From: Gammaproteobacteria bacterium
GTDB lineage: Bacteria; Pseudomonadota; Gammaproteobacteria; Pseudomonadales; Pseudohongiellaceae
Assembly (NCBI GenBank): GCA_947457195.1
Contig: CANGUU010000001.1
Span: 1 to 64,000, forward strand
Reading direction: 5' to 3'
Length of the DNA: 64,000 nt
Both the position numbers and the translations under genes were made by a program. The notes beneath the pieces are model-generated. The model worked only from the letters and a program-made list of their open reading frames with translations. It was not told the DNA's origin and did not search any database. Of the stretch, positions 1-64,000 are shown piece after piece (position 1 is the first letter of the stretch; each line of letters opens with the position of its first letter).

Positions 1-294
1 GCCTTCCTTTTTGCGTGGGCCATTTCGATTCGGGAGTCGGGCTGGCTGGGTTTCGCAGAGGTCCTGGTGTTCATCACCATTCTGTTGGCCGGCCTGTTGT
101 ACCTCTGGAAAGCAGGCGCACTCGAATGGCGCACGCTGCGCCAACAGCGTGACCTCGCCAACCTCAAGGGCGAGGGCGGCGTTGTCAACGTTGGTCCACG
201 CGCGGCGGCCCGCCACGACAACCATCACGACCACCATGACGAGCACCATGGCCATGACGCGCACGCCACGCATGGTCACGGGGGAGCACACTGA
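1..294 (+). CDS. nuoA: NADH-quinone oxidoreductase subunit A (5' partial), His-rich tail
   Basis: C-terminal part of NuoA, a small membrane subunit of complex I next to the quinone channel; the start lies outside the window. The frame enters with [18 protein letters not shown], continues through a hydrophobic helix ([19 protein letters not shown]) and reaches the family motif GALEW. About 30 residues later the protein ends in an unusual His/Asp-rich stretch ([15 protein letters not shown] and beyond), which ordinary NuoA lacks. The TGA stop overlaps the nuoB ATG by one base, as expected in a tightly coupled nuo operon. Confidence 0.93.
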
Positions 295-935
295 TGAGCT
301 GGGAACTAGTCAAACCCGAGCAAACCTATTCGCCAAGCCCGGGCATGAACCAGTTCGATGATTACGTTCGCAAAAACGTGATCATGACGACGCTGGAAGA
401 CATGCTCGCGTGGAGTCGCAAGAATTCACTCTGGCCCTTCAATTTCGGGCTTTCCTGCTGCTACGTCGAGGCGGCCACCGCCATCTCCAGCCGTCACGAT
501 ATCGCGCGCTTTGGTGCCGAAGTATTCCGCGCTACGCCCCGTCAGGCCGACATGATCATCATCGCTGGCACGGTCTTTCGCAAAATGGCGCCCGTCGTCC
601 AGCGGTTGTACGAGCAAATGATGGAGCCGCGTTATGTGATCTGTATGGGCTCCTGTGCGAACTCTGGCGGCATGTACGACATCTATTCCGTGGTGCAGGG
701 TGTCGATAAATTTCTTCCCGTGGATGTCTACGTGTCGGGTTGCCCGCCGCGGCCGGAAGCCTTGCTGCAGGGCCTCAACTTGCTGCAAGACTCCATCGGC
801 AAGCAGCGTCGCCCTGTATCGTGGGTCATCAACGATCAGGGCGTTCACATGCGTGAGAAGAATGTAGTGCAACGTGAATTGCGCGGGCCCGATCGTATCG
901 CCGCACGCGAGTTGCGCAGCCCGGATGAGGTGTAA
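294..935 (+). CDS. nuoB: NADH-quinone oxidoreductase subunit B
   Basis: NuoB carries the terminal iron-sulfur cluster N2 that passes electrons to quinone in complex I. The 213-residue protein shows the N2 ligands: the adjacent pair C55-C56 (LSCCYVEAA), C121 ([12 protein letters not shown]) and C150 ([12 protein letters not shown]). Length is normal for the family. It starts with an ATG overlapping the nuoA stop and is followed three bases later by nuoCD, so it is part of the single nuo transcription unit. Confidence 0.98.
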
Positions 936-938
936 GCC

Positions 939-2708
939 ATGAACGCAGCAGTACGTCCTGAAGCCGAACTGCCCGCCATCATCAAGGCGCTGTACGAAAG
1001 ATTCGGTGAGTCCACCTTTGTTCGTCAGCATACGGCGGAGAGCATGCCGACCCTGTGGGTGGGTCGTGACAAGGTCATGGCTGTCCTCCGTTATCTGCGA
1101 GACGAAGCCAGCCCCCGCTATGAAATGCTGCTGGACTTGACCGCCATCGATGAGCGGATGCGCGTGCACCGCGAGGGGCAGCCCGCGAGTGATTTCACCG
1201 TGGTCTACCACCCGACGTCTTTCTCCGGCAATTGTGACATCCGCATCAAAGTCGCCCTGCGCATGGGAGACCTCTCGATCCCCACCGCCATACCGCTCTG
1301 GTCCAGCGCCAACTGGCAGGAGCGCGAGTGCTGGGATCTTTTTGGCATCGTGTTCACGGGTCATCCTAATCTCACGCGTATCCTCTGCCCGCCCACCTGG
1401 AAGGGCCATGCCCTCCGCAAGGATCATCCGGCGAGGGCTACCGAGATGGAGCCCTATCGGATGAGTGACGAGATCCAGGACCGCGAGCAGGAAGCGCTGC
1501 GCTTCCGCCCGGAAGAGTGGGGGCTCTCCCGCAAGTCTGATACTTCGGAGTTCATGTTCCTGAACTTCGGTCCGAACCATCCGGCTGCCCACGGCGTGAT
1601 TCGTTTCGCCTTGCAGCTCGACGGGGAGAACGTGCTCGATGTCGTGCCCGATGTCGGTTACCACCATCGTGGCGCCGAGAAAATGGCAGAGCGCCAGACG
1701 TGGCACACCTTCATTCCCTACACGGATCGCATCGATTATCTGGGCGGAGTGATGAATAACCTGCCCTACGTGATGGCGGTCGAGAAGATGGCGGGCATTC
1801 AGGTGCCGGAGCGCGTGAAGGTCATCCGCGTCATGCTGGCGGAGTTTTTCCGTATTTGTTCCCACCTGTTGTTCTACGGCACCTGGGCCGTGGATCTTGG
1901 TCAGCTGTCGCCCTTGTTTTACTGCTTCGTAGATCGCGAGAAGGCGTTCAACATCATCGAGTCTATCTGTGGTGCCCGCATGCATCCCGGCTGGTTCCGC
2001 ATCGGTGGTGTGGCCCAGGATCTGCCAAAAGGCTGGGACAAGCTCATTCGTGAATTTGTCGAATACTTCCCCAAGCGTCTCACCGAATACGACAAGATGG
2101 TCATGGCCAACTCTGTCATTCGGCAGCGCACACGCGGCGTTGGTGTGATTGATACGGCAGGTGCCTTCGACTGGGCAATGACCGGGCCGGCGCTGCGCGC
2201 GACCGGTCTCGAGTGGGATTACCGCAAGAACCGACCCTACAGTGGCTACGAAAACTTCGAATTCGAGGTGCCGGTGGGCGTAAACGGCGATTGCTACGAT
2301 CGCGCAGCTGTCCGGGTGGAAGAAATGCGGCAAAGCTGCCGCATCATCAAACAGTGCCTGGAAAACATGCCGGAAGGCCCTTACAAGTCCGACCACCCAC
2401 TGGCCACGCCGCCACTGAAGGAAAAGAGCCGACTCGACATCGAAACACTCATCAACCACTTCCTCGGCGTCAGCTGGGGCCCGGTGATGGACCCGACGGA
2501 AGTGACGATGACCATCGAGGCGACCAAGGGACTCAACATGTACTACATGGTCAACGACGGCGGTATCGGTTCCTACCGCACGCGTATCCGCACGCCGTCG
2601 TTCATCCATATCCAGGCCATTCCCTTCCTCAGTCGTGGCTTGATGCTGGCCGACTTCACCGCCGTCGTTGCCACTACGGATTTCGTGATGGCGGATGTAG
2701 ACCGCTGA
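939..2708 (+). CDS. nuoCD: NADH-quinone oxidoreductase subunits C and D, fused
   Basis: A 589-residue fusion of NuoC (about the first 190 residues, 30-kDa subunit family) and NuoD (from about residue 200, 49-kDa family). The NuoD part begins at [16 protein letters not shown] and ends with the conserved DFVMADVDR. These subunits form the peripheral-arm module that shapes the quinone site together with NuoB. A fused nuoCD is typical of Escherichia and Pseudomonas-type gammaproteobacteria; many other groups keep the genes apart. There is no frameshift and no linker anomaly. Confidence 0.98.
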
Positions 2709-2748
2709 GTTCGCCCAGGAACGGAACGCCGAGAATTAGAGAATCGCC

Positions 2749-3261
2749 ATGAGCAATCTGATCGCCAGCACTGCCCCCAAAGCGCGCAAACTGACGCCGG
2801 AAGAAATTCATGACATCGAGCATGAAAAGACCCATTACCCCTATGCGCAGGCTGTGGGCCTGGAAGCGCTGAAGATTGTGCAGAAGTACCAGGGTTGGGT
2901 GTCCGACGAGAGCCTGCTCGCTGTAGCCGATTACCTGGAGCTTCCTCCGGACGAACTGGAGGGCGTGGCAACTTTCTTCAACATGATTTTTCGCCGCCCG
3001 GTGGGGAAAAACGTGATTCTTCTTTGCGACAGCGTGGCCTGCTGGATGCTCGGCTGCGACGGTCTCAAGGCCCATATCACCAAGCGACTCGGTATCGAGT
3101 ACGGGCAGACCACCGCCGACAACCTCTTTACGCTGATTCCGGTTCCCTGTCTCGGGGCCTGTGACAAGGCGCCCGTCATGATGATCGGCAATGACACCCA
3201 CCGTAACCTGACGCCAGCCACGATCGATGCCCTGATCGATGCTTGCCAGGCGCGTGGCTGA
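2749..3261 (+). CDS. nuoE: NADH-quinone oxidoreductase subunit E
   Basis: The 24-kDa-type subunit of the NADH dehydrogenase module of complex I, holding the off-pathway [2Fe-2S] cluster N1a. The 170-residue thioredoxin-like protein shows the four expected ligands in C-x4-C and C-x3-C pairs: C93 and C98 (LLCDSVACWM), then C134 and C138 (PCLGACDKAPV). It lies 40 bases after nuoCD and 15 bases before nuoF, in the usual order. Confidence 0.97.
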   Translation: MSNLIASTAPKARKLTPEEIHDIEHEKTHYPYAQAVGLEALKIVQKYQGWVSDESLLAVADYLELPPDELEGVATFFNMIFRRPVGKNVILLCDSVACWMLGCDGLKAHITKRLGIEYGQTTADNLFTLIPVPCLGACDKAPVMMIGNDTHRNLTPATIDALIDACQARG

Positions 3262-3276
3262 TACGGGACTGATGCA

Positions 3277-4557
3277 ATGACAACTCTGACCAATAAACCC
3301 CTTACCAAGAACATCGAGATCGGGCGGGCGCCTTTCACGTTCGCCCAGTATCAGGCCGCCGGTGGCTATCAGAGCGTAGGCAAGGCGCTCGCCATGAAGC
3401 CACGTGACCTCATGAAGTTGGTGCAGGACAGCGGTCTCGGTGGCCGTGGTGGTGCAGGTTTCAACACCGGCCTGAAGTGGAGCTTTATTCCTGAACCTGA
3501 TGGTGGTCCGCGCTACCTGGTGGTGAATGCCGATGAGATGGAGCCTGGCACGTTCAAGGATAGGCTGCTCATGGAGCATGATCCGCACTTGCTGGTCGAA
3601 GGCATGATCACGGCATCTATCGCGCTGCAGGCGACCATGTCCTACATTTTTCTGCGCGGCGAATACAAGGAAGCGGAAGCGGCCCTGCTCAAGGCTATTG
3701 CCGAGGCCTACGAGGCCGGCATGCTCGGTCAACACATTGCGGGTTCGACCTTCAGTCTCGACATGGCGGTGCATACCTCGGCCGGCCGCTATATCTGCGG
3801 CGAAGAGACGGCACTGATCAATGCCCTCGAGGGTAAGCGCGCCAATCCGCGCTTCAAACCACCGTTCCCGCAGGTAAGTGGGCTGTGGGGGCGGCCGACA
3901 CTCGTAAACAACGTCGAAACCATCTGCAACATTCCCGGCATCGTCAGCCACGGGGTGGACTGGTTCAAGGCGCTGGGGATCAATGGGCAAAGCGGGACTC
4001 GCATCAGCGGTGTCAGTGGACGCGTGAAGCGTCCTGGCTGCTGGGAAATGCCGGTCGGTACCACCTTCCGTACGGTCATCGAGGAGTACGCCGGTGGTAT
4101 GCAGGATGGCTATGCGCTCAAGGCCTTTCTGCCGGGTGGCGGCTCCACCGACTTCCTGATGCCAGAGCATCTGGACCTGCCCATGATTCCCGGAGACGTG
4201 GCCAAGGCAGGCAGCCGTCTCGGCACCTCGTTGTTGATGGTGCTGGATGACAAAACCTGCCCGATCGGCTGCGTCCACAACCTTATCAAGTTCTTTGCGC
4301 ATGAGAGCTGCGGCTGGTGCACGCCTTGCCGTGACGGCTTGCCGTGGGTAGAGCACATCCTGCTGAAACTGGAGCGCGGCGAAGGAACGCTGAAGGACAT
4401 CGACATTCTGAAGGAGGCCTGCGGCTACATGGCGCCCGGCAACACGTTCTGCGCGCTGGCGCCAGGCGCCGCCGAGCCGCTGCAGAGTGCGCTTAAGTAC
4501 TTCATGGATGAGTTCGTAGAACACGTGAACCACGGCTGCAAGTACCAGCGACACTGA
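3277..4557 (+). CDS. nuoF: NADH-quinone oxidoreductase subunit F (NADH/FMN-binding)
   Basis: NuoF binds NADH and FMN and accepts the hydride in complex I. The glycine-rich nucleotide/FMN region GLGGRGGAGFNTGLKWSF is near residues 52-70, and the [4Fe-4S] N3 ligands ESCGWCTPCRDG are near residue 345 with a further Cys downstream (GNTFCALAPGA). At 426 residues it is close to normal length. An AT-rich 85-base spacer follows before nuoG, the longest gap between nuo genes here. Confidence 0.98.
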   Translation: MTTLTNKPLTKNIEIGRAPFTFAQYQAAGGYQSVGKALAMKPRDLMKLVQDSGLGGRGGAGFNTGLKWSFIPEPDGGPRYLVVNADEMEPGTFKDRLLMEHDPHLLVEGMITASIALQATMSYIFLRGEYKEAEAALLKAIAEAYEAGMLGQHIAGSTFSLDMAVHTSAGRYICGEETALINALEGKRANPRFKPPFPQVSGLWGRPTLVNNVETICNIPGIVSHGVDWFKALGINGQSGTRISGVSGRVKRPGCWEMPVGTTFRTVIEEYAGGMQDGYALKAFLPGGGSTDFLMPEHLDLPMIPGDVAKAGSRLGTSLLMVLDDKTCPIGCVHNLIKFFAHESCGWCTPCRDGLPWVEHILLKLERGEGTLKDIDILKEACGYMAPGNTFCALAPGAAEPLQSALKYFMDEFVEHVNHGCKYQRH

Positions 4558-4642
4558 GAATTTACTTTAAAAGCGATTTCTGGATAAGTTTCACAAGTAT
4601 CTGAATTTAAAGAATTAGATACAGCGAACTGGGCACAAGAAA
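4558..4642 (+). other. AT-rich nuoF-nuoG spacer with small inverted repeat
   Basis: This 85-base spacer is much richer in A and T than the flanking coding sequence and far longer than most other gaps in the nuo operon. It holds an imperfect inverted repeat (ATCT-G-AATT ... AATT-AGAT, around 4600-4621). I do not see a clear -35/-10 pair. It could be an internal promoter, an mRNA processing site or an old insertion scar. Confidence 0.4.
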
Positions 4643-7396
4643 ATGGCAAAGATTACCGTTGATGGCAAGGTCTTCGACGTGGACCCCAACAACAATCTGC
4701 TCGAAGAAATCCTGTCGAACCAGCAGGATCTGCCGTACTTCTGCTGGCATCCGAGCATGGGTTCGGTGGGGTCGTGCCGGCAGTGCGCGATGATCGAGTA
4801 CGCCAATGACGATGACCAGCGGGGTCGCCAGATCATGGCCTGCATGACCTCTCCGCGTGATGGGGCCCGCTACTCCATCGACAAGGCTGCCCAGTTCCGC
4901 GCCCAAGCCATCGAAAGCATCATGACGAGCCATCCCCACGACTGCCCAGTCTGTGAGGAAGGGGGCGAGTGTCACCTGCAGGACATGACGGTCATGTCCG
5001 GCCATACCTATCGGCGCTACGATGGCAAGAAGTCGACGCACACCAATCAGGATCTTGGCCCCTTCATCGGTCACGAGATGAACCGTTGCATCACCTGTTA
5101 CCGCTGTGTCCGCTATTACAAGGACTACGCCGGCGGCACCGATTTCGGCCCGCAGGCGTCCCACAACCACACCTACTTCGGTCGGTTCCAGGATGGCGCG
5201 TTGGAAAGCGAATTCTCCGGCAATCTGGCCGAGGTGTGCCCGACTGGCGTCTTCACCGACAAGGTGTTCAGCAAGCATTACGCCCGCAAGTGGGACCTTC
5301 AATCGTCACCCAGTGTCTGCGCCGCCTGCGGCGTGGGCTGCAATATCAACCCCGGCGAACGCTATGGCACCCTGCGCCGGGTCGTGAACCGGCTCAATGA
5401 CCAGGTGAATGGTTACTTTCTGTGTGACAAAGGCCGCTTTGGCACCGGTTACGTGAACAGCAGTGAGCGGCTGCGCGTGAACATGGTTCGCAGTGCGCAT
5501 GATGGGCGCCCGACCGAGATAAGCCCCACCGAGGCCAAGAGCCGACTGCTCGCCCTGAAGGGCAAGGCCATCGGAATCGGTTCTCCGCGCGCCTCGCTGG
5601 AAGCCAACTTCGCGCTGCGCCAGTTGGTGGGCAAGGAAAACTTTTATGCCGGCGTCAGCGAGGTCGAATTCGGTTTGCTCAGTCAGATCGTCGAGATCTA
5701 CAAGAGCCGTCCGGTACAGGCAGCATCCATTCGTGACATCGAACTCTGCGACGCCGTCGTCGTGCTGGGTGAGGACGTGACCAACACGGCAGCGCGCATC
5801 GCCCTGGCCCTGCGGCAGTCCGTCAAGAATCTCGGGCGCGAGCTGGCCGCAAAAATGAAGCTTCCTCAGTGGCACGATGCGGCAATCCGCAATCTCGCCC
5901 AAGGGCGCAAGAGTCCGCTCTACATCATCGGCCCCGCGGCCTCCCGTCTCGACGATATCGCCAAGCAGGTCTACATTGCGAGCCCGGCAGACACCGCGCG
6001 TATCGGCTTCGCCATTGCGCACGCGCTGGACAGCACGGCGCCGGCGGTGACGGACCTGTCCGCCGCTGAGCAGTCGTTGGTGGCCAGTATTGCCACCGAC
6101 CTGAAAGGAGCGAAGAAGCCCTTGGTGGTGTCGGGTACCTCGCTTCTCGAACCGGCCCTGCTTCAGGCCGCGGCCAACATCGCCACCGCCTGCAGTGGCG
6201 CCCCTGGGCCCGGTCGTATCGTACTGACGGCTCCCGAAGTCAACAGTCTCGGCCTCATGCTGCTGATGGATGGCTCGCAAAACAGCTTGGGCAAAGCCAT
6301 GCAAAGCGGGGCGCGCGCCGCCATCGTGCTGGAAAACGACCTCTACCGCCGGGCGCCTGCTGCCACCATTGGCAGATTCCTGTCCGGACTCGAGCAACTC
6401 GCTGTTCTCGATCATCTGCAGAATCGTACTGGCGAGGCCGCTAATCTGGTGCTGGCGGCAGGTACCTTTGCGGAAACCAGCGGCACCTTTGTGAACTACG
6501 AGGGCCGTGCGCAGCACTTCTACGCAACATTCAAACCCGCCCCCGAAATCCGCTCCAGCGCCAAATGGCTGTGTGATACGGAATTCGGGGCAGAACCACG
6601 GATCCACGTGCTCACCGGTGGGGCCGCGGCGCTGCTGCCCAATGGGTACAAGTTGCAGAAGCTCACCCCGGGCGCCGACTGGAACTTCGCCGGTGCCCGA
6701 GCGCCGCGCCAGCACCATCGTTACAGTGGTCGCACTGCACTGCGTGCCCACCTCAACGTGCATGAGCCCAAGCAGGAGCAGGACGAGGACGGGATCATGA
6801 ATTATTCGATGGAGGGTGTGCCGCCGCTCAAGGATTCGACCATCTTTTCATCGCCATGGGCACCGGGTTGGAATTCCAACCAGAGCGTGTTCAAGTTCCA
6901 GAAACACACCGGTGGAGAGTTGTTGCAGTCCGGTCATGGTGAGTTGTTGCTGGATGTTCCTGCTGCTGACAAGACCTGGTTTGCGGCAGTCATCCAAAAG
7001 CCGGTCGTAGAGGGCTTTGCGCTGTTTCCGCTCTACCACCTCTTTGGCAGTGAGGAACTCACCGCACGCAGTGAGGCGATCCAGGCCAAGGCCACAGGCG
7101 CCTACGTGGCCTTGAATCCGGCCGATGTGGAACGCCTAGGCTTGGCGGCCAGTGATGGCGTCCAGGTGCAGCACAACGGGGCTGTTCCCTATCTGGCGAG
7201 AGCATCGATAGCGCCTGGTACCGTCGGTGTTCCAGTCGGGCTCAGCGGACTGAATTTCCAGGACCTCGTCACGCCGGGCCTTGCCTTGAACAAGGCCAGC
7301 AATTGGCAGAACCCCAAGGATTGGCGGGCCAGCAACATCATCGTCAGTGACGCCGGCAGCACCACGGCCTACGGCCGCGGCGTGCAGGGTCGTTAG
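4643..7396 (+). CDS. nuoG: NADH-quinone oxidoreductase subunit G
   Basis: The largest peripheral subunit of complex I (917 residues), conducting electrons from NuoF towards NuoI. The N-terminal [2Fe-2S] domain has YFCWHPSMGSVGSCRQC, followed by the His/Cys-ligated cluster (HPHDCPVCEEGGECHLQD) and a C-rich pair (CITCYRCVRYY). The extra cluster N7 is present (C226, C229, C233 in CAACGVGC, and C261 in FLCDKGRF), as in Escherichia coli and Thermus but not mitochondria. The remainder is a molybdopterin-oxidoreductase-like domain without a bound cofactor, as usual for NuoG. Confidence 0.97.
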   Translation: MAKITVDGKVFDVDPNNNLLEEILSNQQDLPYFCWHPSMGSVGSCRQCAMIEYANDDDQRGRQIMACMTSPRDGARYSIDKAAQFRAQAIESIMTSHPHDCPVCEEGGECHLQDMTVMSGHTYRRYDGKKSTHTNQDLGPFIGHEMNRCITCYRCVRYYKDYAGGTDFGPQASHNHTYFGRFQDGALESEFSGNLAEVCPTGVFTDKVFSKHYARKWDLQSSPSVCAACGVGCNINPGERYGTLRRVVNRLNDQVNGYFLCDKGRFGTGYVNSSERLRVNMVRSAHDGRPTEISPTEAKSRLLALKGKAIGIGSPRASLEANFALRQLVGKENFYAGVSEVEFGLLSQIVEIYKSRPVQAASIRDIELCDAVVVLGEDVTNTAARIALALRQSVKNLGRELAAKMKLPQWHDAAIRNLAQGRKSPLYIIGPAASRLDDIAKQVYIASPADTARIGFAIAHALDSTAPAVTDLSAAEQSLVASIATDLKGAKKPLVVSGTSLLEPALLQAAANIATACSGAPGPGRIVLTAPEVNSLGLMLLMDGSQNSLGKAMQSGARAAIVLENDLYRRAPAATIGRFLSGLEQLAVLDHLQNRTGEAANLVLAAGTFAETSGTFVNYEGRAQHFYATFKPAPEIRSSAKWLCDTEFGAEPRIHVLTGGAAALLPNGYKLQKLTPGADWNFAGARAPRQHHRYSGRTALRAHLNVHEPKQEQDEDGIMNYSMEGVPPLKDSTIFSSPWAPGWNSNQSVFKFQKHTGGELLQSGHGELLLDVPAADKTWFAAVIQKPVVEGFALFPLYHLFGSEELTARSEAIQAKATGAYVALNPADVERLGLAASDGVQVQHNGAVPYLARASIAPGTVGVPVGLSGLNFQDLVTPGLALNKASNWQNPKDWRASNIIVSDAGSTTAYGRGVQGR

Positions 7397-7410
7397 GAGA
7401 AGCATCTGCC

Positions 7411-8394
7411 ATGTTCGAATTAACTGTCGGGTCTCTCCTCAACATTGTCGCCATGCTGGCGGCCGTAGCGGTAATCGCCGCTCTGCTCATCTGGATCGAG
7501 CGCCGCGTACTGGGCTTCCTTAGCGAGCGCCTGGGCCCTAACCGTGTGGGTCCTTTCGGTATTCTGCAGTCCGTTGCCGATGTGGTGAAACTGATCACCA
7601 AAGAAGACTGGGTTCCGCCGTTTTCCGACAAATTGGTCTTCGTGGTGGCACCGCTGATCGTGCCCATTGCCATGCTGCTCAGCTTCGGTGTCCTGCCGAT
7701 TGCGCCTGGCGTTGGTGTGATGGACTTGAACATCGGTTTGCTCTGGGTGTTTGCCATGGCCGGGCTCGGCGCCTACTCCGCCATGCTCGGTGGCTTGGCG
7801 TCCAACAACAAGTTCGCGCTGCTCGGCGGCTTAAGAGCCGCCGGCCAGATGATCAGTTACGAAGTTTTCATGGGGGTGTCCATCCTCGGTGTCGTCATCC
7901 TCGGCGACAGCTTCAACTTGCGGGAGATCGTCGAAGCTCAGCGGGACGGTTGGTTCGTCTTCCCGCAGTTTGTCGGCTTTGTGGTGTTCGTGATTGCCGG
8001 CCTCGCCGAAACCAAGCGTTGGCCCTTCGACCTGGCAGAGGGCGAATCCGAAATCATCTCCGGCTTCAACACCGAGTATTCCGGCATGAAGTTCGGCCTG
8101 TTCTTCGTGGGAGAGTATATCGGCATGCTGCTGCTTTCTGCGCTCATTCCGGTGCTGTTCTTCGGTGGATGGTATGCACCTTTTGGTCTTGAACTGCCGA
8201 ATCCTGTCGTGTCCGGACTTTTCTGGATGTTCATCAAGACCTCGTTCTGGGTTTTCTTCTTCATCCTGGTTCGCGCCGCACTGGTGCGGCCGCGCTATGA
8301 CCAGTTGATGAACTACGGGTGGCTGGTGATGCTGCCGCTGTCCTTGCTGAATTTGTTGATCACAGGCGCCGTAGTGCTGGCGCAGGGGAACTGA
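7411..8394 (+). CDS. nuoH: NADH-quinone oxidoreductase subunit H
   Basis: Membrane subunit (327 residues, about eight helices) linking the peripheral arm to the proton-pumping arm and forming much of the quinone chamber. Recognised by WIERRVLGFLSERLGPNRVGP near the N-terminus, the AETKRWPFDLAEGESEIISGF loop and RPRYDQLMNYGW near the C-terminus. It follows nuoG by 14 bases and precedes nuoI by three, in standard order. Confidence 0.97.
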   Translation: MFELTVGSLLNIVAMLAAVAVIAALLIWIERRVLGFLSERLGPNRVGPFGILQSVADVVKLITKEDWVPPFSDKLVFVVAPLIVPIAMLLSFGVLPIAPGVGVMDLNIGLLWVFAMAGLGAYSAMLGGLASNNKFALLGGLRAAGQMISYEVFMGVSILGVVILGDSFNLREIVEAQRDGWFVFPQFVGFVVFVIAGLAETKRWPFDLAEGESEIISGFNTEYSGMKFGLFFVGEYIGMLLLSALIPVLFFGGWYAPFGLELPNPVVSGLFWMFIKTSFWVFFFILVRAALVRPRYDQLMNYGWLVMLPLSLLNLLITGAVVLAQGN

Positions 8395-8397
8395 GCA

Positions 8398-8946
8398 ATG
8401 TGGAATTTCCTCAAGCAACAACTCTATGTCTTGTGGTCGAACGTAGTCACGCTGTGGCTCGTGTTCACCCACCTGTTCAAAAAGAAGGACACGGTCGAAT
8501 ACCCGGACGTACAGCCGTACATGTTTCCGCGCTGGCGCGGGCGCATCATTCTCAGCCGTGATCCGGATGGCGAGGAGCGCTGCGTGGCGTGCAACCTCTG
8601 CGCCGTGGCTTGTCCTGTCGACTGTATTGCGCTTCAAAAGACCGAAGACGAGAACGGGCGCTGGTACCCGGAGTTCTTCAGGATCAACTTTTCCCGTTGC
8701 ATCATGTGCGGCTTCTGCGAGGAGGCGTGCCCTACGCATGCCATCCAGCTGACTCCCGACTTCGAGATGGCCGAATACGTCCGCCAGGACATGGTCTGGG
8801 AGAAAAAGGATCTGTTGATCAGCGGAACCGGCAAATACCACGACTACAACTTTTACAAGATCGCCGGCAAAGCCATAGGCGGCAAAGGCAAGGGCGAAGC
8901 CCGTCATGAGCTGCCTCCCATCGACCGCAGGAGCCTCTTGCCATGA
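8398..8946 (+). CDS. nuoI: NADH-quinone oxidoreductase subunit I (2x[4Fe-4S])
   Basis: Ferredoxin-like subunit (182 residues) holding clusters N6a and N6b between NuoG and NuoB. Two complete [4Fe-4S] motifs are visible: [15 protein letters not shown] near residues 62-76 and [15 protein letters not shown] near residues 101-115. The N-terminal amphipathic part ([17 protein letters not shown]) anchors it to the membrane. The last bases overlap the nuoJ start, suggesting translational coupling. Confidence 0.98.
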
Positions 8947-9428
8947 ACCTGTTGTTTTATACTGCTGCCGCGATCAGTGTGCTGTCCACCCTGGTAGCCA
9001 TCACCCGCGTGAACGTCACGCACGCGCTGCTGTACTTCATCATTTCGCTCATCTCCCTCGCCATCATCTTCTACACGATCGGGGCCCACTTCGCTGCGGC
9101 TCTCGAGGTTATCGTGTATGCCGGCGCCATCATGGTCATGTACGTGTTCGTTGCCATGATGCTGAACCTGGGCCAAGCGACCGTGGAGCAGGAGCGTGCC
9201 TGGCTCAAGCCGTCCCTCTGGATCGGTCCGGTGCTCATGGCAGCGCCGCTGCTGGTGGAGCTGCTGTTGGTGTTACGAGAGACCGGTGCCACCGACATGG
9301 CACACACGGTGCTGGCGGCCAAGGAAGTGGGGATCTCGTTGTTTGGTCCCTACGTGCTTGCAGTGGAGCTGGCTTCCATGCTGCTGCTGGCCGGACTGGT
9401 GGGCGCCTATCACCTGGCGCGCAAGTAG
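8943..9428 (+). CDS. nuoJ: NADH-quinone oxidoreductase subunit J
   Basis: Small membrane subunit (161 residues, five predicted helices) between the quinone module and the antiporter-like subunits. The conserved segment [20 protein letters not shown] in the third helix, with its pi-bulge tyrosine, is diagnostic. The ATG lies inside the end of nuoI. The 50-base gap to nuoK is slightly longer than neighbouring gaps but carries no recognisable signal. Confidence 0.96.
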
Positions 9429-9478
9429 GCGGGCGCGACTGCGCAGTCCCAAGATGACGAGGAAAAGAATCTAGTCCC

Positions 9479-9808
9479 ATGACAATGCCAACCGTCTTAA
9501 TGCAAGCGATTCCCATGGAGCACGGCCTGTTGTTGGCCGCCATCCTGTTTGCGCTTGGTCTCATCGGCGTGCTCACCCGCCGCAACATGGTGTTCGTGTT
9601 GATGTCACTGGAGATCATGCTAAACGCCGCCGCGTTGGCGTTCGTGGTTGCCGGTGCAAAGTGGGGCGACACGGATGGGCAGATCATGTTCCTGATGATC
9701 ATCAGTCTGGCCGCTGCGGAAGTCGCAGTGGGTCTGGCGCTGGTGTTGCAGATGTTCCATCGCTTCAAGACTCTGGACCTTGATGTCCTGAGCAAGTTGA
9801 AAGGCTAG
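9479..9808 (+). CDS. nuoK: NADH-quinone oxidoreductase subunit K
   Basis: Three-helix membrane subunit (109 residues) carrying two buried glutamates of the proton path. The second helix contains [15 protein letters not shown] with the first conserved Glu, and the third helix contains [15 protein letters not shown] with the second. It starts at an ATG at 9479; the downstream M at MEHGLLLA is also possible and would be closer to the usual family length of about 100 residues. Confidence 0.96.
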
Positions 9809-9818
9809 GGGAGACGAC

Positions 9819-11654
9819 ATGCTGGATTTACTGTGGCTGGTGCCGACCATCCCCCTGATCGGTTCGCTGATACTCATCCTCACCCAGGGCAAGCTGCCTG
9901 AGGTGCCTGCGGCCATCGTCGGTGCCGGCTCGATTGGGCTTGCCTTCCTGGTCTCGGTGCTGGTGGGTCTCGACTTTCTGGGCTCAGACCTGCCGTCGTT
10001 CTCGCAGCGTTTGTGGACCTGGATGCGCGTCGGCAGCTTTGATGCAGGCTTCTCGCTGTATCTCGACGGCATCTCGCTGGTCATGATGTTCGTGATCACC
10101 GGGATTGGCTTCCTGATCCATGTCTACGCCACCGGCTACATGCACGACGACCCGGGTTTCGCGCGGTTCTTCTCCTACATGAACCTGTTCGTCTCAGCCA
10201 TGCTGATCCTCGTGCTGGGCGACAACCTGCTCCTGCTGTTCATGGGGTGGGAAGGCGTGGGCCTATGCTCTTACCTGCTGATTGGATTCTGGTACACCGA
10301 TTCCTATAACGGCTACTGCGCGCGCAAAGCCTTCGTCATCACCCGTGTCGGCGACGCGTCCATGGCGCTCGGCCTGTTTCTGCTGTTTCAGAGCCTGGGT
10401 ACGATCAATATCCAAGACTCCATGCAGTTGGCGCAGGCTCAGTGGCCGCAGGGGGGTGGCATGGCGACGGCCGTGACGCTGCTGCTGCTCGGGGGAGCCG
10501 TTGGCAAGTCGGCGCAGTTGCCACTGCAGACCTGGTTGCCGGATGCAATGGCTGGACCTACCCCCATTTCTGCCCTCATCCATGCCGCAACCATGGTGAC
10601 TGCCGGCGTGTACCTGATTGCCCGCACTCACGCGCTGTATCTGCTGGCGCCGGAAGTGCAGTATCTGGTGGGCATCATCGGCGCGATCACCCTGCTGATG
10701 GCTGGATTCACCGCGCTGACCCAGAGCGACATCAAGAAGGTGCTGGCCTTCTCGACCATGAGCCAGATTGGCTACATGTTCCTCGCCCTCGGCGTGGGCG
10801 CCTGGTCAAGCGCGATCTTCCATCTGATGACCCATGCCTTCTTCAAAGCGCTGCTTTTCCTCACGGCCGGCTCCATCATCCTCGGCATGCACCACGAGCA
10901 GAACATCTTCAAGATGGGTGGGCTTCGCAAGGATCTGCCCTGGTCGCACGCGCTGTTCCTCATTGGCACCTTGGGTCTGGTGGCTTTCCCCGGTTTCTCC
11001 GGTTTCTTCAGCAAGGAAGAGATCCTGGCTACCGCGCTGGAAAATCACGATGGCGGCTTCATCCTTTTCGTCGCGGGACTGGCAGGTGCCGTCATGACCT
11101 ATCTTTACAGTTTCCGGCTCTACTTCCTCGTGTTCTACGGCAAGAAGACCCATGACGGGCACGAAGTCATGGGACTGCACCTGCAAGGCCCACTGGTCGT
11201 GCTAGCCGTCCTGTCCGTGTTTGGTGGCTTCATCCAGATCCCCGTTACTGACTTGTTCCCGGCCGTCGCCGAGCATCATCCGTCGGTGGGTTCCCAGGCG
11301 CTGATGATCCTTCTGCCCATGCTCGGGGGCGTGGTGGCCTGGTGGGTCTTCATCAAGGGCGGCATCAATACGGCCACGCTGACGGAAGGCGGTCTCGGCA
11401 GAGCGCTGCATCGCTTCTGGTTCACACAGTGGGGCATGGACTGGCTGTATGACCGCCTGTTCGTCTTACCCTACGTCGGGCTCGCCAAGCTCAACAAGCG
11501 TGATTTCATCGACGCCTTCTACAACGGCACCGCCAAGGTGGCGCTGGCCCTGCACGGGCTGGTCAGCGACACGCAGACGGGCCAATTGCGCTGGTATGCC
11601 CTGACCATGATCAGCGGCGTGCTGCTGCTGGTCAGCATCGGAGTATTACTATGA
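9819..11654 (+). CDS. nuoL: NADH-quinone oxidoreductase subunit L (antiporter-like)
   Basis: Distal proton-pumping subunit of complex I, related to Mrp antiporters. The 611-residue protein has the expected run of transmembrane helices with VMMFVITGIGFLIHVYATGYM, the broken-helix region LPDAMAGPTPISALIHAATM and the lysine-bearing QSDIKKVLAFSTMSQIGYMF. The C-terminus is the long lateral helix with an anchoring segment. It ends overlapping the nuoM start (ATGA). Confidence 0.97.
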   Translation: MLDLLWLVPTIPLIGSLILILTQGKLPEVPAAIVGAGSIGLAFLVSVLVGLDFLGSDLPSFSQRLWTWMRVGSFDAGFSLYLDGISLVMMFVITGIGFLIHVYATGYMHDDPGFARFFSYMNLFVSAMLILVLGDNLLLLFMGWEGVGLCSYLLIGFWYTDSYNGYCARKAFVITRVGDASMALGLFLLFQSLGTINIQDSMQLAQAQWPQGGGMATAVTLLLLGGAVGKSAQLPLQTWLPDAMAGPTPISALIHAATMVTAGVYLIARTHALYLLAPEVQYLVGIIGAITLLMAGFTALTQSDIKKVLAFSTMSQIGYMFLALGVGAWSSAIFHLMTHAFFKALLFLTAGSIILGMHHEQNIFKMGGLRKDLPWSHALFLIGTLGLVAFPGFSGFFSKEEILATALENHDGGFILFVAGLAGAVMTYLYSFRLYFLVFYGKKTHDGHEVMGLHLQGPLVVLAVLSVFGGFIQIPVTDLFPAVAEHHPSVGSQALMILLPMLGGVVAWWVFIKGGINTATLTEGGLGRALHRFWFTQWGMDWLYDRLFVLPYVGLAKLNKRDFIDAFYNGTAKVALALHGLVSDTQTGQLRWYALTMISGVLLLVSIGVLL

Positions 11655-13156
11655 TTTTGGTGTGGTTGATGGTGATTCTGTTCGCTGGAGGCGTCGGCGC
11701 CTGGCTGGCGGAGAGCAGCGGGTCGGAGCACCCGCGGGCAGTCGCTCTGGCAGCCCTCCTGCTGGATCTGTTTCTGGTGGTGTTGATGCTGGTTGCACCC
11801 GACAGCATGGGATTGGGTGCCGTCGATACCGTGGCCCAGCTCGGCCAGCGAGGTGACTGGCTGGTCTTGTTCCAATCCGACTGGATTCCTCGCTTTGGGG
11901 TCAGCTTCATCTTCGGTGTGGATGGTCTTGGACTCATGCTGGTTGCCCTCACGGTATTCCTCGGGCTGATGGCCCTCGGCGCTGCCTGGGGTGAGATTCA
12001 TGAACGCAGCGGCTTCTTCTACTTCAATCTGTTGTGGACGCTGGCGGGCGTGATCGGCGTCTTCACGGCGCTCGACCTGTTTCTGTTCTTCTTCTTCTGG
12101 GAAATCATGCTGATTCCCATGTATTTCATCATTGCCATCTGGGGTCACGAGAACAAGGAATACGCTGCGATGAAGTTTTTCATCTTCACGCAGGTGTCAG
12201 GCTTGCTCATGCTGCTGTCGATCCTGTTGCTGGTTTACTTCCACTACACCAGCACCAACGTGCTCACGTTCAGCTACTTCCAGTTGCTGGGCACCCAGCT
12301 TCCCGCCAGTCTGGGCTATTGGGTCATGCTTGGTTTCTTCATCGCCTTTGCGACCAAGTTGCCGGCCGTGCCCGTGCACAACTGGCTGCCCGATGCGCAC
12401 TCACAGGCACCGACGGCCGGCTCGGTCATCCTCGCTGGCGTGCTGTTGAAGACGGGTGCCTACGGCTTGATCCGTTTCACCATCCCGCTGTTCCCTGAGG
12501 CGAGCGCCCAATTTGCACCCATCGCCATGACCCTGGGCGCCATCAGCATCCTGTACACGGCCAAGGTGGCCTTCGGTCAAAGTGATCTCAAGCGCCTGAT
12601 CGCCTACACCTCGGTCAGCCACATGGGTTTCGTGCTGCTGGGCGTCTATGCCTGGAATGCACAGGCTCTGCAGGGGGCCGTGATGACCATGCTGGCGCAC
12701 GGCTTCAGCGCGGCCGCCCTGTTCATGCTGGCAGGGGGGCTGCAGCATCGGATCCATACGCGAGACATGGATCAGATGGGGGGGTTCTGGGGTGTGGCGC
12801 CGCAAATGGCTTTCATGGCGATGTTTTTCACGGTCGCCGCGGTGGGCATGCCGGGGCTCGGCAACTTCGTCGGCGAATTCCTGGTGCTGCTGGGCAGTTT
12901 CCAGGTCAGCCACACCATCACGGCCTTTGCGGCCCTGGGCCTCGTGGTGGCCGCCGTGTACTCGCTGATCGTGATCCAAAAGGTCTTCTTCGGAAAGAAC
13001 CAGCACAACCATCGCATGGCGGATCTGAGCGGCATGGAGTTTCTGTGCTTTTCGCTGATGATGATCGGCCTTATCTGGATGGGCATGTATCCACAAACCA
13101 TGCTCGATATGGCGCAACCCACGCTTGAAAGCCTGAACGTGGCTTTCAATCCCTAA
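11651..13156 (+). CDS. nuoM: NADH-quinone oxidoreductase subunit M (antiporter-like)
   Basis: Second antiporter-like proton channel of complex I, 501 residues. Motifs include FFFWEIMLIPMYFIIAIWG with the conserved Glu, PAVPVHNWLPDAHSQAPTAG around the broken helix, and QSDLKRLIAYTSVSHMGFVL with the pumping lysine. The ATG overlaps the nuoL stop codon, so the two are coupled. Confidence 0.97.
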   Translation: MILVWLMVILFAGGVGAWLAESSGSEHPRAVALAALLLDLFLVVLMLVAPDSMGLGAVDTVAQLGQRGDWLVLFQSDWIPRFGVSFIFGVDGLGLMLVALTVFLGLMALGAAWGEIHERSGFFYFNLLWTLAGVIGVFTALDLFLFFFFWEIMLIPMYFIIAIWGHENKEYAAMKFFIFTQVSGLLMLLSILLLVYFHYTSTNVLTFSYFQLLGTQLPASLGYWVMLGFFIAFATKLPAVPVHNWLPDAHSQAPTAGSVILAGVLLKTGAYGLIRFTIPLFPEASAQFAPIAMTLGAISILYTAKVAFGQSDLKRLIAYTSVSHMGFVLLGVYAWNAQALQGAVMTMLAHGFSAAALFMLAGGLQHRIHTRDMDQMGGFWGVAPQMAFMAMFFTVAAVGMPGLGNFVGEFLVLLGSFQVSHTITAFAALGLVVAAVYSLIVIQKVFFGKNQHNHRMADLSGMEFLCFSLMMIGLIWMGMYPQTMLDMAQPTLESLNVAFNP

Positions 13157-13188
13157 CGCAGACCAAGACGCGAGCAGCAGGCATACCC

Positions 13189-14655
13189 ATGAGTTCCGCA
13201 GCCCTTATCGATTTACTTCAGCTGATCCTGCTCACGATCACCACGGTCGTGGTGATGGTGGTTGCCGGTTTCAAGCGCGATCACGGTCTCATCAACGCAG
13301 TGACCCAGAGTGGTCTCATGGCGGCCCTGTTCGTGTTCGTGTTCATCGAGCCTACGACCCCGCTGCAGGTGACGCCGCTGCTGATTTTTGACGAGTACAG
13401 CCTGTTCTTTGCCAATCTCAGCATCATCGGCGGTATCGGGGTCAGTGCCATGGCCTACCCGTACTTCGAGAAGCATCACCAGTACAACGAAGAGTTCTAC
13501 ATGCTGGTTCTCTGCGGCACGCTGGGAGGGGTTGTGATGGCGGCGAGCAATCACTTCGTTTCCTTCTTCATAGGTATGGAGCTGGTGAGCATCAGTCTTT
13601 ATGCCCTCATCGCCTATCCGTTGCACAACGCCAAGCCGGCCAAGGCCCCGCTGGAGGCAGCCGTCAAGTACCTCATCATGAGCGGCATTGCCTCGGCTGT
13701 ATTGTTGTTCGGTATGGCGTTGGTGTATGCCATGGCGGGCAGTTTCGAATTCCGGGCGCTGGCGGCGGCCACGTCGGCAGTCGAGGCAGGCTATCAGCCG
13801 GTGATCCTCGTGGGTTACCTGCTGATGCTGGCCGGTGTTGCATTCAAGCTTTCGCTGGTGCCATTCCATATGTGGACCCCCGATGTCTATGAAGGCGCGC
13901 CACTGCCGGTCACCGCCTTTCTGGCCACGGTATCCAAGGCTGGCATGATCGCCGTGGCGATGCGCCTGTTATTGAATGCACAAGCCTTCAACTTTGGTGA
14001 GATCACCGTGGTGCTTTCCCTGCTCGCGGCCGCGTCGATGCTGTTCGGCAACCTGTTGGCACTGATGCAGAGCAACATCAAGCGCATGCTCGCGTATTCC
14101 TCCATTGCGCATCTGGGCTACCTGTTGGTCGTGGTCATTGCCGCCGCGGCCGTGCCGGATCTTCTGAGCGTGGAGGGCATGAGCTACTACATGTCGGCCT
14201 ACTTCCTGATGTCGCTTGGGGGCTTCGCCGTGGTGAGTGCCCTATCAACGGCGGAAAAGGAGCTGGACCATCTGCTCGACTTCCAGGGTCTGTTCTGGCG
14301 TAACCCCTGGCTCGCGGCGGTGATGATCACGGTATTGCTCTCACTGGCCGGTATTCCACTGACGGCCGGTTTCATCGGCAAGTTTTACATATTTACCACC
14401 GGCGTCGAGGGCCAGCTCTGGTTCCTGCTGACCATGCTGATCATCGGATCTGCCATCGGTCTCTATTATTACCTGCGACTCATTTACACCATGTTGCAGG
14501 ACCCCAACCCCGCCTTGCGTGATGACCCCGCGAAGCAGTCCCTCCCTGCTGGCTTGCATCTCGTGATGGCGGCCATGGTGCTTGCGATCCTCTATCTTGG
14601 CGTGTACCCAACTCCCTTCATCGAAACCCTGCAGAGTCTGGCCGGCGCCTTCTGA
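13189..14655 (+). CDS. nuoN: NADH-quinone oxidoreductase subunit N (antiporter-like)
   Basis: Third antiporter-like subunit and last gene of the nuo operon, 488 residues. Visible motifs are FFIGMELVSISLYALIAY with the conserved Glu, VPFHMWTPDVYEGAPLPVTA and QSNIKRMLAYSSIAHLGYLL. The gene stands 32 bases after nuoM. Downstream is a hairpin-rich gap of about 265 bases that probably ends the nuo transcript. Confidence 0.97.
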   Translation: MSSAALIDLLQLILLTITTVVVMVVAGFKRDHGLINAVTQSGLMAALFVFVFIEPTTPLQVTPLLIFDEYSLFFANLSIIGGIGVSAMAYPYFEKHHQYNEEFYMLVLCGTLGGVVMAASNHFVSFFIGMELVSISLYALIAYPLHNAKPAKAPLEAAVKYLIMSGIASAVLLFGMALVYAMAGSFEFRALAAATSAVEAGYQPVILVGYLLMLAGVAFKLSLVPFHMWTPDVYEGAPLPVTAFLATVSKAGMIAVAMRLLLNAQAFNFGEITVVLSLLAAASMLFGNLLALMQSNIKRMLAYSSIAHLGYLLVVVIAAAAVPDLLSVEGMSYYMSAYFLMSLGGFAVVSALSTAEKELDHLLDFQGLFWRNPWLAAVMITVLLSLAGIPLTAGFIGKFYIFTTGVEGQLWFLLTMLIIGSAIGLYYYLRLIYTMLQDPNPALRDDPAKQSLPAGLHLVMAAMVLAILYLGVYPTPFIETLQSLAGAF

Positions 14656-14681
14656 CGCGCCCGGTTAAGGCAGCCGGTCAA

Positions 14682-14704
14682 CCTGCCCTCCAGTGGGTGG
14701 CAGG
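14682..14704 (+). terminator. GC-rich hairpin after nuoN
   Basis: The arms CCTGCCCTCC and GGGTGGCAGG pair with one mismatch and one G-T pair around a three-base loop, 27 bases past the nuoN stop. No U-tract follows, so this may be a 3' mRNA stabiliser rather than a full intrinsic terminator. Confidence 0.4.
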
Positions 14705-14873
14705 GGCCGCAGGTTGCCAAGCGATAAAAAGGCCAGAGTTGGCACAAATTGGCTTGCCTAGCCAAAACCGACCTGAGTAGAATCCCGGCCCCGATCGCTA
14801 ATTGTGCAGGCAGAGACACATCGCGATGGCCCTCCAGGCAGGGTTCATGTTGACGGGCTGCAAACTGCATTAG

Positions 14874-14893
14874 CAATTAAACGTAACTAATTG
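14874..14893. promoter_or_regulatory. AT-rich inverted repeat upstream of recombinase-like gene
   Basis: Perfect inverted repeat CAATTA-N8-TAATTG ending 27 bases before the recombinase-like ATG. It is well placed for an operator, perhaps of the recombinase-like protein itself, whose C-terminus looks like a helix-turn-helix. The function is inferred from position only. Confidence 0.35.
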
Positions 14894-14920
14894 TTCCTGA
14901 AGGTTAAAGAGGCGACTCTC

Positions 14921-15637
14921 ATGGCGGTCTACAGCTACGCGCGCACCTCGGAAGTGGAAGTCAACGAACTGGGAACCCAGCTCGACGAGCTGCTCGAGAA
15001 AGAGAGCTTGCGCCTGCATACCTACGCCCTGCGGGTGGGACTGCGGGTCAACCAGAACGTGGTGGAAACGGGTGTCAGCTGGTCGGTGGACCTGACCGAT
15101 CGGCCAGTCTGGCAGGCATTGCTGGCCAAGCTGGAAAACGGTGACATCGTCATGACCTGCACGCTGGAGCGCATGTTCAGCAGCTGCGAAGACATGGTCG
15201 ACACGGTCCGCGCCCTGCGCAAGCGCAAGGTGCGGCTGTTCGTGGTGGATCTGGAGGGCGACCTTACCTCGTCCCAGTTCACCTTGCCCTTCGACAAGTC
15301 CTTGCGGGTGTTCCACGGACTCGAGCGTCGCCGTTCCACCGAGCGCATCAAGACCGTCAAGCAAAAGCAGCGCAGCAAGGGGCGCTTTCTCGGTGGAAGC
15401 CGGCCCTTCGGTTATCTCATCCACACCAACGGCAGGCTGGTTGAGAACCCGATGGAACAGAAAGTGCTGAAGCAGATTCTCCGCATGAACGAGCAGGGCA
15501 AATCGCTGCGCGCCATCTCGGCTGAGGTCAGCACGCCGGTCATGCCCATCAGTTTCAAGACTGTGCAGCGCCTGCTCAAACGGCATCAACAGCAAAACCG
15601 CGGTGGCGGTGAAATGGGCGCGTCGGCCGAGGCTTGA
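14921..15637 (+). CDS. Serine-recombinase-like protein, catalytic set incomplete
   Basis: A 238-residue protein with a resolvase-type N-terminal domain and a C-terminal DNA-binding region. R8 and S10 in YSYARTS match the catalytic start of serine recombinases. R61 (LTDRP) and R84 (TLERMFSS) align with conserved arginines, but the second arginine of the usual LDRLGR motif is replaced by S87. The C-terminal part (GRFLGGSRPFGYLI, then QGKSLRAISAEV) resembles the short recombinase/HTH tail. I chose the ATG at 14921, which follows AGAGG; a longer frame from 14891 has no such site. It overlaps lolC by one base. It may be a weak recombinase or a repurposed DNA-binding protein. Confidence 0.75.
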   Translation: MAVYSYARTSEVEVNELGTQLDELLEKESLRLHTYALRVGLRVNQNVVETGVSWSVDLTDRPVWQALLAKLENGDIVMTCTLERMFSSCEDMVDTVRALRKRKVRLFVVDLEGDLTSSQFTLPFDKSLRVFHGLERRRSTERIKTVKQKQRSKGRFLGGSRPFGYLIHTNGRLVENPMEQKVLKQILRMNEQGKSLRAISAEVSTPVMPISFKTVQRLLKRHQQQNRGGGEMGASAEA

Positions 15638-16893
15638 TGAGCGGCCGCAGACTGCCGGCGCTGTTCATTGGCCTACGCTACCTGCTGGCAAAGCGTGACA
15701 ACCGCTTCATCGCGTTCACGTCGCTGATTTCGATGGCTGGCTTGACCCTCGGCGTACTCGCCTTGGTTGTCGTGCTCTCCGTGTTCAATGGATCGCAAGG
15801 GGTGATGCGCGAGCGCACCCTGATCACCGTTCCGCACGCCGACATCGAAGCCAAGCCGCGGTTCAGCGACTGGCAGCGCGCGCAGCAACTCGTGGCCTCC
15901 GTGACCGGCATCGTAGCTGCCGCACCCTACACCGAACTCGAAGCCTTGTTGAGCAAGCAGGGCTACCACCAAGTCACCCGCGTACGTGGCATCGACCCCA
16001 CGCTGGAAAGTCAGGTCAGCCGACTGGACGAGAGTCTGCTCGAGGGCAGTCTGTCGGCGCTGCAACCCGGCGAGCGCGGCATCGTGCTGGGTCGCGCGCT
16101 TGCCAATAATCTTCGCTTGTTCACGGGGTCCGCGGTCAATCTGGTGGTACCGCAGGCGAATCAGGCGGGTACGCGCCTCAGCCTGGTCATGCATCGCTTC
16201 GTGGTCGTGGGAATCTTCGATGTGCAGTTCAGCGTGGGTGCTGATTTGGCCTACATTCATCTGACCGACAGTGCAGCGCTGCTCGGATTGCAGGATCCAT
16301 CCAGCGCCGTACGCCTGCGTCTGCAAGCGCAGGACGTGGAGCAGGCCGGGACTCTGGTGCAAAAAGCCGTCGGTCTGCTGGTGCAAGAGCAGCCCGGTCC
16401 GCTCTACCTCGGCAAGGACTGGGCAACCACCGAAGCCAGTCTGTTCGGTGCGCTGCGCCTCGAAAAGCTCATGACCTGGCTGATGTTGATGATGATCGTG
16501 GGGATCGGTGCGTTCAACATCATCTCCACACTCGTCATGGTGGTGGCTGAAAAGCAGCCGGACATCGCCATCTTGCGCACGATGGGTGCCAGCCGACAGA
16601 CGATCCTGATGGTATTTCTGGTTCAGGGGACTACCGTGGGGGTGCTGGGGGTAACCATCGGTGCCGTCATCGGTTCCTTGCTGGCGCTGAACTTCACGCC
16701 CCTCATGTCCGCGCTCGAGAGCGTGCTTGGCCGAGAGACGCTTTATGTACTCAGTGCCTTGCCGGCGCGCTGGCAATTGGCCGACGTGGTGATTACGTCA
16801 GGCGTCGCGCTGCTCATCAGCTTTCTCGCCACGCTGTATCCGGCTTGGCGTGCCTCCCGCATCCATCCTGCCCAGGTACTGCGCCATGCCTGA
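15637..16893 (+). CDS. lolC: Lipoprotein-releasing ABC transporter permease LolC
   Basis: Inner-membrane subunit of LolCDE, which extracts outer-membrane lipoproteins and passes them to LolA. The 418-residue protein has the MacB/FtsX layout: one N-terminal helix (FTSLISMAGLTLGVLALVVV), a large periplasmic domain, then three C-terminal helices starting near KLMTWLMLMMIVGIGAFNII, with the coupling segment QPDIAILRTMGAS. ATG 15637 overlaps the stop of the recombinase-like gene. Assigned as LolC rather than LolE by order only, being upstream of lolD. Confidence 0.9.
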   Translation: MSGRRLPALFIGLRYLLAKRDNRFIAFTSLISMAGLTLGVLALVVVLSVFNGSQGVMRERTLITVPHADIEAKPRFSDWQRAQQLVASVTGIVAAAPYTELEALLSKQGYHQVTRVRGIDPTLESQVSRLDESLLEGSLSALQPGERGIVLGRALANNLRLFTGSAVNLVVPQANQAGTRLSLVMHRFVVVGIFDVQFSVGADLAYIHLTDSAALLGLQDPSSAVRLRLQAQDVEQAGTLVQKAVGLLVQEQPGPLYLGKDWATTEASLFGALRLEKLMTWLMLMMIVGIGAFNIISTLVMVVAEKQPDIAILRTMGASRQTILMVFLVQGTTVGVLGVTIGAVIGSLLALNFTPLMSALESVLGRETLYVLSALPARWQLADVVITSGVALLISFLATLYPAWRASRIHPAQVLRHA

Positions 16894-17578
16894 CGTTGTG
16901 CTGGCTTGCCATCGGCTCTGTAAGCAGTTCCAACAAGGCGGCCAAAGCCTGACGGTGCTGCAGGATCTGGACCTCGCCATTCATGCCGGCGAAAAGGTCG
17001 CGATCATCGGCGTGTCGGGCTCGGGCAAGACGACACTGCTGAACCTGCTTGGAGGGCTCGATTCGCCGAGTAGCGGCAGCGTGGAGGTCCAAGGCCAGCG
17101 TCTTGACCGCTTGTCGGACCGCCAGCAAGACCAGTTGCGCAACCACAGCCTTGGTTTCGTCTACCAGTTCCACCATTTGCTCGGCGAGTTCACTGCACAG
17201 GAAAACGTCGCCATGCCGCTGATCATCGCCGGAGTTCCCTTCGCGCAGTGCCTCGCGCGGGCAGGGCAGTTACTGTGTCAGGTAGGCCTCGCGGCCCGAC
17301 TCGATCACAAACCGGCGCAGCTTTCCGGCGGTGAGCGCCAGCGCGTAGCCATCGCGCGCGCCCTCGTCAACAACCCCGCCTGCGTGCTCATGGACGAACC
17401 GACCGGCAATCTGGATCGGCAGACCGCTGCGGCCATCCATGCGCTCATCCGTGAACTCAACGCCAGTCTGCAACTGTGTTTTGTGCTGGTCACCCACGAC
17501 ATACAACTCGCGTCCAGCATGGACCGCGTCCTGGAGTTGAAGGACGGCAAGCTCCGTCCATGGCAAGCAGGGGCTTGA
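16886..17578 (+). CDS. lolD: Lipoprotein-releasing ABC transporter ATPase LolD
   Basis: ATPase of the LolCDE lipoprotein exporter, 230 residues. Walker A GVSGSGKTTLL, signature LSGGERQRVAIARAL and Walker B CVLMDEPTGNLD are all intact. I placed the start at ATG 16886 (MPDVVLACHRL), inside the end of lolC. The upstream in-frame start at 16850 would add 12 unlikely residues. It is followed one base later by lolE. Confidence 0.95.
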   Translation: MPDVVLACHRLCKQFQQGGQSLTVLQDLDLAIHAGEKVAIIGVSGSGKTTLLNLLGGLDSPSSGSVEVQGQRLDRLSDRQQDQLRNHSLGFVYQFHHLLGEFTAQENVAMPLIIAGVPFAQCLARAGQLLCQVGLAARLDHKPAQLSGGERQRVAIARALVNNPACVLMDEPTGNLDRQTAAAIHALIRELNASLQLCFVLVTHDIQLASSMDRVLELKDGKLRPWQAGA

Positions 17579-17579
17579 G

Positions 17580-18836
17580 GTGCAGAGGTCGCTCTCGCTC
17601 TACATAGGCAGCCGCTACGCTTCTCTGCGGTCGGGTACCCTCATGGTCGGCTTCATCAGTGGGTTGACCGTGATCGGACTGGCGCTCGGAGTTGCCGTGC
17701 TCATCACCGTGCTGTCCGTGATGAACGGTTTCGACCGCGAAATGCAGCAGCGGATCCTTGGTCTGGTTCCGCACATCACCGTTACTACGCCCAGGCTTGC
17801 GCCACTGCGCAGCGAAGCGGAATGGCAGCCGCTGCGTAACCGTCTGGCAGAGAGTCCCGGCGTGACCGGCACTGCCCCGTTTCTGCAATTACAGGGCATG
17901 CTGCTGGCCAACGGCCGCAGCAAAGGCATCCTGTTGAATGGCATCATGCCGGAAGAAGAGCGCGAGGTTTCCGTCCTTGGTGACTACATCGAGGCGGGAT
18001 CGCTGAGTTCCCTGCAGCCCGGCGACTACAATCTGGTGCTGGGCCGCACGCTGGCCGCAGCCCTTGAGGTTTCGGTGGGCGACAGGGTCACGCTGGTTTC
18101 CACTGTCGTACCACTCACCCCTATGGGGGACTTCACTCGTCAGAAAGGCTTCACCGTCTCTGCCATTTTTTCGGTGGGATCCCAGTTGGATGGCACGCTG
18201 GCCGTGGTACATCTGCGCGATGCCCAGACCCTGTACCGGCTGGAAGGTCGTCTGCAGGGTTACCGGGTCCAGACGGCTGATCTTTTTAGTACGGGCGACG
18301 TCATGGCAGCCCTGCGGCAGCAGCTTGGAGACGAACTCGACTACGGCGACTGGACCACGAGTTACGGGCCGCTCTACGACAATATACGCCTGTCGAAGAC
18401 TTTGGTGGGTCTGCTGCTGTCGCTGCTGGTGGCAGTGGCTGCCTTCAACGTGGTGGTGAGCTTGATGATGGTGGTCCGCGAAAAGCGCGGCGACATCGCC
18501 ATCCTGCGCACGATGGGGGCGGCGCGAAGCAGCATTCGCAATATCTTTCTGGTCCAGGGCTGCCTCATCGGCGTCATCGGTACCGGCGCTGGCGTCATGC
18601 TGGGCATCCTGTCATCCCTGGCGGTCAGCCGTGTGGTCGCCTGGCTGCAGCAGGTAACGGGTATACAGTTCCTGAGTGCTGACATCTACCCTGTCAACTA
18701 CCTGCCGAGCGAGTTGTGGCTCAGTGACGTGCTGCTGGTCGCGGGGCTGTCGCTCTTGCTGAGTCTGCTCGCCACGCTGTACCCCGCGCGACAGAGTGCG
18801 CTGGCACGGCCCGCCGAGATCCTCCGTTACGAATGA
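17580..18836 (+). CDS. lolE: Lipoprotein-releasing ABC transporter permease LolE
   Basis: Second permease of the Lol exporter, 418 residues, starting at GTG. It shares the layout of the upstream LolC: a first helix (MVGFISGLTVIGLALGVAVL), a periplasmic domain, the coupling motif RGDIAILRTMGAARSSI and C-terminal helices ending in TLYPARQSALARPAEILRYE. The two permeases probably form the usual LolC/LolE heterodimer, although a LolF-type arrangement cannot be ruled out. Confidence 0.9.
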   Translation: MQRSLSLYIGSRYASLRSGTLMVGFISGLTVIGLALGVAVLITVLSVMNGFDREMQQRILGLVPHITVTTPRLAPLRSEAEWQPLRNRLAESPGVTGTAPFLQLQGMLLANGRSKGILLNGIMPEEEREVSVLGDYIEAGSLSSLQPGDYNLVLGRTLAAALEVSVGDRVTLVSTVVPLTPMGDFTRQKGFTVSAIFSVGSQLDGTLAVVHLRDAQTLYRLEGRLQGYRVQTADLFSTGDVMAALRQQLGDELDYGDWTTSYGPLYDNIRLSKTLVGLLLSLLVAVAAFNVVVSLMMVVREKRGDIAILRTMGAARSSIRNIFLVQGCLIGVIGTGAGVMLGILSSLAVSRVVAWLQQVTGIQFLSADIYPVNYLPSELWLSDVLLVAGLSLLLSLLATLYPARQSALARPAEILRYE

Positions 18837-18895
18837 CAGTGGGCGCGGGATGTCTTCGGTTGCTGTCGCGGCTTCTCAAGGCACCCGCTGCAAGC

Positions 18896-18910
18896 CTGGA
18901 AATTTTCCAG
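18896..18910. promoter_or_regulatory. Perfect palindrome upstream of comEC
   Basis: CTGGAAA-T-TTTCCAG, seven-base arms with a single central base, lies about 55 bases before the chosen comEC start in the lolE-comEC gap. It could be an operator; it does not match the LexA consensus. Confidence 0.3.
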
Positions 18911-18965
18911 TGACCTGTCTGCGGCGCGACTAGACTGATTGCCGTGTCTCGTCACGGGTTGCCCC

Positions 18966-21314
18966 ATGCGTTCATGGACGATCGCTTTCAGCCTCGGCGT
19001 GCTGCTCGCCTCCCGATTGCCGGCGCTGCCCTCGCTGGCGGTTTGCCAGGCCTTGGTGGCCGCGGCCTGCCTGATGCACTGGCGAGCCAACGTCCGGCTG
19101 CTGGCCGCTGCGTTGCTCGGTGCTGGCTGGCTCGGCTGCTACGGTGGTACCGCGCTGCTGGAGCGCTGGCCTGCCACTGCCGACTGGCGGGATGTGTGGG
19201 TGGAAGCCACCGTCCAATCCTTGCCGACAGCGACCGAGAACGGTCTGCGTGTGCGCGTCAGTCTCGACAAGATCTGCCGCGGCAGCAGTCTACGCCGCTG
19301 TGATTTTCCTGCGTTGCCTCCTGATGGCCGTGAGGCCCAGATTTCGCTGTACGAGCCGCTGGCGTTGCGTCCGGGGCAGCGCTGGCGCTGGGCCCTGCGC
19401 CTGCGACCCCCGCACGGCTTCGTGAATCCGGGTGGCTTCGACTATGAGGCCTGGTTGCTGCAACAGCGTATTGCCGCCCTCGGTTATCTGCGAGCGCACC
19501 CGGAGAACCGCTTGCTGGAAGAGCAGGTGGGCCGACGGATCGAAGGAATGCGCTGGAGGATAGCCCAGCGCCTGCAGTCGGCCGAGTTCGGTCACTTGCG
19601 GTGGAATCACCTGCTGCGCGCGTTGACCATCGGCGACGGCAGCGGGCTGTCCGATGCCGAGTGGAGCTTGCTCGCGGCCACCGGTACCACGCACCTGCTG
19701 GTGATTTCCGGTTCGCACGTCGCACTGATCGCCATGCTGGCCTACCGACTGGCCAGCTGGCTGGCCACCCGCAGTGTCTGGTTACTGTCGCGTTTGCCGG
19801 CGCAGGGCATCGGTTTTTTTGCGGCGCTTGCCGGTTCCTGGGTCTATGCGGGTCTTGCCGGTTTTACCCTGCCGGTCATGCGCGCCTGGCTGATGATCGC
19901 CATCCTCCTGCTGGCTCGTCTGTGGCGGCGGCAGGTGCACCACTGGCAGGGCTTATGTCTGGCGCTGGCGGCGGTGCTGGCCTTTGACCCCCTGGCAGGG
20001 CTGAACCCGGGGTTCTGGCTGTCCTTTGCTGCCGTAGCTGTGCTGCTGCAGATTGCCACCACGCCAAGGACCGGTGCGCTGTGGCGGCGCTGTCTGGCGG
20101 AAGCCGTCGCGCTTGGCCGGCTGCAGTGGTGCGTCGGGCTGGCGCTGTTGCCCATTGTGCTGGTGTTCTTCCAACAGACCAGTCTTGTGGCGCTGGCCGT
20201 CAATCTGCCGCTGATTCCCGTGCTCGGCGTACTGGTGGTGCCCTTGGCTCTGTTGGGAACAGCACTGCTGTGGTTGTGGCCTGCCCTCGGCTTCGGCGTG
20301 TTGCAGGTGACCGATTTCCTGCTTGGCGCCACGGTCTGGTTGCTGGAAACCAGCGTGGCGCTATTTCCTGCAGCGCTGGTGACGCTGCCCGCCTTGACCA
20401 TGCCAGGTCTGGCCTTGCTGGTAGCGCTGGTGCTCGCGGCCCTGCTGCTGCGCGACAGATTGCAGCGTTGGCTGGCCACCGCCACCGTACCGTTGGTGCT
20501 GCTTTTTTTCCAACCTGCACACCTGCCACGGGGAACGGCGGAGATTTCCGTGCTCGACGTGGGGCAGGGGCTCGCCGTGCTGGTTGAGACCGAGGGCCAC
20601 GCCCTGTTGTACGACGCCGGCCCGCGTTTCAGCAGCCGACTCGATGCAGGTGAGGATGTCGTGGTACCGGTGCTGCGGCGGGCGAACCTACGCAGTCTCG
20701 ATCGTGTGCTCATCAGTCACACCGACAGTGATCATGCCGGTGGGCTTGCGGCGGTACAGCGCTACACGCCAGGCAGCCTGTTCAGTGGGTCTGATATTGG
20801 GGTATTTGACCCCGGCGTCCGCACCGAGCCCTGTCGCAGCGGACAGCACTGGACCTGGGATGGTGTCCAGTTTCAGATCCTTCATCCGGATGACGGCCGG
20901 TACGACGACAACAACAGCTCCTGTGTACTGCTGGTCACCGCTGGCGAGCACAGCGTCCTGCTGGCTGGTGATATCGGCAGCAGCATCGAGAGAAAATTGC
21001 TGCGCGCCTGGCCCGAACTCAGGCCGAGTGTGGTGGTGGCGCCGCACCACGGCAGCAAGTCGTCTTCGTCATGGACTTTTGTCGGCCGCTTGCAGCCGGA
21101 TTGGGTGGTTTACTCCAGTGGCTTCCAGAATCGCTACGGGCATCCGTCACCCGAGGTTGAGCAGCGTTACCGTCAGGTCGGTGCGACGGCCTTCACCACG
21201 GCAGTAGACGGCGCAGCACGCTTCACCCTGACACCGCAGCTGCCCCTGCAGGCGAGCGCCGAACGAGACCGTCAGCGCCGCTTCTGGCGCGCTCGCGCTG
21301 ACCCGTCACGCTGA
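18966..21314 (+). CDS. comEC: DNA internalization-related competence protein ComEC/Rec2
   Basis: Inner-membrane channel for single-stranded DNA in natural transformation, 782 residues. An N-terminal domain with membrane segments (LLAAALLGAGWLGCYGG) is followed by the multi-helix competence domain (FWLSFAAVAVLLQIAT region) and a C-terminal metallo-beta-lactamase-like domain with SHTDSDHAGGL and APHHGSKSSSSW. I prefer ATG 18966 (MRSWTIAFSLGVLL), which opens directly into a membrane segment, over the TTG at 18939. Position beside exbB/exbD matches Pseudomonas and Xanthomonas order. Confidence 0.92.
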   Translation: MRSWTIAFSLGVLLASRLPALPSLAVCQALVAAACLMHWRANVRLLAAALLGAGWLGCYGGTALLERWPATADWRDVWVEATVQSLPTATENGLRVRVSLDKICRGSSLRRCDFPALPPDGREAQISLYEPLALRPGQRWRWALRLRPPHGFVNPGGFDYEAWLLQQRIAALGYLRAHPENRLLEEQVGRRIEGMRWRIAQRLQSAEFGHLRWNHLLRALTIGDGSGLSDAEWSLLAATGTTHLLVISGSHVALIAMLAYRLASWLATRSVWLLSRLPAQGIGFFAALAGSWVYAGLAGFTLPVMRAWLMIAILLLARLWRRQVHHWQGLCLALAAVLAFDPLAGLNPGFWLSFAAVAVLLQIATTPRTGALWRRCLAEAVALGRLQWCVGLALLPIVLVFFQQTSLVALAVNLPLIPVLGVLVVPLALLGTALLWLWPALGFGVLQVTDFLLGATVWLLETSVALFPAALVTLPALTMPGLALLVALVLAALLLRDRLQRWLATATVPLVLLFFQPAHLPRGTAEISVLDVGQGLAVLVETEGHALLYDAGPRFSSRLDAGEDVVVPVLRRANLRSLDRVLISHTDSDHAGGLAAVQRYTPGSLFSGSDIGVFDPGVRTEPCRSGQHWTWDGVQFQILHPDDGRYDDNNSSCVLLVTAGEHSVLLAGDIGSSIERKLLRAWPELRPSVVVAPHHGSKSSSSWTFVGRLQPDWVVYSSGFQNRYGHPSPEVEQRYRQVGATAFTTAVDGAARFTLTPQLPLQASAERDRQRRFWRARADPSR

Positions 21315-21372
21315 CCAGCCAGGCACCTCCATGAGGGCCTTGTGGTAAAGTGCGGCCGAGTTTCGAGGAGCT

Positions 21373-22008
21373 TTGAAGGTGTTTGAAATCATCGTTTCGG
21401 GCGGCATCCTGATGCTGCCGATCATCGCGTCGTCCATCATTGCCATTGCCATCATCATCGAGCGTTTCTGGACCCTGAAACCGGCCCGCATCGCCCCGGA
21501 GCACACCCTCGCCGACGTATGGAGCAAGCTGCGCCAGGGCCAGCTGGACGCCCAGCAACTGCGGGAGCTGCGCCAGTCCTCACCGCTCGGGCAGATCCTG
21601 GCGGCGGGTCTGGTGAATGCCAAAGCTGGTCGTAGCATCATGATCGAGAGCATCGAACTGGCGGCTGCTCACGTCGTGCACGACATGGAGCGCTATCTCA
21701 GTGCGCTCGGCAGTATCGCGGCGATCACCCCCTTGCTGGGACTGCTCGGTACGGTGTTCGGCATGATCCAGGTCTTCGGCGAAATCATGACTCTCGGCAG
21801 CAATGGCAACACGGCGGCGCTGGCAGGGGGCATCGCGCAGGCCCTGATCACCACGGCAGCCGGTCTGATCGTTGGCATCCCCGCCATGCTGTTCCACCGC
21901 ATGTTCCTGCGCAAAGTGGAAAGTCTGGTGGTAGATCTGGAGCGCGAGTCCATCAAGCTGGTGGATGCTTTGCACAGCAGCCGCGCTGTCGAAGTCCAGA
22001 GTCCCTGA
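21373..22008 (+). CDS. exbB: MotA/TolQ/ExbB family proton channel protein
   Basis: Energy-transducing membrane protein of 211 residues that with ExbD uses the proton motive force. Three hydrophobic helices are visible: near residues 8-27 (GGILMLPIIASSIIAIAIII), about 115-135 (AAITPLLGLLGTVFGMIQVF) and about 155-175 (ALITTAAGLIVGIPAML). The start is TTG at 21373 after GAGGAG; the GTG at 21379 is an alternative. In this locus type (comEC-exbB-exbD-msbA-lpxK) the partner outer-membrane system is not defined by context. Confidence 0.9.
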   Translation: MKVFEIIVSGGILMLPIIASSIIAIAIIIERFWTLKPARIAPEHTLADVWSKLRQGQLDAQQLRELRQSSPLGQILAAGLVNAKAGRSIMIESIELAAAHVVHDMERYLSALGSIAAITPLLGLLGTVFGMIQVFGEIMTLGSNGNTAALAGGIAQALITTAAGLIVGIPAMLFHRMFLRKVESLVVDLERESIKLVDALHSSRAVEVQSP

Positions 22009-22017
22009 GGTGCTGCT

Positions 22018-22443
22018 GTGAAATTCCGACGCACGCTCAAGGCACCCGTGGACATCAACCTGACACCGCTCATCGACATGGTGTTCCTGCTGCTGATCTT
22101 TTTCATGGTGACCACGACGTTCAACCGCGACAGCCGGCTGCTGGTCACGTTGCCGGAGGCGAACGGCCAGCTGCTGGAGGAGAGCGATCTGCGCCTCGAA
22201 ATCCTCATTACGCAGCAGGGCAGTTACCGCGTGAATGGCCGGCTGCTCGGCGACAGCAGCGTGGAGACTCTCAAGCAGGCCATCAGTGACCTGGCTGCCG
22301 GAGACAACACGCTACCCGTCACCCTCACGGCGGACGCGGCCAGCATGCACCAGAGCGTCGTGACTGCCATGGATGCGCTCGCCCAGCTCGGATTTGCGAA
22401 ACTCAACATCGCTACGCGGCAGAGCGCTGAGTCAGCGCCATGA
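22018..22443 (+). CDS. exbD: ExbD/TolR family biopolymer transport protein
   Basis: Partner of the preceding ExbB, 141 residues starting at GTG. It has one N-terminal helix with the essential proton-carrying Asp in NLTPLIDMVFLLLIFFMV, then a periplasmic domain rich in beta structure. The last bases overlap msbA, so exbB, exbD and msbA are probably cotranscribed. Confidence 0.92.
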   Translation: MKFRRTLKAPVDINLTPLIDMVFLLLIFFMVTTTFNRDSRLLVTLPEANGQLLEESDLRLEILITQQGSYRVNGRLLGDSSVETLKQAISDLAAGDNTLPVTLTADAASMHQSVVTAMDALAQLGFAKLNIATRQSAESAP

Positions 22444-24212
22444 CAGGGGCGAAGCAACAAAACACGTCGACCTATGCCCTGTACCGGCGTCTGCTCGCCT
22501 ACGTGGGGCCCGAGCGCAGGAACTTCGTGCTGGCACTGTTCGGGTTTCTGCTGTTCAGTGCGGCCAATACCGGCTTTGCCGAACTCGTCCGTCAGATCCT
22601 TCTCGGCATCGAGCGCAGCGCCTCCCTGACACCGGCCGAGCGCTTGCTCATTCCGGCGTTGGTGGTGGCAGTAGTTGTCGTGCGAGGCATCGGCGGTTTC
22701 ATCGGCAGCTACGGCATGTCGCTGCTGGCCTTTCGCGTAGTACACCGGTTACGCAGTGAGCTTGTGCAGAAGATGCTGTTGCTGCCGACCGGCTACTACG
22801 ATCGACAGAATGGTGGCCAGCTGGTGTCGACAGTGACCTTCAACACCGCCCAGATCAGCGGGGCAGTCAGTGACGCCATCGCCGTTTCCCTGCGCGAAGG
22901 ACTCACCATTGCCGGTATTCTGCTGTACCTGCTTATTCTCAACTGGCAACTGACTCTGATCTTCATCGCCATCACTTCCCTGATCATTCCCGTAGTCGTG
23001 CTGGCGTCCCGCCACCTGCGCCGCTACAGCAAGCGCATTCAGAGTTCTATGGGGGATGTTACGCAACTGTTGACGGAGACCCTGCGCGGACTGCGGGTGC
23101 TGCGGGTGTTCGGGGCTAGCGACCAACGCCAGACCCTGTTCGTGCAGACCAGTGAGCGGAACACGGCGCAGAACCTCAAGCTCGCGGTGACCGCGGCGAT
23201 TTCCGCCCCGATCATCCAGTCGCTGGTGGGGCTGGCCTTTGCCTTGCTGCTCTGGCTGGCATTGGCACCCGGTGAGATGGGTGGCGTCACGCCGGCACAG
23301 TTCGTGGGCTTTCTCACCGCCGCCGGCATGCTGTTCAAGCCAGTGCGCCAGACTTCCAAGGTCAACGCCGATATCCAGAAAGGCCTGGCGGCGGCGGCTT
23401 CGATTTTCGCCATCATGGATATTCCACCGGAGGTGGATCGAGGCACGCTGACCGTACCGCGCGTGGCGGGGCGGGTTGAGTTCCGCTCCGTGAGTTTTGG
23501 CTACGGAGACAGCAGCGAGCCGGTGCTGCAGGATATCTCGCTGCTATGCGAGCCCGGCCAGACGGTGGCGCTGGTAGGCCACTCCGGCAGCGGCAAGTCG
23601 ACCCTCATCAATCTGCTGCCGCGTTTCTACGAGACCGAGCAGGGGGCCGTGCTTATCGACGACAGACCGGTACAGGAGTACCGCTTGGCCAACCTCCGCC
23701 AGCAGATCGCGGTGGTCGGGCAGGAAGTCCTGCTCTTCAGCGGCAGCATTCGCGACAACGTGGCCTGCGGCGAACTGGCGGGCTGCTCCGAGTCCGCCCT
23801 CATCACAGCGCTCGAATCTGCCCAGGCCATGGAGTTCATTCGAGAGCTGCCGCGCGGACTGGACACCGAGGTTGGCGATCAAGGCCTGCTGCTGTCCGGA
23901 GGGCAGCGGCAACGGCTGGCCATTGCGCGGGCCCTGCTGAAGGATGCGCCGATCCTGATTCTCGACGAGGCGACCTCTGCGCTGGACAGTGGTTCCGAAC
24001 GACAGATCCAGTTGGCGCTCCAGCAGCTCATGCAGGGCCGCACCACGCTGGTCATCGCACACCGGCTGTCGACTGTCGAGGCAGCCGATCAGATACTCGT
24101 GCTCGACAAGGGTCGTATCGTCGAGCGCGGTACCCACCAGCAGCTGTTGGCCAGGGGCGGCGTCTATGCAGGGCTCTACAACCTGCAGTTCGTCGATGCA
24201 GCAAGTGGCTGA
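22440..24212 (+). CDS. msbA: Lipid A export ATP-binding/permease protein MsbA
   Basis: ABC half-transporter flipping lipid A-core across the inner membrane, 590 residues. About six helices in the first 320 residues precede a nucleotide-binding domain with Walker A GHSGSGKSTLI, signature LSGGQRQRLAIARALL, Walker B ILILDEATSALD and the H-loop IAHRLSTVE. It is directly followed by lpxK, the lipid A kinase, with overlapping reading frames, which supports MsbA over a generic multidrug exporter. Confidence 0.94.
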   Translation: MTGAKQQNTSTYALYRRLLAYVGPERRNFVLALFGFLLFSAANTGFAELVRQILLGIERSASLTPAERLLIPALVVAVVVVRGIGGFIGSYGMSLLAFRVVHRLRSELVQKMLLLPTGYYDRQNGGQLVSTVTFNTAQISGAVSDAIAVSLREGLTIAGILLYLLILNWQLTLIFIAITSLIIPVVVLASRHLRRYSKRIQSSMGDVTQLLTETLRGLRVLRVFGASDQRQTLFVQTSERNTAQNLKLAVTAAISAPIIQSLVGLAFALLLWLALAPGEMGGVTPAQFVGFLTAAGMLFKPVRQTSKVNADIQKGLAAAASIFAIMDIPPEVDRGTLTVPRVAGRVEFRSVSFGYGDSSEPVLQDISLLCEPGQTVALVGHSGSGKSTLINLLPRFYETEQGAVLIDDRPVQEYRLANLRQQIAVVGQEVLLFSGSIRDNVACGELAGCSESALITALESAQAMEFIRELPRGLDTEVGDQGLLLSGGQRQRLAIARALLKDAPILILDEATSALDSGSERQIQLALQQLMQGRTTLVIAHRLSTVEAADQILVLDKGRIVERGTHQQLLARGGVYAGLYNLQFVDAASG

Positions 24213-25206
24213 GTGGCTGCAGCAACTCTGGTATGGCAACAGTCGTCTGGCGTGGCTGCTGTGGCCACTTACCCTGCTGTACCGACTGCTGGCGCTCATC
24301 GACTATCGACGGCACCCTCCGTCTTGGCGCTGTCCAGTTCCCGTGATCGTGGTGGGCAATCTCACCGTGGGTGGAACCGGCAAGACACCTGTGTGCCTGG
24401 CGCTGGCCCGGCATTACAGACGGGCAGGGCGGCGCGTTGTGCTGCTCAGCCGGGGTTACGGCGGCAGGTCGACGGATGCCCCGCGCCTGGCAACAGCCGG
24501 TGCCGATCCTGCCGAGGTGGGCGATGAGGCCTTGCTGCTGGCTGAGGCGACTGGCTGCCCGGTAGTGGTCGATCGCCAGCGCGCCAGGGCCGCTCGTCAT
24601 GCGGTCGAGCAACTCGGTGCCGACCTGCTGATCAGCGATGACGGTCTGCAGCATCGTCCGCTCTGGCGCGATGTGGAACTGGTGGTGATCGATGGCCGGC
24701 GCGGCTTCGGCAATGGTCTGCTGTTGCCTGCCGGTCCGCTGCGGGAGCCCCTCGATCGGCTCGCCAGCGTCGATGCGCTGCTGATCCATGGCAATCTGCA
24801 GGTTGCCTTGCCGACCACGCAGGTGCCTCGCTTTTCGCTGGTACTGCAGCCCGTTTCGCTGGTGCATGTGCGCAACGGTCAGCGTCGGCCGTTGGCCGAC
24901 GCACTGGCGCAGCGTGGATCAGCGCCCTGTCATGCCGTGGCAGCCATTGGCGACCCGGAACGATTCTTTGCCACGCTCCGTGGTCTGGGCTTTGCTATCA
25001 TTCCGCACGTTTTCGCTGACCACCATGACTATGGCCCCCACGAGCTGGCTTTTGCAGCAGGACAGTGCTTGCTGATGACAGCCAAGGATGCCGTGAAGTG
25101 CCGCCAGTTTGCCGGTGACGACTGGTGGTACCTCGAGGTGGAAATGACCTTGCCAGCCGGTTTGCTGGCGCTTCTCGACTCCGTCATCAGGAACCCACAT
25201 GCTTGA
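24196..25206 (+). CDS. lpxK: Tetraacyldisaccharide 4'-kinase
   Basis: Phosphorylates the lipid A disaccharide at the 4' position on the cytoplasmic face of the inner membrane. The 336-residue protein has an N-terminal hydrophobic anchor ([18 protein letters not shown]), the P-loop [15 protein letters not shown] and the conserved SRGYGGR and DDGLQH motifs. I placed the start at ATG 24196, inside the 3' end of msbA; earlier starts in the same frame have no supporting site. It overlaps the following ycaR-like gene by eight bases. Confidence 0.94.
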
Positions 25207-25393
25207 CAGGAAATTGCTGGCCATTCTGGTCTGCCCGCTCTGCAAGGGGCCCTTGCAGCATGACCCGTCTGCGCAGGAACTGCTTTGCCTGGCCGATGGT
25301 CTCGCCTACCCGATCCGCGATGGCATCCCCGTGATGCTCGACAACGAAGCGCGCGTGCTGACCAGCGACGAGCGAGCCAGCCGTAAAGCCTGA
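25199..25393 (+). CDS. ycaR: Trm112 family small protein (YcaR-like)
   Basis: A 64-residue Trm112/UPF0434 protein with the CPLCKG zinc-type motif ([11 protein letters not shown]) and the family ending [16 protein letters not shown]. Its exact role is unclear. It sits between lpxK and kdsB in many gammaproteobacteria, as here, and overlaps both neighbours. Confidence 0.92.
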
Positions 25394-26154
25394 TGAACGC
25401 CCCGGCCTTCATCGCCGTCATCCCGGCGCGCTACCAGTCGACCCGTCTGCCAGGCAAGCCGCTGCTGGACATCGGCGGTCTTCCGATGGTGCTGCATGTG
25501 GTGGCGCGGGCCCGTGCCAGTCAGGCTCGGGCCGTCTATGTGGCAACGGATGACCCACGCATCCGAGACGTATGTGAAGCCGCCGGCGTGTCGGTGGTCA
25601 TGACCGATCCCCAGCATGCCTCGGGAACCGACCGCATCGCCGAGGTAGCGCGGCACCTGCAGCTCGCTCCAGATACCATCGTGGTCAACGTGCAGGGCGA
25701 CGAGCCGCTGCTGCCCCCCTCCGTCATCGATCAGGTGGCGCACAACCTGGCGGCAAGGCCGGCGACCGGGCTCTGCACGCTGTACGCCGATATCTGGGAG
25801 GAGGCCGAGTTTCTTAACCCCAACGCCGTGAAACTGGTCACGGACCTGCAGGGGCGGGTGCTGTATTTTTCGCGGGCGCCGATCCCGTGGCCACGCGATG
25901 GTCATCAGAGTGGAACGGCGTGGGGCAAGCGGCACATCGGACTCTATGCCTACCGAGTGCAGGTACTGCAGAGCTTCGTCGGCTGGCCGGTCGCAGGGCT
26001 CGAAGAACGGGAAAAGCTCGAGCAATTGCGGGCCATGAGCCATGGCGTCCAGATCCATGCCGAGCGCTGCTGCACAGACATACCTGCTGGCGTGGATACT
26101 GCCGAGGACCTGGAGAGGGTACGCCAGCAATGGCCGGGGCGGGATCGCGCATGA
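25393..26154 (+). CDS. kdsB: 3-deoxy-manno-octulosonate cytidylyltransferase
   Basis: Activates KDO as CMP-KDO for the lipopolysaccharide inner core. The 253-residue protein starts with the nucleotidyltransferase motif VIPARYQSTRLPGKPLLDI and carries VNVQGDEPLLPPSVI and RHIGLYAYR. It overlaps the ycaR stop by one base and the murB start by four (ATGA), placing it in one long envelope operon. Confidence 0.96.
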   Translation: MNAPAFIAVIPARYQSTRLPGKPLLDIGGLPMVLHVVARARASQARAVYVATDDPRIRDVCEAAGVSVVMTDPQHASGTDRIAEVARHLQLAPDTIVVNVQGDEPLLPPSVIDQVAHNLAARPATGLCTLYADIWEEAEFLNPNAVKLVTDLQGRVLYFSRAPIPWPRDGHQSGTAWGKRHIGLYAYRVQVLQSFVGWPVAGLEEREKLEQLRAMSHGVQIHAERCCTDIPAGVDTAEDLERVRQQWPGRDRA

Positions 26155-27212
26155 GCGACAGCACACCCCGGCAGCCGGCGGGAGTGGATTTGTCCCAGCT
26201 CCGAGTGCAGGAAAACGTCGACCTGCGTCATCTGAATACCTTCCATGTGGCTGCCCAAGCCCGCTACCTCGTACGCGTGGCCGGTACGGATCACTTGCGC
26301 GAGGTACTGCGCTGGTGTCGGGAGGAGGGACTGCCGTTCCTGCTGATCGGGCAGGGCAGTAATGTCCTTTTCAAACAGGACTACCCCGGTCTCGTCATCG
26401 AACTGCAGCTGCTCGGCCGGGAGGTGGTGGCCGACAACACCGAGTGGGTGGACGTACGCGTGGCAGCCGGTGAGCCGTGGCATGGCTTCGTTCAATACGC
26501 CCTTAAGCAGCACTGGTACGGTCTGGAGAATCTTTCGCTGATCCCCGGTACGGTCGGAGCGGCTCCTGTGCAGAACATCGGAGCCTACGGCGTAGAACTG
26601 AAGGACTTCTTTGTGGAGCTGGAGGCGCTCGAGGTGGCGAGCGGGGTAGTGCAGCGCTTCAGCGCTGCAGACTGTGCTTTCGGTTACCGACAGTCATTCT
26701 TCAAGCAGGCAGGCAAGGATCGTTTCGTCATCGTTGCCGTCACGCTGCGTCTTCGCAAGCAGCAGAGGCTCGTACTGGATTACCCGGGCCTCCGCGCCGC
26801 GTTGGCTGGCGTGGCGCCGGACCAGCTGACGGCACAGCAGGTCAGTGCCGCCGTCTGCCAATTGCGCCGCAGCAAGCTGCCCGATCCAGGCCAACTCGGG
26901 AATGCCGGGTCCTTTTTCTGGAATCCCCACGTGTCAGCCAACGAGTTTGCCGCGCTGCGGCAGCGTTTTCCTGCGTTGCCAGGCTTTCCCGATGGCGCAG
27001 GATTCAAGATTCCGGCGGCTTGGCTGATCGAGCAGGCTGGCTGGAAAGGCTTCCGCGAGGGCGATGTCGGCGTGCATCGCGACCATGCCCTCGTGCTGGT
27101 GAACTACGGAGCAGCGACCGGTGCGCAACTGGTTGCGCTCGCGGAGCGGATCCAGGCCTCCGTGGTCGAGCGTTTTGCTATCCCGCTGTGGCCTGAAGTC
27201 CGCATTGTGTAG
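26151..27212 (+). CDS. murB: UDP-N-acetylenolpyruvoylglucosamine reductase
   Basis: FAD-dependent reductase forming UDP-N-acetylmuramate for peptidoglycan. The 353-residue protein shows FAD-binding LIGQGSNVLF, LSLIPGTVGAAPVQNIGAYG and the catalytic serine region GNAGSFFWNP. Length and the extra inserted loop fit the Escherichia-type (type I) MurB. The start is ATG 26151, coupled to kdsB; the much longer upstream frame overlaps kdsB and is not real. Confidence 0.96.
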   Translation: MSDSTPRQPAGVDLSQLRVQENVDLRHLNTFHVAAQARYLVRVAGTDHLREVLRWCREEGLPFLLIGQGSNVLFKQDYPGLVIELQLLGREVVADNTEWVDVRVAAGEPWHGFVQYALKQHWYGLENLSLIPGTVGAAPVQNIGAYGVELKDFFVELEALEVASGVVQRFSAADCAFGYRQSFFKQAGKDRFVIVAVTLRLRKQQRLVLDYPGLRAALAGVAPDQLTAQQVSAAVCQLRRSKLPDPGQLGNAGSFFWNPHVSANEFAALRQRFPALPGFPDGAGFKIPAAWLIEQAGWKGFREGDVGVHRDHALVLVNYGAATGAQLVALAERIQASVVERFAIPLWPEVRIV

Positions 27213-27225
27213 AGCGCTGCTGCCG

Positions 27226-29052
27226 ATGTCCGGTTTCGATCATCAGTCTTTTCTGCAACACGCCAGCAACCGGCCCGGCGTTTACCGCATGCTAGACGCT
27301 GCCGGCGCCACGCTCTACATCGGCAAGGCGAGGTCTCTCAAGAAACGCATTGGCAATTACTTCCGCAGCAGTGGGCTGGATACCAAGACGCTGGCGCTGG
27401 TGGGGCACATCCATGCCATCGAGACCACAATTACCCGCAGCGAAACCGAGGCACTGCTGCTCGAGCAGACTCTGATCAAGGAGCACCGGCCGCCGTACAA
27501 CATCGTTCTGCGGGACGACAAGTCGTATCCGTACATCTTTCTGTCCTCCAAGGAGCAGTTTCCGCGCTTCGCGCTGCACAGAGGGCCGAAGAAGCTCGCC
27601 GGTGACTACTTCGGGCCGTATCCCAGTGCCTCGGCGGTGCGCGAAGCACTTGCTCTGCTGCAGAAGGTCTTCCACGTGCGCCAGTGCGAGGACAGCTTTT
27701 TCCGGAACCGCGCGCGGCCTTGCCTGCAATACCAGATAAAGCGCTGCTCCGGCCCCTGCGTCGGCTTCACCACGCCTGAAGCCTACGCCGAGGACGTGCG
27801 CCGCAGCGTGCTCTTCATCGAGGGCCGCAGCGACGAAATCACCAGCGAGCTTGCCAGCCAGATGCAGACGCTGGCAGCAGAACTTAGATTCGAGCAGGCT
27901 GCCACCGTTCGCGATCAGGTGCGCGATCTGCGGCTCATCCAGCAGCGTCAGTATGTGGATGGTGAGCGAGGCGATGTTGACGTCCTCGCCCTGGCAGACA
28001 GCGCCGGCGTCGTCTGTGTCCACGTGATGTTGATTCGCGGAGGGCGCTTGCTTGGCAGCCAGAACTACTTTCCGAAGTTTGCTCTCGAAGAAGGCAGTGG
28101 CGAGCAGTTGCATGCCTTCATCGGTCAGTTGTACCTCGGCAGCAGTCAGCAGTTCGGCCTGCCCCGCGAACTGATCTGCAGCGCGGAGCCTGCGGAAGCA
28201 GACAGTCTGTGCGAGGCACTGAGCACACTGGCCGGACGTCAGATCACCATTTGCCACCGGGTGAAGGCCCATCGTGCCAAATGGCTGGAGCTTGCGCTGA
28301 CCAATGCGAGGCAGGGCGTGCAGGACAAGCTCAGCAACAAGCATCAGATGGAGCGACGCTTTGCTGCCTTGACCGAGGCTCTGCAGTTGCAGGAGCCCCT
28401 GGTCCGACTCGAGTGCTTCGATATCAGCCATACCCAGGGCGAAGCAACGGTCGCGTCGTGTGTAGTGTTCGACCAGAACGGCCCTCTCAAGTCGGATTAC
28501 CGACGTTTCAACATCGAGGGCATTACGCCTGGTGATGACTACGCCGCCATGCAACAGGCCCTGCAGCGGCGCTTCACCCGACTGTTGAAGGGGGAAGCGC
28601 GCCTGCCCAGCTTGTTAGTGATAGACGGCGGACTCGGCCAGCTCAAGCAGGCGGAGCAGGTTTTGCAGGAGCTGGGTCTGGGCGGGCTTTTGCTGCTAGG
28701 CATCGCCAAGGGTGTCAGCCGGCGGGCAGGGCAGGAAACGCTCATTCTGGGCAGGGTGCATCTGGAACTGGCCCTGGCGCCGGAATCGCCTGCCTTGCAC
28801 CTGCTGCAACACATCCGTGACGAAGCCCACCGTTTCGCTATCACCGCACACCGGGAGCGCCGGGGCAAGGCGAGGCTGCGTTCCGGACTCGAAGCGGTTC
28901 CGGGGGTAGGCCCGAAAAAACGTCGGGATCTGCTGCAGCATTTCGGCGGCCAGCAGGAGATCCGTCGTGCCAGCGTGGAGGACCTGCAGCGGGTGAACGG
29001 TATCAGCCGTCACCTGGCAGAAACGATTTACCAGCACCTGCACGGGGCTTGA
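27226..29052 (+). CDS. uvrC: Excinuclease ABC subunit C
   Basis: Dual-incision endonuclease of nucleotide excision repair, 608 residues. The N-terminal GIY-YIG domain is seen as PGVYRMLD and TLYIGKARSLKKR, then a UVR segment (TLAAELRFEQAATVRDQV), the RNase H-like C-terminal nuclease domain (VIDGGLGQL) and terminal helix-hairpin-helix repeats (VPGVGPKKRRDLLQHFGG). I chose ATG 27226; the frame open from 27121 overlaps murB and adds unrelated residues. Confidence 0.96.
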   Translation: MSGFDHQSFLQHASNRPGVYRMLDAAGATLYIGKARSLKKRIGNYFRSSGLDTKTLALVGHIHAIETTITRSETEALLLEQTLIKEHRPPYNIVLRDDKSYPYIFLSSKEQFPRFALHRGPKKLAGDYFGPYPSASAVREALALLQKVFHVRQCEDSFFRNRARPCLQYQIKRCSGPCVGFTTPEAYAEDVRRSVLFIEGRSDEITSELASQMQTLAAELRFEQAATVRDQVRDLRLIQQRQYVDGERGDVDVLALADSAGVVCVHVMLIRGGRLLGSQNYFPKFALEEGSGEQLHAFIGQLYLGSSQQFGLPRELICSAEPAEADSLCEALSTLAGRQITICHRVKAHRAKWLELALTNARQGVQDKLSNKHQMERRFAALTEALQLQEPLVRLECFDISHTQGEATVASCVVFDQNGPLKSDYRRFNIEGITPGDDYAAMQQALQRRFTRLLKGEARLPSLLVIDGGLGQLKQAEQVLQELGLGGLLLLGIAKGVSRRAGQETLILGRVHLELALAPESPALHLLQHIRDEAHRFAITAHRERRGKARLRSGLEAVPGVGPKKRRDLLQHFGGQQEIRRASVEDLQRVNGISRHLAETIYQHLHGA

Positions 29053-29106
29053 GTAAAAGGCAGCGGCTGCGGGTAGAATCCCGTCGGTGATTCCGGAAGG
29101 GTACGC

Positions 29107-29664
29107 ATGAATCTCGCCAACTTCTTCACCTGCTTGCGTGTGTTGCTCATCCCGGTGTTCATGCTGGTGTACTACGGTGACTTCGCCGGTCATCACCTGC
29201 TCGCCTCGGCCATCTTCATCGTGGCCTGCATTACGGACTGGCTGGATGGACACACGGCCCGACGTCTCAAGCAAACCTCACGCTTTGGCGCCTTTCTCGA
29301 TCCGGTCGCCGACAAACTGCTTGTGGCCATTTCCCTGGTCTTGCTGGCAGGTTCCTATACCTCTGCGTGGTATGTCGTGCCCGCTGCGCTGATCGTAGCG
29401 CGGGAGGTGCTTGTCTCCGCCTTGCGTGAGTGGATGGCCGAACAACAACAGCGCGACACCGTGGCGGTCGGTGTGATCGGCAAGTGGAAAACGACATTGC
29501 AGATGATCGCGCTGGGCGTCTTGCTGGCGACCGATCCGACTGGCCCGAGCTGGCTGTGGCTGCCTGGCTACGTACTAATCAACGTGGCGGCTTTTCTGGC
29601 ACTGTGGTCGATGTTTGTATACCTGCGTAAAGCGTGGCCCCTGCTGAAAATCGGCATGAAATAG
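29107..29664 (+). CDS. pgsA: CDP-diacylglycerol-glycerol-3-phosphate 3-phosphatidyltransferase
   Basis: Makes phosphatidylglycerol phosphate, the first step to anionic phospholipids, in the inner membrane. The 185-residue protein carries the CDP-alcohol phosphatidyltransferase motif DWLDGHTARRLKQTSRFG followed by AFLDPVADKLL, and several helices. The order uvrC-pgsA-tRNA is the classic gammaproteobacterial arrangement. Confidence 0.96.
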   Translation: MNLANFFTCLRVLLIPVFMLVYYGDFAGHHLLASAIFIVACITDWLDGHTARRLKQTSRFGAFLDPVADKLLVAISLVLLAGSYTSAWYVVPAALIVAREVLVSALREWMAEQQQRDTVAVGVIGKWKTTLQMIALGVLLATDPTGPSWLWLPGYVLINVAAFLALWSMFVYLRKAWPLLKIGMK

Positions 29665-29666
29665 GG

Positions 29667-29694
29667 TTGACATACCTTCGTCAAATATTAGAAT
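29667..29694 (+). promoter_or_regulatory. Sigma70-type promoter of the tRNA-Gly/tRNA-Cys pair
   Basis: TTGACA (29667-29672), 16-base spacer, TAGAAT (29689-29694), followed by a GC-rich start region, 41 bases before tRNA-Gly. The -35 is perfect and the -10 matches five of six, as expected for a stable-RNA promoter. Confidence 0.75.
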
Positions 29695-29734
29695 GCAGGC
29701 CTCTTTCGAGAGCCACGCATTAAGGCTGCAAAAC

Positions 29735-29810
<76 letters not shown>

Positions 29811-29951
29811 GTCTGTCCTTCAAAGGTCCACGATCGATTCTTGCAACACCGATGCCGTCTGCGGCTTCAGTGAATCGTCGAAGCATCGTTTATCGTGGAA
29901 TGCGCCAGGTCTGCCGGGCACAACCGGTACGACCATCCGAAGCAAGTGTTA

Positions 29952-30025
29952 GGCTGGATGGCAGAGTGGCCATGCAGTGGACTGCAACTCCACGTACGCC
30001 GGTTCGATTCCGACTCCAGCCTCCA
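29952..30025 (+). tRNA. tRNA-Cys (GCA)
   Basis: A 74-base tRNA with encoded CCA. The acceptor GGCTGGA pairs with TCCAGCC, the discriminator base is T as required for cysteine, and loop CTGCAAC gives anticodon GCA at 29984-29986. It stands 141 bases after tRNA-Gly, probably on the same transcript. The expected next gene, tRNA-Leu(UAA), is 17.5 kb away. Confidence 0.97.
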
Positions 30026-30246
30026 TTTCCCCCAGCAGTGCGTTGAGCAGCTCGCCTGACGAGGGCTACCCTCGCCATCGACACCTCTGTCGTCGCCTTC
30101 CCACGACTTGTGTGGGCTCGGACTGCACTTGCCCATCATCGATTGCTCGACTGACTCGCCCGATGCCTGCGCATGGGCTACTCCCTAAAAGCGTTTTCAT
30201 CATTTTGATTTCCCGCTTTGCGTCGTGCCGGGTCTTTGGATATTTG

Positions 30247-30275
30247 TTGACAAATAAATTACGGATCAGTAAAAA
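30247..30275 (+). promoter_or_regulatory. Candidate promoter of the catabolic block
   Basis: TTGACA (30247-30252), 17-base spacer, TAAAAA (30270-30275). The -35 is perfect, the -10 matches four of six. A second possible -10, CATAAT, lies inside the nearby operator-like site at 30303-30317. Confidence 0.5.
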
Positions 30276-30302
30276 CCATTTTGTTCGCGATAAAGAAAAA
30301 AT

Positions 30303-30317
30303 GTTCATAATGCGAAC
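30303..30317. promoter_or_regulatory. Candidate IclR-family operator (left)
   Basis: The 15-mer GTTCATAATGCGAAC has GTTC and GAAC arms seven bases apart. It has the same length and outer arms as the perfect repeat in front of the IclR gene (44480-44494) and resembles the GTTCGATAATCGCAC type of site known for the PcaR/PobR group. It lies about 130 bases before the first gene of the block. Confidence 0.55.
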
Positions 30318-30444
30318 TCAGCTAAAAACATGTCACAGGGGACAAGAAGCCAGGACTGGCTTTCTTCAAGGCGCGTCAGCAGCAGACATCTGACAGCGTG
30401 CCCCGTGTAGCTGCGGTCTTCATCGACTGACCAAGGGGATTTCT

Positions 30445-31272
30445 GTGAAGTTTTTAATCAATTCCGCTTTTTTTTGCCCGCTGGTGCTGGGTTCCTGCTC
30501 GATCCTTTTCAGTTCCCCCGCTGCCTCGCAGTTTGACATCTCGGGTAACTGGCGCGCGCTTGTCCACGAAGATCAGCCCGAACGCGGCCCCGGGCCGGAC
30601 ATCATGGAATTCGTCGGGCTGCCAATAAACGATGCGGCACGACTGGCAGGTATGGCTTGGGACCCAGCGCAATTGGCCATGCCTGAATTCCAGTGCCGCC
30701 CCCATCCTGCCGACTATGGATCGAGACACTCCCACCTACGGATCTGGCAAGAAGTTGATGCTGCCAGCCAACAGACAGTCGCGTGGCGGACTCACAGAGA
30801 ATGGCAAGAACCGGAGCGAACAATCTATATGGATCAGCGAGCGCGCCCATCTTCCTACGCGGCCCATGCCTGGCAGGGTTTCTCACTGGGTTCCTGGGAC
30901 GTCAACATGCTGAACATCCTCACGACTGACTTGAAAAGAGGTTACATCCGTCGAAACGGCATACCCCGCAGCGACGAGGCCGAGTTGCAAGAACACTACA
31001 TTCGCCACGATGAATTTCTCACCATCGTTTCCGTCGTCAAGGACCCAGACTACCTGACGGAGCCTTTCATCCGCAGCAGCAACTACGTCATCGATCCAAG
31101 ACTTGTCATTGCTCCCTATCCTTGCAGCCCAGCCGTGGAGATCGAGCGATCCCGTGGCTATGTGCCGCACTACTTGCCCGGCCAAAATCCTTTCGACGGC
31201 GAGTACGCCAACCGCTATGGCATCGATCTCGATGCTTCGCTGGGCGGTGCCCAGACAATGTACCCAAAGTAG
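30445..31272 (+). CDS. Secreted protein of unnamed family, copy 1
   Basis: 275 residues, starting at GTG after AAGGGGA. An N-terminal signal peptide (FLINSAFFCPLVLGSCSILF ... AASQ) indicates export. The mature part begins DISGNWRALVHEDQPER and carries recurring blocks: WDPAQLAMPEFQCRPHP, REWQEPERTIYMD, WQGFSLGSWD, IRRNGIPRSDEAE, TIVSVVKDPDYLTEPFIR. Roughly three in five residues match the protein at 36600-37421. The short GxW start and beta-rich pattern recall lipocalin-like folds, but I do not know a function. First gene downstream of the candidate IclR site. Confidence 0.8.
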   Translation: MKFLINSAFFCPLVLGSCSILFSSPAASQFDISGNWRALVHEDQPERGPGPDIMEFVGLPINDAARLAGMAWDPAQLAMPEFQCRPHPADYGSRHSHLRIWQEVDAASQQTVAWRTHREWQEPERTIYMDQRARPSSYAAHAWQGFSLGSWDVNMLNILTTDLKRGYIRRNGIPRSDEAELQEHYIRHDEFLTIVSVVKDPDYLTEPFIRSSNYVIDPRLVIAPYPCSPAVEIERSRGYVPHYLPGQNPFDGEYANRYGIDLDASLGGAQTMYPK

Positions 31273-31320
31273 TGCGCGGTAAACGATCCATACTCCATCC
31301 CACATTCCATGGATGAAACC

Positions 31321-32271
31321 ATGAAGCGATATTTGAAAATCATTACCCTCGGCACTTTGGCCATTGCAAGCCAGTCCGCATGGGCACAGCAAAATTTCGA
31401 CAGCGTGGAAATCGAAGTTCTGCCTGTCCGAGATGGTATTTACATGCTGGTGGGTGAGGGTGGAAACATCACGGTACAAACCGGGCCCGATGGGGTGTTG
31501 CTGGTCGACACGCAGTACGCGGAACTCGGTGAAAAGATATTGGCAAAGATCACGGAACTTTCACCGATACCAATCCGCTACATAGTGAATACTCATTCTC
31601 ATCCTGATCATGTAGGCGGGAACGCAGTTTTGGCACCCAGGGGATCGACAATCACTGGGGGCAACGTGGCGAGACTGCAGGAAGATGCAGGTGAGGGCGC
31701 ACAGGTCATCGCTTTCGAGAGCGTTCTCAACAACATGGTTGCAGAGGACTATCCGGTTGAAAGCTGGCCCAGTGAGACGTTTTTCGTTGATCGGAAGGAC
31801 ATGTATTTCAATGGCGAGGGAATAGAGGTCCTCCATCAGCCGAACGCGCATACGGACGGCGATGTCATTGTCTGGTTTCGCAAGTCCGACGTGGTGTCCA
31901 CCGGAGATGTGTTCACTACCACCATGTACCCTTTCATAGATCAGTCCAAGGGCGGCAGCATCAACGGCGTGATCGCCGCGCTCAACACCATCTTAGATAT
32001 CACGATTCCCCGAGCAAAACAGGAAGGCGGCACACTGGTCATTCCAGGTCATGGACGCCTGGCTGATGAAGCGGATGTGGTGGAATACCGCGACATGGTC
32101 ACCATCATCCGCGATCGCATCAAGTCTCTGCGTGACGGCGGCATGTCGCTCGAGGAGGTGAAGGCGGCGGCGCCAACGCGAGACTACGACTCCCGCTACG
32201 GCAGGACAGAAGGATTCTGGACCACCGAGATGTTCATCGAGGCGGTCTACGACGGCGTTCAGGCAAACTGA
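31321..32271 (+). CDS. Secreted metallo-beta-lactamase-fold hydrolase
   Basis: 316 residues with a signal peptide (MKRYLKIITLGTLAIASQSAWA). The zinc motif THSHPDHVGG (HxHxDH) is near residue 92, followed by PNAHTDGD, STGDVFTT and the late histidine in VIPGHGRLAD, so the dinuclear metal site looks complete. Substrate unknown; such periplasmic hydrolases act on lactones, esters and other compounds. I prefer ATG 31321, which follows GGATGAAACC and opens directly into the signal peptide; an ATG four codons upstream is also possible. Confidence 0.85.
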   Translation: MKRYLKIITLGTLAIASQSAWAQQNFDSVEIEVLPVRDGIYMLVGEGGNITVQTGPDGVLLVDTQYAELGEKILAKITELSPIPIRYIVNTHSHPDHVGGNAVLAPRGSTITGGNVARLQEDAGEGAQVIAFESVLNNMVAEDYPVESWPSETFFVDRKDMYFNGEGIEVLHQPNAHTDGDVIVWFRKSDVVSTGDVFTTTMYPFIDQSKGGSINGVIAALNTILDITIPRAKQEGGTLVIPGHGRLADEADVVEYRDMVTIIRDRIKSLRDGGMSLEEVKAAAPTRDYDSRYGRTEGFWTTEMFIEAVYDGVQAN

Positions 32272-32293
32272 GAAATTTCCAGAGGAAATGACC

Positions 32294-32680
32294 ATGAAAT
32301 CGGCACAGCTTTTTTTACTCTGTTTTTCCGTCCTGTCCACGCCCTTGCCGGCATTGGCGCACCACTCCTTCCCCGCCACCTACAATGTGGACGTTGAAAC
32401 AGAGCTACAGGGGGAGGTCGTGGCATTCCTCTATCGGAATCCTCACGCCACCATTCAAGTGATGGTGACCGAGAGTTCTGGTGAGAAAGTCCGGTATCTC
32501 ATCGAGTGGGCGGGGGCTGCCGCGCTTGAAGGATCCGGCGTCAGCCGGGGCACGCTCGTCCCCGGCGATATGGTGGTGATCCTGGGAAATCCTGGACGCA
32601 ACGAAGCAGACCACCGTATGCGCCTTGTCTCGATCCGCCGCCCGTCGGACGGATGGACCTGGGGTCAGGAGTACAACTGA
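32294..32680 (+). CDS. DUF6152-like exported protein
   Basis: A 128-residue exported protein with a clear signal peptide (FLLCFSVLSTPLPALA) followed by HHSFPATYNVDVETELQG, the opening typical of the family I recall as DUF6152. The rest is a small beta-rich domain (VVAFLYRNPHATIQVMV, PGDMVVILGNPGRN). Function unknown. ATG 32294 is chosen because the AGAGGA site is too close to the ATG at 32288. It sits among other exported proteins of the block. Confidence 0.75.
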   Translation: MKSAQLFLLCFSVLSTPLPALAHHSFPATYNVDVETELQGEVVAFLYRNPHATIQVMVTESSGEKVRYLIEWAGAAALEGSGVSRGTLVPGDMVVILGNPGRNEADHRMRLVSIRRPSDGWTWGQEYN

Positions 32681-32736
32681 GTCTGCACTTACCAAACAGT
32701 TTCCGGTGATTTCGCCGTTCGCATCGAGAGTTCACG

Positions 32737-33510
32737 ATGAATAACCAGTCTGCACGTCGTCGTTTCGTCCAACATTGCGCACTTTTTGTCGCGCTCGCTG
32801 CTGCAGGTGGCAGCGAGACCGTGGCGCAAGCCAACCGGGATTCCGGGAGCGCTTCGCAGCCCAAGGATGTTGCACCAGTCGATCTCGCCGGCACCTGGAT
32901 TGCCGTGGTCACCGAAGATTGGCGATGGCGCATGGTAGTGCCTGCCAAGGGTGACTATGCGAGCCTGCCATTGACACCGGAAGGCCGTCGCGTTGCAGAT
33001 GACTGGAATCCGGAAGCAGATCTGGCTTCCGGCAATGAGTGTCGCGCCTATGGTGCCGGTGGGATCATGCGTATGCCGACCCGCGTGCGTATTTCCTGGG
33101 AAGACGGGAACAGCCTGCGTCTGGAAACAGATAAAGGCCGGCAGGTACGGATGTTCCACTTTGATGCCGCGGACCTGTCGGGTGACGGTACCCTGCAAGG
33201 ATCTTCCCTCGCATCGTGGGACGATCGATCACTCAAGGTGGTCACCCGCAACATGTCAGCAGGTTATGTGAGGCGAAATGGGGTCCCCTACAGCGAGGAT
33301 GCGATCGTCACCGAGTGGTTCGATCAACACGTCAGTTTCGGGGAGCAATGGTTCACCGTCACGACCGTCGTGGAAGATCCACGCTACTTCACGCAGAAGT
33401 TCGTTGTCAGTTCCAGTTTCAAGCGACTGGCCGACGACAGTTCCTGGAATCCTGAGCCCTGCATCTCGGCGTGGGGCCCGGTAAAGGAAGGCGACAGATT
33501 TAACGATTGA
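32737..33510 (+). CDS. Secreted protein of unnamed family, divergent copy 3 (Tat-type leader)
   Basis: 257 residues. The N-terminus ARRRFVQHCALFVALAAAGG looks like a twin-arginine leader. The mature part starts LAGTWIAVVTEDWRW and keeps family blocks seen in the proteins at 30445 and 36600: SLASWDDRSLKVVTRNM, GYVRRNGVPYSEDA and FTVTTVVEDPRYFTQKFVV. It is shorter and much more divergent than those two. Function unknown. The shared pattern suggests that it works on the same substrate or surface, which is inference. Confidence 0.75.
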   Translation: MNNQSARRRFVQHCALFVALAAAGGSETVAQANRDSGSASQPKDVAPVDLAGTWIAVVTEDWRWRMVVPAKGDYASLPLTPEGRRVADDWNPEADLASGNECRAYGAGGIMRMPTRVRISWEDGNSLRLETDKGRQVRMFHFDAADLSGDGTLQGSSLASWDDRSLKVVTRNMSAGYVRRNGVPYSEDAIVTEWFDQHVSFGEQWFTVTTVVEDPRYFTQKFVVSSSFKRLADDSSWNPEPCISAWGPVKEGDRFND

Positions 33511-33555
33511 GAAGTCGACGGTTGTCGGCCCGCACCTGACTGGGGTTAATCGATC

Positions 33556-34884
33556 ATGCAAGCACGTACCCTGACCGCACTCCGAAGCTTGGCAGTGACC
33601 GGACCACTCTTGGTAGTCCTCGGCGCCTGTTCCGGTGACAGGCCCGGCGATCTGTCCCGCAACATGCAGGCTGACGAGAATGCTCTGCTGCCGGCGACCA
33701 GCCAGATCATCATCAGCAATGCGCATTTGCTGGATGGCAGTGGTACCGATATTGAAAGCGGCTTCCTTCTCATCAGCAACGGTCGAATTGCCGAGATCAG
33801 TAGTACACCGATTGTGGCCGAGGGGGCGCTGGTGATTGATGCATCGGGCAAAACGGTGATGCCCGGATATATTGAGGCTCACCGTCACATCATCGAGGGT
33901 GCTCCGGCAGAATGGATGGCGGATAAAGCACAATCCGAGATGCAAGCCTTTCTGGAAGCCGGATTCACCACGGTCTTCTCTGCCGGTGATCCACAGACCG
34001 AAATACTCGAACTCAGAAGAAGAACAGCCGCAGGCGAGATCGCAGGGCCTCGTATCATCGCCGCCGGTAGAGCGCCCTTGGCGGTCAGCGCGGCGCCAGG
34101 CGGCGAAGATGATCCTGCCAGAACAGATGTTTCACGTCCTCCGCTGCGCCCCACCGTGGCAGCGATGCCCGTCTCCGATGAGGCAACGGAGCAGCGCGTT
34201 ACAGCGATTTCCGATGCGGGGTTCGATGCGGTAAAGACGGTGATGGTCACCACGCCGGAGGGTCCAGAGATCCGGACCTTGGGTCTGATCGCACAAAAAG
34301 CAAAGGCGCTCGGTCTTCCCACGGTGACTCATGCCGTGACGGTACAAGACACATTAGCCGCTGTGGCCGCTGGTGGTGTGGCCACCTTGGTACATACGCC
34401 ACACATCGGTCAGTTGACTGCAGAAGAAGTCCGACTCATCGCAGACTCAGGCATACCGATCACCTCGACATTGGGAATCTTCGTACCTTTTTTCTCTGAC
34501 AGTAATGCGCCGATTTTTCGCGATGGTGAGGCGTTTCCTTGGGACACCATATCCAGCGCTGGTCAAGGACCCGTGAACGCGCGTCTGCTCTGGGAGGCAG
34601 GGGTGGTCTATGGTTTTGGTACCGATACGCGATTCGCGCCCTCGCTCACGCTTGAACATGAATTGAAGTCGTTGCATCTCGTGTTTTCCGAGCGCGACAT
34701 TCTGAAAATCATGGGTGAGAACGCTGCTATCAATATCAGGATGCAAGACAGGATTGGTTCGCTTCGCCCCGGTATGTATGCCGACCTGGTACTCCTCGAG
34801 GGCAACCCACTCGAGGATCTCTATGATCTACTCCAGGTCACCATGGTATTCAAGGAAGGAAAGATCATGGTGGACAAGCGCTGA
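33556..34884 (+). CDS. Amidohydrolase-family lipoprotein
   Basis: 442 residues. A lipobox (LGAC, Cys25) predicts a lipid anchor. The catalytic domain shows the composite amidohydrolase layout: opening IIISNAHLLDGSGTDIESG, metal motif EAHRH (H109, H111), a possible carboxylated lysine in FDAVKTVMV, histidines in THAVTV and VHTPHIG, the aspartate in GTDTRF and closing beta-sandwich strands (PGMYADLVLLEGNPLED). It belongs near the imidazolonepropionase/prolidase-like group. Cleavage of an amide, lactone or ester outside the cytoplasm is plausible; the substrate is unknown. Confidence 0.85.
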   Translation: MQARTLTALRSLAVTGPLLVVLGACSGDRPGDLSRNMQADENALLPATSQIIISNAHLLDGSGTDIESGFLLISNGRIAEISSTPIVAEGALVIDASGKTVMPGYIEAHRHIIEGAPAEWMADKAQSEMQAFLEAGFTTVFSAGDPQTEILELRRRTAAGEIAGPRIIAAGRAPLAVSAAPGGEDDPARTDVSRPPLRPTVAAMPVSDEATEQRVTAISDAGFDAVKTVMVTTPEGPEIRTLGLIAQKAKALGLPTVTHAVTVQDTLAAVAAGGVATLVHTPHIGQLTAEEVRLIADSGIPITSTLGIFVPFFSDSNAPIFRDGEAFPWDTISSAGQGPVNARLLWEAGVVYGFGTDTRFAPSLTLEHELKSLHLVFSERDILKIMGENAAINIRMQDRIGSLRPGMYADLVLLEGNPLEDLYDLLQVTMVFKEGKIMVDKR

Positions 34885-34921
34885 TGCTACGTGATGATTC
34901 TTTCGGAACAGGAATGCAGCC

Positions 34922-36559
34922 ATGACTGAATATCTGAAGCGTAACCCTCAGAGCCGGCGCGGTTTCGTCCGGTCCTTGGCTTTTGGATCGAGCGCCCTCT
35001 GGCTAGGGGGCTTCATGCACAGGACTTTGGCCCAGGACCAACGTCTGGCGGTTCCAGGCGCCACTGTTTCCACGACGTATGGTCAGGTTCGTGGCCTTGT
35101 GCGTGATGGAGTGCAGCAGTTCTGGGGTTTGGCCTACGGAGCCTCCACTGAAGGTGAAAACAGGTTCATGCCTCCAAAGGCACCGGGATCCTGGCGCGGT
35201 GTGCGCGATCACTTCCAGATTGGCAAACGCTGCTTTCAAGCCCCAGGCGCCGGCGAACCCGCACCGGTCGTATTGGCGATGAATCGTCTGGAGGAAGAGA
35301 GCGAGGACTGCCTGCGCTTGAATGTTTTCACCCCCGCGGCAGACAACCGGGCGAGGCCCGTGATGGTGTGGATGCATGGGGGTGGCTTTACGGCAGGGTC
35401 CGGCAATTATCTGATGTATGACGGCACCTACCTTGCCAAAAAAGAGGAGGTCGTGGTGGTCTCCGTGACTCATCGGCTCAATATTTACGGCTTTCTCCAT
35501 CTGGCGGAGCTCGGGGGCGAGAAGTGGCAACAGTCGACCAACGTCGGTTTGCAGGACCTGGTAGCAGCCCTGGCATGGGTCAGGAACAACATAGCGCAAT
35601 TCGGCGGTAACCCGGACAACGTGACTATTTTTGGCCAGTCCGGAGGGGGTGGCAAAACCACGACTCTCATGGCCACTCCGTCGGCAGCCGGTCTCTTCCA
35701 CCGCTGTATCGCCCAGAGTGGGTCAGCGATCACGGGCATCTCCGCTGGGGATGCCACGGCCGCCAGCCAGGAGTTCCTTGCCCGGCTTGGCGTCAGGGCC
35801 AGTGACATGGATCAATTGCAAAAGTTGCCTGTCGCACAAATACAGACAGCTTTTTATTCCCAGCCGGTCATTGCTCGGCTCGGCACCGGTCCGGTCATTG
35901 ACGGTTCTGTCATTCCGCGCAATCAGTGGGACCCCACCGCGCCAGCCTGGTCGGCGGATGTGCCCTTGATGGCGGGGTCGACCGAAACGGAAAATGGCTG
36001 GGTGGGCCCCCCACCGCTGGAGTTGCCCGAGGAGGAAATGCGGTCACTGTTCACCTCCCGACTGGCGAAGGATGATGCAGCCCGGGGGAGTGCGCTGCTT
36101 GCCCTTTACCGACGACTGCATCCTGAGCGGAGCAATCGCATGCTCTGGCTCACCGCGGAGTCGGATGACACCCGACGCTGGAATGCACAGCAGTTGTGTC
36201 GCCTCAAGACGGCACAGGCGGCCGCGCCTGCCTATCTTTACTTCTTCAATTGGTACTCCCCAGTTCATGACAACCGCATGGGAGCCTATCACACGCTCGA
36301 CATTCCCTTCGTGTTCAACAATGTCGATGTTGCTGCGTCCATGACCGGTGCAGCGGAGGAGCGATACCAGCTTGCCCACGTCATGAGTGCCGCCTGGGCA
36401 GCATTCGCCCGGACAGGTAACCCCGATCATCCGGATATGCCGCATTGGCCAGCCTTCAATGCCAACGACTATCCAACGATGGTGTTTGGTAGCCAAGTTG
36501 CTGTGAGGAATGACCCCAATAAAGAAGAGAGACTTGCTTTGGCAGCTATCCGCACATGA
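34922..36559 (+). CDS. Tat-exported type-B carboxylesterase
   Basis: 545 residues. A twin-arginine signal (QSRRGFVRSLAFGSSALWLG) predicts folded export. The alpha/beta-hydrolase core has the oxyanion segment MHGGGF (151-156) and the nucleophile elbow FGQSGGGG with Ser240; this replaces the commoner GESAGG and occurs in a known para-nitrobenzyl-esterase-like subgroup. The region YHTLDIPFVFNN carries the likely catalytic His, and GSTETENGW the acidic-residue region. In this block it may release a phenol or aromatic acid from an ester. Confidence 0.88.
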   Translation: MTEYLKRNPQSRRGFVRSLAFGSSALWLGGFMHRTLAQDQRLAVPGATVSTTYGQVRGLVRDGVQQFWGLAYGASTEGENRFMPPKAPGSWRGVRDHFQIGKRCFQAPGAGEPAPVVLAMNRLEEESEDCLRLNVFTPAADNRARPVMVWMHGGGFTAGSGNYLMYDGTYLAKKEEVVVVSVTHRLNIYGFLHLAELGGEKWQQSTNVGLQDLVAALAWVRNNIAQFGGNPDNVTIFGQSGGGGKTTTLMATPSAAGLFHRCIAQSGSAITGISAGDATAASQEFLARLGVRASDMDQLQKLPVAQIQTAFYSQPVIARLGTGPVIDGSVIPRNQWDPTAPAWSADVPLMAGSTETENGWVGPPPLELPEEEMRSLFTSRLAKDDAARGSALLALYRRLHPERSNRMLWLTAESDDTRRWNAQQLCRLKTAQAAAPAYLYFFNWYSPVHDNRMGAYHTLDIPFVFNNVDVAASMTGAAEERYQLAHVMSAAWAAFARTGNPDHPDMPHWPAFNANDYPTMVFGSQVAVRNDPNKEERLALAAIRT

Positions 36560-36599
36560 GGCTGTCCCTCCGTCATCACGGTGCAACGAGAAGAATTTC

Positions 36600-37421
36600 A
36601 TGAACAAGCTTCACAGCTCTTTCGGCAGGCTCGGCTTACTGTCTTTCCTGCTGGCGCTGCAGTCCCTGCCTGTTTCAGCACAGGACCTCACGGGTGGATG
36701 GGCCATCCTGATTCACGAAGACTTTCCGGAGCGCATTCCGGGACCGGACATTGCAGAGTATGCGGGTGTACCGCTCAATGCGGCGGCGCGTTACAGGGCA
36801 CTGTCCTGGGACCCTGCCCAGTTGGCCATGCCGGAATACCAATGCCGCCCACATCCATCGGACTACGGGAACCGTTTTTCCGATCTGCGGGTATGGCGGG
36901 AGGTGGATCAGGCCAGCCAAAGAACGACAGCGCTGCAGATGCGTCGGGAATGGCAGGCACCGGAGCGCACCATCTACCTGGATGGTCGTGCTCGCCCCTC
37001 CGCGCATGCCCAGCATACCTGGCAAGGATTCTCGTTGGGTGAATGGGACGGCAACATGCTGAACGTTCAGACAACGCACCTGAAAGCCTCTTATGTCAGA
37101 CGTAACGGTGTGCCACGCAGCGACCAGGCGGAGCATCAGGAGCATTACATCGTCCACGACGAGCACCTGACCATTGTGACGGTCATCAAGGATCCTCTCT
37201 ATCTTGAAGAACCTTTCATCAGGACGACCAATTACCGTCTGGATCCGAGATTTTCCATCGATCCTTACCCCTGCGAGCCCGCCGTCGAAATCGAGCGAGA
37301 CCGCGGGTTTGTTCCCCACTATCTGCCAGAGGAAAATCCCTTCCTCGAGGAGTACGCCGAGCGCTACGGACTGCGATTCGAAGATGCGATGGGGGGCGCG
37401 AGCACCATGTATCCGAAATAG
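36600..37421 (+). CDS. Secreted protein of unnamed family, copy 2
   Basis: 273 residues with a signal peptide (LGLLSFLLALQSLPVSA). It is the closest relative in the window of the protein at 30445: both share HEDxPERxPGPDI, WDPAQLAMPE, ERTIY, WQGFSLG, RRNGxPRSD, TEP/EEPFIR and the C-terminal TMYPK. It precedes the TonB-dependent receptor by 126 bases. The start is ATG 36600; upstream residues of the longer frame overlap the esterase gene and are not protein-like. Function unknown. Confidence 0.8.
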   Translation: MNKLHSSFGRLGLLSFLLALQSLPVSAQDLTGGWAILIHEDFPERIPGPDIAEYAGVPLNAAARYRALSWDPAQLAMPEYQCRPHPSDYGNRFSDLRVWREVDQASQRTTALQMRREWQAPERTIYLDGRARPSAHAQHTWQGFSLGEWDGNMLNVQTTHLKASYVRRNGVPRSDQAEHQEHYIVHDEHLTIVTVIKDPLYLEEPFIRTTNYRLDPRFSIDPYPCEPAVEIERDRGFVPHYLPEENPFLEEYAERYGLRFEDAMGGASTMYPK

Positions 37422-37547
37422 GACCAGAATCCGTTGTCCGGGTGGAACCGGAGTCCATGCGACGATCCGCCAAGAATGCACCAAGCAGTAAAGCAGTCGC
37501 ACCTGAAGGCCAACCAAAAATACTCACGATTTTCAGAGGAAAAACAT

Positions 37548-40148
37548 ATGGCACGTGCAGCGAGAAAACCAACGCCAAAATTCCGAGCCAAAAGCAGCCT
37601 GCTGCTGACTGCGATCAGTACGGCAGCAGCATTACACCCGCTGGCCGGTCAGGCGCAGGCTACCAACCAACTGGAAGAAGTCGTTGTTTCTGCCACCAGA
37701 CGGGTACAGAACCTCCAGGAGGTTCCGCTTGCCATCACGGCAATTACCGGTGACGCGCTGCTGGCCCGCGGCGTCGAGAACATTGGCAACATGAACGCGC
37801 TGGCGCCCAACCTCAGTGTGATGGGGGGAGGTAACTCGGGTGAATCGCAGGCCTCCTTCCGTGTGCGCGGCATGCCAGGCGTTGCCTTCTACATCGATGG
37901 CATCAATCAGGCTACCACTGACGGTCTTCTCACGATGGGAACTGTCGAAGTCGAGCGCGTGGAAGTGCTGCGCGGCCCGCAGGGCACTATCTTCGGCAAT
38001 GCCTCTCTCGGCGGTGCGATCAACTACGTCACCAAGGCCCCAGGCGGGGAATTCGGCGCCAAGATTCGCACGTCAGTCGGCAGCTTCAACCGCCGGGATC
38101 TTGTGGCTTCTGTGGATCTGCCGATCGGCACTAACCTCAGTTCGAAGTTCACCGTTGCCAGCATGGCGAGGGATGGCTTCATCGAAAGCCAAGTGATCGA
38201 CCGTGACTACGGTGACGTCAACGACGAGTTGGTGAGGGCAGATTTCCTCTGGACGCCATTGGACCGACTCCGCGTCCGTTATAACGCCGAGTTCGCGAAT
38301 ACCGACCGCAACGGCCCGGCGCGCGTGGTCTGGGAAGTCGGTCCCATGAAGACCTTCAACGTTGGCAGGATTCTCTACAACACCAATCCCAACGCTCAGG
38401 TGTACAAGAACGCGTTTGGCTACTCGTACACCACGGAGAACTCAGCCTCCGGTCAAGGGGGCGTCCTCGGCAAGTACGACACCAAAGTGGCCTGGAAAAC
38501 CAACGGCATCGTCATCGACCTCGAGCGTCATACCCTCGATTGGACCCTCGACGTCACCGACTGGTTCAAGATCCGCTCACTCACCGGTTACAAGGCCGTG
38601 ACGCGCAGCGCCCAGGTTGACTTCGACGGTGACCAGAACGTGATTCTTCTGGAACGCGACAATCGCAACAAGAACTACGATGCACTGCAGGAACTCCAGC
38701 TCCTCGGCACCTGGGGAAAAATCGACGCCGTGCTGGGCGGCTATTGGGAGCAGTCTTACGCACGCGCCCGCACCATCACCTGGGGGATGCCTGAGTTCAC
38801 CTGCGATCTCTGGAATGCCAGTAACCTGGAGCGCGTCACGGCAGCGCAACGCACCCAGTGCTTCAACAACCGCAAGCAGGCCCTGGGCGTCACTGACCCC
38901 GCCATCATGACCAATGCCCAGCTGACAGCGCTCGCGCCCAACCTGATGGGCGTGACGCAAAGTACCTTTACCGGCGCAGCCAGCAACAACAATGACCAGA
39001 TGAACATCACTCGACCAGAAACCCGGGCCGTGTTTGGAGACTTTACCTGGAACATTACTGACCGACTGACCCTCGCAGCCGGCATTCGCTACAGCGAAGA
39101 CACCAATCCACTCGCCGTGGTTCTCAGCAACAACAGCACCCTGCTGAGCCGCGGCACCTTGCTGCCTGACAATGACATTCCCAATTTCTTCGGGGCAAAG
39201 AGTATTCCGGCTGCAACGGGTGAAACCACGTTTGATGCGTTGACCAAGCGACTCACCGTCCGGTACCAGATCACCGATGACATTATGGTTTACGGTACTT
39301 TTGCCGATGGTTATGGGCCGGGTGGTCAGTCCAACACGCCGGCCTCCATCCTCTCCTACATGGCAAGGGGCGCAGCGGCTGGTGTGGTATCCGACATACC
39401 GGCCAACGTGTTCCGTCCAGAGCAGACGGTGAAGAATTACGAACTGGGGCTGCGTGCAGACTGGCTGAATGGTGATCTGCGTACCAACGTCACGTTGTTC
39501 AACACGGACTGGGAAAATGTGCCGGTTAGCCAGTACATCGCCACCAAGTACTGGGATACCGACGGCAACAACGCTCCAGACAGCACCATCGATGTCGATG
39601 GAGTACCCGGTCCGGACATCTTCTTTTATCCAAGCCTGTGGAACACTCCAGCCAGTGAGGCCATCGCCCGGGGTGTGGAAATCGAAGCCAACTGGATACC
39701 CACGGAGCGTCTGCGTGTCGACCTCAGCGTCGGGTTGCTGGAGACCGAGTATCAGAAGCTGGGCCTCGCGGGCCAGGGTGCCGTCCCGGCCGTCAGCATC
39801 GGAAGCCAGTTTGCGGGAGCGCCGGAAGTCACTACAAACCTTGCCGTCTCCTATGACCTGCCATTGAGCAACGGCGCGATGCTGCTGCCACGCATGGACT
39901 ACACGTACACCGACGACTACACGCTGCAAACCGGGGAGATCCTTCAGCGGACCCAGGAAGGCTTTGGCATGCTCAACGCGCGCCTTACCTATGACTCCGG
40001 CCAGGACTGGACCGTCGAGCTGTCAGCGACCAACCTGACGAATGAGTACTACTTCAATTCGGGCTTTTTCACCCGGGCGGAGCAGATTCACTTCATGACG
40101 GTTGGTCGGCCTCGGGAATGGGGGCTGACGTTCAGCTACAACTACTGA
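37548..40148 (+). CDS. TonB-dependent outer-membrane receptor
   Basis: 866 residues. After a signal region (LLLTAISTAAALHPLAGQAQA), the TonB-box-like start LEEVVVSATRRVQNLQEVP leads into the plug domain (GEASFRVRG-type region, VEVLRGPQGTIFGNASLGGA). A long beta-barrel follows with alternating aromatic strands, ending in FSYNY with a terminal aromatic residue. It most resembles receptors of the sphingomonad/gammaproteobacterial organic-solute type rather than a clear siderophore receptor. ATG 37548 follows AGAGGA at seven bases; the longer frame upstream is discarded. Probably imports the substrate of the block. Confidence 0.9.
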   Translation: MARAARKPTPKFRAKSSLLLTAISTAAALHPLAGQAQATNQLEEVVVSATRRVQNLQEVPLAITAITGDALLARGVENIGNMNALAPNLSVMGGGNSGESQASFRVRGMPGVAFYIDGINQATTDGLLTMGTVEVERVEVLRGPQGTIFGNASLGGAINYVTKAPGGEFGAKIRTSVGSFNRRDLVASVDLPIGTNLSSKFTVASMARDGFIESQVIDRDYGDVNDELVRADFLWTPLDRLRVRYNAEFANTDRNGPARVVWEVGPMKTFNVGRILYNTNPNAQVYKNAFGYSYTTENSASGQGGVLGKYDTKVAWKTNGIVIDLERHTLDWTLDVTDWFKIRSLTGYKAVTRSAQVDFDGDQNVILLERDNRNKNYDALQELQLLGTWGKIDAVLGGYWEQSYARARTITWGMPEFTCDLWNASNLERVTAAQRTQCFNNRKQALGVTDPAIMTNAQLTALAPNLMGVTQSTFTGAASNNNDQMNITRPETRAVFGDFTWNITDRLTLAAGIRYSEDTNPLAVVLSNNSTLLSRGTLLPDNDIPNFFGAKSIPAATGETTFDALTKRLTVRYQITDDIMVYGTFADGYGPGGQSNTPASILSYMARGAAAGVVSDIPANVFRPEQTVKNYELGLRADWLNGDLRTNVTLFNTDWENVPVSQYIATKYWDTDGNNAPDSTIDVDGVPGPDIFFYPSLWNTPASEAIARGVEIEANWIPTERLRVDLSVGLLETEYQKLGLAGQGAVPAVSIGSQFAGAPEVTTNLAVSYDLPLSNGAMLLPRMDYTYTDDYTLQTGEILQRTQEGFGMLNARLTYDSGQDWTVELSATNLTNEYYFNSGFFTRAEQIHFMTVGRPREWGLTFSYNY

Positions 40149-40183
40149 GTGGTTGTGGTCGAGCGGGCGGTCTAAAACCGTTG

Positions 40184-40218
40184 CGGTGTCCGGAAGCCTT
40201 CGGTGCTTCCGGGCACCG
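40184..40218 (+). terminator. Hairpin after the TonB receptor gene
   Basis: Fourteen-pair stem CGGTGTCCGGAAGC / GCTTCCGGGCACCG with one G-T pair and a loop holding C-TTCG-G, 36 bases past the receptor stop. Only a weak T-run (CTTTC) follows. It probably ends or stabilises the upstream transcript. Confidence 0.6.
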
Positions 40219-40272
40219 GCTTTCGCAGGACCTGACTGAATTGATCAAGCACCGCACTGCCGTATTTCTCCC

Positions 40273-40662
40273 ATGAAGCCGTGGACCCAGGAAAAGAACG
40301 CGCCGTTACCCGGGCAGTTTCTCTGCTCACTGGACGGATTCACCGAGGGCGAGATTCGGGAAATCACCTTCGCCCGGGGCAGCAAGCATCCTTTTCACTT
40401 GTTCATTCATAGGCAGGGTGGCGAGCTGCGCTGTTATGTCAACCGCTGTCCACACTTCGGTATCCCGCTCAATCTCGAGCCGGGGATGCTGTTGTCCAGT
40501 GACCGACAGCAGTTCATGTGTTCCACCCACTATGCCCGCTTCAACTTTCATGACGGCCTGTGTACGGAGGGTCCCTGCGAGGGCGGTGCCCTGGAGCGGA
40601 TACCGGTCGAGATCAGGAATGCAGCCCTGTATGTCGCGCCCTTCCTGGCCGCAGGCGACTGA
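40273..40662 (+). CDS. Rieske [2Fe-2S] ferredoxin-like protein
   Basis: 129 residues with one Rieske motif: C-P-H in YVNRCPHFGIPLN and C-S-T-H in MCSTHYARFNFHDG, separated by 21 residues, which is wider than in classic dioxygenase ferredoxins. The following CTEGPC and DGL segments fit the small stand-alone Rieske family. No signal peptide. It would carry electrons to an oxygenase, but no Rieske oxygenase alpha subunit or reductase lies in the window. It is followed two bases later by the Dabb-domain gene. Confidence 0.85.
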   Translation: MKPWTQEKNAPLPGQFLCSLDGFTEGEIREITFARGSKHPFHLFIHRQGGELRCYVNRCPHFGIPLNLEPGMLLSSDRQQFMCSTHYARFNFHDGLCTEGPCEGGALERIPVEIRNAALYVAPFLAAGD

Positions 40663-40664
40663 GC

Positions 40665-40970
40665 ATGTACAAGCACCTCGTGATCTGGAAACTCGTCGAA
40701 AGGGCCGATGCACCCCAGGTCGTGCAGGCGGCGCAAGGCATTCTGGAGGAGCTCCGGCGCGCCAGCGCTGGCCTGCTCACGCTCGAACTGGCGAGTACCG
40801 TGGGTGGCGATGAAACCGCAGGTGATCTGGTGCTGTATTCGGAATTCAGCAGTGCGGCGGCCTACCGGGACTACGACCGTTCCCCGGGCCACCAGGAGTT
40901 GAAGAAGGTGATCGGTCCCTATCGGAAACAGCGAATAGGGGCGGATTACCTCGTTCCCGATAACGGCTAA
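40665..40970 (+). CDS. Dabb-domain (stress-responsive alpha/beta barrel) protein
   Basis: 101 residues starting at ATG 40665 (MYKHLVIWKLVE). The dimeric alpha/beta-barrel family is recognised by the opening KHLVIWKL, the central VLYSEFSSAAAYRDYDRSPGH and the terminal basic segment. Some members are aromatic cyclases or hydrolases (olivetolic acid cyclase is one), others have no known role. It is tightly spaced after the Rieske gene, so the two are probably coupled. A role in the aromatic pathway is inference. Confidence 0.8.
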   Translation: MYKHLVIWKLVERADAPQVVQAAQGILEELRRASAGLLTLELASTVGGDETAGDLVLYSEFSSAAAYRDYDRSPGHQELKKVIGPYRKQRIGADYLVPDNG

Positions 40971-41012
40971 ACTGTTCCGCAGGGCAGCGCCCATGATGAC
41001 GAAGGGAAGGGC

Positions 41013-42218
41013 ATGAGAGACGCTTACATTTGTGATGGCATACGCACGCCCATTGGGCGGTTTGGCGGCACCTTGGCCTGTGTGCGCGCCGATGACCTCG
41101 CTGCCCTTCCGCTGCAGGCGCTGATGACCCGTAATCCTGAGGTGGATTGGTCTGCTCTCGATGACGTGGTGTACGGCTGTGCCAATCAGGCCGGTGAGGA
41201 TAATCGCAATGTGGCGCGCATGGCCGTGCTGCTGTCAGGTCTGCCACTCTCGGTCGGTGGCACGACAATCAACCGCCTGTGCGGCTCCAGTCTCGATGCC
41301 GTTGCAATCGCGGCAAGGGCCATCAAGACGGGCGAGGCCGACCTGCTCATCGCCGGGGGAGTCGAGTCCATGTCGCGTGCTCCCTTCGTGATGAACAAGG
41401 CCGATTCAGCTTACGCACGCACGATGAAGCTGGAGGACACTACCATCGGTTGGCGCTTCGTGAATCCGCAGATGGTCAAGCTGCACGGTACCGACAGCAT
41501 GCCGGAAACGGCGGAAAACGTTGCGGCGGAGCACGGGATCAACCGCGCCGACCAGGATGCCTTTGCGCTGCGCAGCCAGCAAAGAACCGCGGCAGCGCAG
41601 GCGCTGGGGCACTTGGCAGCCGAAATCGTCCCGGTCACCGTTGCCTCGGGCAAAACCACCGTCCAGATCAGTGTCGATGAGCATCCACGTTCCGACACTA
41701 CGCTGGAAAAGCTGGCCCGTCTGAAGCCCGTCGTGCGGCCAGATGGCACGGTGACGGCTGGCAACGCCTCTGGCGTGAATGATGGCGCAGCCGCACTGCT
41801 GTTGGCCTCCGCCGATGCCGTACGCAAGTACAACCTGCAGCCGCTGGCGCGCGTAGTGACCTCGACAACCGTGGGACTCTCGCCACGCGTCATGGGTTTT
41901 GGTCCCGCCCTGGCCATCGAAAAACTCTTTGCGCGCAACGGACTTGGCATACACGATATCGATCTGTTCGAACTCAACGAGGCCTTTGCAGCCCAGATGC
42001 TGGCCGTCACAAGGAAGCTGGGCTTGCCCGACGATGCAGCGCACGTGAATCCGAACGGAGGAGCCATCGCGTTGGGACATCCGCTTGGCGCCAGCGGAGC
42101 GCGCATCGCACTTGCGGCCGTGCGGCAGCTGCAGCGGCAAAAGGCACGCCGGGCCCTGTGCAGCATGTGCATCGGCGTAGGGCAGGGTATCGCTGTGCTG
42201 CTTGAAAGCGTGCTCTGA
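41013..42218 (+). CDS. pcaF: 3-oxoadipyl-CoA thiolase
   Basis: Splits 3-oxoadipyl-CoA into succinyl-CoA and acetyl-CoA, the last step of the beta-ketoadipate route. The 401-residue thiolase has nucleophile Cys90 ([12 protein letters not shown]), the histidine in [16 protein letters not shown] and the second Cys in [10 protein letters not shown]. The opening [16 protein letters not shown] is typical of PcaF. The CoA-transferase downstream supports oxoadipyl-CoA over acetoacetyl-CoA as substrate. Confidence 0.93.
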
Positions 42219-42256
42219 TCCAAAGCCCCCAGTCACCATCAACGACCAAGATACCG

Positions 42257-43603
42257 ATGAAATCCGTACCGCAGATAACTGTCCAGGAAGCCGCAGCCAA
42301 GGTAAGAACGGGCGACACGCTCGTCGTAGGCGGCTTCGGCATGACGGGCCACCCGATCCACCTGTTGCACGCCATCGCCGAGACCGGCGTAAAGGAACTG
42401 ACCTACATCGGCAACAACGTGGGTGAACCCTTTCTTGGTGCCGGGCGCCTGCTGCGCAACGGCCAAATCAAAAAGGCCATCGGGTCTTTCTTCACCAGCA
42501 ATCCGGAGGCGGTGGCAGCTGCGCAAACCGGACAAATGGACGTGCAGCTGATTCCTCAGGGCAGCCTCGGGGAAGCGATCCGGGCGGGCGGGGCAGGGCT
42601 CGGCGGCTTCTACACGCCCAGTTCGGCGAACACCGTGCTGGCGAAAGGCCTGGAGACCCGGGTGCTGGAAGGCAAGGACATGGTGTTCGTGCGTCCGCTG
42701 CGCGGCAACGTGGCCCTCGTGCGGGCTTGGCGCGCTGATACTCTCGGCAACCTGCAGTACCGCAGGACAGAAAACAACTTCAACCAGGCAGTGGCAACCG
42801 CCGCTGATCTCGTGATCGCCGAGGTCGAGGAGATCGTGCCTGCCGGCAGCATGGATCCGGATTTCGTGCATACGCCCGGCTGCCTGGTGGACTTCCTCGT
42901 GCAGGCATCCCTCGAACTGAAGGATTTGGGCTCCTCGGCAGCCATCGAAAAACTCGATACGAGCACCGACAACACCAAGCTACGCATTGCCCGTGCCGTA
43001 CTCGATGAATTGAGGCCCGGGGAAGTGGTGAACCTTGGCATCGGCATTCCAACCCTGGTGGCTGATTTGATCACTCCGTCACACCAACTCACGCTGCACA
43101 CGGAGAACGGCATGCTGGGTGTGGGACCAAGCCCGGAGTCTGGCGGAGCCATGGACTATCCAGTCAATGCCGGCAAGATCCCGGTGACGGCCCTGCCTGG
43201 CGCCTCCTACTTCGACTCGACGACGTCCTTCAACATGATTCGTGGTGGCCACATCGACGTCGCCGTCATGGGCGCACTCGAGGTAGATGCGCACGGCAAT
43301 CTGGCCAATTGGGCCATCCCGGGCAAACCGCTGCTGGGCGTCGGCGGTGCGATGGATCTCTCCTGCGGGGCCAAGCGGGTGATCGTCACCATGACGCATA
43401 CCAACAAGAGTGGTGAATCGAAAATCCTGCCCCAGTGCGTGTTGCCGCTGACGGCGCAGGGAGTCGTGGATGTGGTGGTGACAGAGTTGGCGGTCTTCCA
43501 CTTTACCGATGCCGGACTCACGCTCAAGAAAGTCATGCCCGGGTCTTCGCTCGAGGAAATCACTGCACGAACGGCGGCGGCTTTCGTTGTCGATCTGGTC
43601 TGA
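42257..43603 (+). CDS. pcaIJ: 3-oxoadipate CoA-transferase, subunits A and B fused
   Basis: Transfers CoA from succinyl-CoA to 3-oxoadipate. The 448-residue protein joins an A domain ([15 protein letters not shown] and [12 protein letters not shown], about residues 1-215) to a B domain ([21 protein letters not shown] onwards, from about 240). The catalytic glutamate is E283 in LHTENGMLG, and [17 protein letters not shown] is conserved. In most bacteria the subunits are separate; here they form one chain with a short linker. Neighbouring thiolase and hydroquinone genes point to 3-oxoadipate rather than acetoacetate. Confidence 0.9.
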
Positions 43604-43657
43604 GGCTGGTGCAGCGCTGCATGGCACAGTGCCTCGACAGACTTGCCGGCAAACACA

Positions 43658-44440
43658 CTACAAGGCGTCGCTGATCTTTCTGGCCGCCTCACGCAGCTGG
43701 GGCAGTATCTCCTTCAGCAGTTTGCTCTCACTGACTTTGAGGGGCTGAGAGCTCACATTGATGGCGGCCACTGCCTTGCCTTGCCGGTTGCGAATGGGCA
43801 CCGCCAGAGAGCGAAGGCCGATCTCCAGTTCTTGATTGCAGATGGCATAGCCCTTTTTACGCGCCATCTGGATTTCGCCCTTGATTTGCGCAGGCTCCAC
43901 GAGGGTATGCTTTGTGAATCGTTCGACGGAGACTTTGGCCAGCAACTCGTCGATCTCCTCATCACCTCTGGCGGCCAGCAGTACGCGGCCCATGGATGTC
44001 GTGACCGCAGGGAGTCTCGCGCCAACATTGAGACTGACCGACATGATCTGGTGGGAGAGCGTTCGGGCCACATAAACCACATCGGGAAAATCCAGCACGG
44101 AGACCGAGCAGGATTCACCGATGGCATCACACAGTTCCTTGGTATAGGGTTGAACGCGCTCGATCAACGGCTGAGATGCAAGGTAGGAGTAACCGAGATC
44201 GAGCACCTTGGGCGTCAGCCAGTACAATTTGCCATCAGACTCCATATAGCCGAGTTGGTGCAGGGTATGCAGGAATCGTCTTGCGGTGGCGCGTGTCAGG
44301 TTCGCAAGCCGCGCGACCTCCGAAAGGGTCATCTCTGTATGTTGATGATCAAAGCAACGGATGACGGCGAGGCCTTTTGCCAGTGAGGCGACATATTCGC
44401 GGTTGGCTCCCGCAAATGTGCTTGACAAGGTGTTTTTCAT
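43658..44440 (-). CDS. IclR-family transcriptional regulator (PcaR/PobR type)
   Basis: 260 residues. The N-terminal winged helix-turn-helix is near residues 38-57 (MTLSEVARLANLTRATARRF), followed by an effector domain (VYVARTLSHQIMSVSLNVG, GRVLLAARGDEE). It matches the group that regulates beta-ketoadipate genes (PcaR, PobR, PcaU). It is transcribed away from the dioxygenase genes, across a gap holding a perfect inverted repeat. I infer that it controls both the divergent dioxygenase transcript and the left end of the block. Confidence 0.9.
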   Translation of the reverse strand: MKNTLSSTFAGANREYVASLAKGLAVIRCFDHQHTEMTLSEVARLANLTRATARRFLHTLHQLGYMESDGKLYWLTPKVLDLGYSYLASQPLIERVQPYTKELCDAIGESCSVSVLDFPDVVYVARTLSHQIMSVSLNVGARLPAVTTSMGRVLLAARGDEEIDELLAKVSVERFTKHTLVEPAQIKGEIQMARKKGYAICNQELEIGLRSLAVPIRNRQGKAVAAINVSSQPLKVSESKLLKEILPQLREAARKISDAL

Positions 44441-44476
44441 TTAAGAGCATCCTTGACGTGTTCGTATTACGGCAAA

Positions 44477-44497
44477 AAAGTTCGCCATCCGAACTTT
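44477..44497. promoter_or_regulatory. Candidate IclR-family operator (right), perfect inverted repeat
   Basis: AAAGTTCG-CCATC-CGAACTTT: eight-base perfect arms, five-base spacer, in the divergent gap between the IclR gene and the hydroquinone dioxygenase small subunit gene. Its core GTTC-N7-GAAC equals the left site at 30303-30317. Confidence 0.65.
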
Positions 44498-44572
44498 GCC
44501 CCTTGCTGGCCCGGATAGCAACCTCACAGACCGTAGCCAGTAAAAAATAGTTTACCGAATCCAGAGGACACC

Positions 44573-45073
44573 ATGTCACCCAAGTACTCCACCTACTTTG
44601 CCTCCATCGACTCCTATCAGAAGGGTGGGGTGCAGATCATCGACGACAACATCAAGAATTTCGTGTTTTCGAACATCTACGAGGTGGCGGCAACCCATAA
44701 GCCTTACGAGCGCATCGTGGTAGGCAAGAACCTCGATTACACCCTGGAAGTTGCTCGGGCTGAGGGCGCATCACCCTGGTACGCCTGTGCACACGACGAG
44801 TTCGTCGTTGCCATGGACTACAACGTCGAGGTCCATTTCGTGGAACTGGCGGAGCCCGGCAGCCTCGATGACGACCGAGACGGAGCCGTGAGATTGGCAG
44901 GGCAGCCCCCGGGCAAGAAGATTGGCAAAGTCATCCTGCAGCGGGGTCACATGGCGCTGCTGCCTGAAAAAACCGCCTACCAGTTCCAGTCCGCCAGGCC
45001 CGCCACTCTGCTATTTCAGACGATTCTCGGACAAGAGTCTGTCGAGCGCTGGAACGACATCTGTCTCAAGTAA
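44573..45073 (+). CDS. Hydroquinone 1,2-dioxygenase small subunit
   Basis: 166-residue cupin-like protein, the small partner of the next gene. The size, the position directly before the large subunit and segments such as YACAHDEFVVAMDYNVEVHFV and GHMALLPEKTAYQF fit the small subunit of two-component hydroquinone dioxygenases (PnpC/HapC type). ATG 44573 follows GAGGA. The stop codon lies inside a 16-base tandem duplication. The enzyme opens hydroquinone to 4-hydroxymuconic semialdehyde. Confidence 0.82.
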   Translation: MSPKYSTYFASIDSYQKGGVQIIDDNIKNFVFSNIYEVAATHKPYERIVVGKNLDYTLEVARAEGASPWYACAHDEFVVAMDYNVEVHFVELAEPGSLDDDRDGAVRLAGQPPGKKIGKVILQRGHMALLPEKTAYQFQSARPATLLFQTILGQESVERWNDICLK

Positions 45074-45096
45074 CCTTCACCTCAAGTAACCTTCAC
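45065..45096. repeat. 16-bp perfect tandem duplication over a stop codon
   Basis: CTCAAGTAACCTTCAC occurs twice head to tail (45065-45080, 45081-45096). The first copy contains the last codons and the TAA stop of the dioxygenase small subunit gene, so the copy added a second out-of-frame stop in the spacer. Confidence 0.95.
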
Positions 45097-45138
45097 GTAA
45101 TCCAAGCCACTACCCATTCACGCAAGAGGCTGGCAAAA

Positions 45139-46116
45139 ATGACAAGCGCACTCCAGATGAAAGTGGACAGCACGGTGACAGGCTTCAAGGTCTTCACCAT
45201 CGGCAGTTTCCGGTTCGAACGCTGCGAATACTTCGCCTACATACATTGGCCGCAGGGCAGTCACATGATGCCCGTTGATGCCTTTCTGCGCGCGCTCATG
45301 CGGGACATCGCCTGGGGTTTCTTCTACGGGACCGTGAATTTCGACGAAGTCGTCGGTACGACCAATCACTACGGAACTGTGGACCTGTTCGCGGGCACTC
45401 TCAATGCCGAGTACAAGGCGAGCGGCAAGGATTACCTCGAGACCTTTCCGTCCGATGTGCTCATGAAGCTTTTCATCGACATGCAGAATGACTGGACCAA
45501 TTCTGGCTTCGATCCTTTTGCAGCGCCTCAGGAAACCGGTGAGGCGTGGGGGCGAAAGAACGGATCCAACCGGGAGGCGATAGCTCGCAAGCGGCAAACG
45601 GCCAAGCGCATGATCGGTGTACCCGGCGACACCGAGGTACGTAGCGATGCCAACGGCTATACAGTGAACCGCGCGTTCCTGGACGTGGATCAGAGCAGCC
45701 CGGAAATCGTCGAAGAACCGGGCTTCACCAACCGGATCCATGCGTTCAATCTGTTTGCTTTCCTGTCCCGCTCCGATGTGACCTGGAATCCCTCAGTGGT
45801 CTCGGTCATCCGGCAAAGTCTGCTGTGCCCGACGACGGAGGAATTCATCCTGCCCATCGAACACGGTAACGATCGCGTGGAGTGGTTCCTGCAGGTGTCC
45901 GACGAAATTTTCTGGGAGATCAAGGACGGTCAGACCGGCAAGATTCGCGCAAACGTGGTGATGAAGGCGGGCGACGTATGCTGTATGCCGGCCGACATCC
46001 GGCACAAGGGCCTGTCGCCCAAGCGGTCAATGCTGATCGTCTGGGAGAACGGTTCTCCAGAGATCATGCAAATGGTCAAGAACGGCACGGTACCGCGCGT
46101 TGGAGTGGAATTCTGA
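45139..46116 (+). CDS. Hydroquinone 1,2-dioxygenase large (catalytic) subunit
   Basis: 325 residues, PnpD/HapD family. The Fe(II) site is readable: H242, N244 and E248 in EHGNDRVEW and H289 in ADIRHKG. This is the H-x-N-x3-E pattern, with the fourth ligand 47 residues after the first, the same spacing I recall for the ligands of PnpD (His256, Asn258, Glu262, His303). Other shared blocks are FRFERCEYFAYIHWPQGSH and MRDIAWGFFYGTVNFD. Together with the small subunit it cleaves hydroquinone using O2. ATG 45139 follows AGAGG. Confidence 0.9.
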   Translation: MTSALQMKVDSTVTGFKVFTIGSFRFERCEYFAYIHWPQGSHMMPVDAFLRALMRDIAWGFFYGTVNFDEVVGTTNHYGTVDLFAGTLNAEYKASGKDYLETFPSDVLMKLFIDMQNDWTNSGFDPFAAPQETGEAWGRKNGSNREAIARKRQTAKRMIGVPGDTEVRSDANGYTVNRAFLDVDQSSPEIVEEPGFTNRIHAFNLFAFLSRSDVTWNPSVVSVIRQSLLCPTTEEFILPIEHGNDRVEWFLQVSDEIFWEIKDGQTGKIRANVVMKAGDVCCMPADIRHKGLSPKRSMLIVWENGSPEIMQMVKNGTVPRVGVEF

Positions 46117-46139
46117 CCACCCCGGCGAAGGTCGCACGA

Positions 46140-46156
46140 GGCGGGGTGAGCCCGCC
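46140..46156 (+). other. Short GC hairpin between dioxygenase and reductase genes
   Basis: GGCGGG-GTGAG-CCCGCC, six-pair stem and five-base loop in the 94-base gap after the dioxygenase large subunit. No T-tract follows. It may modulate expression of the reductase gene or protect the upstream mRNA. Confidence 0.4.
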
Positions 46157-46210
46157 CCCGTGCGCCAGCGTGCTCTTGCCGCCGGCCGCGCACGCAGTAC
46201 CCAACCCCGT

Positions 46211-47266
46211 ATGAATTTCACCCTCGAACTCCAACCAACCCGGGTCATTTTTGGTGCTGGCCAAATGGCCGCCGTTGCCTCGGAAGTGTACCTGCTCGGC
46301 TTCACCAAGCCAGTCATCATCTCCACACCGGGTCATCGCGTGCTTGCCGAGCGAGTGCAGGCTCTGGTCGGCACTAGTGCGAGCCTCTTCTCCGGGGCCG
46401 TGATGCACGTTCCGACCGACAGCGTCGCGGCTGTGCTGCAGCATGTTTCCCGATACCAGAGTGATGGCTGCGTCTGCATCGGCGGAAGCACGACGGTCGG
46501 GTTGGCCAAGGCAGTTTCGCTGGAAACAGGACTCCGGAGCCTTGCGATTCCAACGACTTATGCCGGCTCGGAGATGACACCGATCTGGGGTATCACCCGT
46601 GAGGGCATCAAGGTGACCGGCAGGGATCCGCGCGTGCAGCCTCGCACCGTGATCTACGACCCCGAACTCACGCTGAGTTTGCCGGCGGGTATCTCGGGGG
46701 CCAGCGGCATCAATGCCATGGCGCATTCGGTCGAGGCGCTGTATGCAGAAAATCGCAATCCGCTGATCTCGCTGCTCAGCGAATCGAGCATCGCCGCTCT
46801 CGCCGACAGTTTGCCGCGCATCGCGCAGAATCCGGGCGATCTGCTGGCACGCACCCAGGCATTGCAGGGGTCCTGGCTGGCGGGCATAGCCCTCGGTACG
46901 GTCGGCATGGCAATCCACCACAAGCTCTGTCACGTGCTGGGTGGCAGCTTCTCCTTGCCGCATGCGGAGGTGCACTCCGTGATGCTACCTTACTGCGTGG
47001 CCTACAACCGCGAGCACGCGCCAGAGGCCATGCAGGCCATGGCCCGCGCCCTGCACGTCGATGCCCCTTCAGTGCCCGGGGCGCTGCACGATCTGGTGGC
47101 GCGCTTAGGGGCTCCGACCTCGCTACGGGCGCTGGGTATGCAGCGCGGCGATCTGGCCCGGGCGGCCGAGATCGCCTTGGCGCGACCCTACTACAATCCC
47201 CGGGCAGTGACCTTCGACGGAGTGCTCGAATTGCTCACCGCCGCCTGGACCGGCAGTCGTCCCTGA
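46211..47266 (+). CDS. Maleylacetate reductase
   Basis: 351-residue member of the iron-containing alcohol dehydrogenase superfamily, maleylacetate reductase branch; reduces maleylacetate to 3-oxoadipate with NAD(P)H. The nucleotide-binding part has VCIGGSTTVGLAKAVSLETG and IPTTYAGSEMTPIWGIT; the second domain has MAIHHKLCHVLGGSFSLPHAEVH with the conserved histidines. The start is ATG 46211 (MNFTLELQPTRVIFGAGQM); the frame open from 46100 adds a non-conserved stretch. It connects the hydroquinone pathway to the CoA-transferase/thiolase pair. Confidence 0.92.
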   Translation: MNFTLELQPTRVIFGAGQMAAVASEVYLLGFTKPVIISTPGHRVLAERVQALVGTSASLFSGAVMHVPTDSVAAVLQHVSRYQSDGCVCIGGSTTVGLAKAVSLETGLRSLAIPTTYAGSEMTPIWGITREGIKVTGRDPRVQPRTVIYDPELTLSLPAGISGASGINAMAHSVEALYAENRNPLISLLSESSIAALADSLPRIAQNPGDLLARTQALQGSWLAGIALGTVGMAIHHKLCHVLGGSFSLPHAEVHSVMLPYCVAYNREHAPEAMQAMARALHVDAPSVPGALHDLVARLGAPTSLRALGMQRGDLARAAEIALARPYYNPRAVTFDGVLELLTAAWTGSRP

Positions 47267-47524
47267 TCACGCTTCCAGCGTTTCCTGCCGGCTGGCGCGG
47301 ATTGCGCTCACCGCTCCCGCACCGCTCGGACGCAAAGTCACGATGCGGCCCCGGCGTCGTTGAGTGTGCGACTTGTCGTGGGCCAACTGCTAGACTTCCG
47401 TCCGCAAAAACAGCCGCTGGCTATCGGGGGCCTTCGTGCCAGGAGCTCTCCGATGTATGGCTGTGTCAGTGCAGCAAGCCGACAGCAAGACCGCTGCGGC
47501 AGACACGAGTTGCCGTTCCATGGC
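47267..47524. other. Intergenic region before tRNA-Leu
   Basis: About 258 bases without a convincing gene. A -10-like TAGACT at 47391 lacks a -35 at the right distance, and I find no clear terminator for the maleylacetate reductase gene. No integrase remnant is visible at this right edge of the catabolic block. Confidence 0.5.
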
Positions 47525-47613
47525 GCCCGGGTGGTGAAATTGGTAGACACAAGGGACTTAAAATCCCTCGACCCTCAAAGGTCGTACCGGTTCGATTCCG
47601 GTCCCGGGCACCA
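47525..47613 (+). tRNA. tRNA-Leu (UAA)
   Basis: An 89-base class II tRNA with encoded CCA. The acceptor GCCCGGG pairs with CCCGGGC, loop CTTAAAA (stem AGGGA/TCCCT) gives anticodon TAA at 47559-47561, and a long variable arm (GACCCTCAAAGGTC) is present. It corresponds to leuZ, which in Escherichia coli directly follows the glyW and cysT genes. Confidence 0.97.
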
Positions 47614-47659
47614 CCGCACGTTTCTGCCTCACCCCGATGCTGTGCCCCATGGAGTTCTC

Positions 47660-48184
47660 ATGACCGAATTACACACGGAAGGCAGCGTCCAGATTACGTC
47701 AGTTGCCGATGACTTCAAGCCAGACCTGCACCCACTCCAAGGCGGCGCGCACAGCCTGAACGATGTCTTGAACCGTCAGATGGTGGCAGTACCCGGTTTT
47801 GCGCCGCCAACCGTGCGGGAATCCAATCTGTGTCCACTGCCCCCAAGTTGCAGCCAGCAGGCGATGAACGAGTACCGCAGTGCCGGTGTGCTGCTTGAGG
47901 CCCTTGCCGCCGAGGCGCGTGGCTGGCACGAGAAATTGCCGCCGCGCTATCGGCCGGCCATTGCCGCCTTGCTGCATGGCGGGTTGCAGATCGAGGTGCG
48001 GACTCTGGCCCAGATAAGCTTCGATGGCATCCGCATCGAAGGCTTGATGGGTGGAAATCCCTGCAGCCTGCTTGCGCACCAGAGCACCGTCCAGTTGATC
48101 TGCTATGCGGTCGATACCGAGAGCGAGTCGGTCGCGCCACGCCCGATTGGCTTCATCTGGCCTGATCGGGACGAACAGATCTGA
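47660..48184 (+). CDS. Conserved hypothetical protein
   Basis: 174 residues, starting at ATG 47660. No signal peptide or membrane segment. The first half is loosely structured (FKPDLHPLQGGAHSLNDVLNRQ). The second half looks globular, with LPPRYRPAIAALLHGGLQIEV, ISFDGIRIEGLMGGNPCSLLAHQS and a closing IGFIWP. I do not recognise the family. A competing frame on the other strand is less protein-like. It is followed 13 bases later by pdxJ, so it may be cotranscribed. Confidence 0.65.
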   Translation: MTELHTEGSVQITSVADDFKPDLHPLQGGAHSLNDVLNRQMVAVPGFAPPTVRESNLCPLPPSCSQQAMNEYRSAGVLLEALAAEARGWHEKLPPRYRPAIAALLHGGLQIEVRTLAQISFDGIRIEGLMGGNPCSLLAHQSTVQLICYAVDTESESVAPRPIGFIWPDRDEQI

Positions 48185-48197
48185 GAGCAAACCTGCC

Positions 48198-48947
48198 ATG
48201 ACTGCCCTGAGTGTCAATGTCAACAAGCTGGCTCTGCTGCGTAATTCGCGGGGACGCAACTTTCCGGACCTGCAGCAGTTTGCCCGGCGCTTCCTGGATT
48301 TGGGGGTGCACGGCATCACGGTACATCCGCGCCCGGATCAGCGGCACGTGCGCTTTGCCGATGTGCCGGTGCTCGCAGAGCTGCTGAAGGACAGGGCCGG
48401 TGCTGAATTCAATGTGGAGGGGTATCCATCGGCGGATTTTCTGGCGCTCATGGAGCACGTACGCCCGCACCAATGCACGCTGGTGCCAGACGCTGCCGAT
48501 CAGCTGACCTCTGACCACGGCTGGGATCTCGTCAAGCACGGTGGCTTCCTCAAGGACAGCGTCGCCCGGCTGCGTGCGTCGGGTGTTCGTGTCTCGCTTT
48601 TTCTCGATCCAGTGCCTGCGCAGGTGGCGCTTGCTGCCAGTATCGGCGCCGACCGTATCGAGCTCTATACCGAAGCCTATGCGGCGGCATTCACCAGCGC
48701 CCGAAGTAGCCCCGTGCTGGCCGAGTACAAGTCAGCAGCGGTCGAGGCCAGGCGCTTGGGTGTTGGTATCAATGCTGGGCACGACCTCGACCTGCAGAAC
48801 TTGCCGCTGTTTCTCGGCATTGGCGGCGTGCTCGAAGTATCCATTGGTCATGCCCTCACCATCGAGTGCATCGAATTCGGCATGGAAACCGTGATCGCCC
48901 GCTATCTGGCGATCTGCCGTGACGGTGGCCGCGTACCCGCGCCGTGA
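48198..48947 (+). CDS. pdxJ: Pyridoxine 5'-phosphate synthase
   Basis: Condenses 1-deoxyxylulose 5-phosphate with aminoacetone phosphate in vitamin B6 synthesis. The 249-residue TIM-barrel protein begins LSVNVNKLALLRNSRG and has HGITVHPRPDQRHVR, NVEGYPS, CTLVPDA and VSLFLDPVPAQV, then GINAGHDLDLQNL and EVSIGHALT, all family hallmarks. It is not beside recO or acpS, its usual partners in Escherichia coli. The start at ATG 48198 follows the end of the hypothetical gene. Confidence 0.95.
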   Translation: MTALSVNVNKLALLRNSRGRNFPDLQQFARRFLDLGVHGITVHPRPDQRHVRFADVPVLAELLKDRAGAEFNVEGYPSADFLALMEHVRPHQCTLVPDAADQLTSDHGWDLVKHGGFLKDSVARLRASGVRVSLFLDPVPAQVALAASIGADRIELYTEAYAAAFTSARSSPVLAEYKSAAVEARRLGVGINAGHDLDLQNLPLFLGIGGVLEVSIGHALTIECIEFGMETVIARYLAICRDGGRVPAP

Positions 48948-49016
48948 AAGCCCCGGCCGGATCCGGGTCGCGGCAGACCCGCGCAGCAGGTGTAGATCAC
49001 GCACTGGAGGCAAGCA

Positions 49017-49655
49017 ATGTTCAGTTCGAAACCAGCGGGACTCGTGGGCCCCGACGCGGCCCTGCCGGGTCGCCACGAGCCCATGCCCGTGAGCGCCCGT
49101 CATGTCGTGACGGGCAACCCGCTGCAGGGTCCTTTTCCGGCAGGCATCGCACAGGTGCAACTCGGTCTTGGCTGCTTCTGGGGTGCCGAGCGACTATTCT
49201 GGCGCCTTCCAGGCGTCTTCACCACGGCGGTCGGCTATGCCGGTGGCCACACGCCCAACCCCACCTACCGAGAGGTATGCAGCGGCCAGACCGACCAGAC
49301 CGAGGTCGTGCTGGTGGCCTACGATCCCCGGCAACTGGATCTCTGCAAACTGCTGCAGCAATTCTGGCAGGCGCATGATCCGACGGCGGGCATGCGCCAA
49401 GGCAACGACGTCGGTACCCAGTACCGTTCGGCCATTTATGTCGACTCGCTGCAGGATCTGGAGATCGCGCAAGCGTCGTGCGATCGCTACCAGCAGGCAC
49501 TGACAGCCGCTGGTTTCGGCCCCATCACGACGGAAATCCGTTTGCAGGTTCCTTTCTTCTACGCCGAGGATTACCACCAGCAGTACCTGGCCAAGAACCC
49601 GGACGGCTACTGCGGGTTGCGGGGAACGGGTGTACCATGCCCCCATGCAAAGTGA
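49017..49655 (+). CDS. msrA: Peptide methionine (S)-S-oxide reductase
   Basis: Repairs the S-form of methionine sulfoxide in oxidised proteins. The 212-residue protein carries the GCFWG motif with nucleophile Cys53, the conserved [19 protein letters not shown] and YRSAIYV, and resolving cysteines near the C-terminus ([15 protein letters not shown]). Length fits the long Escherichia-type MsrA. Its end overlaps the nucleotidase start by 11 bases. Confidence 0.96.
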
Positions 49656-50556
49656 CGTCAACAAACTGATCGTAGCGATCTCGTCCCGCGCGCTGTTCGA
49701 CCTGGACGCCAGTAATCAGGTGTTCGAAAGTCAGGGGGTGGAGGCCTACCGGCAGTACCAGATCGCCCATGAAGACGAGCCGCTCCAGCCCGGCGACGCT
49801 TTCCACCTCGTCAAGAAGCTGCTGAACATCAACAAGCTGCTGGGAGCAGCCTGGGTGGAGGTGATCCTGCTCTCTCGCAACACGGCCGATACCGGGCTGC
49901 GCATCTTCAATTCGATCGAGCATCACGGACTCGACATCAGCAAGGCGGCTTTCTGCGGCGGGTCGAGTCCCTATCGCTACATCACAGCCTTCAACAGCCA
50001 CCTGTTCCTGTCCACCCATGGCCAGGATGTGCGGCAAGCGCTCGAGCATGGCGTGGCGGCAGCCACCATCATGCCCTCCAAGACTGCCAACCTGGATGAC
50101 TACAAATTGCGCTTCGCCTTCGACGGCGATGCCGTCTTGTTTTCCGATGAGGCTGAACGCGTGTACAAAACCCAGGGTCTGGCCGAGTTCACGCGCAGTG
50201 AACGGGAAGCGGCCAAGTCCCCGCTGAGTGGTGGCCCCTTCAAGGCCTTCCTGTCCGCACTGCATCTGCTGCAACGCGAGTTCGGTGAAGGTCAGTCCCC
50301 CATCCGGACCTGTCTCGTGACGGCGCGGTCAGCACCGGCACACGAGCGGGTCGTGCGCACACTGCGTGCGTGGGACATCCGTATCGACGAATCGCTGTTT
50401 CTGGGTGGACTGGAAAAAGGGGCATTTCTCGGCGCCTACGAAGCCGACGTATTTTTCGACGATCAGGAGCGCCACTGCGAATCGGCGCGAGGCCATGTGG
50501 CGACCGGTCATGTCCCCAACGGCATCGCCAATCAGCCACAAGGGCTGCGTGCCTGA
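49645..50556 (+). CDS. 5'-nucleotidase, cytosolic cN-I type
   Basis: 303 residues of the NT5C/PF06189-type 5'-nucleotidase family, a HAD-like hydrolase removing phosphate from nucleoside monophosphates. Recognised by [14 protein letters not shown] at the N-terminus, [20 protein letters not shown] in the middle and [18 protein letters not shown]. The start is ATG 49645 (MQSDVNKL), overlapping msrA. Substrate preference cannot be read from the sequence. Confidence 0.88.
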
Positions 50557-50576
50557 CCGACCGGTGACTGTGACCC

Positions 50577-51194
50577 ATGGAGATAGCCTGTCTCGACCTT
50601 GAAGGAGTACTGATCCCGGAAATCTGGATCGCCTTCGCCGACAAGACCAACATTCCCGAACTCCGGCTGACCACCCGTGATCTGCCGGACTACGATGCCC
50701 TCATGCGCAACCGTATCCGTCTGCTCGCAGAGCATGGGCTCGGGCTGCCGGAGATCCAGGCGGTCATTGCCACGCTGCAGCCACTGCCGGGCGCCGTGGA
50801 GTTCGTGGCGTGGCTGCGGCGCCATTTTCAGGTAGTGATTCTGTCCGACACGTTCTATGAGTTCGGCCTGCCACTGATGCCGTTGCTTGGCTCCCCGACG
50901 TTGCTGTGTCATCGCCTGGAAGTGGCGCCCGATGGCAAGGTAGTGGGTTACCGTCTGCGCCAGCAGGACCCGAAGCGCCAGGCCGTGCTGGCCTTCCAGA
51001 GTCTGAATTACCGGGTGATCGCTGCCGGTGATTCCTACAACGACACCAGCATGCTGGCCACCGCCGAGCAGGGCATCCTGTTCCACGCGCCGGCCAAGGT
51101 AGCGGCAGAGTTTCCGCAGTTCCCCAGCGTTCACAGCTACGAGGCGCTGCGCGAGGAGTTTCGCAAGGCCAGTCAGCGCGAGCTGGCAGACTGA
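50577..51194 (+). CDS. thrH: Phosphoserine phosphatase/homoserine phosphotransferase ThrH
   Basis: 205-residue HAD-family enzyme able to dephosphorylate phosphoserine and transfer phosphate to homoserine. The catalytic DLEGVLIPE (Asp7) replaces the DxD of ordinary SerB, which is the ThrH hallmark. VILSDTFYEF and GDSYNDTSML complete the HAD motifs. The 3' end overlaps the convergent Nudix gene by 22 bases. ThrH is best known from Pseudomonas. Confidence 0.93.
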   Translation: MEIACLDLEGVLIPEIWIAFADKTNIPELRLTTRDLPDYDALMRNRIRLLAEHGLGLPEIQAVIATLQPLPGAVEFVAWLRRHFQVVILSDTFYEFGLPLMPLLGSPTLLCHRLEVAPDGKVVGYRLRQQDPKRQAVLAFQSLNYRVIAAGDSYNDTSMLATAEQGILFHAPAKVAAEFPQFPSVHSYEALREEFRKASQRELAD

Positions 51195-51787
51195 AACAAT
51201 GGGGCCACTCGCTCGGCGAGCGAGAGCAGGATACGGGCCGTGGCACCCCAGATGAAATGTCCTTCAAACTGCAGAAAGCGGAACTGCCGGGTCTCGCCGT
51301 TGCGCTCCAGACTGTCGTGACCATACCGACTGCAGTCGAGTGCCAGTGTCAGCGGCAGTTCGATCAGGCGCGCCACTTCGCGCTCGCTGGGCTGCAACGT
51401 CGGTCGGCCGCTGCAGTAGCCCACTACAGGCGTGATGGTAAAGCCCGAACTCACAGACGCCGTGGGCAGGCGCCCGAGCAAGTGTACCGCTGCCGCCGGC
51501 AGGCCCACTTCTTCGTGGGCCTCGCGCAGCGCGGTCTCCTCGAGGCTGGCGTCACTGGCTTCCACGCGCCCGCCGGGCAGACTGATCTGCCCGGGATGCA
51601 GCGGCAGCTCCGTGCTGCGCTGGGTGAGCAGCGTGAAGGGCGCTCCGCCGTTTTCGCACCAGAGCAACAGTACCGCAGCCTGGCGCTCGCGCAAGGCGGG
51701 CAGGGCCGGCGTCAGGGGCAGCAGCAGGGGCGGCAACTGTTCCGGCAGGGTATGCCAGTCGATGTGGCTCGGGAGTGATTTGTGCAT
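51173..51787 (-). CDS. CoA pyrophosphatase-type Nudix hydrolase
   Basis: 204 residues with a complete Nudix box, GGRVEASDASLEETALREAHEEVGL by position around residues 71-95 (key residues G, E, REAHEEVGL). The preceding LTQRSTELPLHPGQISLPGG is the signature of the CoA-pyrophosphatase branch (NudL/YeaB), which hydrolyses CoA and related dinucleotides. The gene follows pabB on the minus strand with a one-base overlap, as nudL follows pabB in Escherichia coli. Confidence 0.9.
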   Translation of the reverse strand: MHKSLPSHIDWHTLPEQLPPLLLPLTPALPALRERQAAVLLLWCENGGAPFTLLTQRSTELPLHPGQISLPGGRVEASDASLEETALREAHEEVGLPAAAVHLLGRLPTASVSSGFTITPVVGYCSGRPTLQPSEREVARLIELPLTLALDCSRYGHDSLERNGETRQFRFLQFEGHFIWGATARILLSLAERVAPLFQSASSR

Positions 51788-53205
51788 CAGACGTTACGAA
51801 GGAACAAGCCGATCTTGTCGAAGGTTTCCTGATACTCCTCGGTACCGACCGAGTCGGCCACGATGCCGCCACCGCCCCAGCAATGCACATGGTCCCCGTC
51901 ACGCACCAAGGTACGGATGGCAATGTTGCTGTCCATGTTGCCGCCCTGGTCTATCCAGGCAATCACGCCGCAGTAGACGGAGCGTGGCATGGTTTCGAGC
52001 TCATCGATGATCTGCATGGCGCGCAACTTGGGGGCCCCGGTAATGGAGCCTCCGGGAAAACAGGCCCTCAACAGCTTGAAAAGATCAGCCGGCTCCTGCA
52101 GACGGCCGCTGATGGTGCTCACCAGATGATGGACATTGGTGAAGCTCTGCAGTTCGAACAGTTTGTCGACGCGCACCGAACCAAAGTCGCAGACGCGCCC
52201 GAGATCATTGCGCAACAGATCGACGATCATCAGATTCTCCGCACGGTCCTTGACGCTGCTTTCGAGGTCCAGCCGGTTACGTTCATCCTCGTCGACGTTG
52301 CTGCTGCGTGGGCGCGTGCCCTTGATCGGCTGCGTGGTTACCACTCCCTGCTCGACCTTGACGAAGCGCTCGGGCGAGAAGCTCAGGACATGCTGGTCGC
52401 CGTCACAGAGCAGGGCGGCGAAGGGTGCATTGGCGCGTTGCTGCAAGCGCGCAAAGGCATCCCAGCTGTCGCCCTGGCAAGCGGCACTGAAGCACTGGGC
52501 CAGATTGACCTGATAGCAATCGCCGGCCTCGATGTAGTCGATGATGCGTCGAAAGCGGTCGAGGTACTGCTCCCGAGTGAAATGGGGCTGGAAACCACCC
52601 TGCAGCAGCGAGAAAGGCACAACACGTGCAAGGGGGGTCTCCACCGCCTGCTGCACATGACGGCGGAGAAAGTCGCGGCGGGCGGGATCCTGACAGCGCA
52701 GCACGAGCGACGCTCGCCGCTGTCGGTGATCGATCACCAGCGCCCAATCGAACAGACCAGCGAACATGTCTGGTAGCTGCAGTGTGGCAGCTGAGCGAAA
52801 TGGCAGCCGACAGGACTCATGCAGCAGTTCATAGGAAAACCAGGCAATCACGCCGCCCGTGAAAGGCAGGTCTGGATCGGCTTGCCGTGGCTGCAACGGG
52901 CAGTGCTGCGCCAGCAGTGCAAAGGGTGGATCCGTGGAGACCTCAACCTCAGCAGAATCGCGTCGGTGCAGCGTGGTATGTCCCGCCCTGCTGCGCAGCA
53001 CCGTGCCTGGATCGGCGGTCAGGATGTCGAAGCGCGCTGCCGGGTGCGTGGACTGCCCGCTCGACAACAGCATGGGCTGTGGCAGATCACGGATACAGGC
53101 ATACCAACGGGCAAGATCGGCATGGTAGGGCAGCGACTCGACGAGAAGGTCACTGTCGATGGCGTGGGGGACAGGAGAGGGCGAGGCAGACAAGGAGACA
53201 TCCAT
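51787..53205 (-). CDS. pabB: Aminodeoxychorismate synthase component I
   Basis: Converts chorismate and ammonia to 4-amino-4-deoxychorismate in folate synthesis, with PabA. The 472-residue protein has the core FTGGVIAWFSYEL, the catalytic lysine in PIKGTRPRS (characteristic of PabB rather than TrpE), ENLMIVDLLRNDLGRV and GSITGAPKLRAMQII. Separate from a glutaminase domain. It lies upstream of the Nudix gene in one minus-strand unit. Confidence 0.94.
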   Translation of the reverse strand: MDVSLSASPSPVPHAIDSDLLVESLPYHADLARWYACIRDLPQPMLLSSGQSTHPAARFDILTADPGTVLRSRAGHTTLHRRDSAEVEVSTDPPFALLAQHCPLQPRQADPDLPFTGGVIAWFSYELLHESCRLPFRSAATLQLPDMFAGLFDWALVIDHRQRRASLVLRCQDPARRDFLRRHVQQAVETPLARVVPFSLLQGGFQPHFTREQYLDRFRRIIDYIEAGDCYQVNLAQCFSAACQGDSWDAFARLQQRANAPFAALLCDGDQHVLSFSPERFVKVEQGVVTTQPIKGTRPRSSNVDEDERNRLDLESSVKDRAENLMIVDLLRNDLGRVCDFGSVRVDKLFELQSFTNVHHLVSTISGRLQEPADLFKLLRACFPGGSITGAPKLRAMQIIDELETMPRSVYCGVIAWIDQGGNMDSNIAIRTLVRDGDHVHCWGGGGIVADSVGTEEYQETFDKIGLFLRNV

Positions 53206-53217
53206 GAGAGCTGGGTT

Positions 53218-53571
53218 TCAGAGGCAATTCACCGGGCGGGGCAACCCAGCGATCCGAGCGGCAACACGCGCCGGGCTCTCCGGAAACAGGCCAAGCAGGT
53301 ACAGGCTGTTGCCTTTGGCCGGCCCGAGCTCACGCTCGACGAGCTTCACCAGGATGCGCATCACGGGTGTCACACCCCGTGTACGGTAGAAGTCGCGCAG
53401 CAGATGGAGAATTTCCCAGTGCGCGGCGGTCAACTGCAGGCCGCTCTGGTGCGCGAGAGCATCGGCAACCTCTTCAGACCAGGCGTCGAGGTTGCGAAGA
53501 TAGCCATCCGGATCCAGCGCCAACTCCCTCTGCCCTGCGACCAGTTGCGACGTCATGGGGCTCAGCTCCAA
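53218..53571 (-). CDS. tusE: Sulfur transfer protein TusE (DsrC family)
   Basis: 117 residues. Final sulfur acceptor of the Tus relay that supplies MnmA for 2-thiouridine in tRNA. The DsrC fold is seen in DPDGYLRNLDAWSEEVADAL, LTAAHWEILHLLRDFY and the C-terminal PRPVNCL with the penultimate active cysteine. There is no second cysteine of the dissimilatory DsrC type, so this is TusE. The start could also be the internal M in MTSQLVAG. It overlaps tusB by ten bases. Confidence 0.92.
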   Translation of the reverse strand: MELSPMTSQLVAGQRELALDPDGYLRNLDAWSEEVADALAHQSGLQLTAAHWEILHLLRDFYRTRGVTPVMRILVKLVERELGPAKGNSLYLLGLFPESPARVAARIAGLPRPVNCL

Positions 53572-53843
53572 CTGACCACACGGGGATGCTCGAGCGTCAG
53601 TGCGACGAACCCGGCTGCCGATATCGGCTGGAAGTCACCCGTCCGGCCCAGCAAGCCGCGCAAGACGAGATCCTCTTGCAGCACATAACACGGTGTTTCC
53701 GCCGGCAGCGGAGCGGGCAGGGCTCCTGGCAGGGCCAGATACACCGCCTCTTCCAGCAGAAGCACCGCATCGCCTGCCGCCAGCGTGAGCAAACAGTCCC
53801 GCCACAGCTGCGGATCCGTATGGTTGACCGTATGCAGACTCAT
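53562..53843 (-). CDS. tusB: Sulfurtransferase complex subunit TusB
   Basis: 93-residue DsrH/TusB protein, structural subunit of the hexameric TusBCD complex. Recognised by the opening LHTVNHTDPQLWRDCLL and the strand AVLLLEEAVYLAL. Its stop overlaps the start of tusE and its start abuts the end of tusC, the standard order tusD-C-B on the minus strand. Confidence 0.88.
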   Translation of the reverse strand: MSLHTVNHTDPQLWRDCLLTLAAGDAVLLLEEAVYLALPGALPAPLPAETPCYVLQEDLVLRGLLGRTGDFQPISAAGFVALTLEHPRVVSWS

Positions 53844-54214
53844 CAGAACACCAGCACGTTATGCTGCCGGGCCAGCAGCGCGGCAAGCTCAGCCGGCGGC
53901 AGCGCGTGGACCGGGACTTCGCAGCTTCCAACCGCTATGGCGTAGCGTGACAAGGCCTCGGCATCGGCCAGTATCTCGCTGACGCCACACAGTTCCAGCA
54001 CGGGAAGCTGCCTGGCCACGGACTTCAGCTGCAGCGGCGTACCTTGCTGATTTGGCAGCAACTGCAGCACCGCCTCACCGAGCAGCAGCAGGGAGACAGG
54101 CACCTCGAACACGCCGGCGCTCATGGCCAGCTCCAGGGCCGCCGCCGAAGAAGCCTGCCACGCGCTTTTGCGGCAGATGACCAGCAAGCCTCTGCTTGAT
54201 TGCTGACCGCTCAT
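53843..54214 (-). CDS. tusC: Sulfurtransferase complex subunit TusC
   Basis: 123-residue DsrF/TusC protein of the TusBCD sulfur relay. It shows the family layout with GLLVICRKSAWQASSAAALELAMSAG and VPVSLLLLGEAVLQLL. Its start overlaps the tusD stop by four bases, so tusD, C, B and E are coupled. Confidence 0.88.
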   Translation of the reverse strand: MSGQQSSRGLLVICRKSAWQASSAAALELAMSAGVFEVPVSLLLLGEAVLQLLPNQQGTPLQLKSVARQLPVLELCGVSEILADAEALSRYAIAVGSCEVPVHALPPAELAALLARQHNVLVF

Positions 54215-54606
54215 GGCGCGAAGGTGACCAGGCGATCAGCTTGCAAATGCGCGTCGACCAGTTGGCCGAGACCACCGAGCACGAATCCCGGCAGGAGGTT
54301 GCTGGCGTTGAGCTCATAGCGCTTGGCCTCCTGCGCATCGACGATACCGCGGCGCAGCGCAGAAGCCACACACACCACGGCATCGATGCCATGGTCCGAG
54401 ATGAGTTGCTGCCAGGCCCGTGGAAGGTTGCGTTCGTCCTGGGGGGGCGTACAGAGAGCGGAGGCGTTGTGCACGCCGTCCTGCCAGAAGAACAGCCGCT
54501 GCAGACGGTGGCCTGAAGCCAGCACTGCCTCGCAGAACAGCAAGGCGCTGTGAGCGGCCTGACTGCTGTAGGGAGCACCTTGAATGACGACGGCAAAAGT
54601 GGCCAT
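54211..54606 (-). CDS. tusD: Sulfurtransferase TusD
   Basis: 131-residue DsrE/TusD protein, the catalytic sulfur carrier of TusBCD, taking persulfide from TusA and passing it to TusE. The opening FAVVIQGAPYSSQAAHSALLF is typical, and the active cysteine lies in AVVCVASALRRG near residue 79. It is the first gene of the tusDCBE cluster; pabB and the Nudix gene may be read from the same transcript. Confidence 0.93.
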   Translation of the reverse strand: MATFAVVIQGAPYSSQAAHSALLFCEAVLASGHRLQRLFFWQDGVHNASALCTPPQDERNLPRAWQQLISDHGIDAVVCVASALRRGIVDAQEAKRYELNASNLLPGFVLGGLGQLVDAHLQADRLVTFAP

Positions 54607-54654
54607 GAACTTCGGTATCTCGGAACCTGAACTGGGCGGGGAGAAGCGATCAGG

Positions 54655-54683
54655 TTGACTGGTTTCGGTGATAAGGTAAGAAT
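54655..54683 (+). promoter_or_regulatory. Promoter of tRNA-Ser
   Basis: TTGACT (54655-54660), 17-base spacer, AAGAAT (54678-54683), followed by TCGCGC. Begins 40 bases before tRNA-Ser. The -35 matches five of six, the -10 four of six. Confidence 0.55.
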
Positions 54684-54694
54684 TCGCGCTCTTC

Positions 54695-54785
54695 GGAGGG
54701 GTGGCAGAGCGGTTGAATGCACCGGTCTTGAAAACCGGCGTAGGTTAATAGCCTATCGTGAGTTCGAATCTCACCTCCTCCGCCA
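54695..54785 (+). tRNA. tRNA-Ser (UGA)
   Basis: A 91-base class II tRNA with encoded CCA. The acceptor GGAGGGG pairs with CTCCTCC (one G-T pair), the discriminator is G as required for serine, and loop CTTGAAA gives anticodon TGA at 54749-54751 using stem CCGGT/ACCGG. A long variable arm is present. Confidence 0.96.
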
Positions 54786-54795
54786 ATTTTCTGCT

Positions 54796-54828
54796 CGACT
54801 TGCCGCACGACTTGCCGCACGACTTACC
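54796..54828. repeat. 12-bp tandem repeat after tRNA-Ser
   Basis: CGACTTGCCGCA occurs twice in tandem (54796-54807 and 54808-54819) with a partial, altered third copy. It starts 11 bases after the tRNA end and lies in the 3' region between tRNA-Ser and the convergent prc gene. Confidence 0.85.
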
Positions 54829-54905
54829 ACTCGACCTACTCCTCGCCTTTCCATTCGATTGGCTGGCGGAGTCACTCGGGACGGATGGCAGCAGCGGTGG
54901 GCGCG

Positions 54906-57167
54906 TTACTGCGCTGTCTGGCCCGGGCCACCGGCCGGAGTGCCAGCCACCCGACTCCCGCCACTGCCCTGCAGGCTGATTAAATCGAGCAGGATCTTGC
55001 CGCTTTCGACCAGATACGGATCGGGCTCCTTGGCGTCCTCAGTAGCATCGGCCGCTTCCGATGCAGTCGCCGTGCTCGCATCGAGAGCGGCATCCCCGGT
55101 GTCGGCTGCGTCGGCGCTTGCATCCGCCGAGGCCTCTTCCAGTTCGTCGATGCTCTGCAGCGGCGGCTTGCCTTTGGCCACGCGGCGCTTGTTTTCCTGT
55201 TCGAGGCGCCAGGCTTCCTGTTCATCGCGCTCGGCCTGCAGCTTTGCCTGGTTGAGGGTCAGCAAGTTATTTTGCTGTTGCTGCCGGGCGCGGGCGATCT
55301 CCGCCTCGATGAAGGCAAAGTCGGGGTCGGTCTTCAGCCGCGCCTCATGCCGGCTGTTGAGTGTCGGTACGATCAGGCGCAGATCTGTGTAGGGCCGGTA
55401 GAAGTTTGGTTCGATCGTGTCCCAGGGGAGGGCAGTGGGCAGCGCGCTCTCGCCGATGTCCGGTGAGGCCTCGTACAGATCCGGCATGGTGATGCTGGGC
55501 ATGACGCCCTTGTGCTGCGTGCTCTCACCCGAAATGCGATAGAACTTGGAGCGTGTGATCTTCATCTGCCCATCGCCCATCGGAATGAGTTCCTGCACGG
55601 TTCCCTTCCCGAAGGTCTGGCTGCCCACCACGAGCCCGCGCTGGTAGTCCTGGATGGCGCCGGCGAAGATCTCCGAGGCTGAGGCACTCAGACGATTGAC
55701 GAGCACCACCAGGGGTCCATCGTAGGCCACGTCGGAATCCTGGTTGCCGAGCAGGGTGACTTCGCCATCGGCATCCTTCACCTGTACCGTGGGACCTCGG
55801 CGCACGAACAGACCCACGAGATCGCTGGCTTCGCTCAGCGAACCGCCGCCGTTGTCGCGCAGATCCACCACCAGCCCTTCGATACCCTGTGTCTTCAACT
55901 CCCCGATGAGCGCCTCGACATCCCGCACACTGCTGCGGTAGCTCGGATCGCGGCGCTGCAATGCCTCGAAATCGATGTAGAAGGCGGGCAGGTCGATGAC
56001 ACCAATCTTGTGGGTTGTCCCGTTCTGCTCGACCTCGACGATCTCGCTCTTGGCGGAAGAATCTTCCAGCTTGACCGTATCGCGGGTGATGCGGATCTCG
56101 TGCATGTCGATCTTGCTGGCCTCGGGCAACACGTTGAGTCGTACCACCGAACCTTTTTCGCCGCGCACCAGTTCCACCACGTCATCCACGCGCCAGCCGA
56201 TCACGTCCACAAAAGAAGCATCGCCCTGCGCCACACCGACAATGCGGTCGCCTGGCTGCAATTCACCCTGCTTGTCGGCGGGACCGCCGGTGACAACGCT
56301 GACCACCTTCGTGTACTCGTCGTCCGTCTGCAGCACAGCGCCGATACCCTCCAGCGAGAGTCGCATGCTCATGTTGAAGTTTTCGGCCGCACGCGGCGCG
56401 TAGTACTGCGTGTGCGGGTCAAAGGTCATGGTCATCGCATCCATGTAACGCTGGTAGACATCGAGCGTGTTCGTCCTCAGCACCTGGCTCAACTGGGAAC
56501 GAAAGCGCTTCGCCAGCAGTTCACGCACCTCGGGTATTGGTTTGTCGGTCAGTTGCAGACTGAGCACGGCACTCTTCACCTGCCGGCGCCAGAGGTCTTC
56601 CAGCGCGGCGTGGTCGGCGGGCCACGGCACGCCGGCACGATCGATTTCCAGGTTTTCGTCGACCGTGAAGTCGAAATCGGTTTGATCGACCTCGACGCGA
56701 GTGATGGAGTAGACGAGTCGCTCGATCACCCGGCGGTGATACAGGTTGTAGATCGCGTAGCCTGCCTCGACATCGCCGTCCTGCAGCAGATTGTCGAGGC
56801 GGGTGCGGAACTGCTCGAAACCGTCGATGTCGGCCTGGGTGAAATACATGCGACCGCCGTCCAACGCCTCGAGGTAGCTGTCGAGAACTTTCGCCGAGAT
56901 CGTATCGTCGAAGGCAATGTGCGAGTAGTGGTTGCGGACCATCTGGTCGATGATGTCCTCGGTGGTGGAGGCGTAGTCCCGCGCGGGCTCGAACTCGCGG
57001 TAGATGGCGGCGACGTCGAGGGGAATTTCGGCCGGCAGCACCGAAGCAGGGGCCTGCGCCAGCGCCGGGGCAACACCAACGGGAAGCCCGGACAGGGAGA
57101 GCAGGGTAGCCAGGGCCAGTTGACGGAAAGGCACGGGGCCCTTCATGGCCATCGTACGCTTGAACAT
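54906..57167 (-). CDS. prc: Tail-specific (C-terminal processing) periplasmic protease
   Basis: 753-residue S41 protease that degrades periplasmic proteins with unstructured C-termini and trims cell-wall enzymes. It has a signal peptide (LALATLLSLSGLPVGVAPALA), an N-terminal domain, a PDZ domain (LEGIGAVLQTDDEYTKVVSV ... LQPGDRIVGV), and the catalytic Ser in RLSASASEIFAGA with Lys in GSQTFGKGTVQEL. Near the C-terminus a 40-residue Ala/Asp/Thr-rich segment (EEASADASADAADTGDA) is inserted in the usual linker. It converges on tRNA-Ser. Confidence 0.94.
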   Translation of the reverse strand: MFKRTMAMKGPVPFRQLALATLLSLSGLPVGVAPALAQAPASVLPAEIPLDVAAIYREFEPARDYASTTEDIIDQMVRNHYSHIAFDDTISAKVLDSYLEALDGGRMYFTQADIDGFEQFRTRLDNLLQDGDVEAGYAIYNLYHRRVIERLVYSITRVEVDQTDFDFTVDENLEIDRAGVPWPADHAALEDLWRRQVKSAVLSLQLTDKPIPEVRELLAKRFRSQLSQVLRTNTLDVYQRYMDAMTMTFDPHTQYYAPRAAENFNMSMRLSLEGIGAVLQTDDEYTKVVSVVTGGPADKQGELQPGDRIVGVAQGDASFVDVIGWRVDDVVELVRGEKGSVVRLNVLPEASKIDMHEIRITRDTVKLEDSSAKSEIVEVEQNGTTHKIGVIDLPAFYIDFEALQRRDPSYRSSVRDVEALIGELKTQGIEGLVVDLRDNGGGSLSEASDLVGLFVRRGPTVQVKDADGEVTLLGNQDSDVAYDGPLVVLVNRLSASASEIFAGAIQDYQRGLVVGSQTFGKGTVQELIPMGDGQMKITRSKFYRISGESTQHKGVMPSITMPDLYEASPDIGESALPTALPWDTIEPNFYRPYTDLRLIVPTLNSRHEARLKTDPDFAFIEAEIARARQQQQNNLLTLNQAKLQAERDEQEAWRLEQENKRRVAKGKPPLQSIDELEEASADASADAADTGDAALDASTATASEAADATEDAKEPDPYLVESGKILLDLISLQGSGGSRVAGTPAGGPGQTAQ

Positions 57168-57288
57168 TGAACGCTTACCTCGATTCAGGGGCTGCGGTGA
57201 TCATACGCAGACCGGGACGAACCGGGCCTTAACACCGCATCACTACGCCCGGTTAACCTAACCGATTTGGGTCCCGGCTGCCTACGCT

Positions 57289-58497
57289 TCAGGCCGTAGG
57301 GTCGATGATTTTTTTGCGGGCGGAGGCGTGTCGCTCGCGCAGTTCTACATCGATATAGCGATCGGTGATGGCGCTGGAACCGTGGCCGGCGTCATCGCGC
57401 ACGTGTTCGCGAGGCCGGAATTTGACGTCCTCCGAGATGCCGGTATGCCGGAGCCAGTGCACGGTGGCCGCCGCCAGCTGGTCGGCTTCCTCGAGGAACT
57501 GTTCCTGCCGTAGCTTGTCCGCGGCCAGATCGAAGCAGTGTTGCACGATGCCACGAATCTGCCGCGTGCTGGTGATCCCGCCCTGGCCCTTGGCGCGATG
57601 GATGAGCGGGGCCGGGTCACCCGGGGTGGGCAAGGGGCCGAGACAGCGCGAAACCCGGTAACGCTTGAGCGCCGCCAGCATACTGTCGCTGACCGAGATC
57701 AGCCGCTCCTTGTTGCCTTTACCTACGGTACGAAACCACCAGTTGCCCTCCAGATCCCGCTCGAAGTCGCCCATGCGCGGCTGCCAGCGCGGCGTCTCCA
57801 CGAGTTCCGAGATGCGCAGGTAAAGGCCGAACAGGGCCTGCAGGATGAACAGGGTACGCTCGTGGGCCACCGGGTCATGGGTGGCCAAGTGCTTGGCCGT
57901 CTCCATGACGGCGTTCCACTGCAGTTCCGAGAGTCGTCGGATGGGTTTCTGGCCCTGGGTCTTGCGCACCAATTTGCTCTTCTGGCGGATCTGCGCCACC
58001 GGATTGCTCTGAAGATGGCTTTCCTGGATGAGGAAGTTGAAGAAGCTGCCGAGCACCGCCAGCAGCGACTGCGCCGCGCTCTGCGACAGCACGTAAGGTC
58101 GCCCGTCGGTCACCACGTAGGGTCGCCAGTCGGGGTTGGGCTGACGCAGGCCCTGGAGCTCGACGAAGCGGGCGACATTTTTGGCGCCGATCCAGGGCTT
58201 CGGCGGCTTGCGGGCAAACTCCACATAGGCCTCGATGTGCTCACGCCGCACGTCTGCCAGGGCCAGCTGTGCGACCAACCAGCACCAGTGCAGAAAGTGT
58301 TCGATTTCCCGTCGGTACGTCGAAAACGTGTCGGGGCTGCCGCGGTAGCTGTAGAGGAACTCACTGGCGAACTGGTAGTCGGTGATGGCGTGCTCGGGCT
58401 CTGTGGGCAGTTGCAGGTGCGCCACGCTCTGCAGGCGCTGCCGATACGGGTTGGGCATGGCGTCCAGCGTGTCAAAAAAGGGGATCGGCGGCTTCAT
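57289..58497 (-). CDS. Tyrosine recombinase/integrase
   Basis: 402 residues. An N-terminal core-binding domain is followed by the catalytic domain with all six expected residues: R228 (LYLRISEL), K260 (VGKGNKER), H347-x2-R350 (VHWLRHTG), H372 (DDAGHGSS) and Y381 (DRYID). It therefore looks active. It is a lone gene without excisionase or phage genes, between prc and gor. It does not abut the tRNA-Ser gene. A near-perfect 34-base inverted repeat lies upstream. Could be a domesticated XerC/D relative or the remnant of a lost element. Confidence 0.88.
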   Translation of the reverse strand: MKPPIPFFDTLDAMPNPYRQRLQSVAHLQLPTEPEHAITDYQFASEFLYSYRGSPDTFSTYRREIEHFLHWCWLVAQLALADVRREHIEAYVEFARKPPKPWIGAKNVARFVELQGLRQPNPDWRPYVVTDGRPYVLSQSAAQSLLAVLGSFFNFLIQESHLQSNPVAQIRQKSKLVRKTQGQKPIRRLSELQWNAVMETAKHLATHDPVAHERTLFILQALFGLYLRISELVETPRWQPRMGDFERDLEGNWWFRTVGKGNKERLISVSDSMLAALKRYRVSRCLGPLPTPGDPAPLIHRAKGQGGITSTRQIRGIVQHCFDLAADKLRQEQFLEEADQLAAATVHWLRHTGISEDVKFRPREHVRDDAGHGSSAITDRYIDVELRERHASARKKIIDPTA

Positions 58498-58569
58498 GCT
58501 TTACTTTAGAAAAATATAGCAACGTATTGATATGGAATAGTTAGGTGGGCAGCAGGTACTCGTTGATTC

Positions 58570-58603
58570 AATAATTCCGGTAATCTTTATTACCGGAAGT
58601 ATT
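58570..58603. repeat. 34-bp inverted repeat between integrase and gor
   Basis: Arms of 15 bases match at 14 positions (core TTCCGGTAAT ... ATTACCGGAA, loop CTTT). It lies six bases past the gor stop and 73 bases upstream of the integrase start. It could be the gor terminator (read on the minus strand, followed by only a few T residues), an operator or a recombination site. Confidence 0.8.
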
Positions 58604-58609
58604 GTGTCA

Positions 58610-59956
58610 TCAGCGGCTGCGGGTGCGCAAGGTCACGAATTCCTCGGCTGCCGTTGGATGAATGCCAATCGTTGCGTCGAGCTGGGTCTTGGTGAGTCCG
58701 CAGACCAGTGCTGTGGCGAAGCCCTGCAGGATTTCCCCGGCCTCGGCGCCCATCATATGCATGCCGAGCACGCGATCACTGGCGCTGTCCACCAATACTT
58801 TCATGTAGGTGCGCTCATCACGCCCGGACAAGGTGTGCCGCAGATGGCGGAAATCGGTTTCGAAGACGGCGACATCGGCACAGGTCCGCCGCGCAGCTTC
58901 CTCCGTGAGACCCACGGTAGCCAGGTTGGGCTGCGAAAACACCGCCGTGGGAATGTACCGGTAATCGAGGCGCCGCTGCCGCTGGCCAAACAAGCGATCC
59001 ACGACCACCATGGCCTCTGCCAGGGCCACCGGTGTGAGCGGTAAATGGCCGACCACATCCCCCACGGCATGAATGCCGGGATCCGTCGTACAGAAGTGCT
59101 CGTCGACCAGCACTGTACCTTCCGGGCCCAGGCGGACCGCCGTGTTCTCCAGACCAAGGCCCTCCAGCAGCGGACGACGACCCAGCGCCGCCAATACCAG
59201 GTCCGTTTCGAGTAGCCGTCCATCGTGGAACAGCACCTGCAGGCTGCCATCTGCCTGCCGCTCGATGCGCTCGCACCGGGAACCGGGTAACAGCTGACAG
59301 TACTTGCCCGCTTCACGGCAAAAACGCTGGCGCAGGTCCTGATCGAAGCCCCGCAGCGGTAGCTCGCCACGCCAGCTCACGCTGGTCTGGACGCCGAGAC
59401 CAGCAAAAATGCCCGCGAACTCCACTCCGATGTAGCCGGCACCGAGGATGAGCAGCCGACGCGGCAAGGTGGGCAAGTCGAAAATCTGGTCGGAAGTGAC
59501 TGTGTACTCGGCCCCGGGAAAGTCGGGAGACTGCGGTCTGCCCCCGGTGGCGAGCAGGATGTGCCGCCCCTGGAGGACCCCTGCGCCCACGTCCACGCGT
59601 CCGCCGCCGAGCAGCCGTCCAAAGCCCCTGATGAGCTGCACCCCCGCCTTCTCCAGCAAGGACTGGTAGACCCCATTGAGCCGGGCAATCTCGGAGCTCT
59701 TGCGGTCGCGCAAGGTGGCCCAGTCGAAGCGGATGCCCTCGAGTTGCCAACCGAACCCGGCACTGTCGGCAAAGTCCGCGCTGAAGTGGGCGGCATAGCT
59801 GTAGAGCTTCTTCGGCACACAACCCACGTTTACGCAGGTGCCCCCGAGCCGGGAGGCTTCCACCAGCGCCACACGGGCGCCGTGACTCGCCGCCATGCGC
59901 GCCGCCCGCACGCCGCCCGAGCCTCCCCCCACCACAATCAGATCGAACTCAGTCAT
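58610..59956 (-). CDS. gor: Glutathione-disulfide reductase
   Basis: FAD/NADPH enzyme regenerating glutathione, 448 residues. The FAD fold is IVVGGGSGGVRAARMAASHG, the redox-active disulfide is in GGTCVNVGCVPKKLYSYA, the NADPH region is LILGAGYIGVEFAGIFAG, and the C-terminal HPTAAEEFVTL bears the catalytic histidine-glutamate pair. Monofunctional glutathione reductase is favoured by the residues around the disulfide. It is transcribed away from the Arc-type regulator gene. Confidence 0.94.
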   Translation of the reverse strand: MTEFDLIVVGGGSGGVRAARMAASHGARVALVEASRLGGTCVNVGCVPKKLYSYAAHFSADFADSAGFGWQLEGIRFDWATLRDRKSSEIARLNGVYQSLLEKAGVQLIRGFGRLLGGGRVDVGAGVLQGRHILLATGGRPQSPDFPGAEYTVTSDQIFDLPTLPRRLLILGAGYIGVEFAGIFAGLGVQTSVSWRGELPLRGFDQDLRQRFCREAGKYCQLLPGSRCERIERQADGSLQVLFHDGRLLETDLVLAALGRRPLLEGLGLENTAVRLGPEGTVLVDEHFCTTDPGIHAVGDVVGHLPLTPVALAEAMVVVDRLFGQRQRRLDYRYIPTAVFSQPNLATVGLTEEAARRTCADVAVFETDFRHLRHTLSGRDERTYMKVLVDSASDRVLGMHMMGAEAGEILQGFATALVCGLTKTQLDATIGIHPTAAEEFVTLRTRSR

Positions 59957-60048
59957 CCACTGCCTCTACCGGGGCTTTTTTGTGCCACCGCGGGCGGTTT
60001 ATCATGCAGCCCGGACTGCAGCAAGCCATTCTCCCCGGAGAGCCCGTC

Positions 60049-60414
60049 ATGACGACCGAAAACGATCTCACGCCGCTCGCCGACGTTGCCGAGTCCACTG
60101 CCGGTTCGGGCGAGGCCGCTCCGGCGCGGCCGCCGCGTGGCCCTGAGGTAGTGGAGCGTTTCGTCGTCCGGCTGCCGCCGGGCCTGCGCGAGCAGATCCG
60201 ACTGCTCTCCGACCACCATCGTCGCAGCATGAACTGCGAGATCGTGGCGGTGCTCGAGGGCTACATCCGCAAGCAACTCGAACAGCAGCTGGCCGAAGCC
60301 CATGGCGAATCGCTTCCGTCCATGAAGCGGCGCAAAACCGACGCCGAGCTGCGGCGCCGGCTCGACTCCCTGACCAAGGAGAAGAAGGCAGCCCTGCTGG
60401 AACTGCTGGGCTGA
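60049..60414 (+). CDS. Arc-family ribbon-helix-helix DNA-binding protein
   Basis: 121 residues. A ribbon-helix-helix domain is visible at about residues 35-80 (VERFVVRLPPGLREQIRLL, then HRRSMNCEIVAVLEGYI), the Arc/Mnt pattern. The C-terminal part is charged and helical (KTDAELRRRLDSLTKEKKAA). I placed the start at ATG 60049 after GGAGAG; frames from 59980 and 60004 add short unlikely extensions. Its TGA overlaps the alkB ATG, so it probably regulates or is coexpressed with alkB. Confidence 0.82.
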   Translation: MTTENDLTPLADVAESTAGSGEAAPARPPRGPEVVERFVVRLPPGLREQIRLLSDHHRRSMNCEIVAVLEGYIRKQLEQQLAEAHGESLPSMKRRKTDAELRRRLDSLTKEKKAALLELLG

Positions 60415-61055
60415 TGCAGCACGATTGGCTGACGCGCCTGCCAGGTGCGGTAGCGCAGGCAAGTGGCGACAGCATGGTGTTGCCCGATGCCGAGATGACC
60501 TACTTCCCCACCTTCTATCCCCCTGCCCAAAGTGATTGCTGGCGCAGCACGCTGCAGCAGGAGGTCGCCTGGCAACAGGACTCGCTCAACTTCGGCGGCA
60601 AGCGCGTGCCGGTGCCGCGGCTGCAGGCCTGGTACGGCGACGCCGGCACGGACTACGGCTACTCCGGGCTGAGGCTCGTACCCCGGGATTGGACGCCGCT
60701 GCTGCTGCAGCTGCGCGCCGATGTGCAGGGCAGGCTGGATCTTGCCTTCAACTCGGTGCTGCTGAACTGGTACCGACAGGGCAACGACAGCATGGACTGG
60801 CATGCCGACGACGAACCCGAGCTCGGTAGTGACCCGCTGATTGCCTCGCTGAGCTTCGGGGTCAGTCGCCGCTTCGAGTTGAAGCACCGGCAGCGCCGCG
60901 AGCTTGGCAAATACTCGCTCGAACTGGGCAACGGGTCCCTGCTGCTGATGGGGCGCGGCATGCAGCGTAGCTGGCTGCACCGCATACCTAAGCAACCAAA
61001 GGTGAGCGGCGACCGTATCAACCTGACTTTTCGTTTGGTGCGGGTGCGGTCATGA
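60414..61055 (+). CDS. alkB: 2-oxoglutarate/Fe(II) dioxygenase, AlkB-like
   Basis: Direct-reversal DNA repair enzyme oxidising alkyl groups on adenine and cytosine, 213 residues. The iron ligands H130 and D132 (WHADDE) and H189 (SWLHR), and the 2-oxoglutarate residues R201 and R207 (RINLTFR), are in place. The shape (YGYSGLRLVPRDWTP and NSVLLNWYRQGNDSMDWHAD) resembles the ALKBH2/3-like branch more than classic Escherichia coli AlkB. Coupled to the Arc-type gene. Confidence 0.9.
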   Translation: MQHDWLTRLPGAVAQASGDSMVLPDAEMTYFPTFYPPAQSDCWRSTLQQEVAWQQDSLNFGGKRVPVPRLQAWYGDAGTDYGYSGLRLVPRDWTPLLLQLRADVQGRLDLAFNSVLLNWYRQGNDSMDWHADDEPELGSDPLIASLSFGVSRRFELKHRQRRELGKYSLELGNGSLLLMGRGMQRSWLHRIPKQPKVSGDRINLTFRLVRVRS

Positions 61056-61110
61056 TGCCGGCGAGCGACGCTGCCTGTATCCGTGCCCTGCCCTCGCCTC
61101 GGTGAACTCC

Positions 61111-62799
61111 ATGAAATCGCGTTTCCTGCTGACTCTTTCCCTGGTTGCCGCTGCGCTGACCGGTGCGGTGACGACCCTCGCCGAAACACTGCGCGGCGAG
61201 GGCGGCATGGTGGCCTCGCGCTCTGACCTCGCCTCGGAAGTCGGCAGGCAGATCCTGCAACAGGGCGGTAATGCCATCGATGCCGCCGTGGCAACCGCCT
61301 TTGCGCTGGCGGTGGTGTATCCGTCTGCCGGCAATCTCGGCGGCGGCGGCTTCCTGCTGATCGCGCTCGAAGATGGCCGGGTGCTTGCGCAAGACAACCG
61401 TGAAAAGGCGCCGGGCGCCGCGCACCGCGACATGTTTCTCGACGCCAAGGGTGATGTCGATCGCAACCTTGCCGTCAACAGTCTGCAGTCATCGGGTGTA
61501 CCAGGCACGGTGGCAGGCCTGCTCGATGCCCTCGAGCTGCACGGCACCCTGACCCGGCAGGCGGTGATAGCGCCGGCGCTGCGACTGGCACGCGAAGGAT
61601 TCGTCCTCAATGACGATCTGGCGGGACAGTTTGCCGACAACCTCGAGGGCTTCAGCCGGCATGAGGCCTCACTGGCCGTGTTCACACGCGGTGGTGAGCC
61701 TTACAAGGCCGGTGATCTGTGGATACAGACCGACCTCGCCGACACGTTGCAGCGCATCAGTGACGAGGGCCGGGACGGTTTCTACAAGGGCCCGGTGGCG
61801 GCAGCGATTGCGGCGGAAATGCAGCGCAACAACGGCATCATGACCACCGATGATCTTTCGTCCTACCAGCCGGTATGGCGCGAGCCGGTGCATGGCACCT
61901 ACCGGGGTCACGATGTGTACTCCATGCCGCCACCCTCCTCCGGTGGCGTGCTGCTGCTACAAATGCTGAACATGCTCGAACCTTACGAACTTGGCAGGCT
62001 CGGCTATGGCAGCACGGCCACCGTGCATCTGATGATCGAAGCCCAACGGCGCGCCTACGCGGACCGTGCCGAGTATCTCGGCGATCCGGATTTTGTCGAC
62101 GTGCCGGCGCAGCAGTTGCTGTCCAAGGAGTACGCGCGCCAACGTTTCGCCGACTTCGATCCGGCACGCGCCACCGACAGCGCCAGCATCGGTGCCGGCA
62201 GTTGGCCTGAGGAAAGTCCACAGACCACGCATTTTTCCGTCGTTGACGGGCAAGGCATGGCCGTGGCCATGACCACCACGCTGAATCGATCCTTCGGCAA
62301 CCGCATCGTGATCCCTGGCACCGGCGTTCTCATGAACAACGAAATGGACGACTTCAGCAGCAAGCCCAACACGCCCAATTCCTACGGACTGATCGGTCGG
62401 GACGCCAACGAAATTGCACCGGGCAAACGCATGCTGAGTTCCATGACGCCCACCATCGTCATGAAAGACGGAGAACTGCGACTGGTCACCGGTTCGCCGG
62501 GCGGGTCGACCATCATCAATACCGTCCTGCAGGTGGTGCTGAATGTGCTCGACCACGGCATGGGCGCCGAGCAGGCGGTCGCCAGTCCGCGCATTCACCA
62601 TCAGTGGCTCCCCGATAACGTACGCTTCGAAACCGGCGCCCTCAGTGACGAGGTAGCTACCGCGCTGCGCGCCATGGGCCACAAGGGACTAAACGGTGCT
62701 GGCTTCGGCATCGGCGACGCCAACACCATCGTCAAGGACGGGGCTATGCTCGAGGGCGTCAGTGACCCACGGTCGGTCGGTGGCGTAGCCGGCTTCTAG
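61111..62799 (+). CDS. ggt: Gamma-glutamyltransferase
   Basis: Periplasmic enzyme cleaving the gamma-glutamyl bond of glutathione; made as a precursor that cuts itself into two subunits. The 562-residue precursor has a signal peptide (FLLTLSLVAAALTGAVTTLA), GGNAIDAAVATAFALAVVYP, GNLGGGGFLL and the autoprocessing/nucleophile threonine in SPQTTHFSVVDGQG. The C-terminal GSPGGSTIINTVLQV is conserved. ATG 61111 is preferred over a GTG at 61102. It converges on glk with a four-base overlap. Confidence 0.94.
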   Translation: MKSRFLLTLSLVAAALTGAVTTLAETLRGEGGMVASRSDLASEVGRQILQQGGNAIDAAVATAFALAVVYPSAGNLGGGGFLLIALEDGRVLAQDNREKAPGAAHRDMFLDAKGDVDRNLAVNSLQSSGVPGTVAGLLDALELHGTLTRQAVIAPALRLAREGFVLNDDLAGQFADNLEGFSRHEASLAVFTRGGEPYKAGDLWIQTDLADTLQRISDEGRDGFYKGPVAAAIAAEMQRNNGIMTTDDLSSYQPVWREPVHGTYRGHDVYSMPPPSSGGVLLLQMLNMLEPYELGRLGYGSTATVHLMIEAQRRAYADRAEYLGDPDFVDVPAQQLLSKEYARQRFADFDPARATDSASIGAGSWPEESPQTTHFSVVDGQGMAVAMTTTLNRSFGNRIVIPGTGVLMNNEMDDFSSKPNTPNSYGLIGRDANEIAPGKRMLSSMTPTIVMKDGELRLVTGSPGGSTIINTVLQVVLNVLDHGMGAEQAVASPRIHHQWLPDNVRFETGALSDEVATALRAMGHKGLNGAGFGIGDANTIVKDGAMLEGVSDPRSVGGVAGF

Positions 62800-63764
62800 C
62801 GCGGCTGCCTCGATGCCTGCAGGGAGAGGTGCTGCCAGCAACCACGCAGGCCAGTATCTTGAGCAGACACCAGCGCGAGTGGAATGCGGCTGCAATAGGG
62901 TTGGTAGTTGTCCTTGTCGTCGAAACAGCGCCGAAAACGCGCGAGATCGAGACTGGGTCGCAGCTTCGCCATCATGTCACCCACGATGTACACACCATCC
63001 ACTGCCCCCAGCATGATGGCGACGTCGCTGGCATAGGCTGCCAGAATATCGAAGAAATCCTGCAGTACAGCCCGGGCAAAAGGGTCGCCGGACTCGGCGG
63101 CAGCGGAGACTGCCGGTGCAGTACTAGAGGCTTCCCTGCCCTGCAGGCGCGCCGCTGCCCAATACAGCCGCTCCAGACCCGGACCGGAGATCAGCTTCTC
63201 GACCTCCACGCGTGGCAGTTTTTCCCACAGTACGCCGAGCAGAGCGGCTTGGTGGGCGTTTTGTGGCGCAAAGCCGATGTGGCCGCCTTCGGAAGGAATC
63301 GCCTCGTGACCGGCGGTCATGCCACCCACCCCGAGCCCGGTACCGGGACCCACCACGGCAAACACGCGCTTACCCCGAGGACGGGCGGTCCCGAGCCAGT
63401 TCAGCTCGGCCGCTTGCAGCGTGGCGATGCTGTGGACCTGCGCGGTGAAGTCGTTGATGAAGGCGAGGGGCCGCCCCAACGCCTGCTGAACTGCAGCCTG
63501 GCTGAACGTCCACCCGCGGTTCGGCATGTAGATCTCGTCCTGTTCCACGGCACCGGCAATGCAGATACAGAATTCACCGACCCGCTCGGCACGGGGCAGC
63601 CGCGCCAGGTAGGCCGCGAGCAGAGCCGTGAGGCTCGGGTAATCTGCGCAACGCAGTTTGTCGACCTGCTGCAGACCAGCCAGCGACGGCGTCTCTGTGA
63701 GATCGACGGTAGCAAAGCGCGCGTTGGTACCGCCGATGTCGGCCACGATGGCGTGTCGGGTCAT
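62796..63764 (-). CDS. glk: Glucokinase
   Basis: ATP-dependent glucose phosphorylation at entry to the Entner-Doudoroff route, 322 residues of the bacterial glucokinase (Glk, Escherichia coli) family. Visible are the phosphate-binding IVADIGGTNARFATVDL, PNRGWTFS, LAFINDFTAQVHSIATL and GPGTGLGVGGM, then SEGGHIGFAP. It lies 37 bases after the eda stop on the same strand, suggesting one operon for glucose catabolism. Confidence 0.94.
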   Translation of the reverse strand: MTRHAIVADIGGTNARFATVDLTETPSLAGLQQVDKLRCADYPSLTALLAAYLARLPRAERVGEFCICIAGAVEQDEIYMPNRGWTFSQAAVQQALGRPLAFINDFTAQVHSIATLQAAELNWLGTARPRGKRVFAVVGPGTGLGVGGMTAGHEAIPSEGGHIGFAPQNAHQAALLGVLWEKLPRVEVEKLISGPGLERLYWAAARLQGREASSTAPAVSAAAESGDPFARAVLQDFFDILAAYASDVAIMLGAVDGVYIVGDMMAKLRPSLDLARFRRCFDDKDNYQPYCSRIPLALVSAQDTGLRGCWQHLSLQASRQPR

Positions 63765-63801
63765 GCGCTGATCCTCGGCAAAAACAGGGGTGGCCCGGGG
63801 T

Positions 63802-64000
63802 TCATTGGGCCGGCAGGGCAGCGGCGAGTCGCGCCAGCCTTTCGATTTCCGACCAGCGCCTGCCCTCGATGAGTGCCTTGCTCACCATCCATGATCCACC
63901 GATGCAGACCACGTTGGCGAGCGCCAGGTAACTACCGGCGTTGTCCGGTGTCAGACCTCCCGTCGGACAGAAGCGCACCTGGGGAATCGGCGCTGCAATC
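63802..64000 (-). CDS. eda: KDPG aldolase (5' partial)
   Basis: C-terminal 65 residues of 2-dehydro-3-deoxyphosphogluconate aldolase; the start lies beyond the window. The frame contains VRFCPTGGLTPDNAGSYLAL and VCIGGSWMVSKALIEGRRW, both strong family motifs. The enzyme splits KDPG into pyruvate and glyceraldehyde 3-phosphate. The gene precedes glk. Confidence 0.93.
   Translation of the reverse strand, partial: IAAPIPQVRFCPTGGLTPDNAGSYLALANVVCIGGSWMVSKALIEGRRWSEIERLARLAAALPAQ

Follow-up and report, generated by a model that had tools for sequence, protein, structure and literature searches.

A block of 16 genes in the 64,000-nt stretch of DNA analysed here (the window) is a transferable catabolic unit that moves between genomes as one unit. 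On balance, we favour the view that this laterally moving unit of 17.5 kb couples an envelope front end to a cytosolic ring-cleavage back end, a scheme in which we infer ligand binding, substrate hydrolysis and the direction of flow, as well as the identity of metal and substrate. The observation behind the original prediction, a run of genes for exported proteins linked to a hydroquinone pathway, is real and its interpretation is partly supported; the more novel part is the system formed by DUF6152 and the family of famA1, famA2 and famB (hereafter FAM). The histidines at the DUF6152 N-terminus, the FAM fusions and the mobility of the block are new beyond that prediction.

A relocated gene block in a split tRNA cluster

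All genes of the block except the regulator are on the forward strand, as are the tRNA genes around it. On the left side of the split tRNA cluster lie tRNA-Gly (gcc; 29735..29810) and tRNA-Cys (gca; 29952..30025), the final ancestral gene ahead of the inserted block. The block opens with famA1 (30445..31272), an exported FAM member for which no Pfam model was found, an exported metallo-beta-lactamase-fold hydrolase (MBL; 31309..32271; Pfam Lactamase_B, 3.3e-19) and a DUF6152 protein (32288..32680; Pfam DUF6152, 4.7e-17) with the predicted mature N-terminus HHSF and an internal NPH. Then follow famB (32737..33510), a FAM member recognised by sequence similarity as a distant paralogue of famA (31% identity, E 2.8e-20), a lipoprotein amidohydrolase (33556..34884; Pfam Amidohydro_1, 7.6e-22), a Tat-exported carboxylesterase (34922..36559; Pfam COesterase, 2.1e-96), famA2 (36600..37421), 66% identical to famA1, and a TonB-dependent receptor (37548..40148; TonB receptor Pfam match, 5.1e-27). 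N-termini read by eye carry Sec-type signals in the products of 30445, 31309, 32288 and 36600, a signal-like hydrophobic stretch in famB, the lipobox LGAC in the amidohydrolase, the twin-arginine motif SRRGFVRS in the carboxylesterase and a TonB-box-like LEEVVVSATRR in the receptor. The prediction of seven exported-protein genes followed by a receptor was borne out for all eight reading frames in position and N-terminal signals, as were the single family of three of them and, by Pfam matches, the identities of the other five; two of its gene starts were revised, the likely starts being 36600 instead of 36510 and 37548 instead of the TTG at 37434.

The second part of the block comprises a Rieske [2Fe-2S] ferredoxin-like protein (40273..40662; Pfam), a Dabb-type small protein (40665..40970; similar to the gene at 8438-8728 of locus L208, Pfam Dabb), the 3-oxoadipyl-CoA thiolase PcaF (41013..42218; TIGR02430, above cut-off), a fused PcaI-PcaJ-type CoA transferase (42257..43603) and, on the reverse strand, an IclR-type regulator recognised from its sequence (43658..44440). 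Next come the genes assigned to the small (PnpC; 44573..45073) and large (PnpD/HqdB; 45139..46116) subunits of hydroquinone 1,2-dioxygenase, and an iron-ADH-like protein (46211..47266) that its context suggests is a maleylacetate reductase. On the right side of the split cluster stands tRNA-Leu (taa; 47525..47613). PnpD is homologous to HqdB over its length (PDB 5m21, E 7.2e-142; residues 12-325 on 28-341 of 5m21_B), the small subunit is assigned from the position of a 166-aa gene directly upstream of PnpD, which is kept in relatives, and PnpCD of the window is probably a hydroquinone-cleaving dioxygenase. A 4-hydroxymuconic semialdehyde dehydrogenase is absent from 30445-47266; the best match in the genome is HapE-like (G000:C45:11033) and lies beside a second PnpCD.

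All 16 genes recur in the same order, at other sites, in two congeners (G003 and G009), on contigs with no tRNA genes nearby; these copies are homologous to the window in pieces over 30529-47272, and their IclR-type orthologues are 82-83% identical to that of the window. Because the order is conserved in both congeners and dN/dS is 0.034-0.108 for the twelve genes tested (with dS near saturation), the block is more than a chance arrangement. Moreover, the 17.5-kb segment that separates tRNA-Cys from tRNA-Leu splits a tRNA-Gly-Cys-Leu cluster that stands together in seven of the nine relatives examined, and it is this split, together with the ordered copies at other sites, that identifies a transferable unit. 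No integrase was found among the named genes of the block, the flanks share only a 14-base tRNA T-arm stretch (searched with 11-base words) and no attachment repeats, and the exact insertion ends were not located, the spacers being too diverged for alignment.

Two abundant exported families and their partners

No Pfam family was matched at E <= 0.001 by the products of 30445, 32737 and 36510, famA1 had no NCBIfam match and a famA profile no sequence match in the PDB; in ten divergent FAM members, Pfam recognised fused domains of DUF6152 and Lactamase_B and, weakly, of DUF3471, leaving the FAM part uncovered except for chance-level matches. With no match covering FAM in these searches, we rejected its identity with an already known family. 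The famA2 structure model is a predicted antiparallel beta-barrel (residues 25-217), and the closest solved structures, CRBP1 (Foldseek best E 8.2e-4; VIA Z 8.2) and NanoLuc (VIA Z 8.6), at middling Z scores for a predicted model, lead us to predict a calycin-like barrel on modest scores. FAM is found fused both to MBL and to DUF6152; profiles that we built gave 14 FAM-DUF6152 fusions, in three of which Pfam confirms DUF6152. Spread of famA on plasmids was rejected, with no match at 1e-5 among 72,556 plasmid records; distant FAM members adjoin three plasmid-borne DUF6152 genes.

A His-His pair stands where the signal peptide ends in 92 of 93 DUF6152 proteins (distinct sequences, many of them close relatives), the signal peptidase -3/-1 rule is satisfied before it in 89 of these 92, with cleavage predicted, and a second conserved His, in (Asn)-Pro-His, is likewise present in 92 of 93. 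Plasmid-borne copies have the N-terminal His in all five cases checked, and DUF6644-like membrane proteins are encoded near DUF6152 on plasmids. A search of solved structures with a DUF6152 profile gave no usable match (nothing in the PDB better than E 0.11), and the family is not named in the accessible part of PMC10952591. That a near-invariant His pair lies at the exposed start of the predicted mature protein suggests that DUF6152 binds copper. Copper proteins with an N-terminal histidine form a small set, and highly recalcitrant substrates are oxidised by some of them; if DUF6152 does bind copper, another family would be added to this set.

Regarding the exported hydrolases, the MBL product contains HSHPDH and further His/Asp motifs. 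Its best NCBIfam match is to SoxH-related quinoprotein relay metallohydrolases (TIGR04558/04559), and membership in these families was rejected at 85.1 bits against a TIGR04559 cut-off of 280. The 33556 product is a prolidase-like amidohydrolase that also matches phenylurea hydrolase, and the 34922 product is close to Est50 and p-nitrobenzyl esterase.

Link to hydroquinone cleavage and competing readings

The PnpD survey of the host's family had 33 rows, of which one fragment below the cut-off (G008:C508) was left out and the other 32 were read. Of 19 places with window-like kinds of PnpD, 15 also have FAM within the stretch, many places being orthologous (three copies of the window block, five of the g3 block); the four without FAM (L214, L219, L220, L270) belong to contigs 3-14 kb long. 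By contrast, FAM accompanies none of the 13 places of the C45 type (at least 86% identity to the contig-45 PnpD, about 50-52% to that of the window), in these same FAM-rich genomes; these stretches of 5-19 kb hold no FAM or DUF6152. Further afield, 9 of the 79 famA loci from named genomes have PnpCD close by; their gene orders vary, and they come from two phyla, Gammaproteobacteria and Acidobacteria. Within the host's family, famA (E <= 1e-50) occurs in 16 of 36 genomes, with PnpD in all 16 and in two of the 20 others (14 of 16 against one of 20 excluding the C45 type), a pattern that follows phylogeny (genera g1-g3). On a tree of 132 rows, 20 of them famB-like, the label 'PnpD near' requires 12 changes (at least 11 forced) and clusters above all of 500 shuffles, although rows without the label may merely be cut-off loci. 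The association recurs although both partners are rare in the class: among 369 genomes drawn from Gammaproteobacteria, five have PnpD and, in the same kind of draw, one has famA-type proteins (E <= 1e-50). Four genomes with PnpD from other parts of the class gave no FAM match, and C45-type PnpCD has no FAM beside it, so hydroquinone cleavage in itself does not require FAM. The predicted tie of the exported set to the hydroquinone pathway is therefore real but specific: it stands for the block copies, the named loci and the window-like places, and fails for the C45 type.

In the 2.8 Mb genome of the window there are 58 FAM and 54 DUF6152 matches, and 42 of 52 FAM genes checked are paired with DUF6152. 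Most copies are not beside ring-cleavage genes, and their neighbours elsewhere in the genome include PQQ dehydrogenases, cytochromes c, esterases and receptors, as judged from small counts and crude gene calls (one tally of 150 of 412 dereplicated neighbours, hand-reduced to 92 and then 82; another of 86 genes of at least 150 aa, each at most two positions from a core gene). Whether the exported genes occur mostly in unrelated contexts thus has a mixed answer: FAM and DUF6152 lie mostly elsewhere in the genome, yet recur beside PnpCD. It could be argued from these numbers and mixed neighbours that both are general envelope proteins of the lineage, duplicated about 50 times, with PnpCD merely one incidental context. 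We regard this as improbable, given 15/19 against 0/13 PnpD places in comparable genomes, the presence of famA by PnpCD across gene orders and phyla, and the preservation of the whole block at different sites. It is somewhat easier to imagine, but still unlikely, that the exported genes protect the envelope from hydroquinone/quinone redox cycling and do not feed the pathway, DUF6152 holding copper and FAM binding quinones so that Cu-hydroquinone toxicity is avoided. The N-terminal His-His, the DUF6644-like proteins near plasmid DUF6152 and the FAM-DUF6152 pairs that adjoin PnpCD without a visible famA cassette (L215, L216, L217, L221, L269) would fit such a role; however, it leaves the receptor, carboxylesterase, amidohydrolase and tannase unexplained, C45-type PnpCD has neither family beside it, and FAM-DUF6152 pairs also adjoin PQQ dehydrogenases and tannases without PnpCD.

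In its exact form, the original prediction held that import of an aromatic with an ester or amide linkage is followed by its trimming down to a phenolic core. The carboxylesterase and amidohydrolase have clear enzyme relatives, and another esterase sits between PnpC and famA in L114 and L109 (Tannase PF07519 tested in L114; L109 88% identical). Yet the amidohydrolase and carboxylesterase are near PnpCD only in the three copies of the window's block, and the other PnpCD-famA loci have FAM and MBL in common, in many cases together with famB and DUF6152, so we consider this version possible but doubtful.

Proposed route and comparison with known systems

In the mechanism that we favour, a phenolic compound would enter through the TonB receptor and be bound in the periplasm by the calycin-like FAM barrels, where the MBL-fold enzyme, the lipoprotein amidohydrolase and the Tat carboxylesterase would strip off side groups; DUF6152 would work alongside FAM, probably as a metal (copper) protein whose mature chain begins with His. 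In the cytosol, PnpCD would open the ring of the freed hydroquinone-type core, and the product may pass via maleylacetate and 3-oxoadipate to PcaIJ/PcaF and central metabolism, with a semialdehyde dehydrogenase perhaps supplied from another contig. We count against this mechanism the location of most FAM and DUF6152 copies elsewhere, the FAM-free PnpCD, the missing dehydrogenase, the modest fold scores and the limitation of amidohydrolase and carboxylesterase to three block copies. A more speculative extension, which we consider possible but less likely than not, is that DUF6152 is an unrecognised family of exported copper proteins with an N-terminal His that builds, together with the FAM barrels to which it is frequently fused, a redox unit for binding aromatics in the periplasm. 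Such a unit might act as an oxidase or monooxygenase supplied by DUF6644 membrane proteins; dozens of versions, every one serving a particular substrate, might exist in some uncultured Gammaproteobacteria and perhaps Acidobacteria, the window copy preparing phenolics for hydroquinone cleavage.

In two phyla, two abundant families of no known function are linked here to an established pathway, which therefore provides a first testable role for both, and so many matches in one genome of 2.8 Mb represent a heavy investment in the FAM-DUF6152 system. Our data also suggest a possible way for uncultured bacteria, known from metagenomes of lakes, seas and soils, to deal with phenolics outside the cytoplasm.

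As in the histidine-brace and mono-histidine-brace copper proteins (LPMO, CopC, YcnI/DUF1775), the DUF6152 signal peptide is predicted to end directly before a conserved His, and the second conserved His of these proteins is matched by that of NPH; conserved Glu and Trp are common to DUF6152 and YcnI as described in the accessible part of PMC8424229. DUF6152 differs in having two His at the start and in being paired and fused with FAM. The predicted antiparallel barrel of the FAM model is like that of NanoLuc and of proteins that bind retinol or fatty acids, but the FAM chain is longer, with two conserved Cys and many invariant charged residues. The MBL product shares its fold with the SoxH-related metallohydrolases, whose partners differ; the solved structures closest to the FAM-MBL fusion include those of chlorothalonil dehalogenase and the alkylsulfatase SdsA1, likewise MBL-fold hydrolases, and at only 19% and 18% identity the activity of the fusion cannot be deduced from them. 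Finally, the window shares PnpD, an adjacent small subunit, PcaIJ, PcaF and a maleylacetate-reductase-like gene with the hydroquinone 1,2-dioxygenase pathway (HapCD/PnpCD/HqdAB), but its block lacks the semialdehyde dehydrogenase, adds Rieske and Dabb genes, and places eight genes for exported or outer-membrane proteins in front.

Gene content and setting of the block

Contig 1 of a 2.8 Mb genome begins with the window, which at 30445-40148 carries eight co-directional genes in the order famA1, metallo-beta-lactamase-fold (MBL) hydrolase, DUF6152, famB, amidohydrolase, carboxylesterase, famA2 and TonB receptor. Pfam assigns five of the eight; no family was found for famA1, famB and famA2 in Pfam, or for famA1 in NCBIfam, and we call their exported family FAM. 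Downstream of the receptor lie genes for a Rieske protein, a Dabb-type protein, PcaF, a fused PcaIJ, a regulator (minus strand), the small and large subunits of hydroquinone dioxygenase (PnpC and PnpD) and an iron-ADH-like protein, probably maleylacetate reductase. This PnpD matches the hydroquinone dioxygenase HqdB (PDB 5m21), which we take to be the enzyme of Sphingomonas TTNP3, at 7e-142. The arrangement recognized in the original prediction, exported genes and a TonB receptor ahead of a hydroquinone pathway, is real; its ring-cleavage pathway is the known part and the exported front end the new one. No semialdehyde dehydrogenase was found in these 16 genes (the block), and the best candidate in the genome is on contig 45, adjoining a second PnpCD.

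All 16 genes recur in unchanged order in two congeners, G003 and G009, where homology to window positions 30529-47272 is found in pieces, and no tRNA genes were found near these copies in the contig stretches scanned. The block in the window is flanked by tRNA-Cys (ending at 30025) and tRNA-Leu (starting at 47525). Behind pgsA, seven of nine relatives examined, G003 and G009 included, have tRNA-Gly, -Cys and -Leu together in a stretch of about 610 bases; G007 has only tRNA-Gly and tRNA-Leu there, close to the contig end, and G011 has tRNA-Gly and tRNA-Cys, with no tRNA-Leu in the remaining 4 kb of contig. At 29735-47613 of the window, the cluster that is together in those seven relatives is interrupted by the 17.5 kb block. 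Neither an integrase in the block nor clear repeats at its flanks were found. Twelve block genes compared with L104, a copy in a named genome, gave dN/dS of 0.034-0.108 with dS near saturation. The block is a mobile catabolic unit carrying an envelope module. Elsewhere in the window, ARAGORN calls a tRNA-Asp at 25439-25536 that overlaps ORFs and, at an odd length of 98 bases, may be false.

FAM, DUF6152 and hydroquinone cleavage across genomes

The genome of the window holds 58 FAM matches (famA profile) and 54 DUF6152 matches (PF19649), a very large expansion of the two families for its 2.8 Mb; among 21 genomes from other families of the order FAM occurs in none and DUF6152 in one. Counts of the two run parallel (Spearman 0.95 over 57 genomes; 0.86 over the 36 of the family), and of the 52 FAM genes at this genome's fetched loci beyond the window, 42 have DUF6152 either fused (14) or at most two genes away (28). 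Among 86 neighbours scanned in this genome were four PQQ dehydrogenases, three each of cytochrome c, esterases and TonB plugs, and one tannase; among 82 neighbours of the FAM core at named loci without PnpD were three each of tannases, PQQ and MFS proteins, two each of HpaB and carboxylesterases, and others. FAM and DUF6152 are thus general exported families that extend beyond the ring-cleavage context.

A famA alignment search of named genomes gave 79 loci in Gammaproteobacteria and Acidobacteria, the best of 423 matches, where profiles label a famA-best gene in 72, MBL in 66, famB in 52 and DUF6152 in 29. PnpD accompanies PnpC at nine of these best-matching loci: L104 and L105, which are copies of the window block, and the pairs L106 and L110, L109 and L114, and L113 and L119 (acidobacterial) together with L179, in all of which PnpCD is divergent from famA. 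In L114 a Tannase-family esterase separates PnpC from famA, and the locus also carries an aldehyde dehydrogenase, CobS/CobT genes and a FAD_binding_4 protein, in our reading of the 4-cresol-dehydrogenase kind. The tannase, dehydrogenase and CobS/CobT genes of L109 are 88-96% identical to these, and L109 additionally has a cytochrome c. CobS and CobT genes adjoin hydroquinone dioxygenase and Rieske genes at L109 1672-4423 and L114 1677-4458. The MAG contigs of L104 and L132 are titled Klebsiella pneumoniae and Bordetella parapertussis; these titles look wrong, since the contig content fits other uncultured relatives.

Within the family, all five genomes read of genus g3 share the order pcaIJ, IclR, PnpC, PnpD, aldehyde dehydrogenase, maleylacetate reductase, Rieske and pcaF, followed by an oppositely oriented MBL-famB cassette with DUF6152 behind it. 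An intradiol dioxygenase precedes the pathway genes in four (no call in L211; Dioxygenase_N/C tested by Pfam in L208 only), a Dabb gene is present in four (no call in L212), and famA lies inside the cassette in four, with no call there in L212, which has a further cassette upstream. L216 has, at 511-4129, a DUF1592/DUF1588/DUF1585/DUF1587/DUF1595 protein and a DUF1552 protein near PnpCD and FAM-DUF6152.

Given such mixed neighbours, FAM and DUF6152 might stand beside PnpCD merely through chance context. Yet FAM lies within the fetched stretch at 15 of the 19 window-like or more distant FAM-linked PnpD places in the family, against 0 of 13 places of a second PnpD, the C45 type, which had neither FAM nor DUF6152 alongside in the same genera. 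In genomes so rich in FAM genes this is a useful internal control, and it makes chance context, already improbable, quite unlikely. The C45-type PnpC-PnpD (L203, contig 45 of the window's genome, 9378-12496, and 12 more places, L257-L268) is widespread in the family, mostly with a HapE-like dehydrogenase. Any PnpD occurs in all 16 of the 36 family genomes that have famA at E <= 1e-50, against 2 of the 20 others; for PnpD other than the C45 type the figures are 14 of 16 and 1 of 20. The FAM association is with certain PnpCD types. The co-occurrence near PnpCD-type genes that had been predicted is upheld at these family places and the nine named loci, but not as a property of the exported families in general.

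In the class PnpD is rare, occurring in 5 of 369 genomes drawn, four of the five without a FAM match; famA-type proteins (E <= 1e-50) occur in 1 of 369 drawn likewise. Mapping the label 'PnpD near' (23 rows) onto a tree of 132 rows takes 12 changes, of which at least 11 are forced; none of 500 shuffles (mean 21.4) was as low. The FAM-PnpD link has therefore been gained or lost several times.

Predicted roles and likeness to copper proteins

Over residues 25-217, Foldseek matches the predicted model of famA2 (pLDDT 85.7, pTM 0.80) to UnaG and to retinol- and fatty-acid-binding proteins (best E 8.2e-4), while VIA-align matches it to NanoLuc (Z 8.6) and CRBP1 (Z 8.2). The resemblance suggests, with modest confidence, a calycin-like ligand-binding barrel. 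Several Glu, Asp, Arg, Lys and His positions are invariant in FAM and would also be compatible with an enzyme. FAM and MBL form a single ORF at 15 of the 79 named loci (best of 423 matches), for example L064 4721-6529 and L063 7933-9741, and also in the window's genome and G004. One such fusion was modelled at pLDDT 90.8 and pTM 0.91; the structures nearest its MBL part are 8d2z, chlorothalonil dehalogenase and BcII.

We propose that a phenolic compound would enter via the TonB receptor and be bound by FAM, that MBL, amidohydrolase and carboxylesterase would cut it, that DUF6152 might contribute a metal-based redox step or copper handling, and that the hydroquinone core would be cleaved in the cytosol. 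The observed parts of this model are at gene level. Underlying the envelope module of the mobile unit is a large FAM-DUF6152 system. A full-text search of one PMC collection found no paper on DUF6152 or DUF6644, and none combining a hydroquinone dioxygenase with a TonB-dependent receptor.

Among 93 distinct DUF6152 members from fetched loci, 92 have His-His at the signal-peptide end, with Ala (80), Ser (5), Gly (4) or Pro (3) at -1 and the -3/-1 rule satisfied in 89 of 92. The His of (Asn)-Pro-His is likewise present in 92 of 93, Glu in 89 and Trp in 83; the sole exception is the FAM fusion L071. Five plasmid members, two of them from Novosphingobium and one each from Paracoccus, Cupriavidus and Sinorhizobium, all have the same start, with NPH in four and PPH in one, and are neighboured by FAM in three and by DUF6644-like membrane proteins in four. 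On the plasmids of L252-L255 these membrane proteins have a conserved His and lie near DUF6152. They are possibly its membrane partner, a pairing that presumably resembles CopC-CopD in plan.

These residues point to DUF6152 as a putative N-terminal-His copper protein. Histidine-brace copper proteins are marked, according to PMC10952591, by a conserved mature N-terminal His and an internal His, and N-terminal His is there called common among proteins; DUF6152 is like them in its internal His and predicted mature N-terminal His. YcnI (DUF1775) uses, according to PMC8424229, an N-terminal His and a Glu with Trp nearby, and DUF6152 would be like it in its N-terminal His and conserved Glu and Trp.
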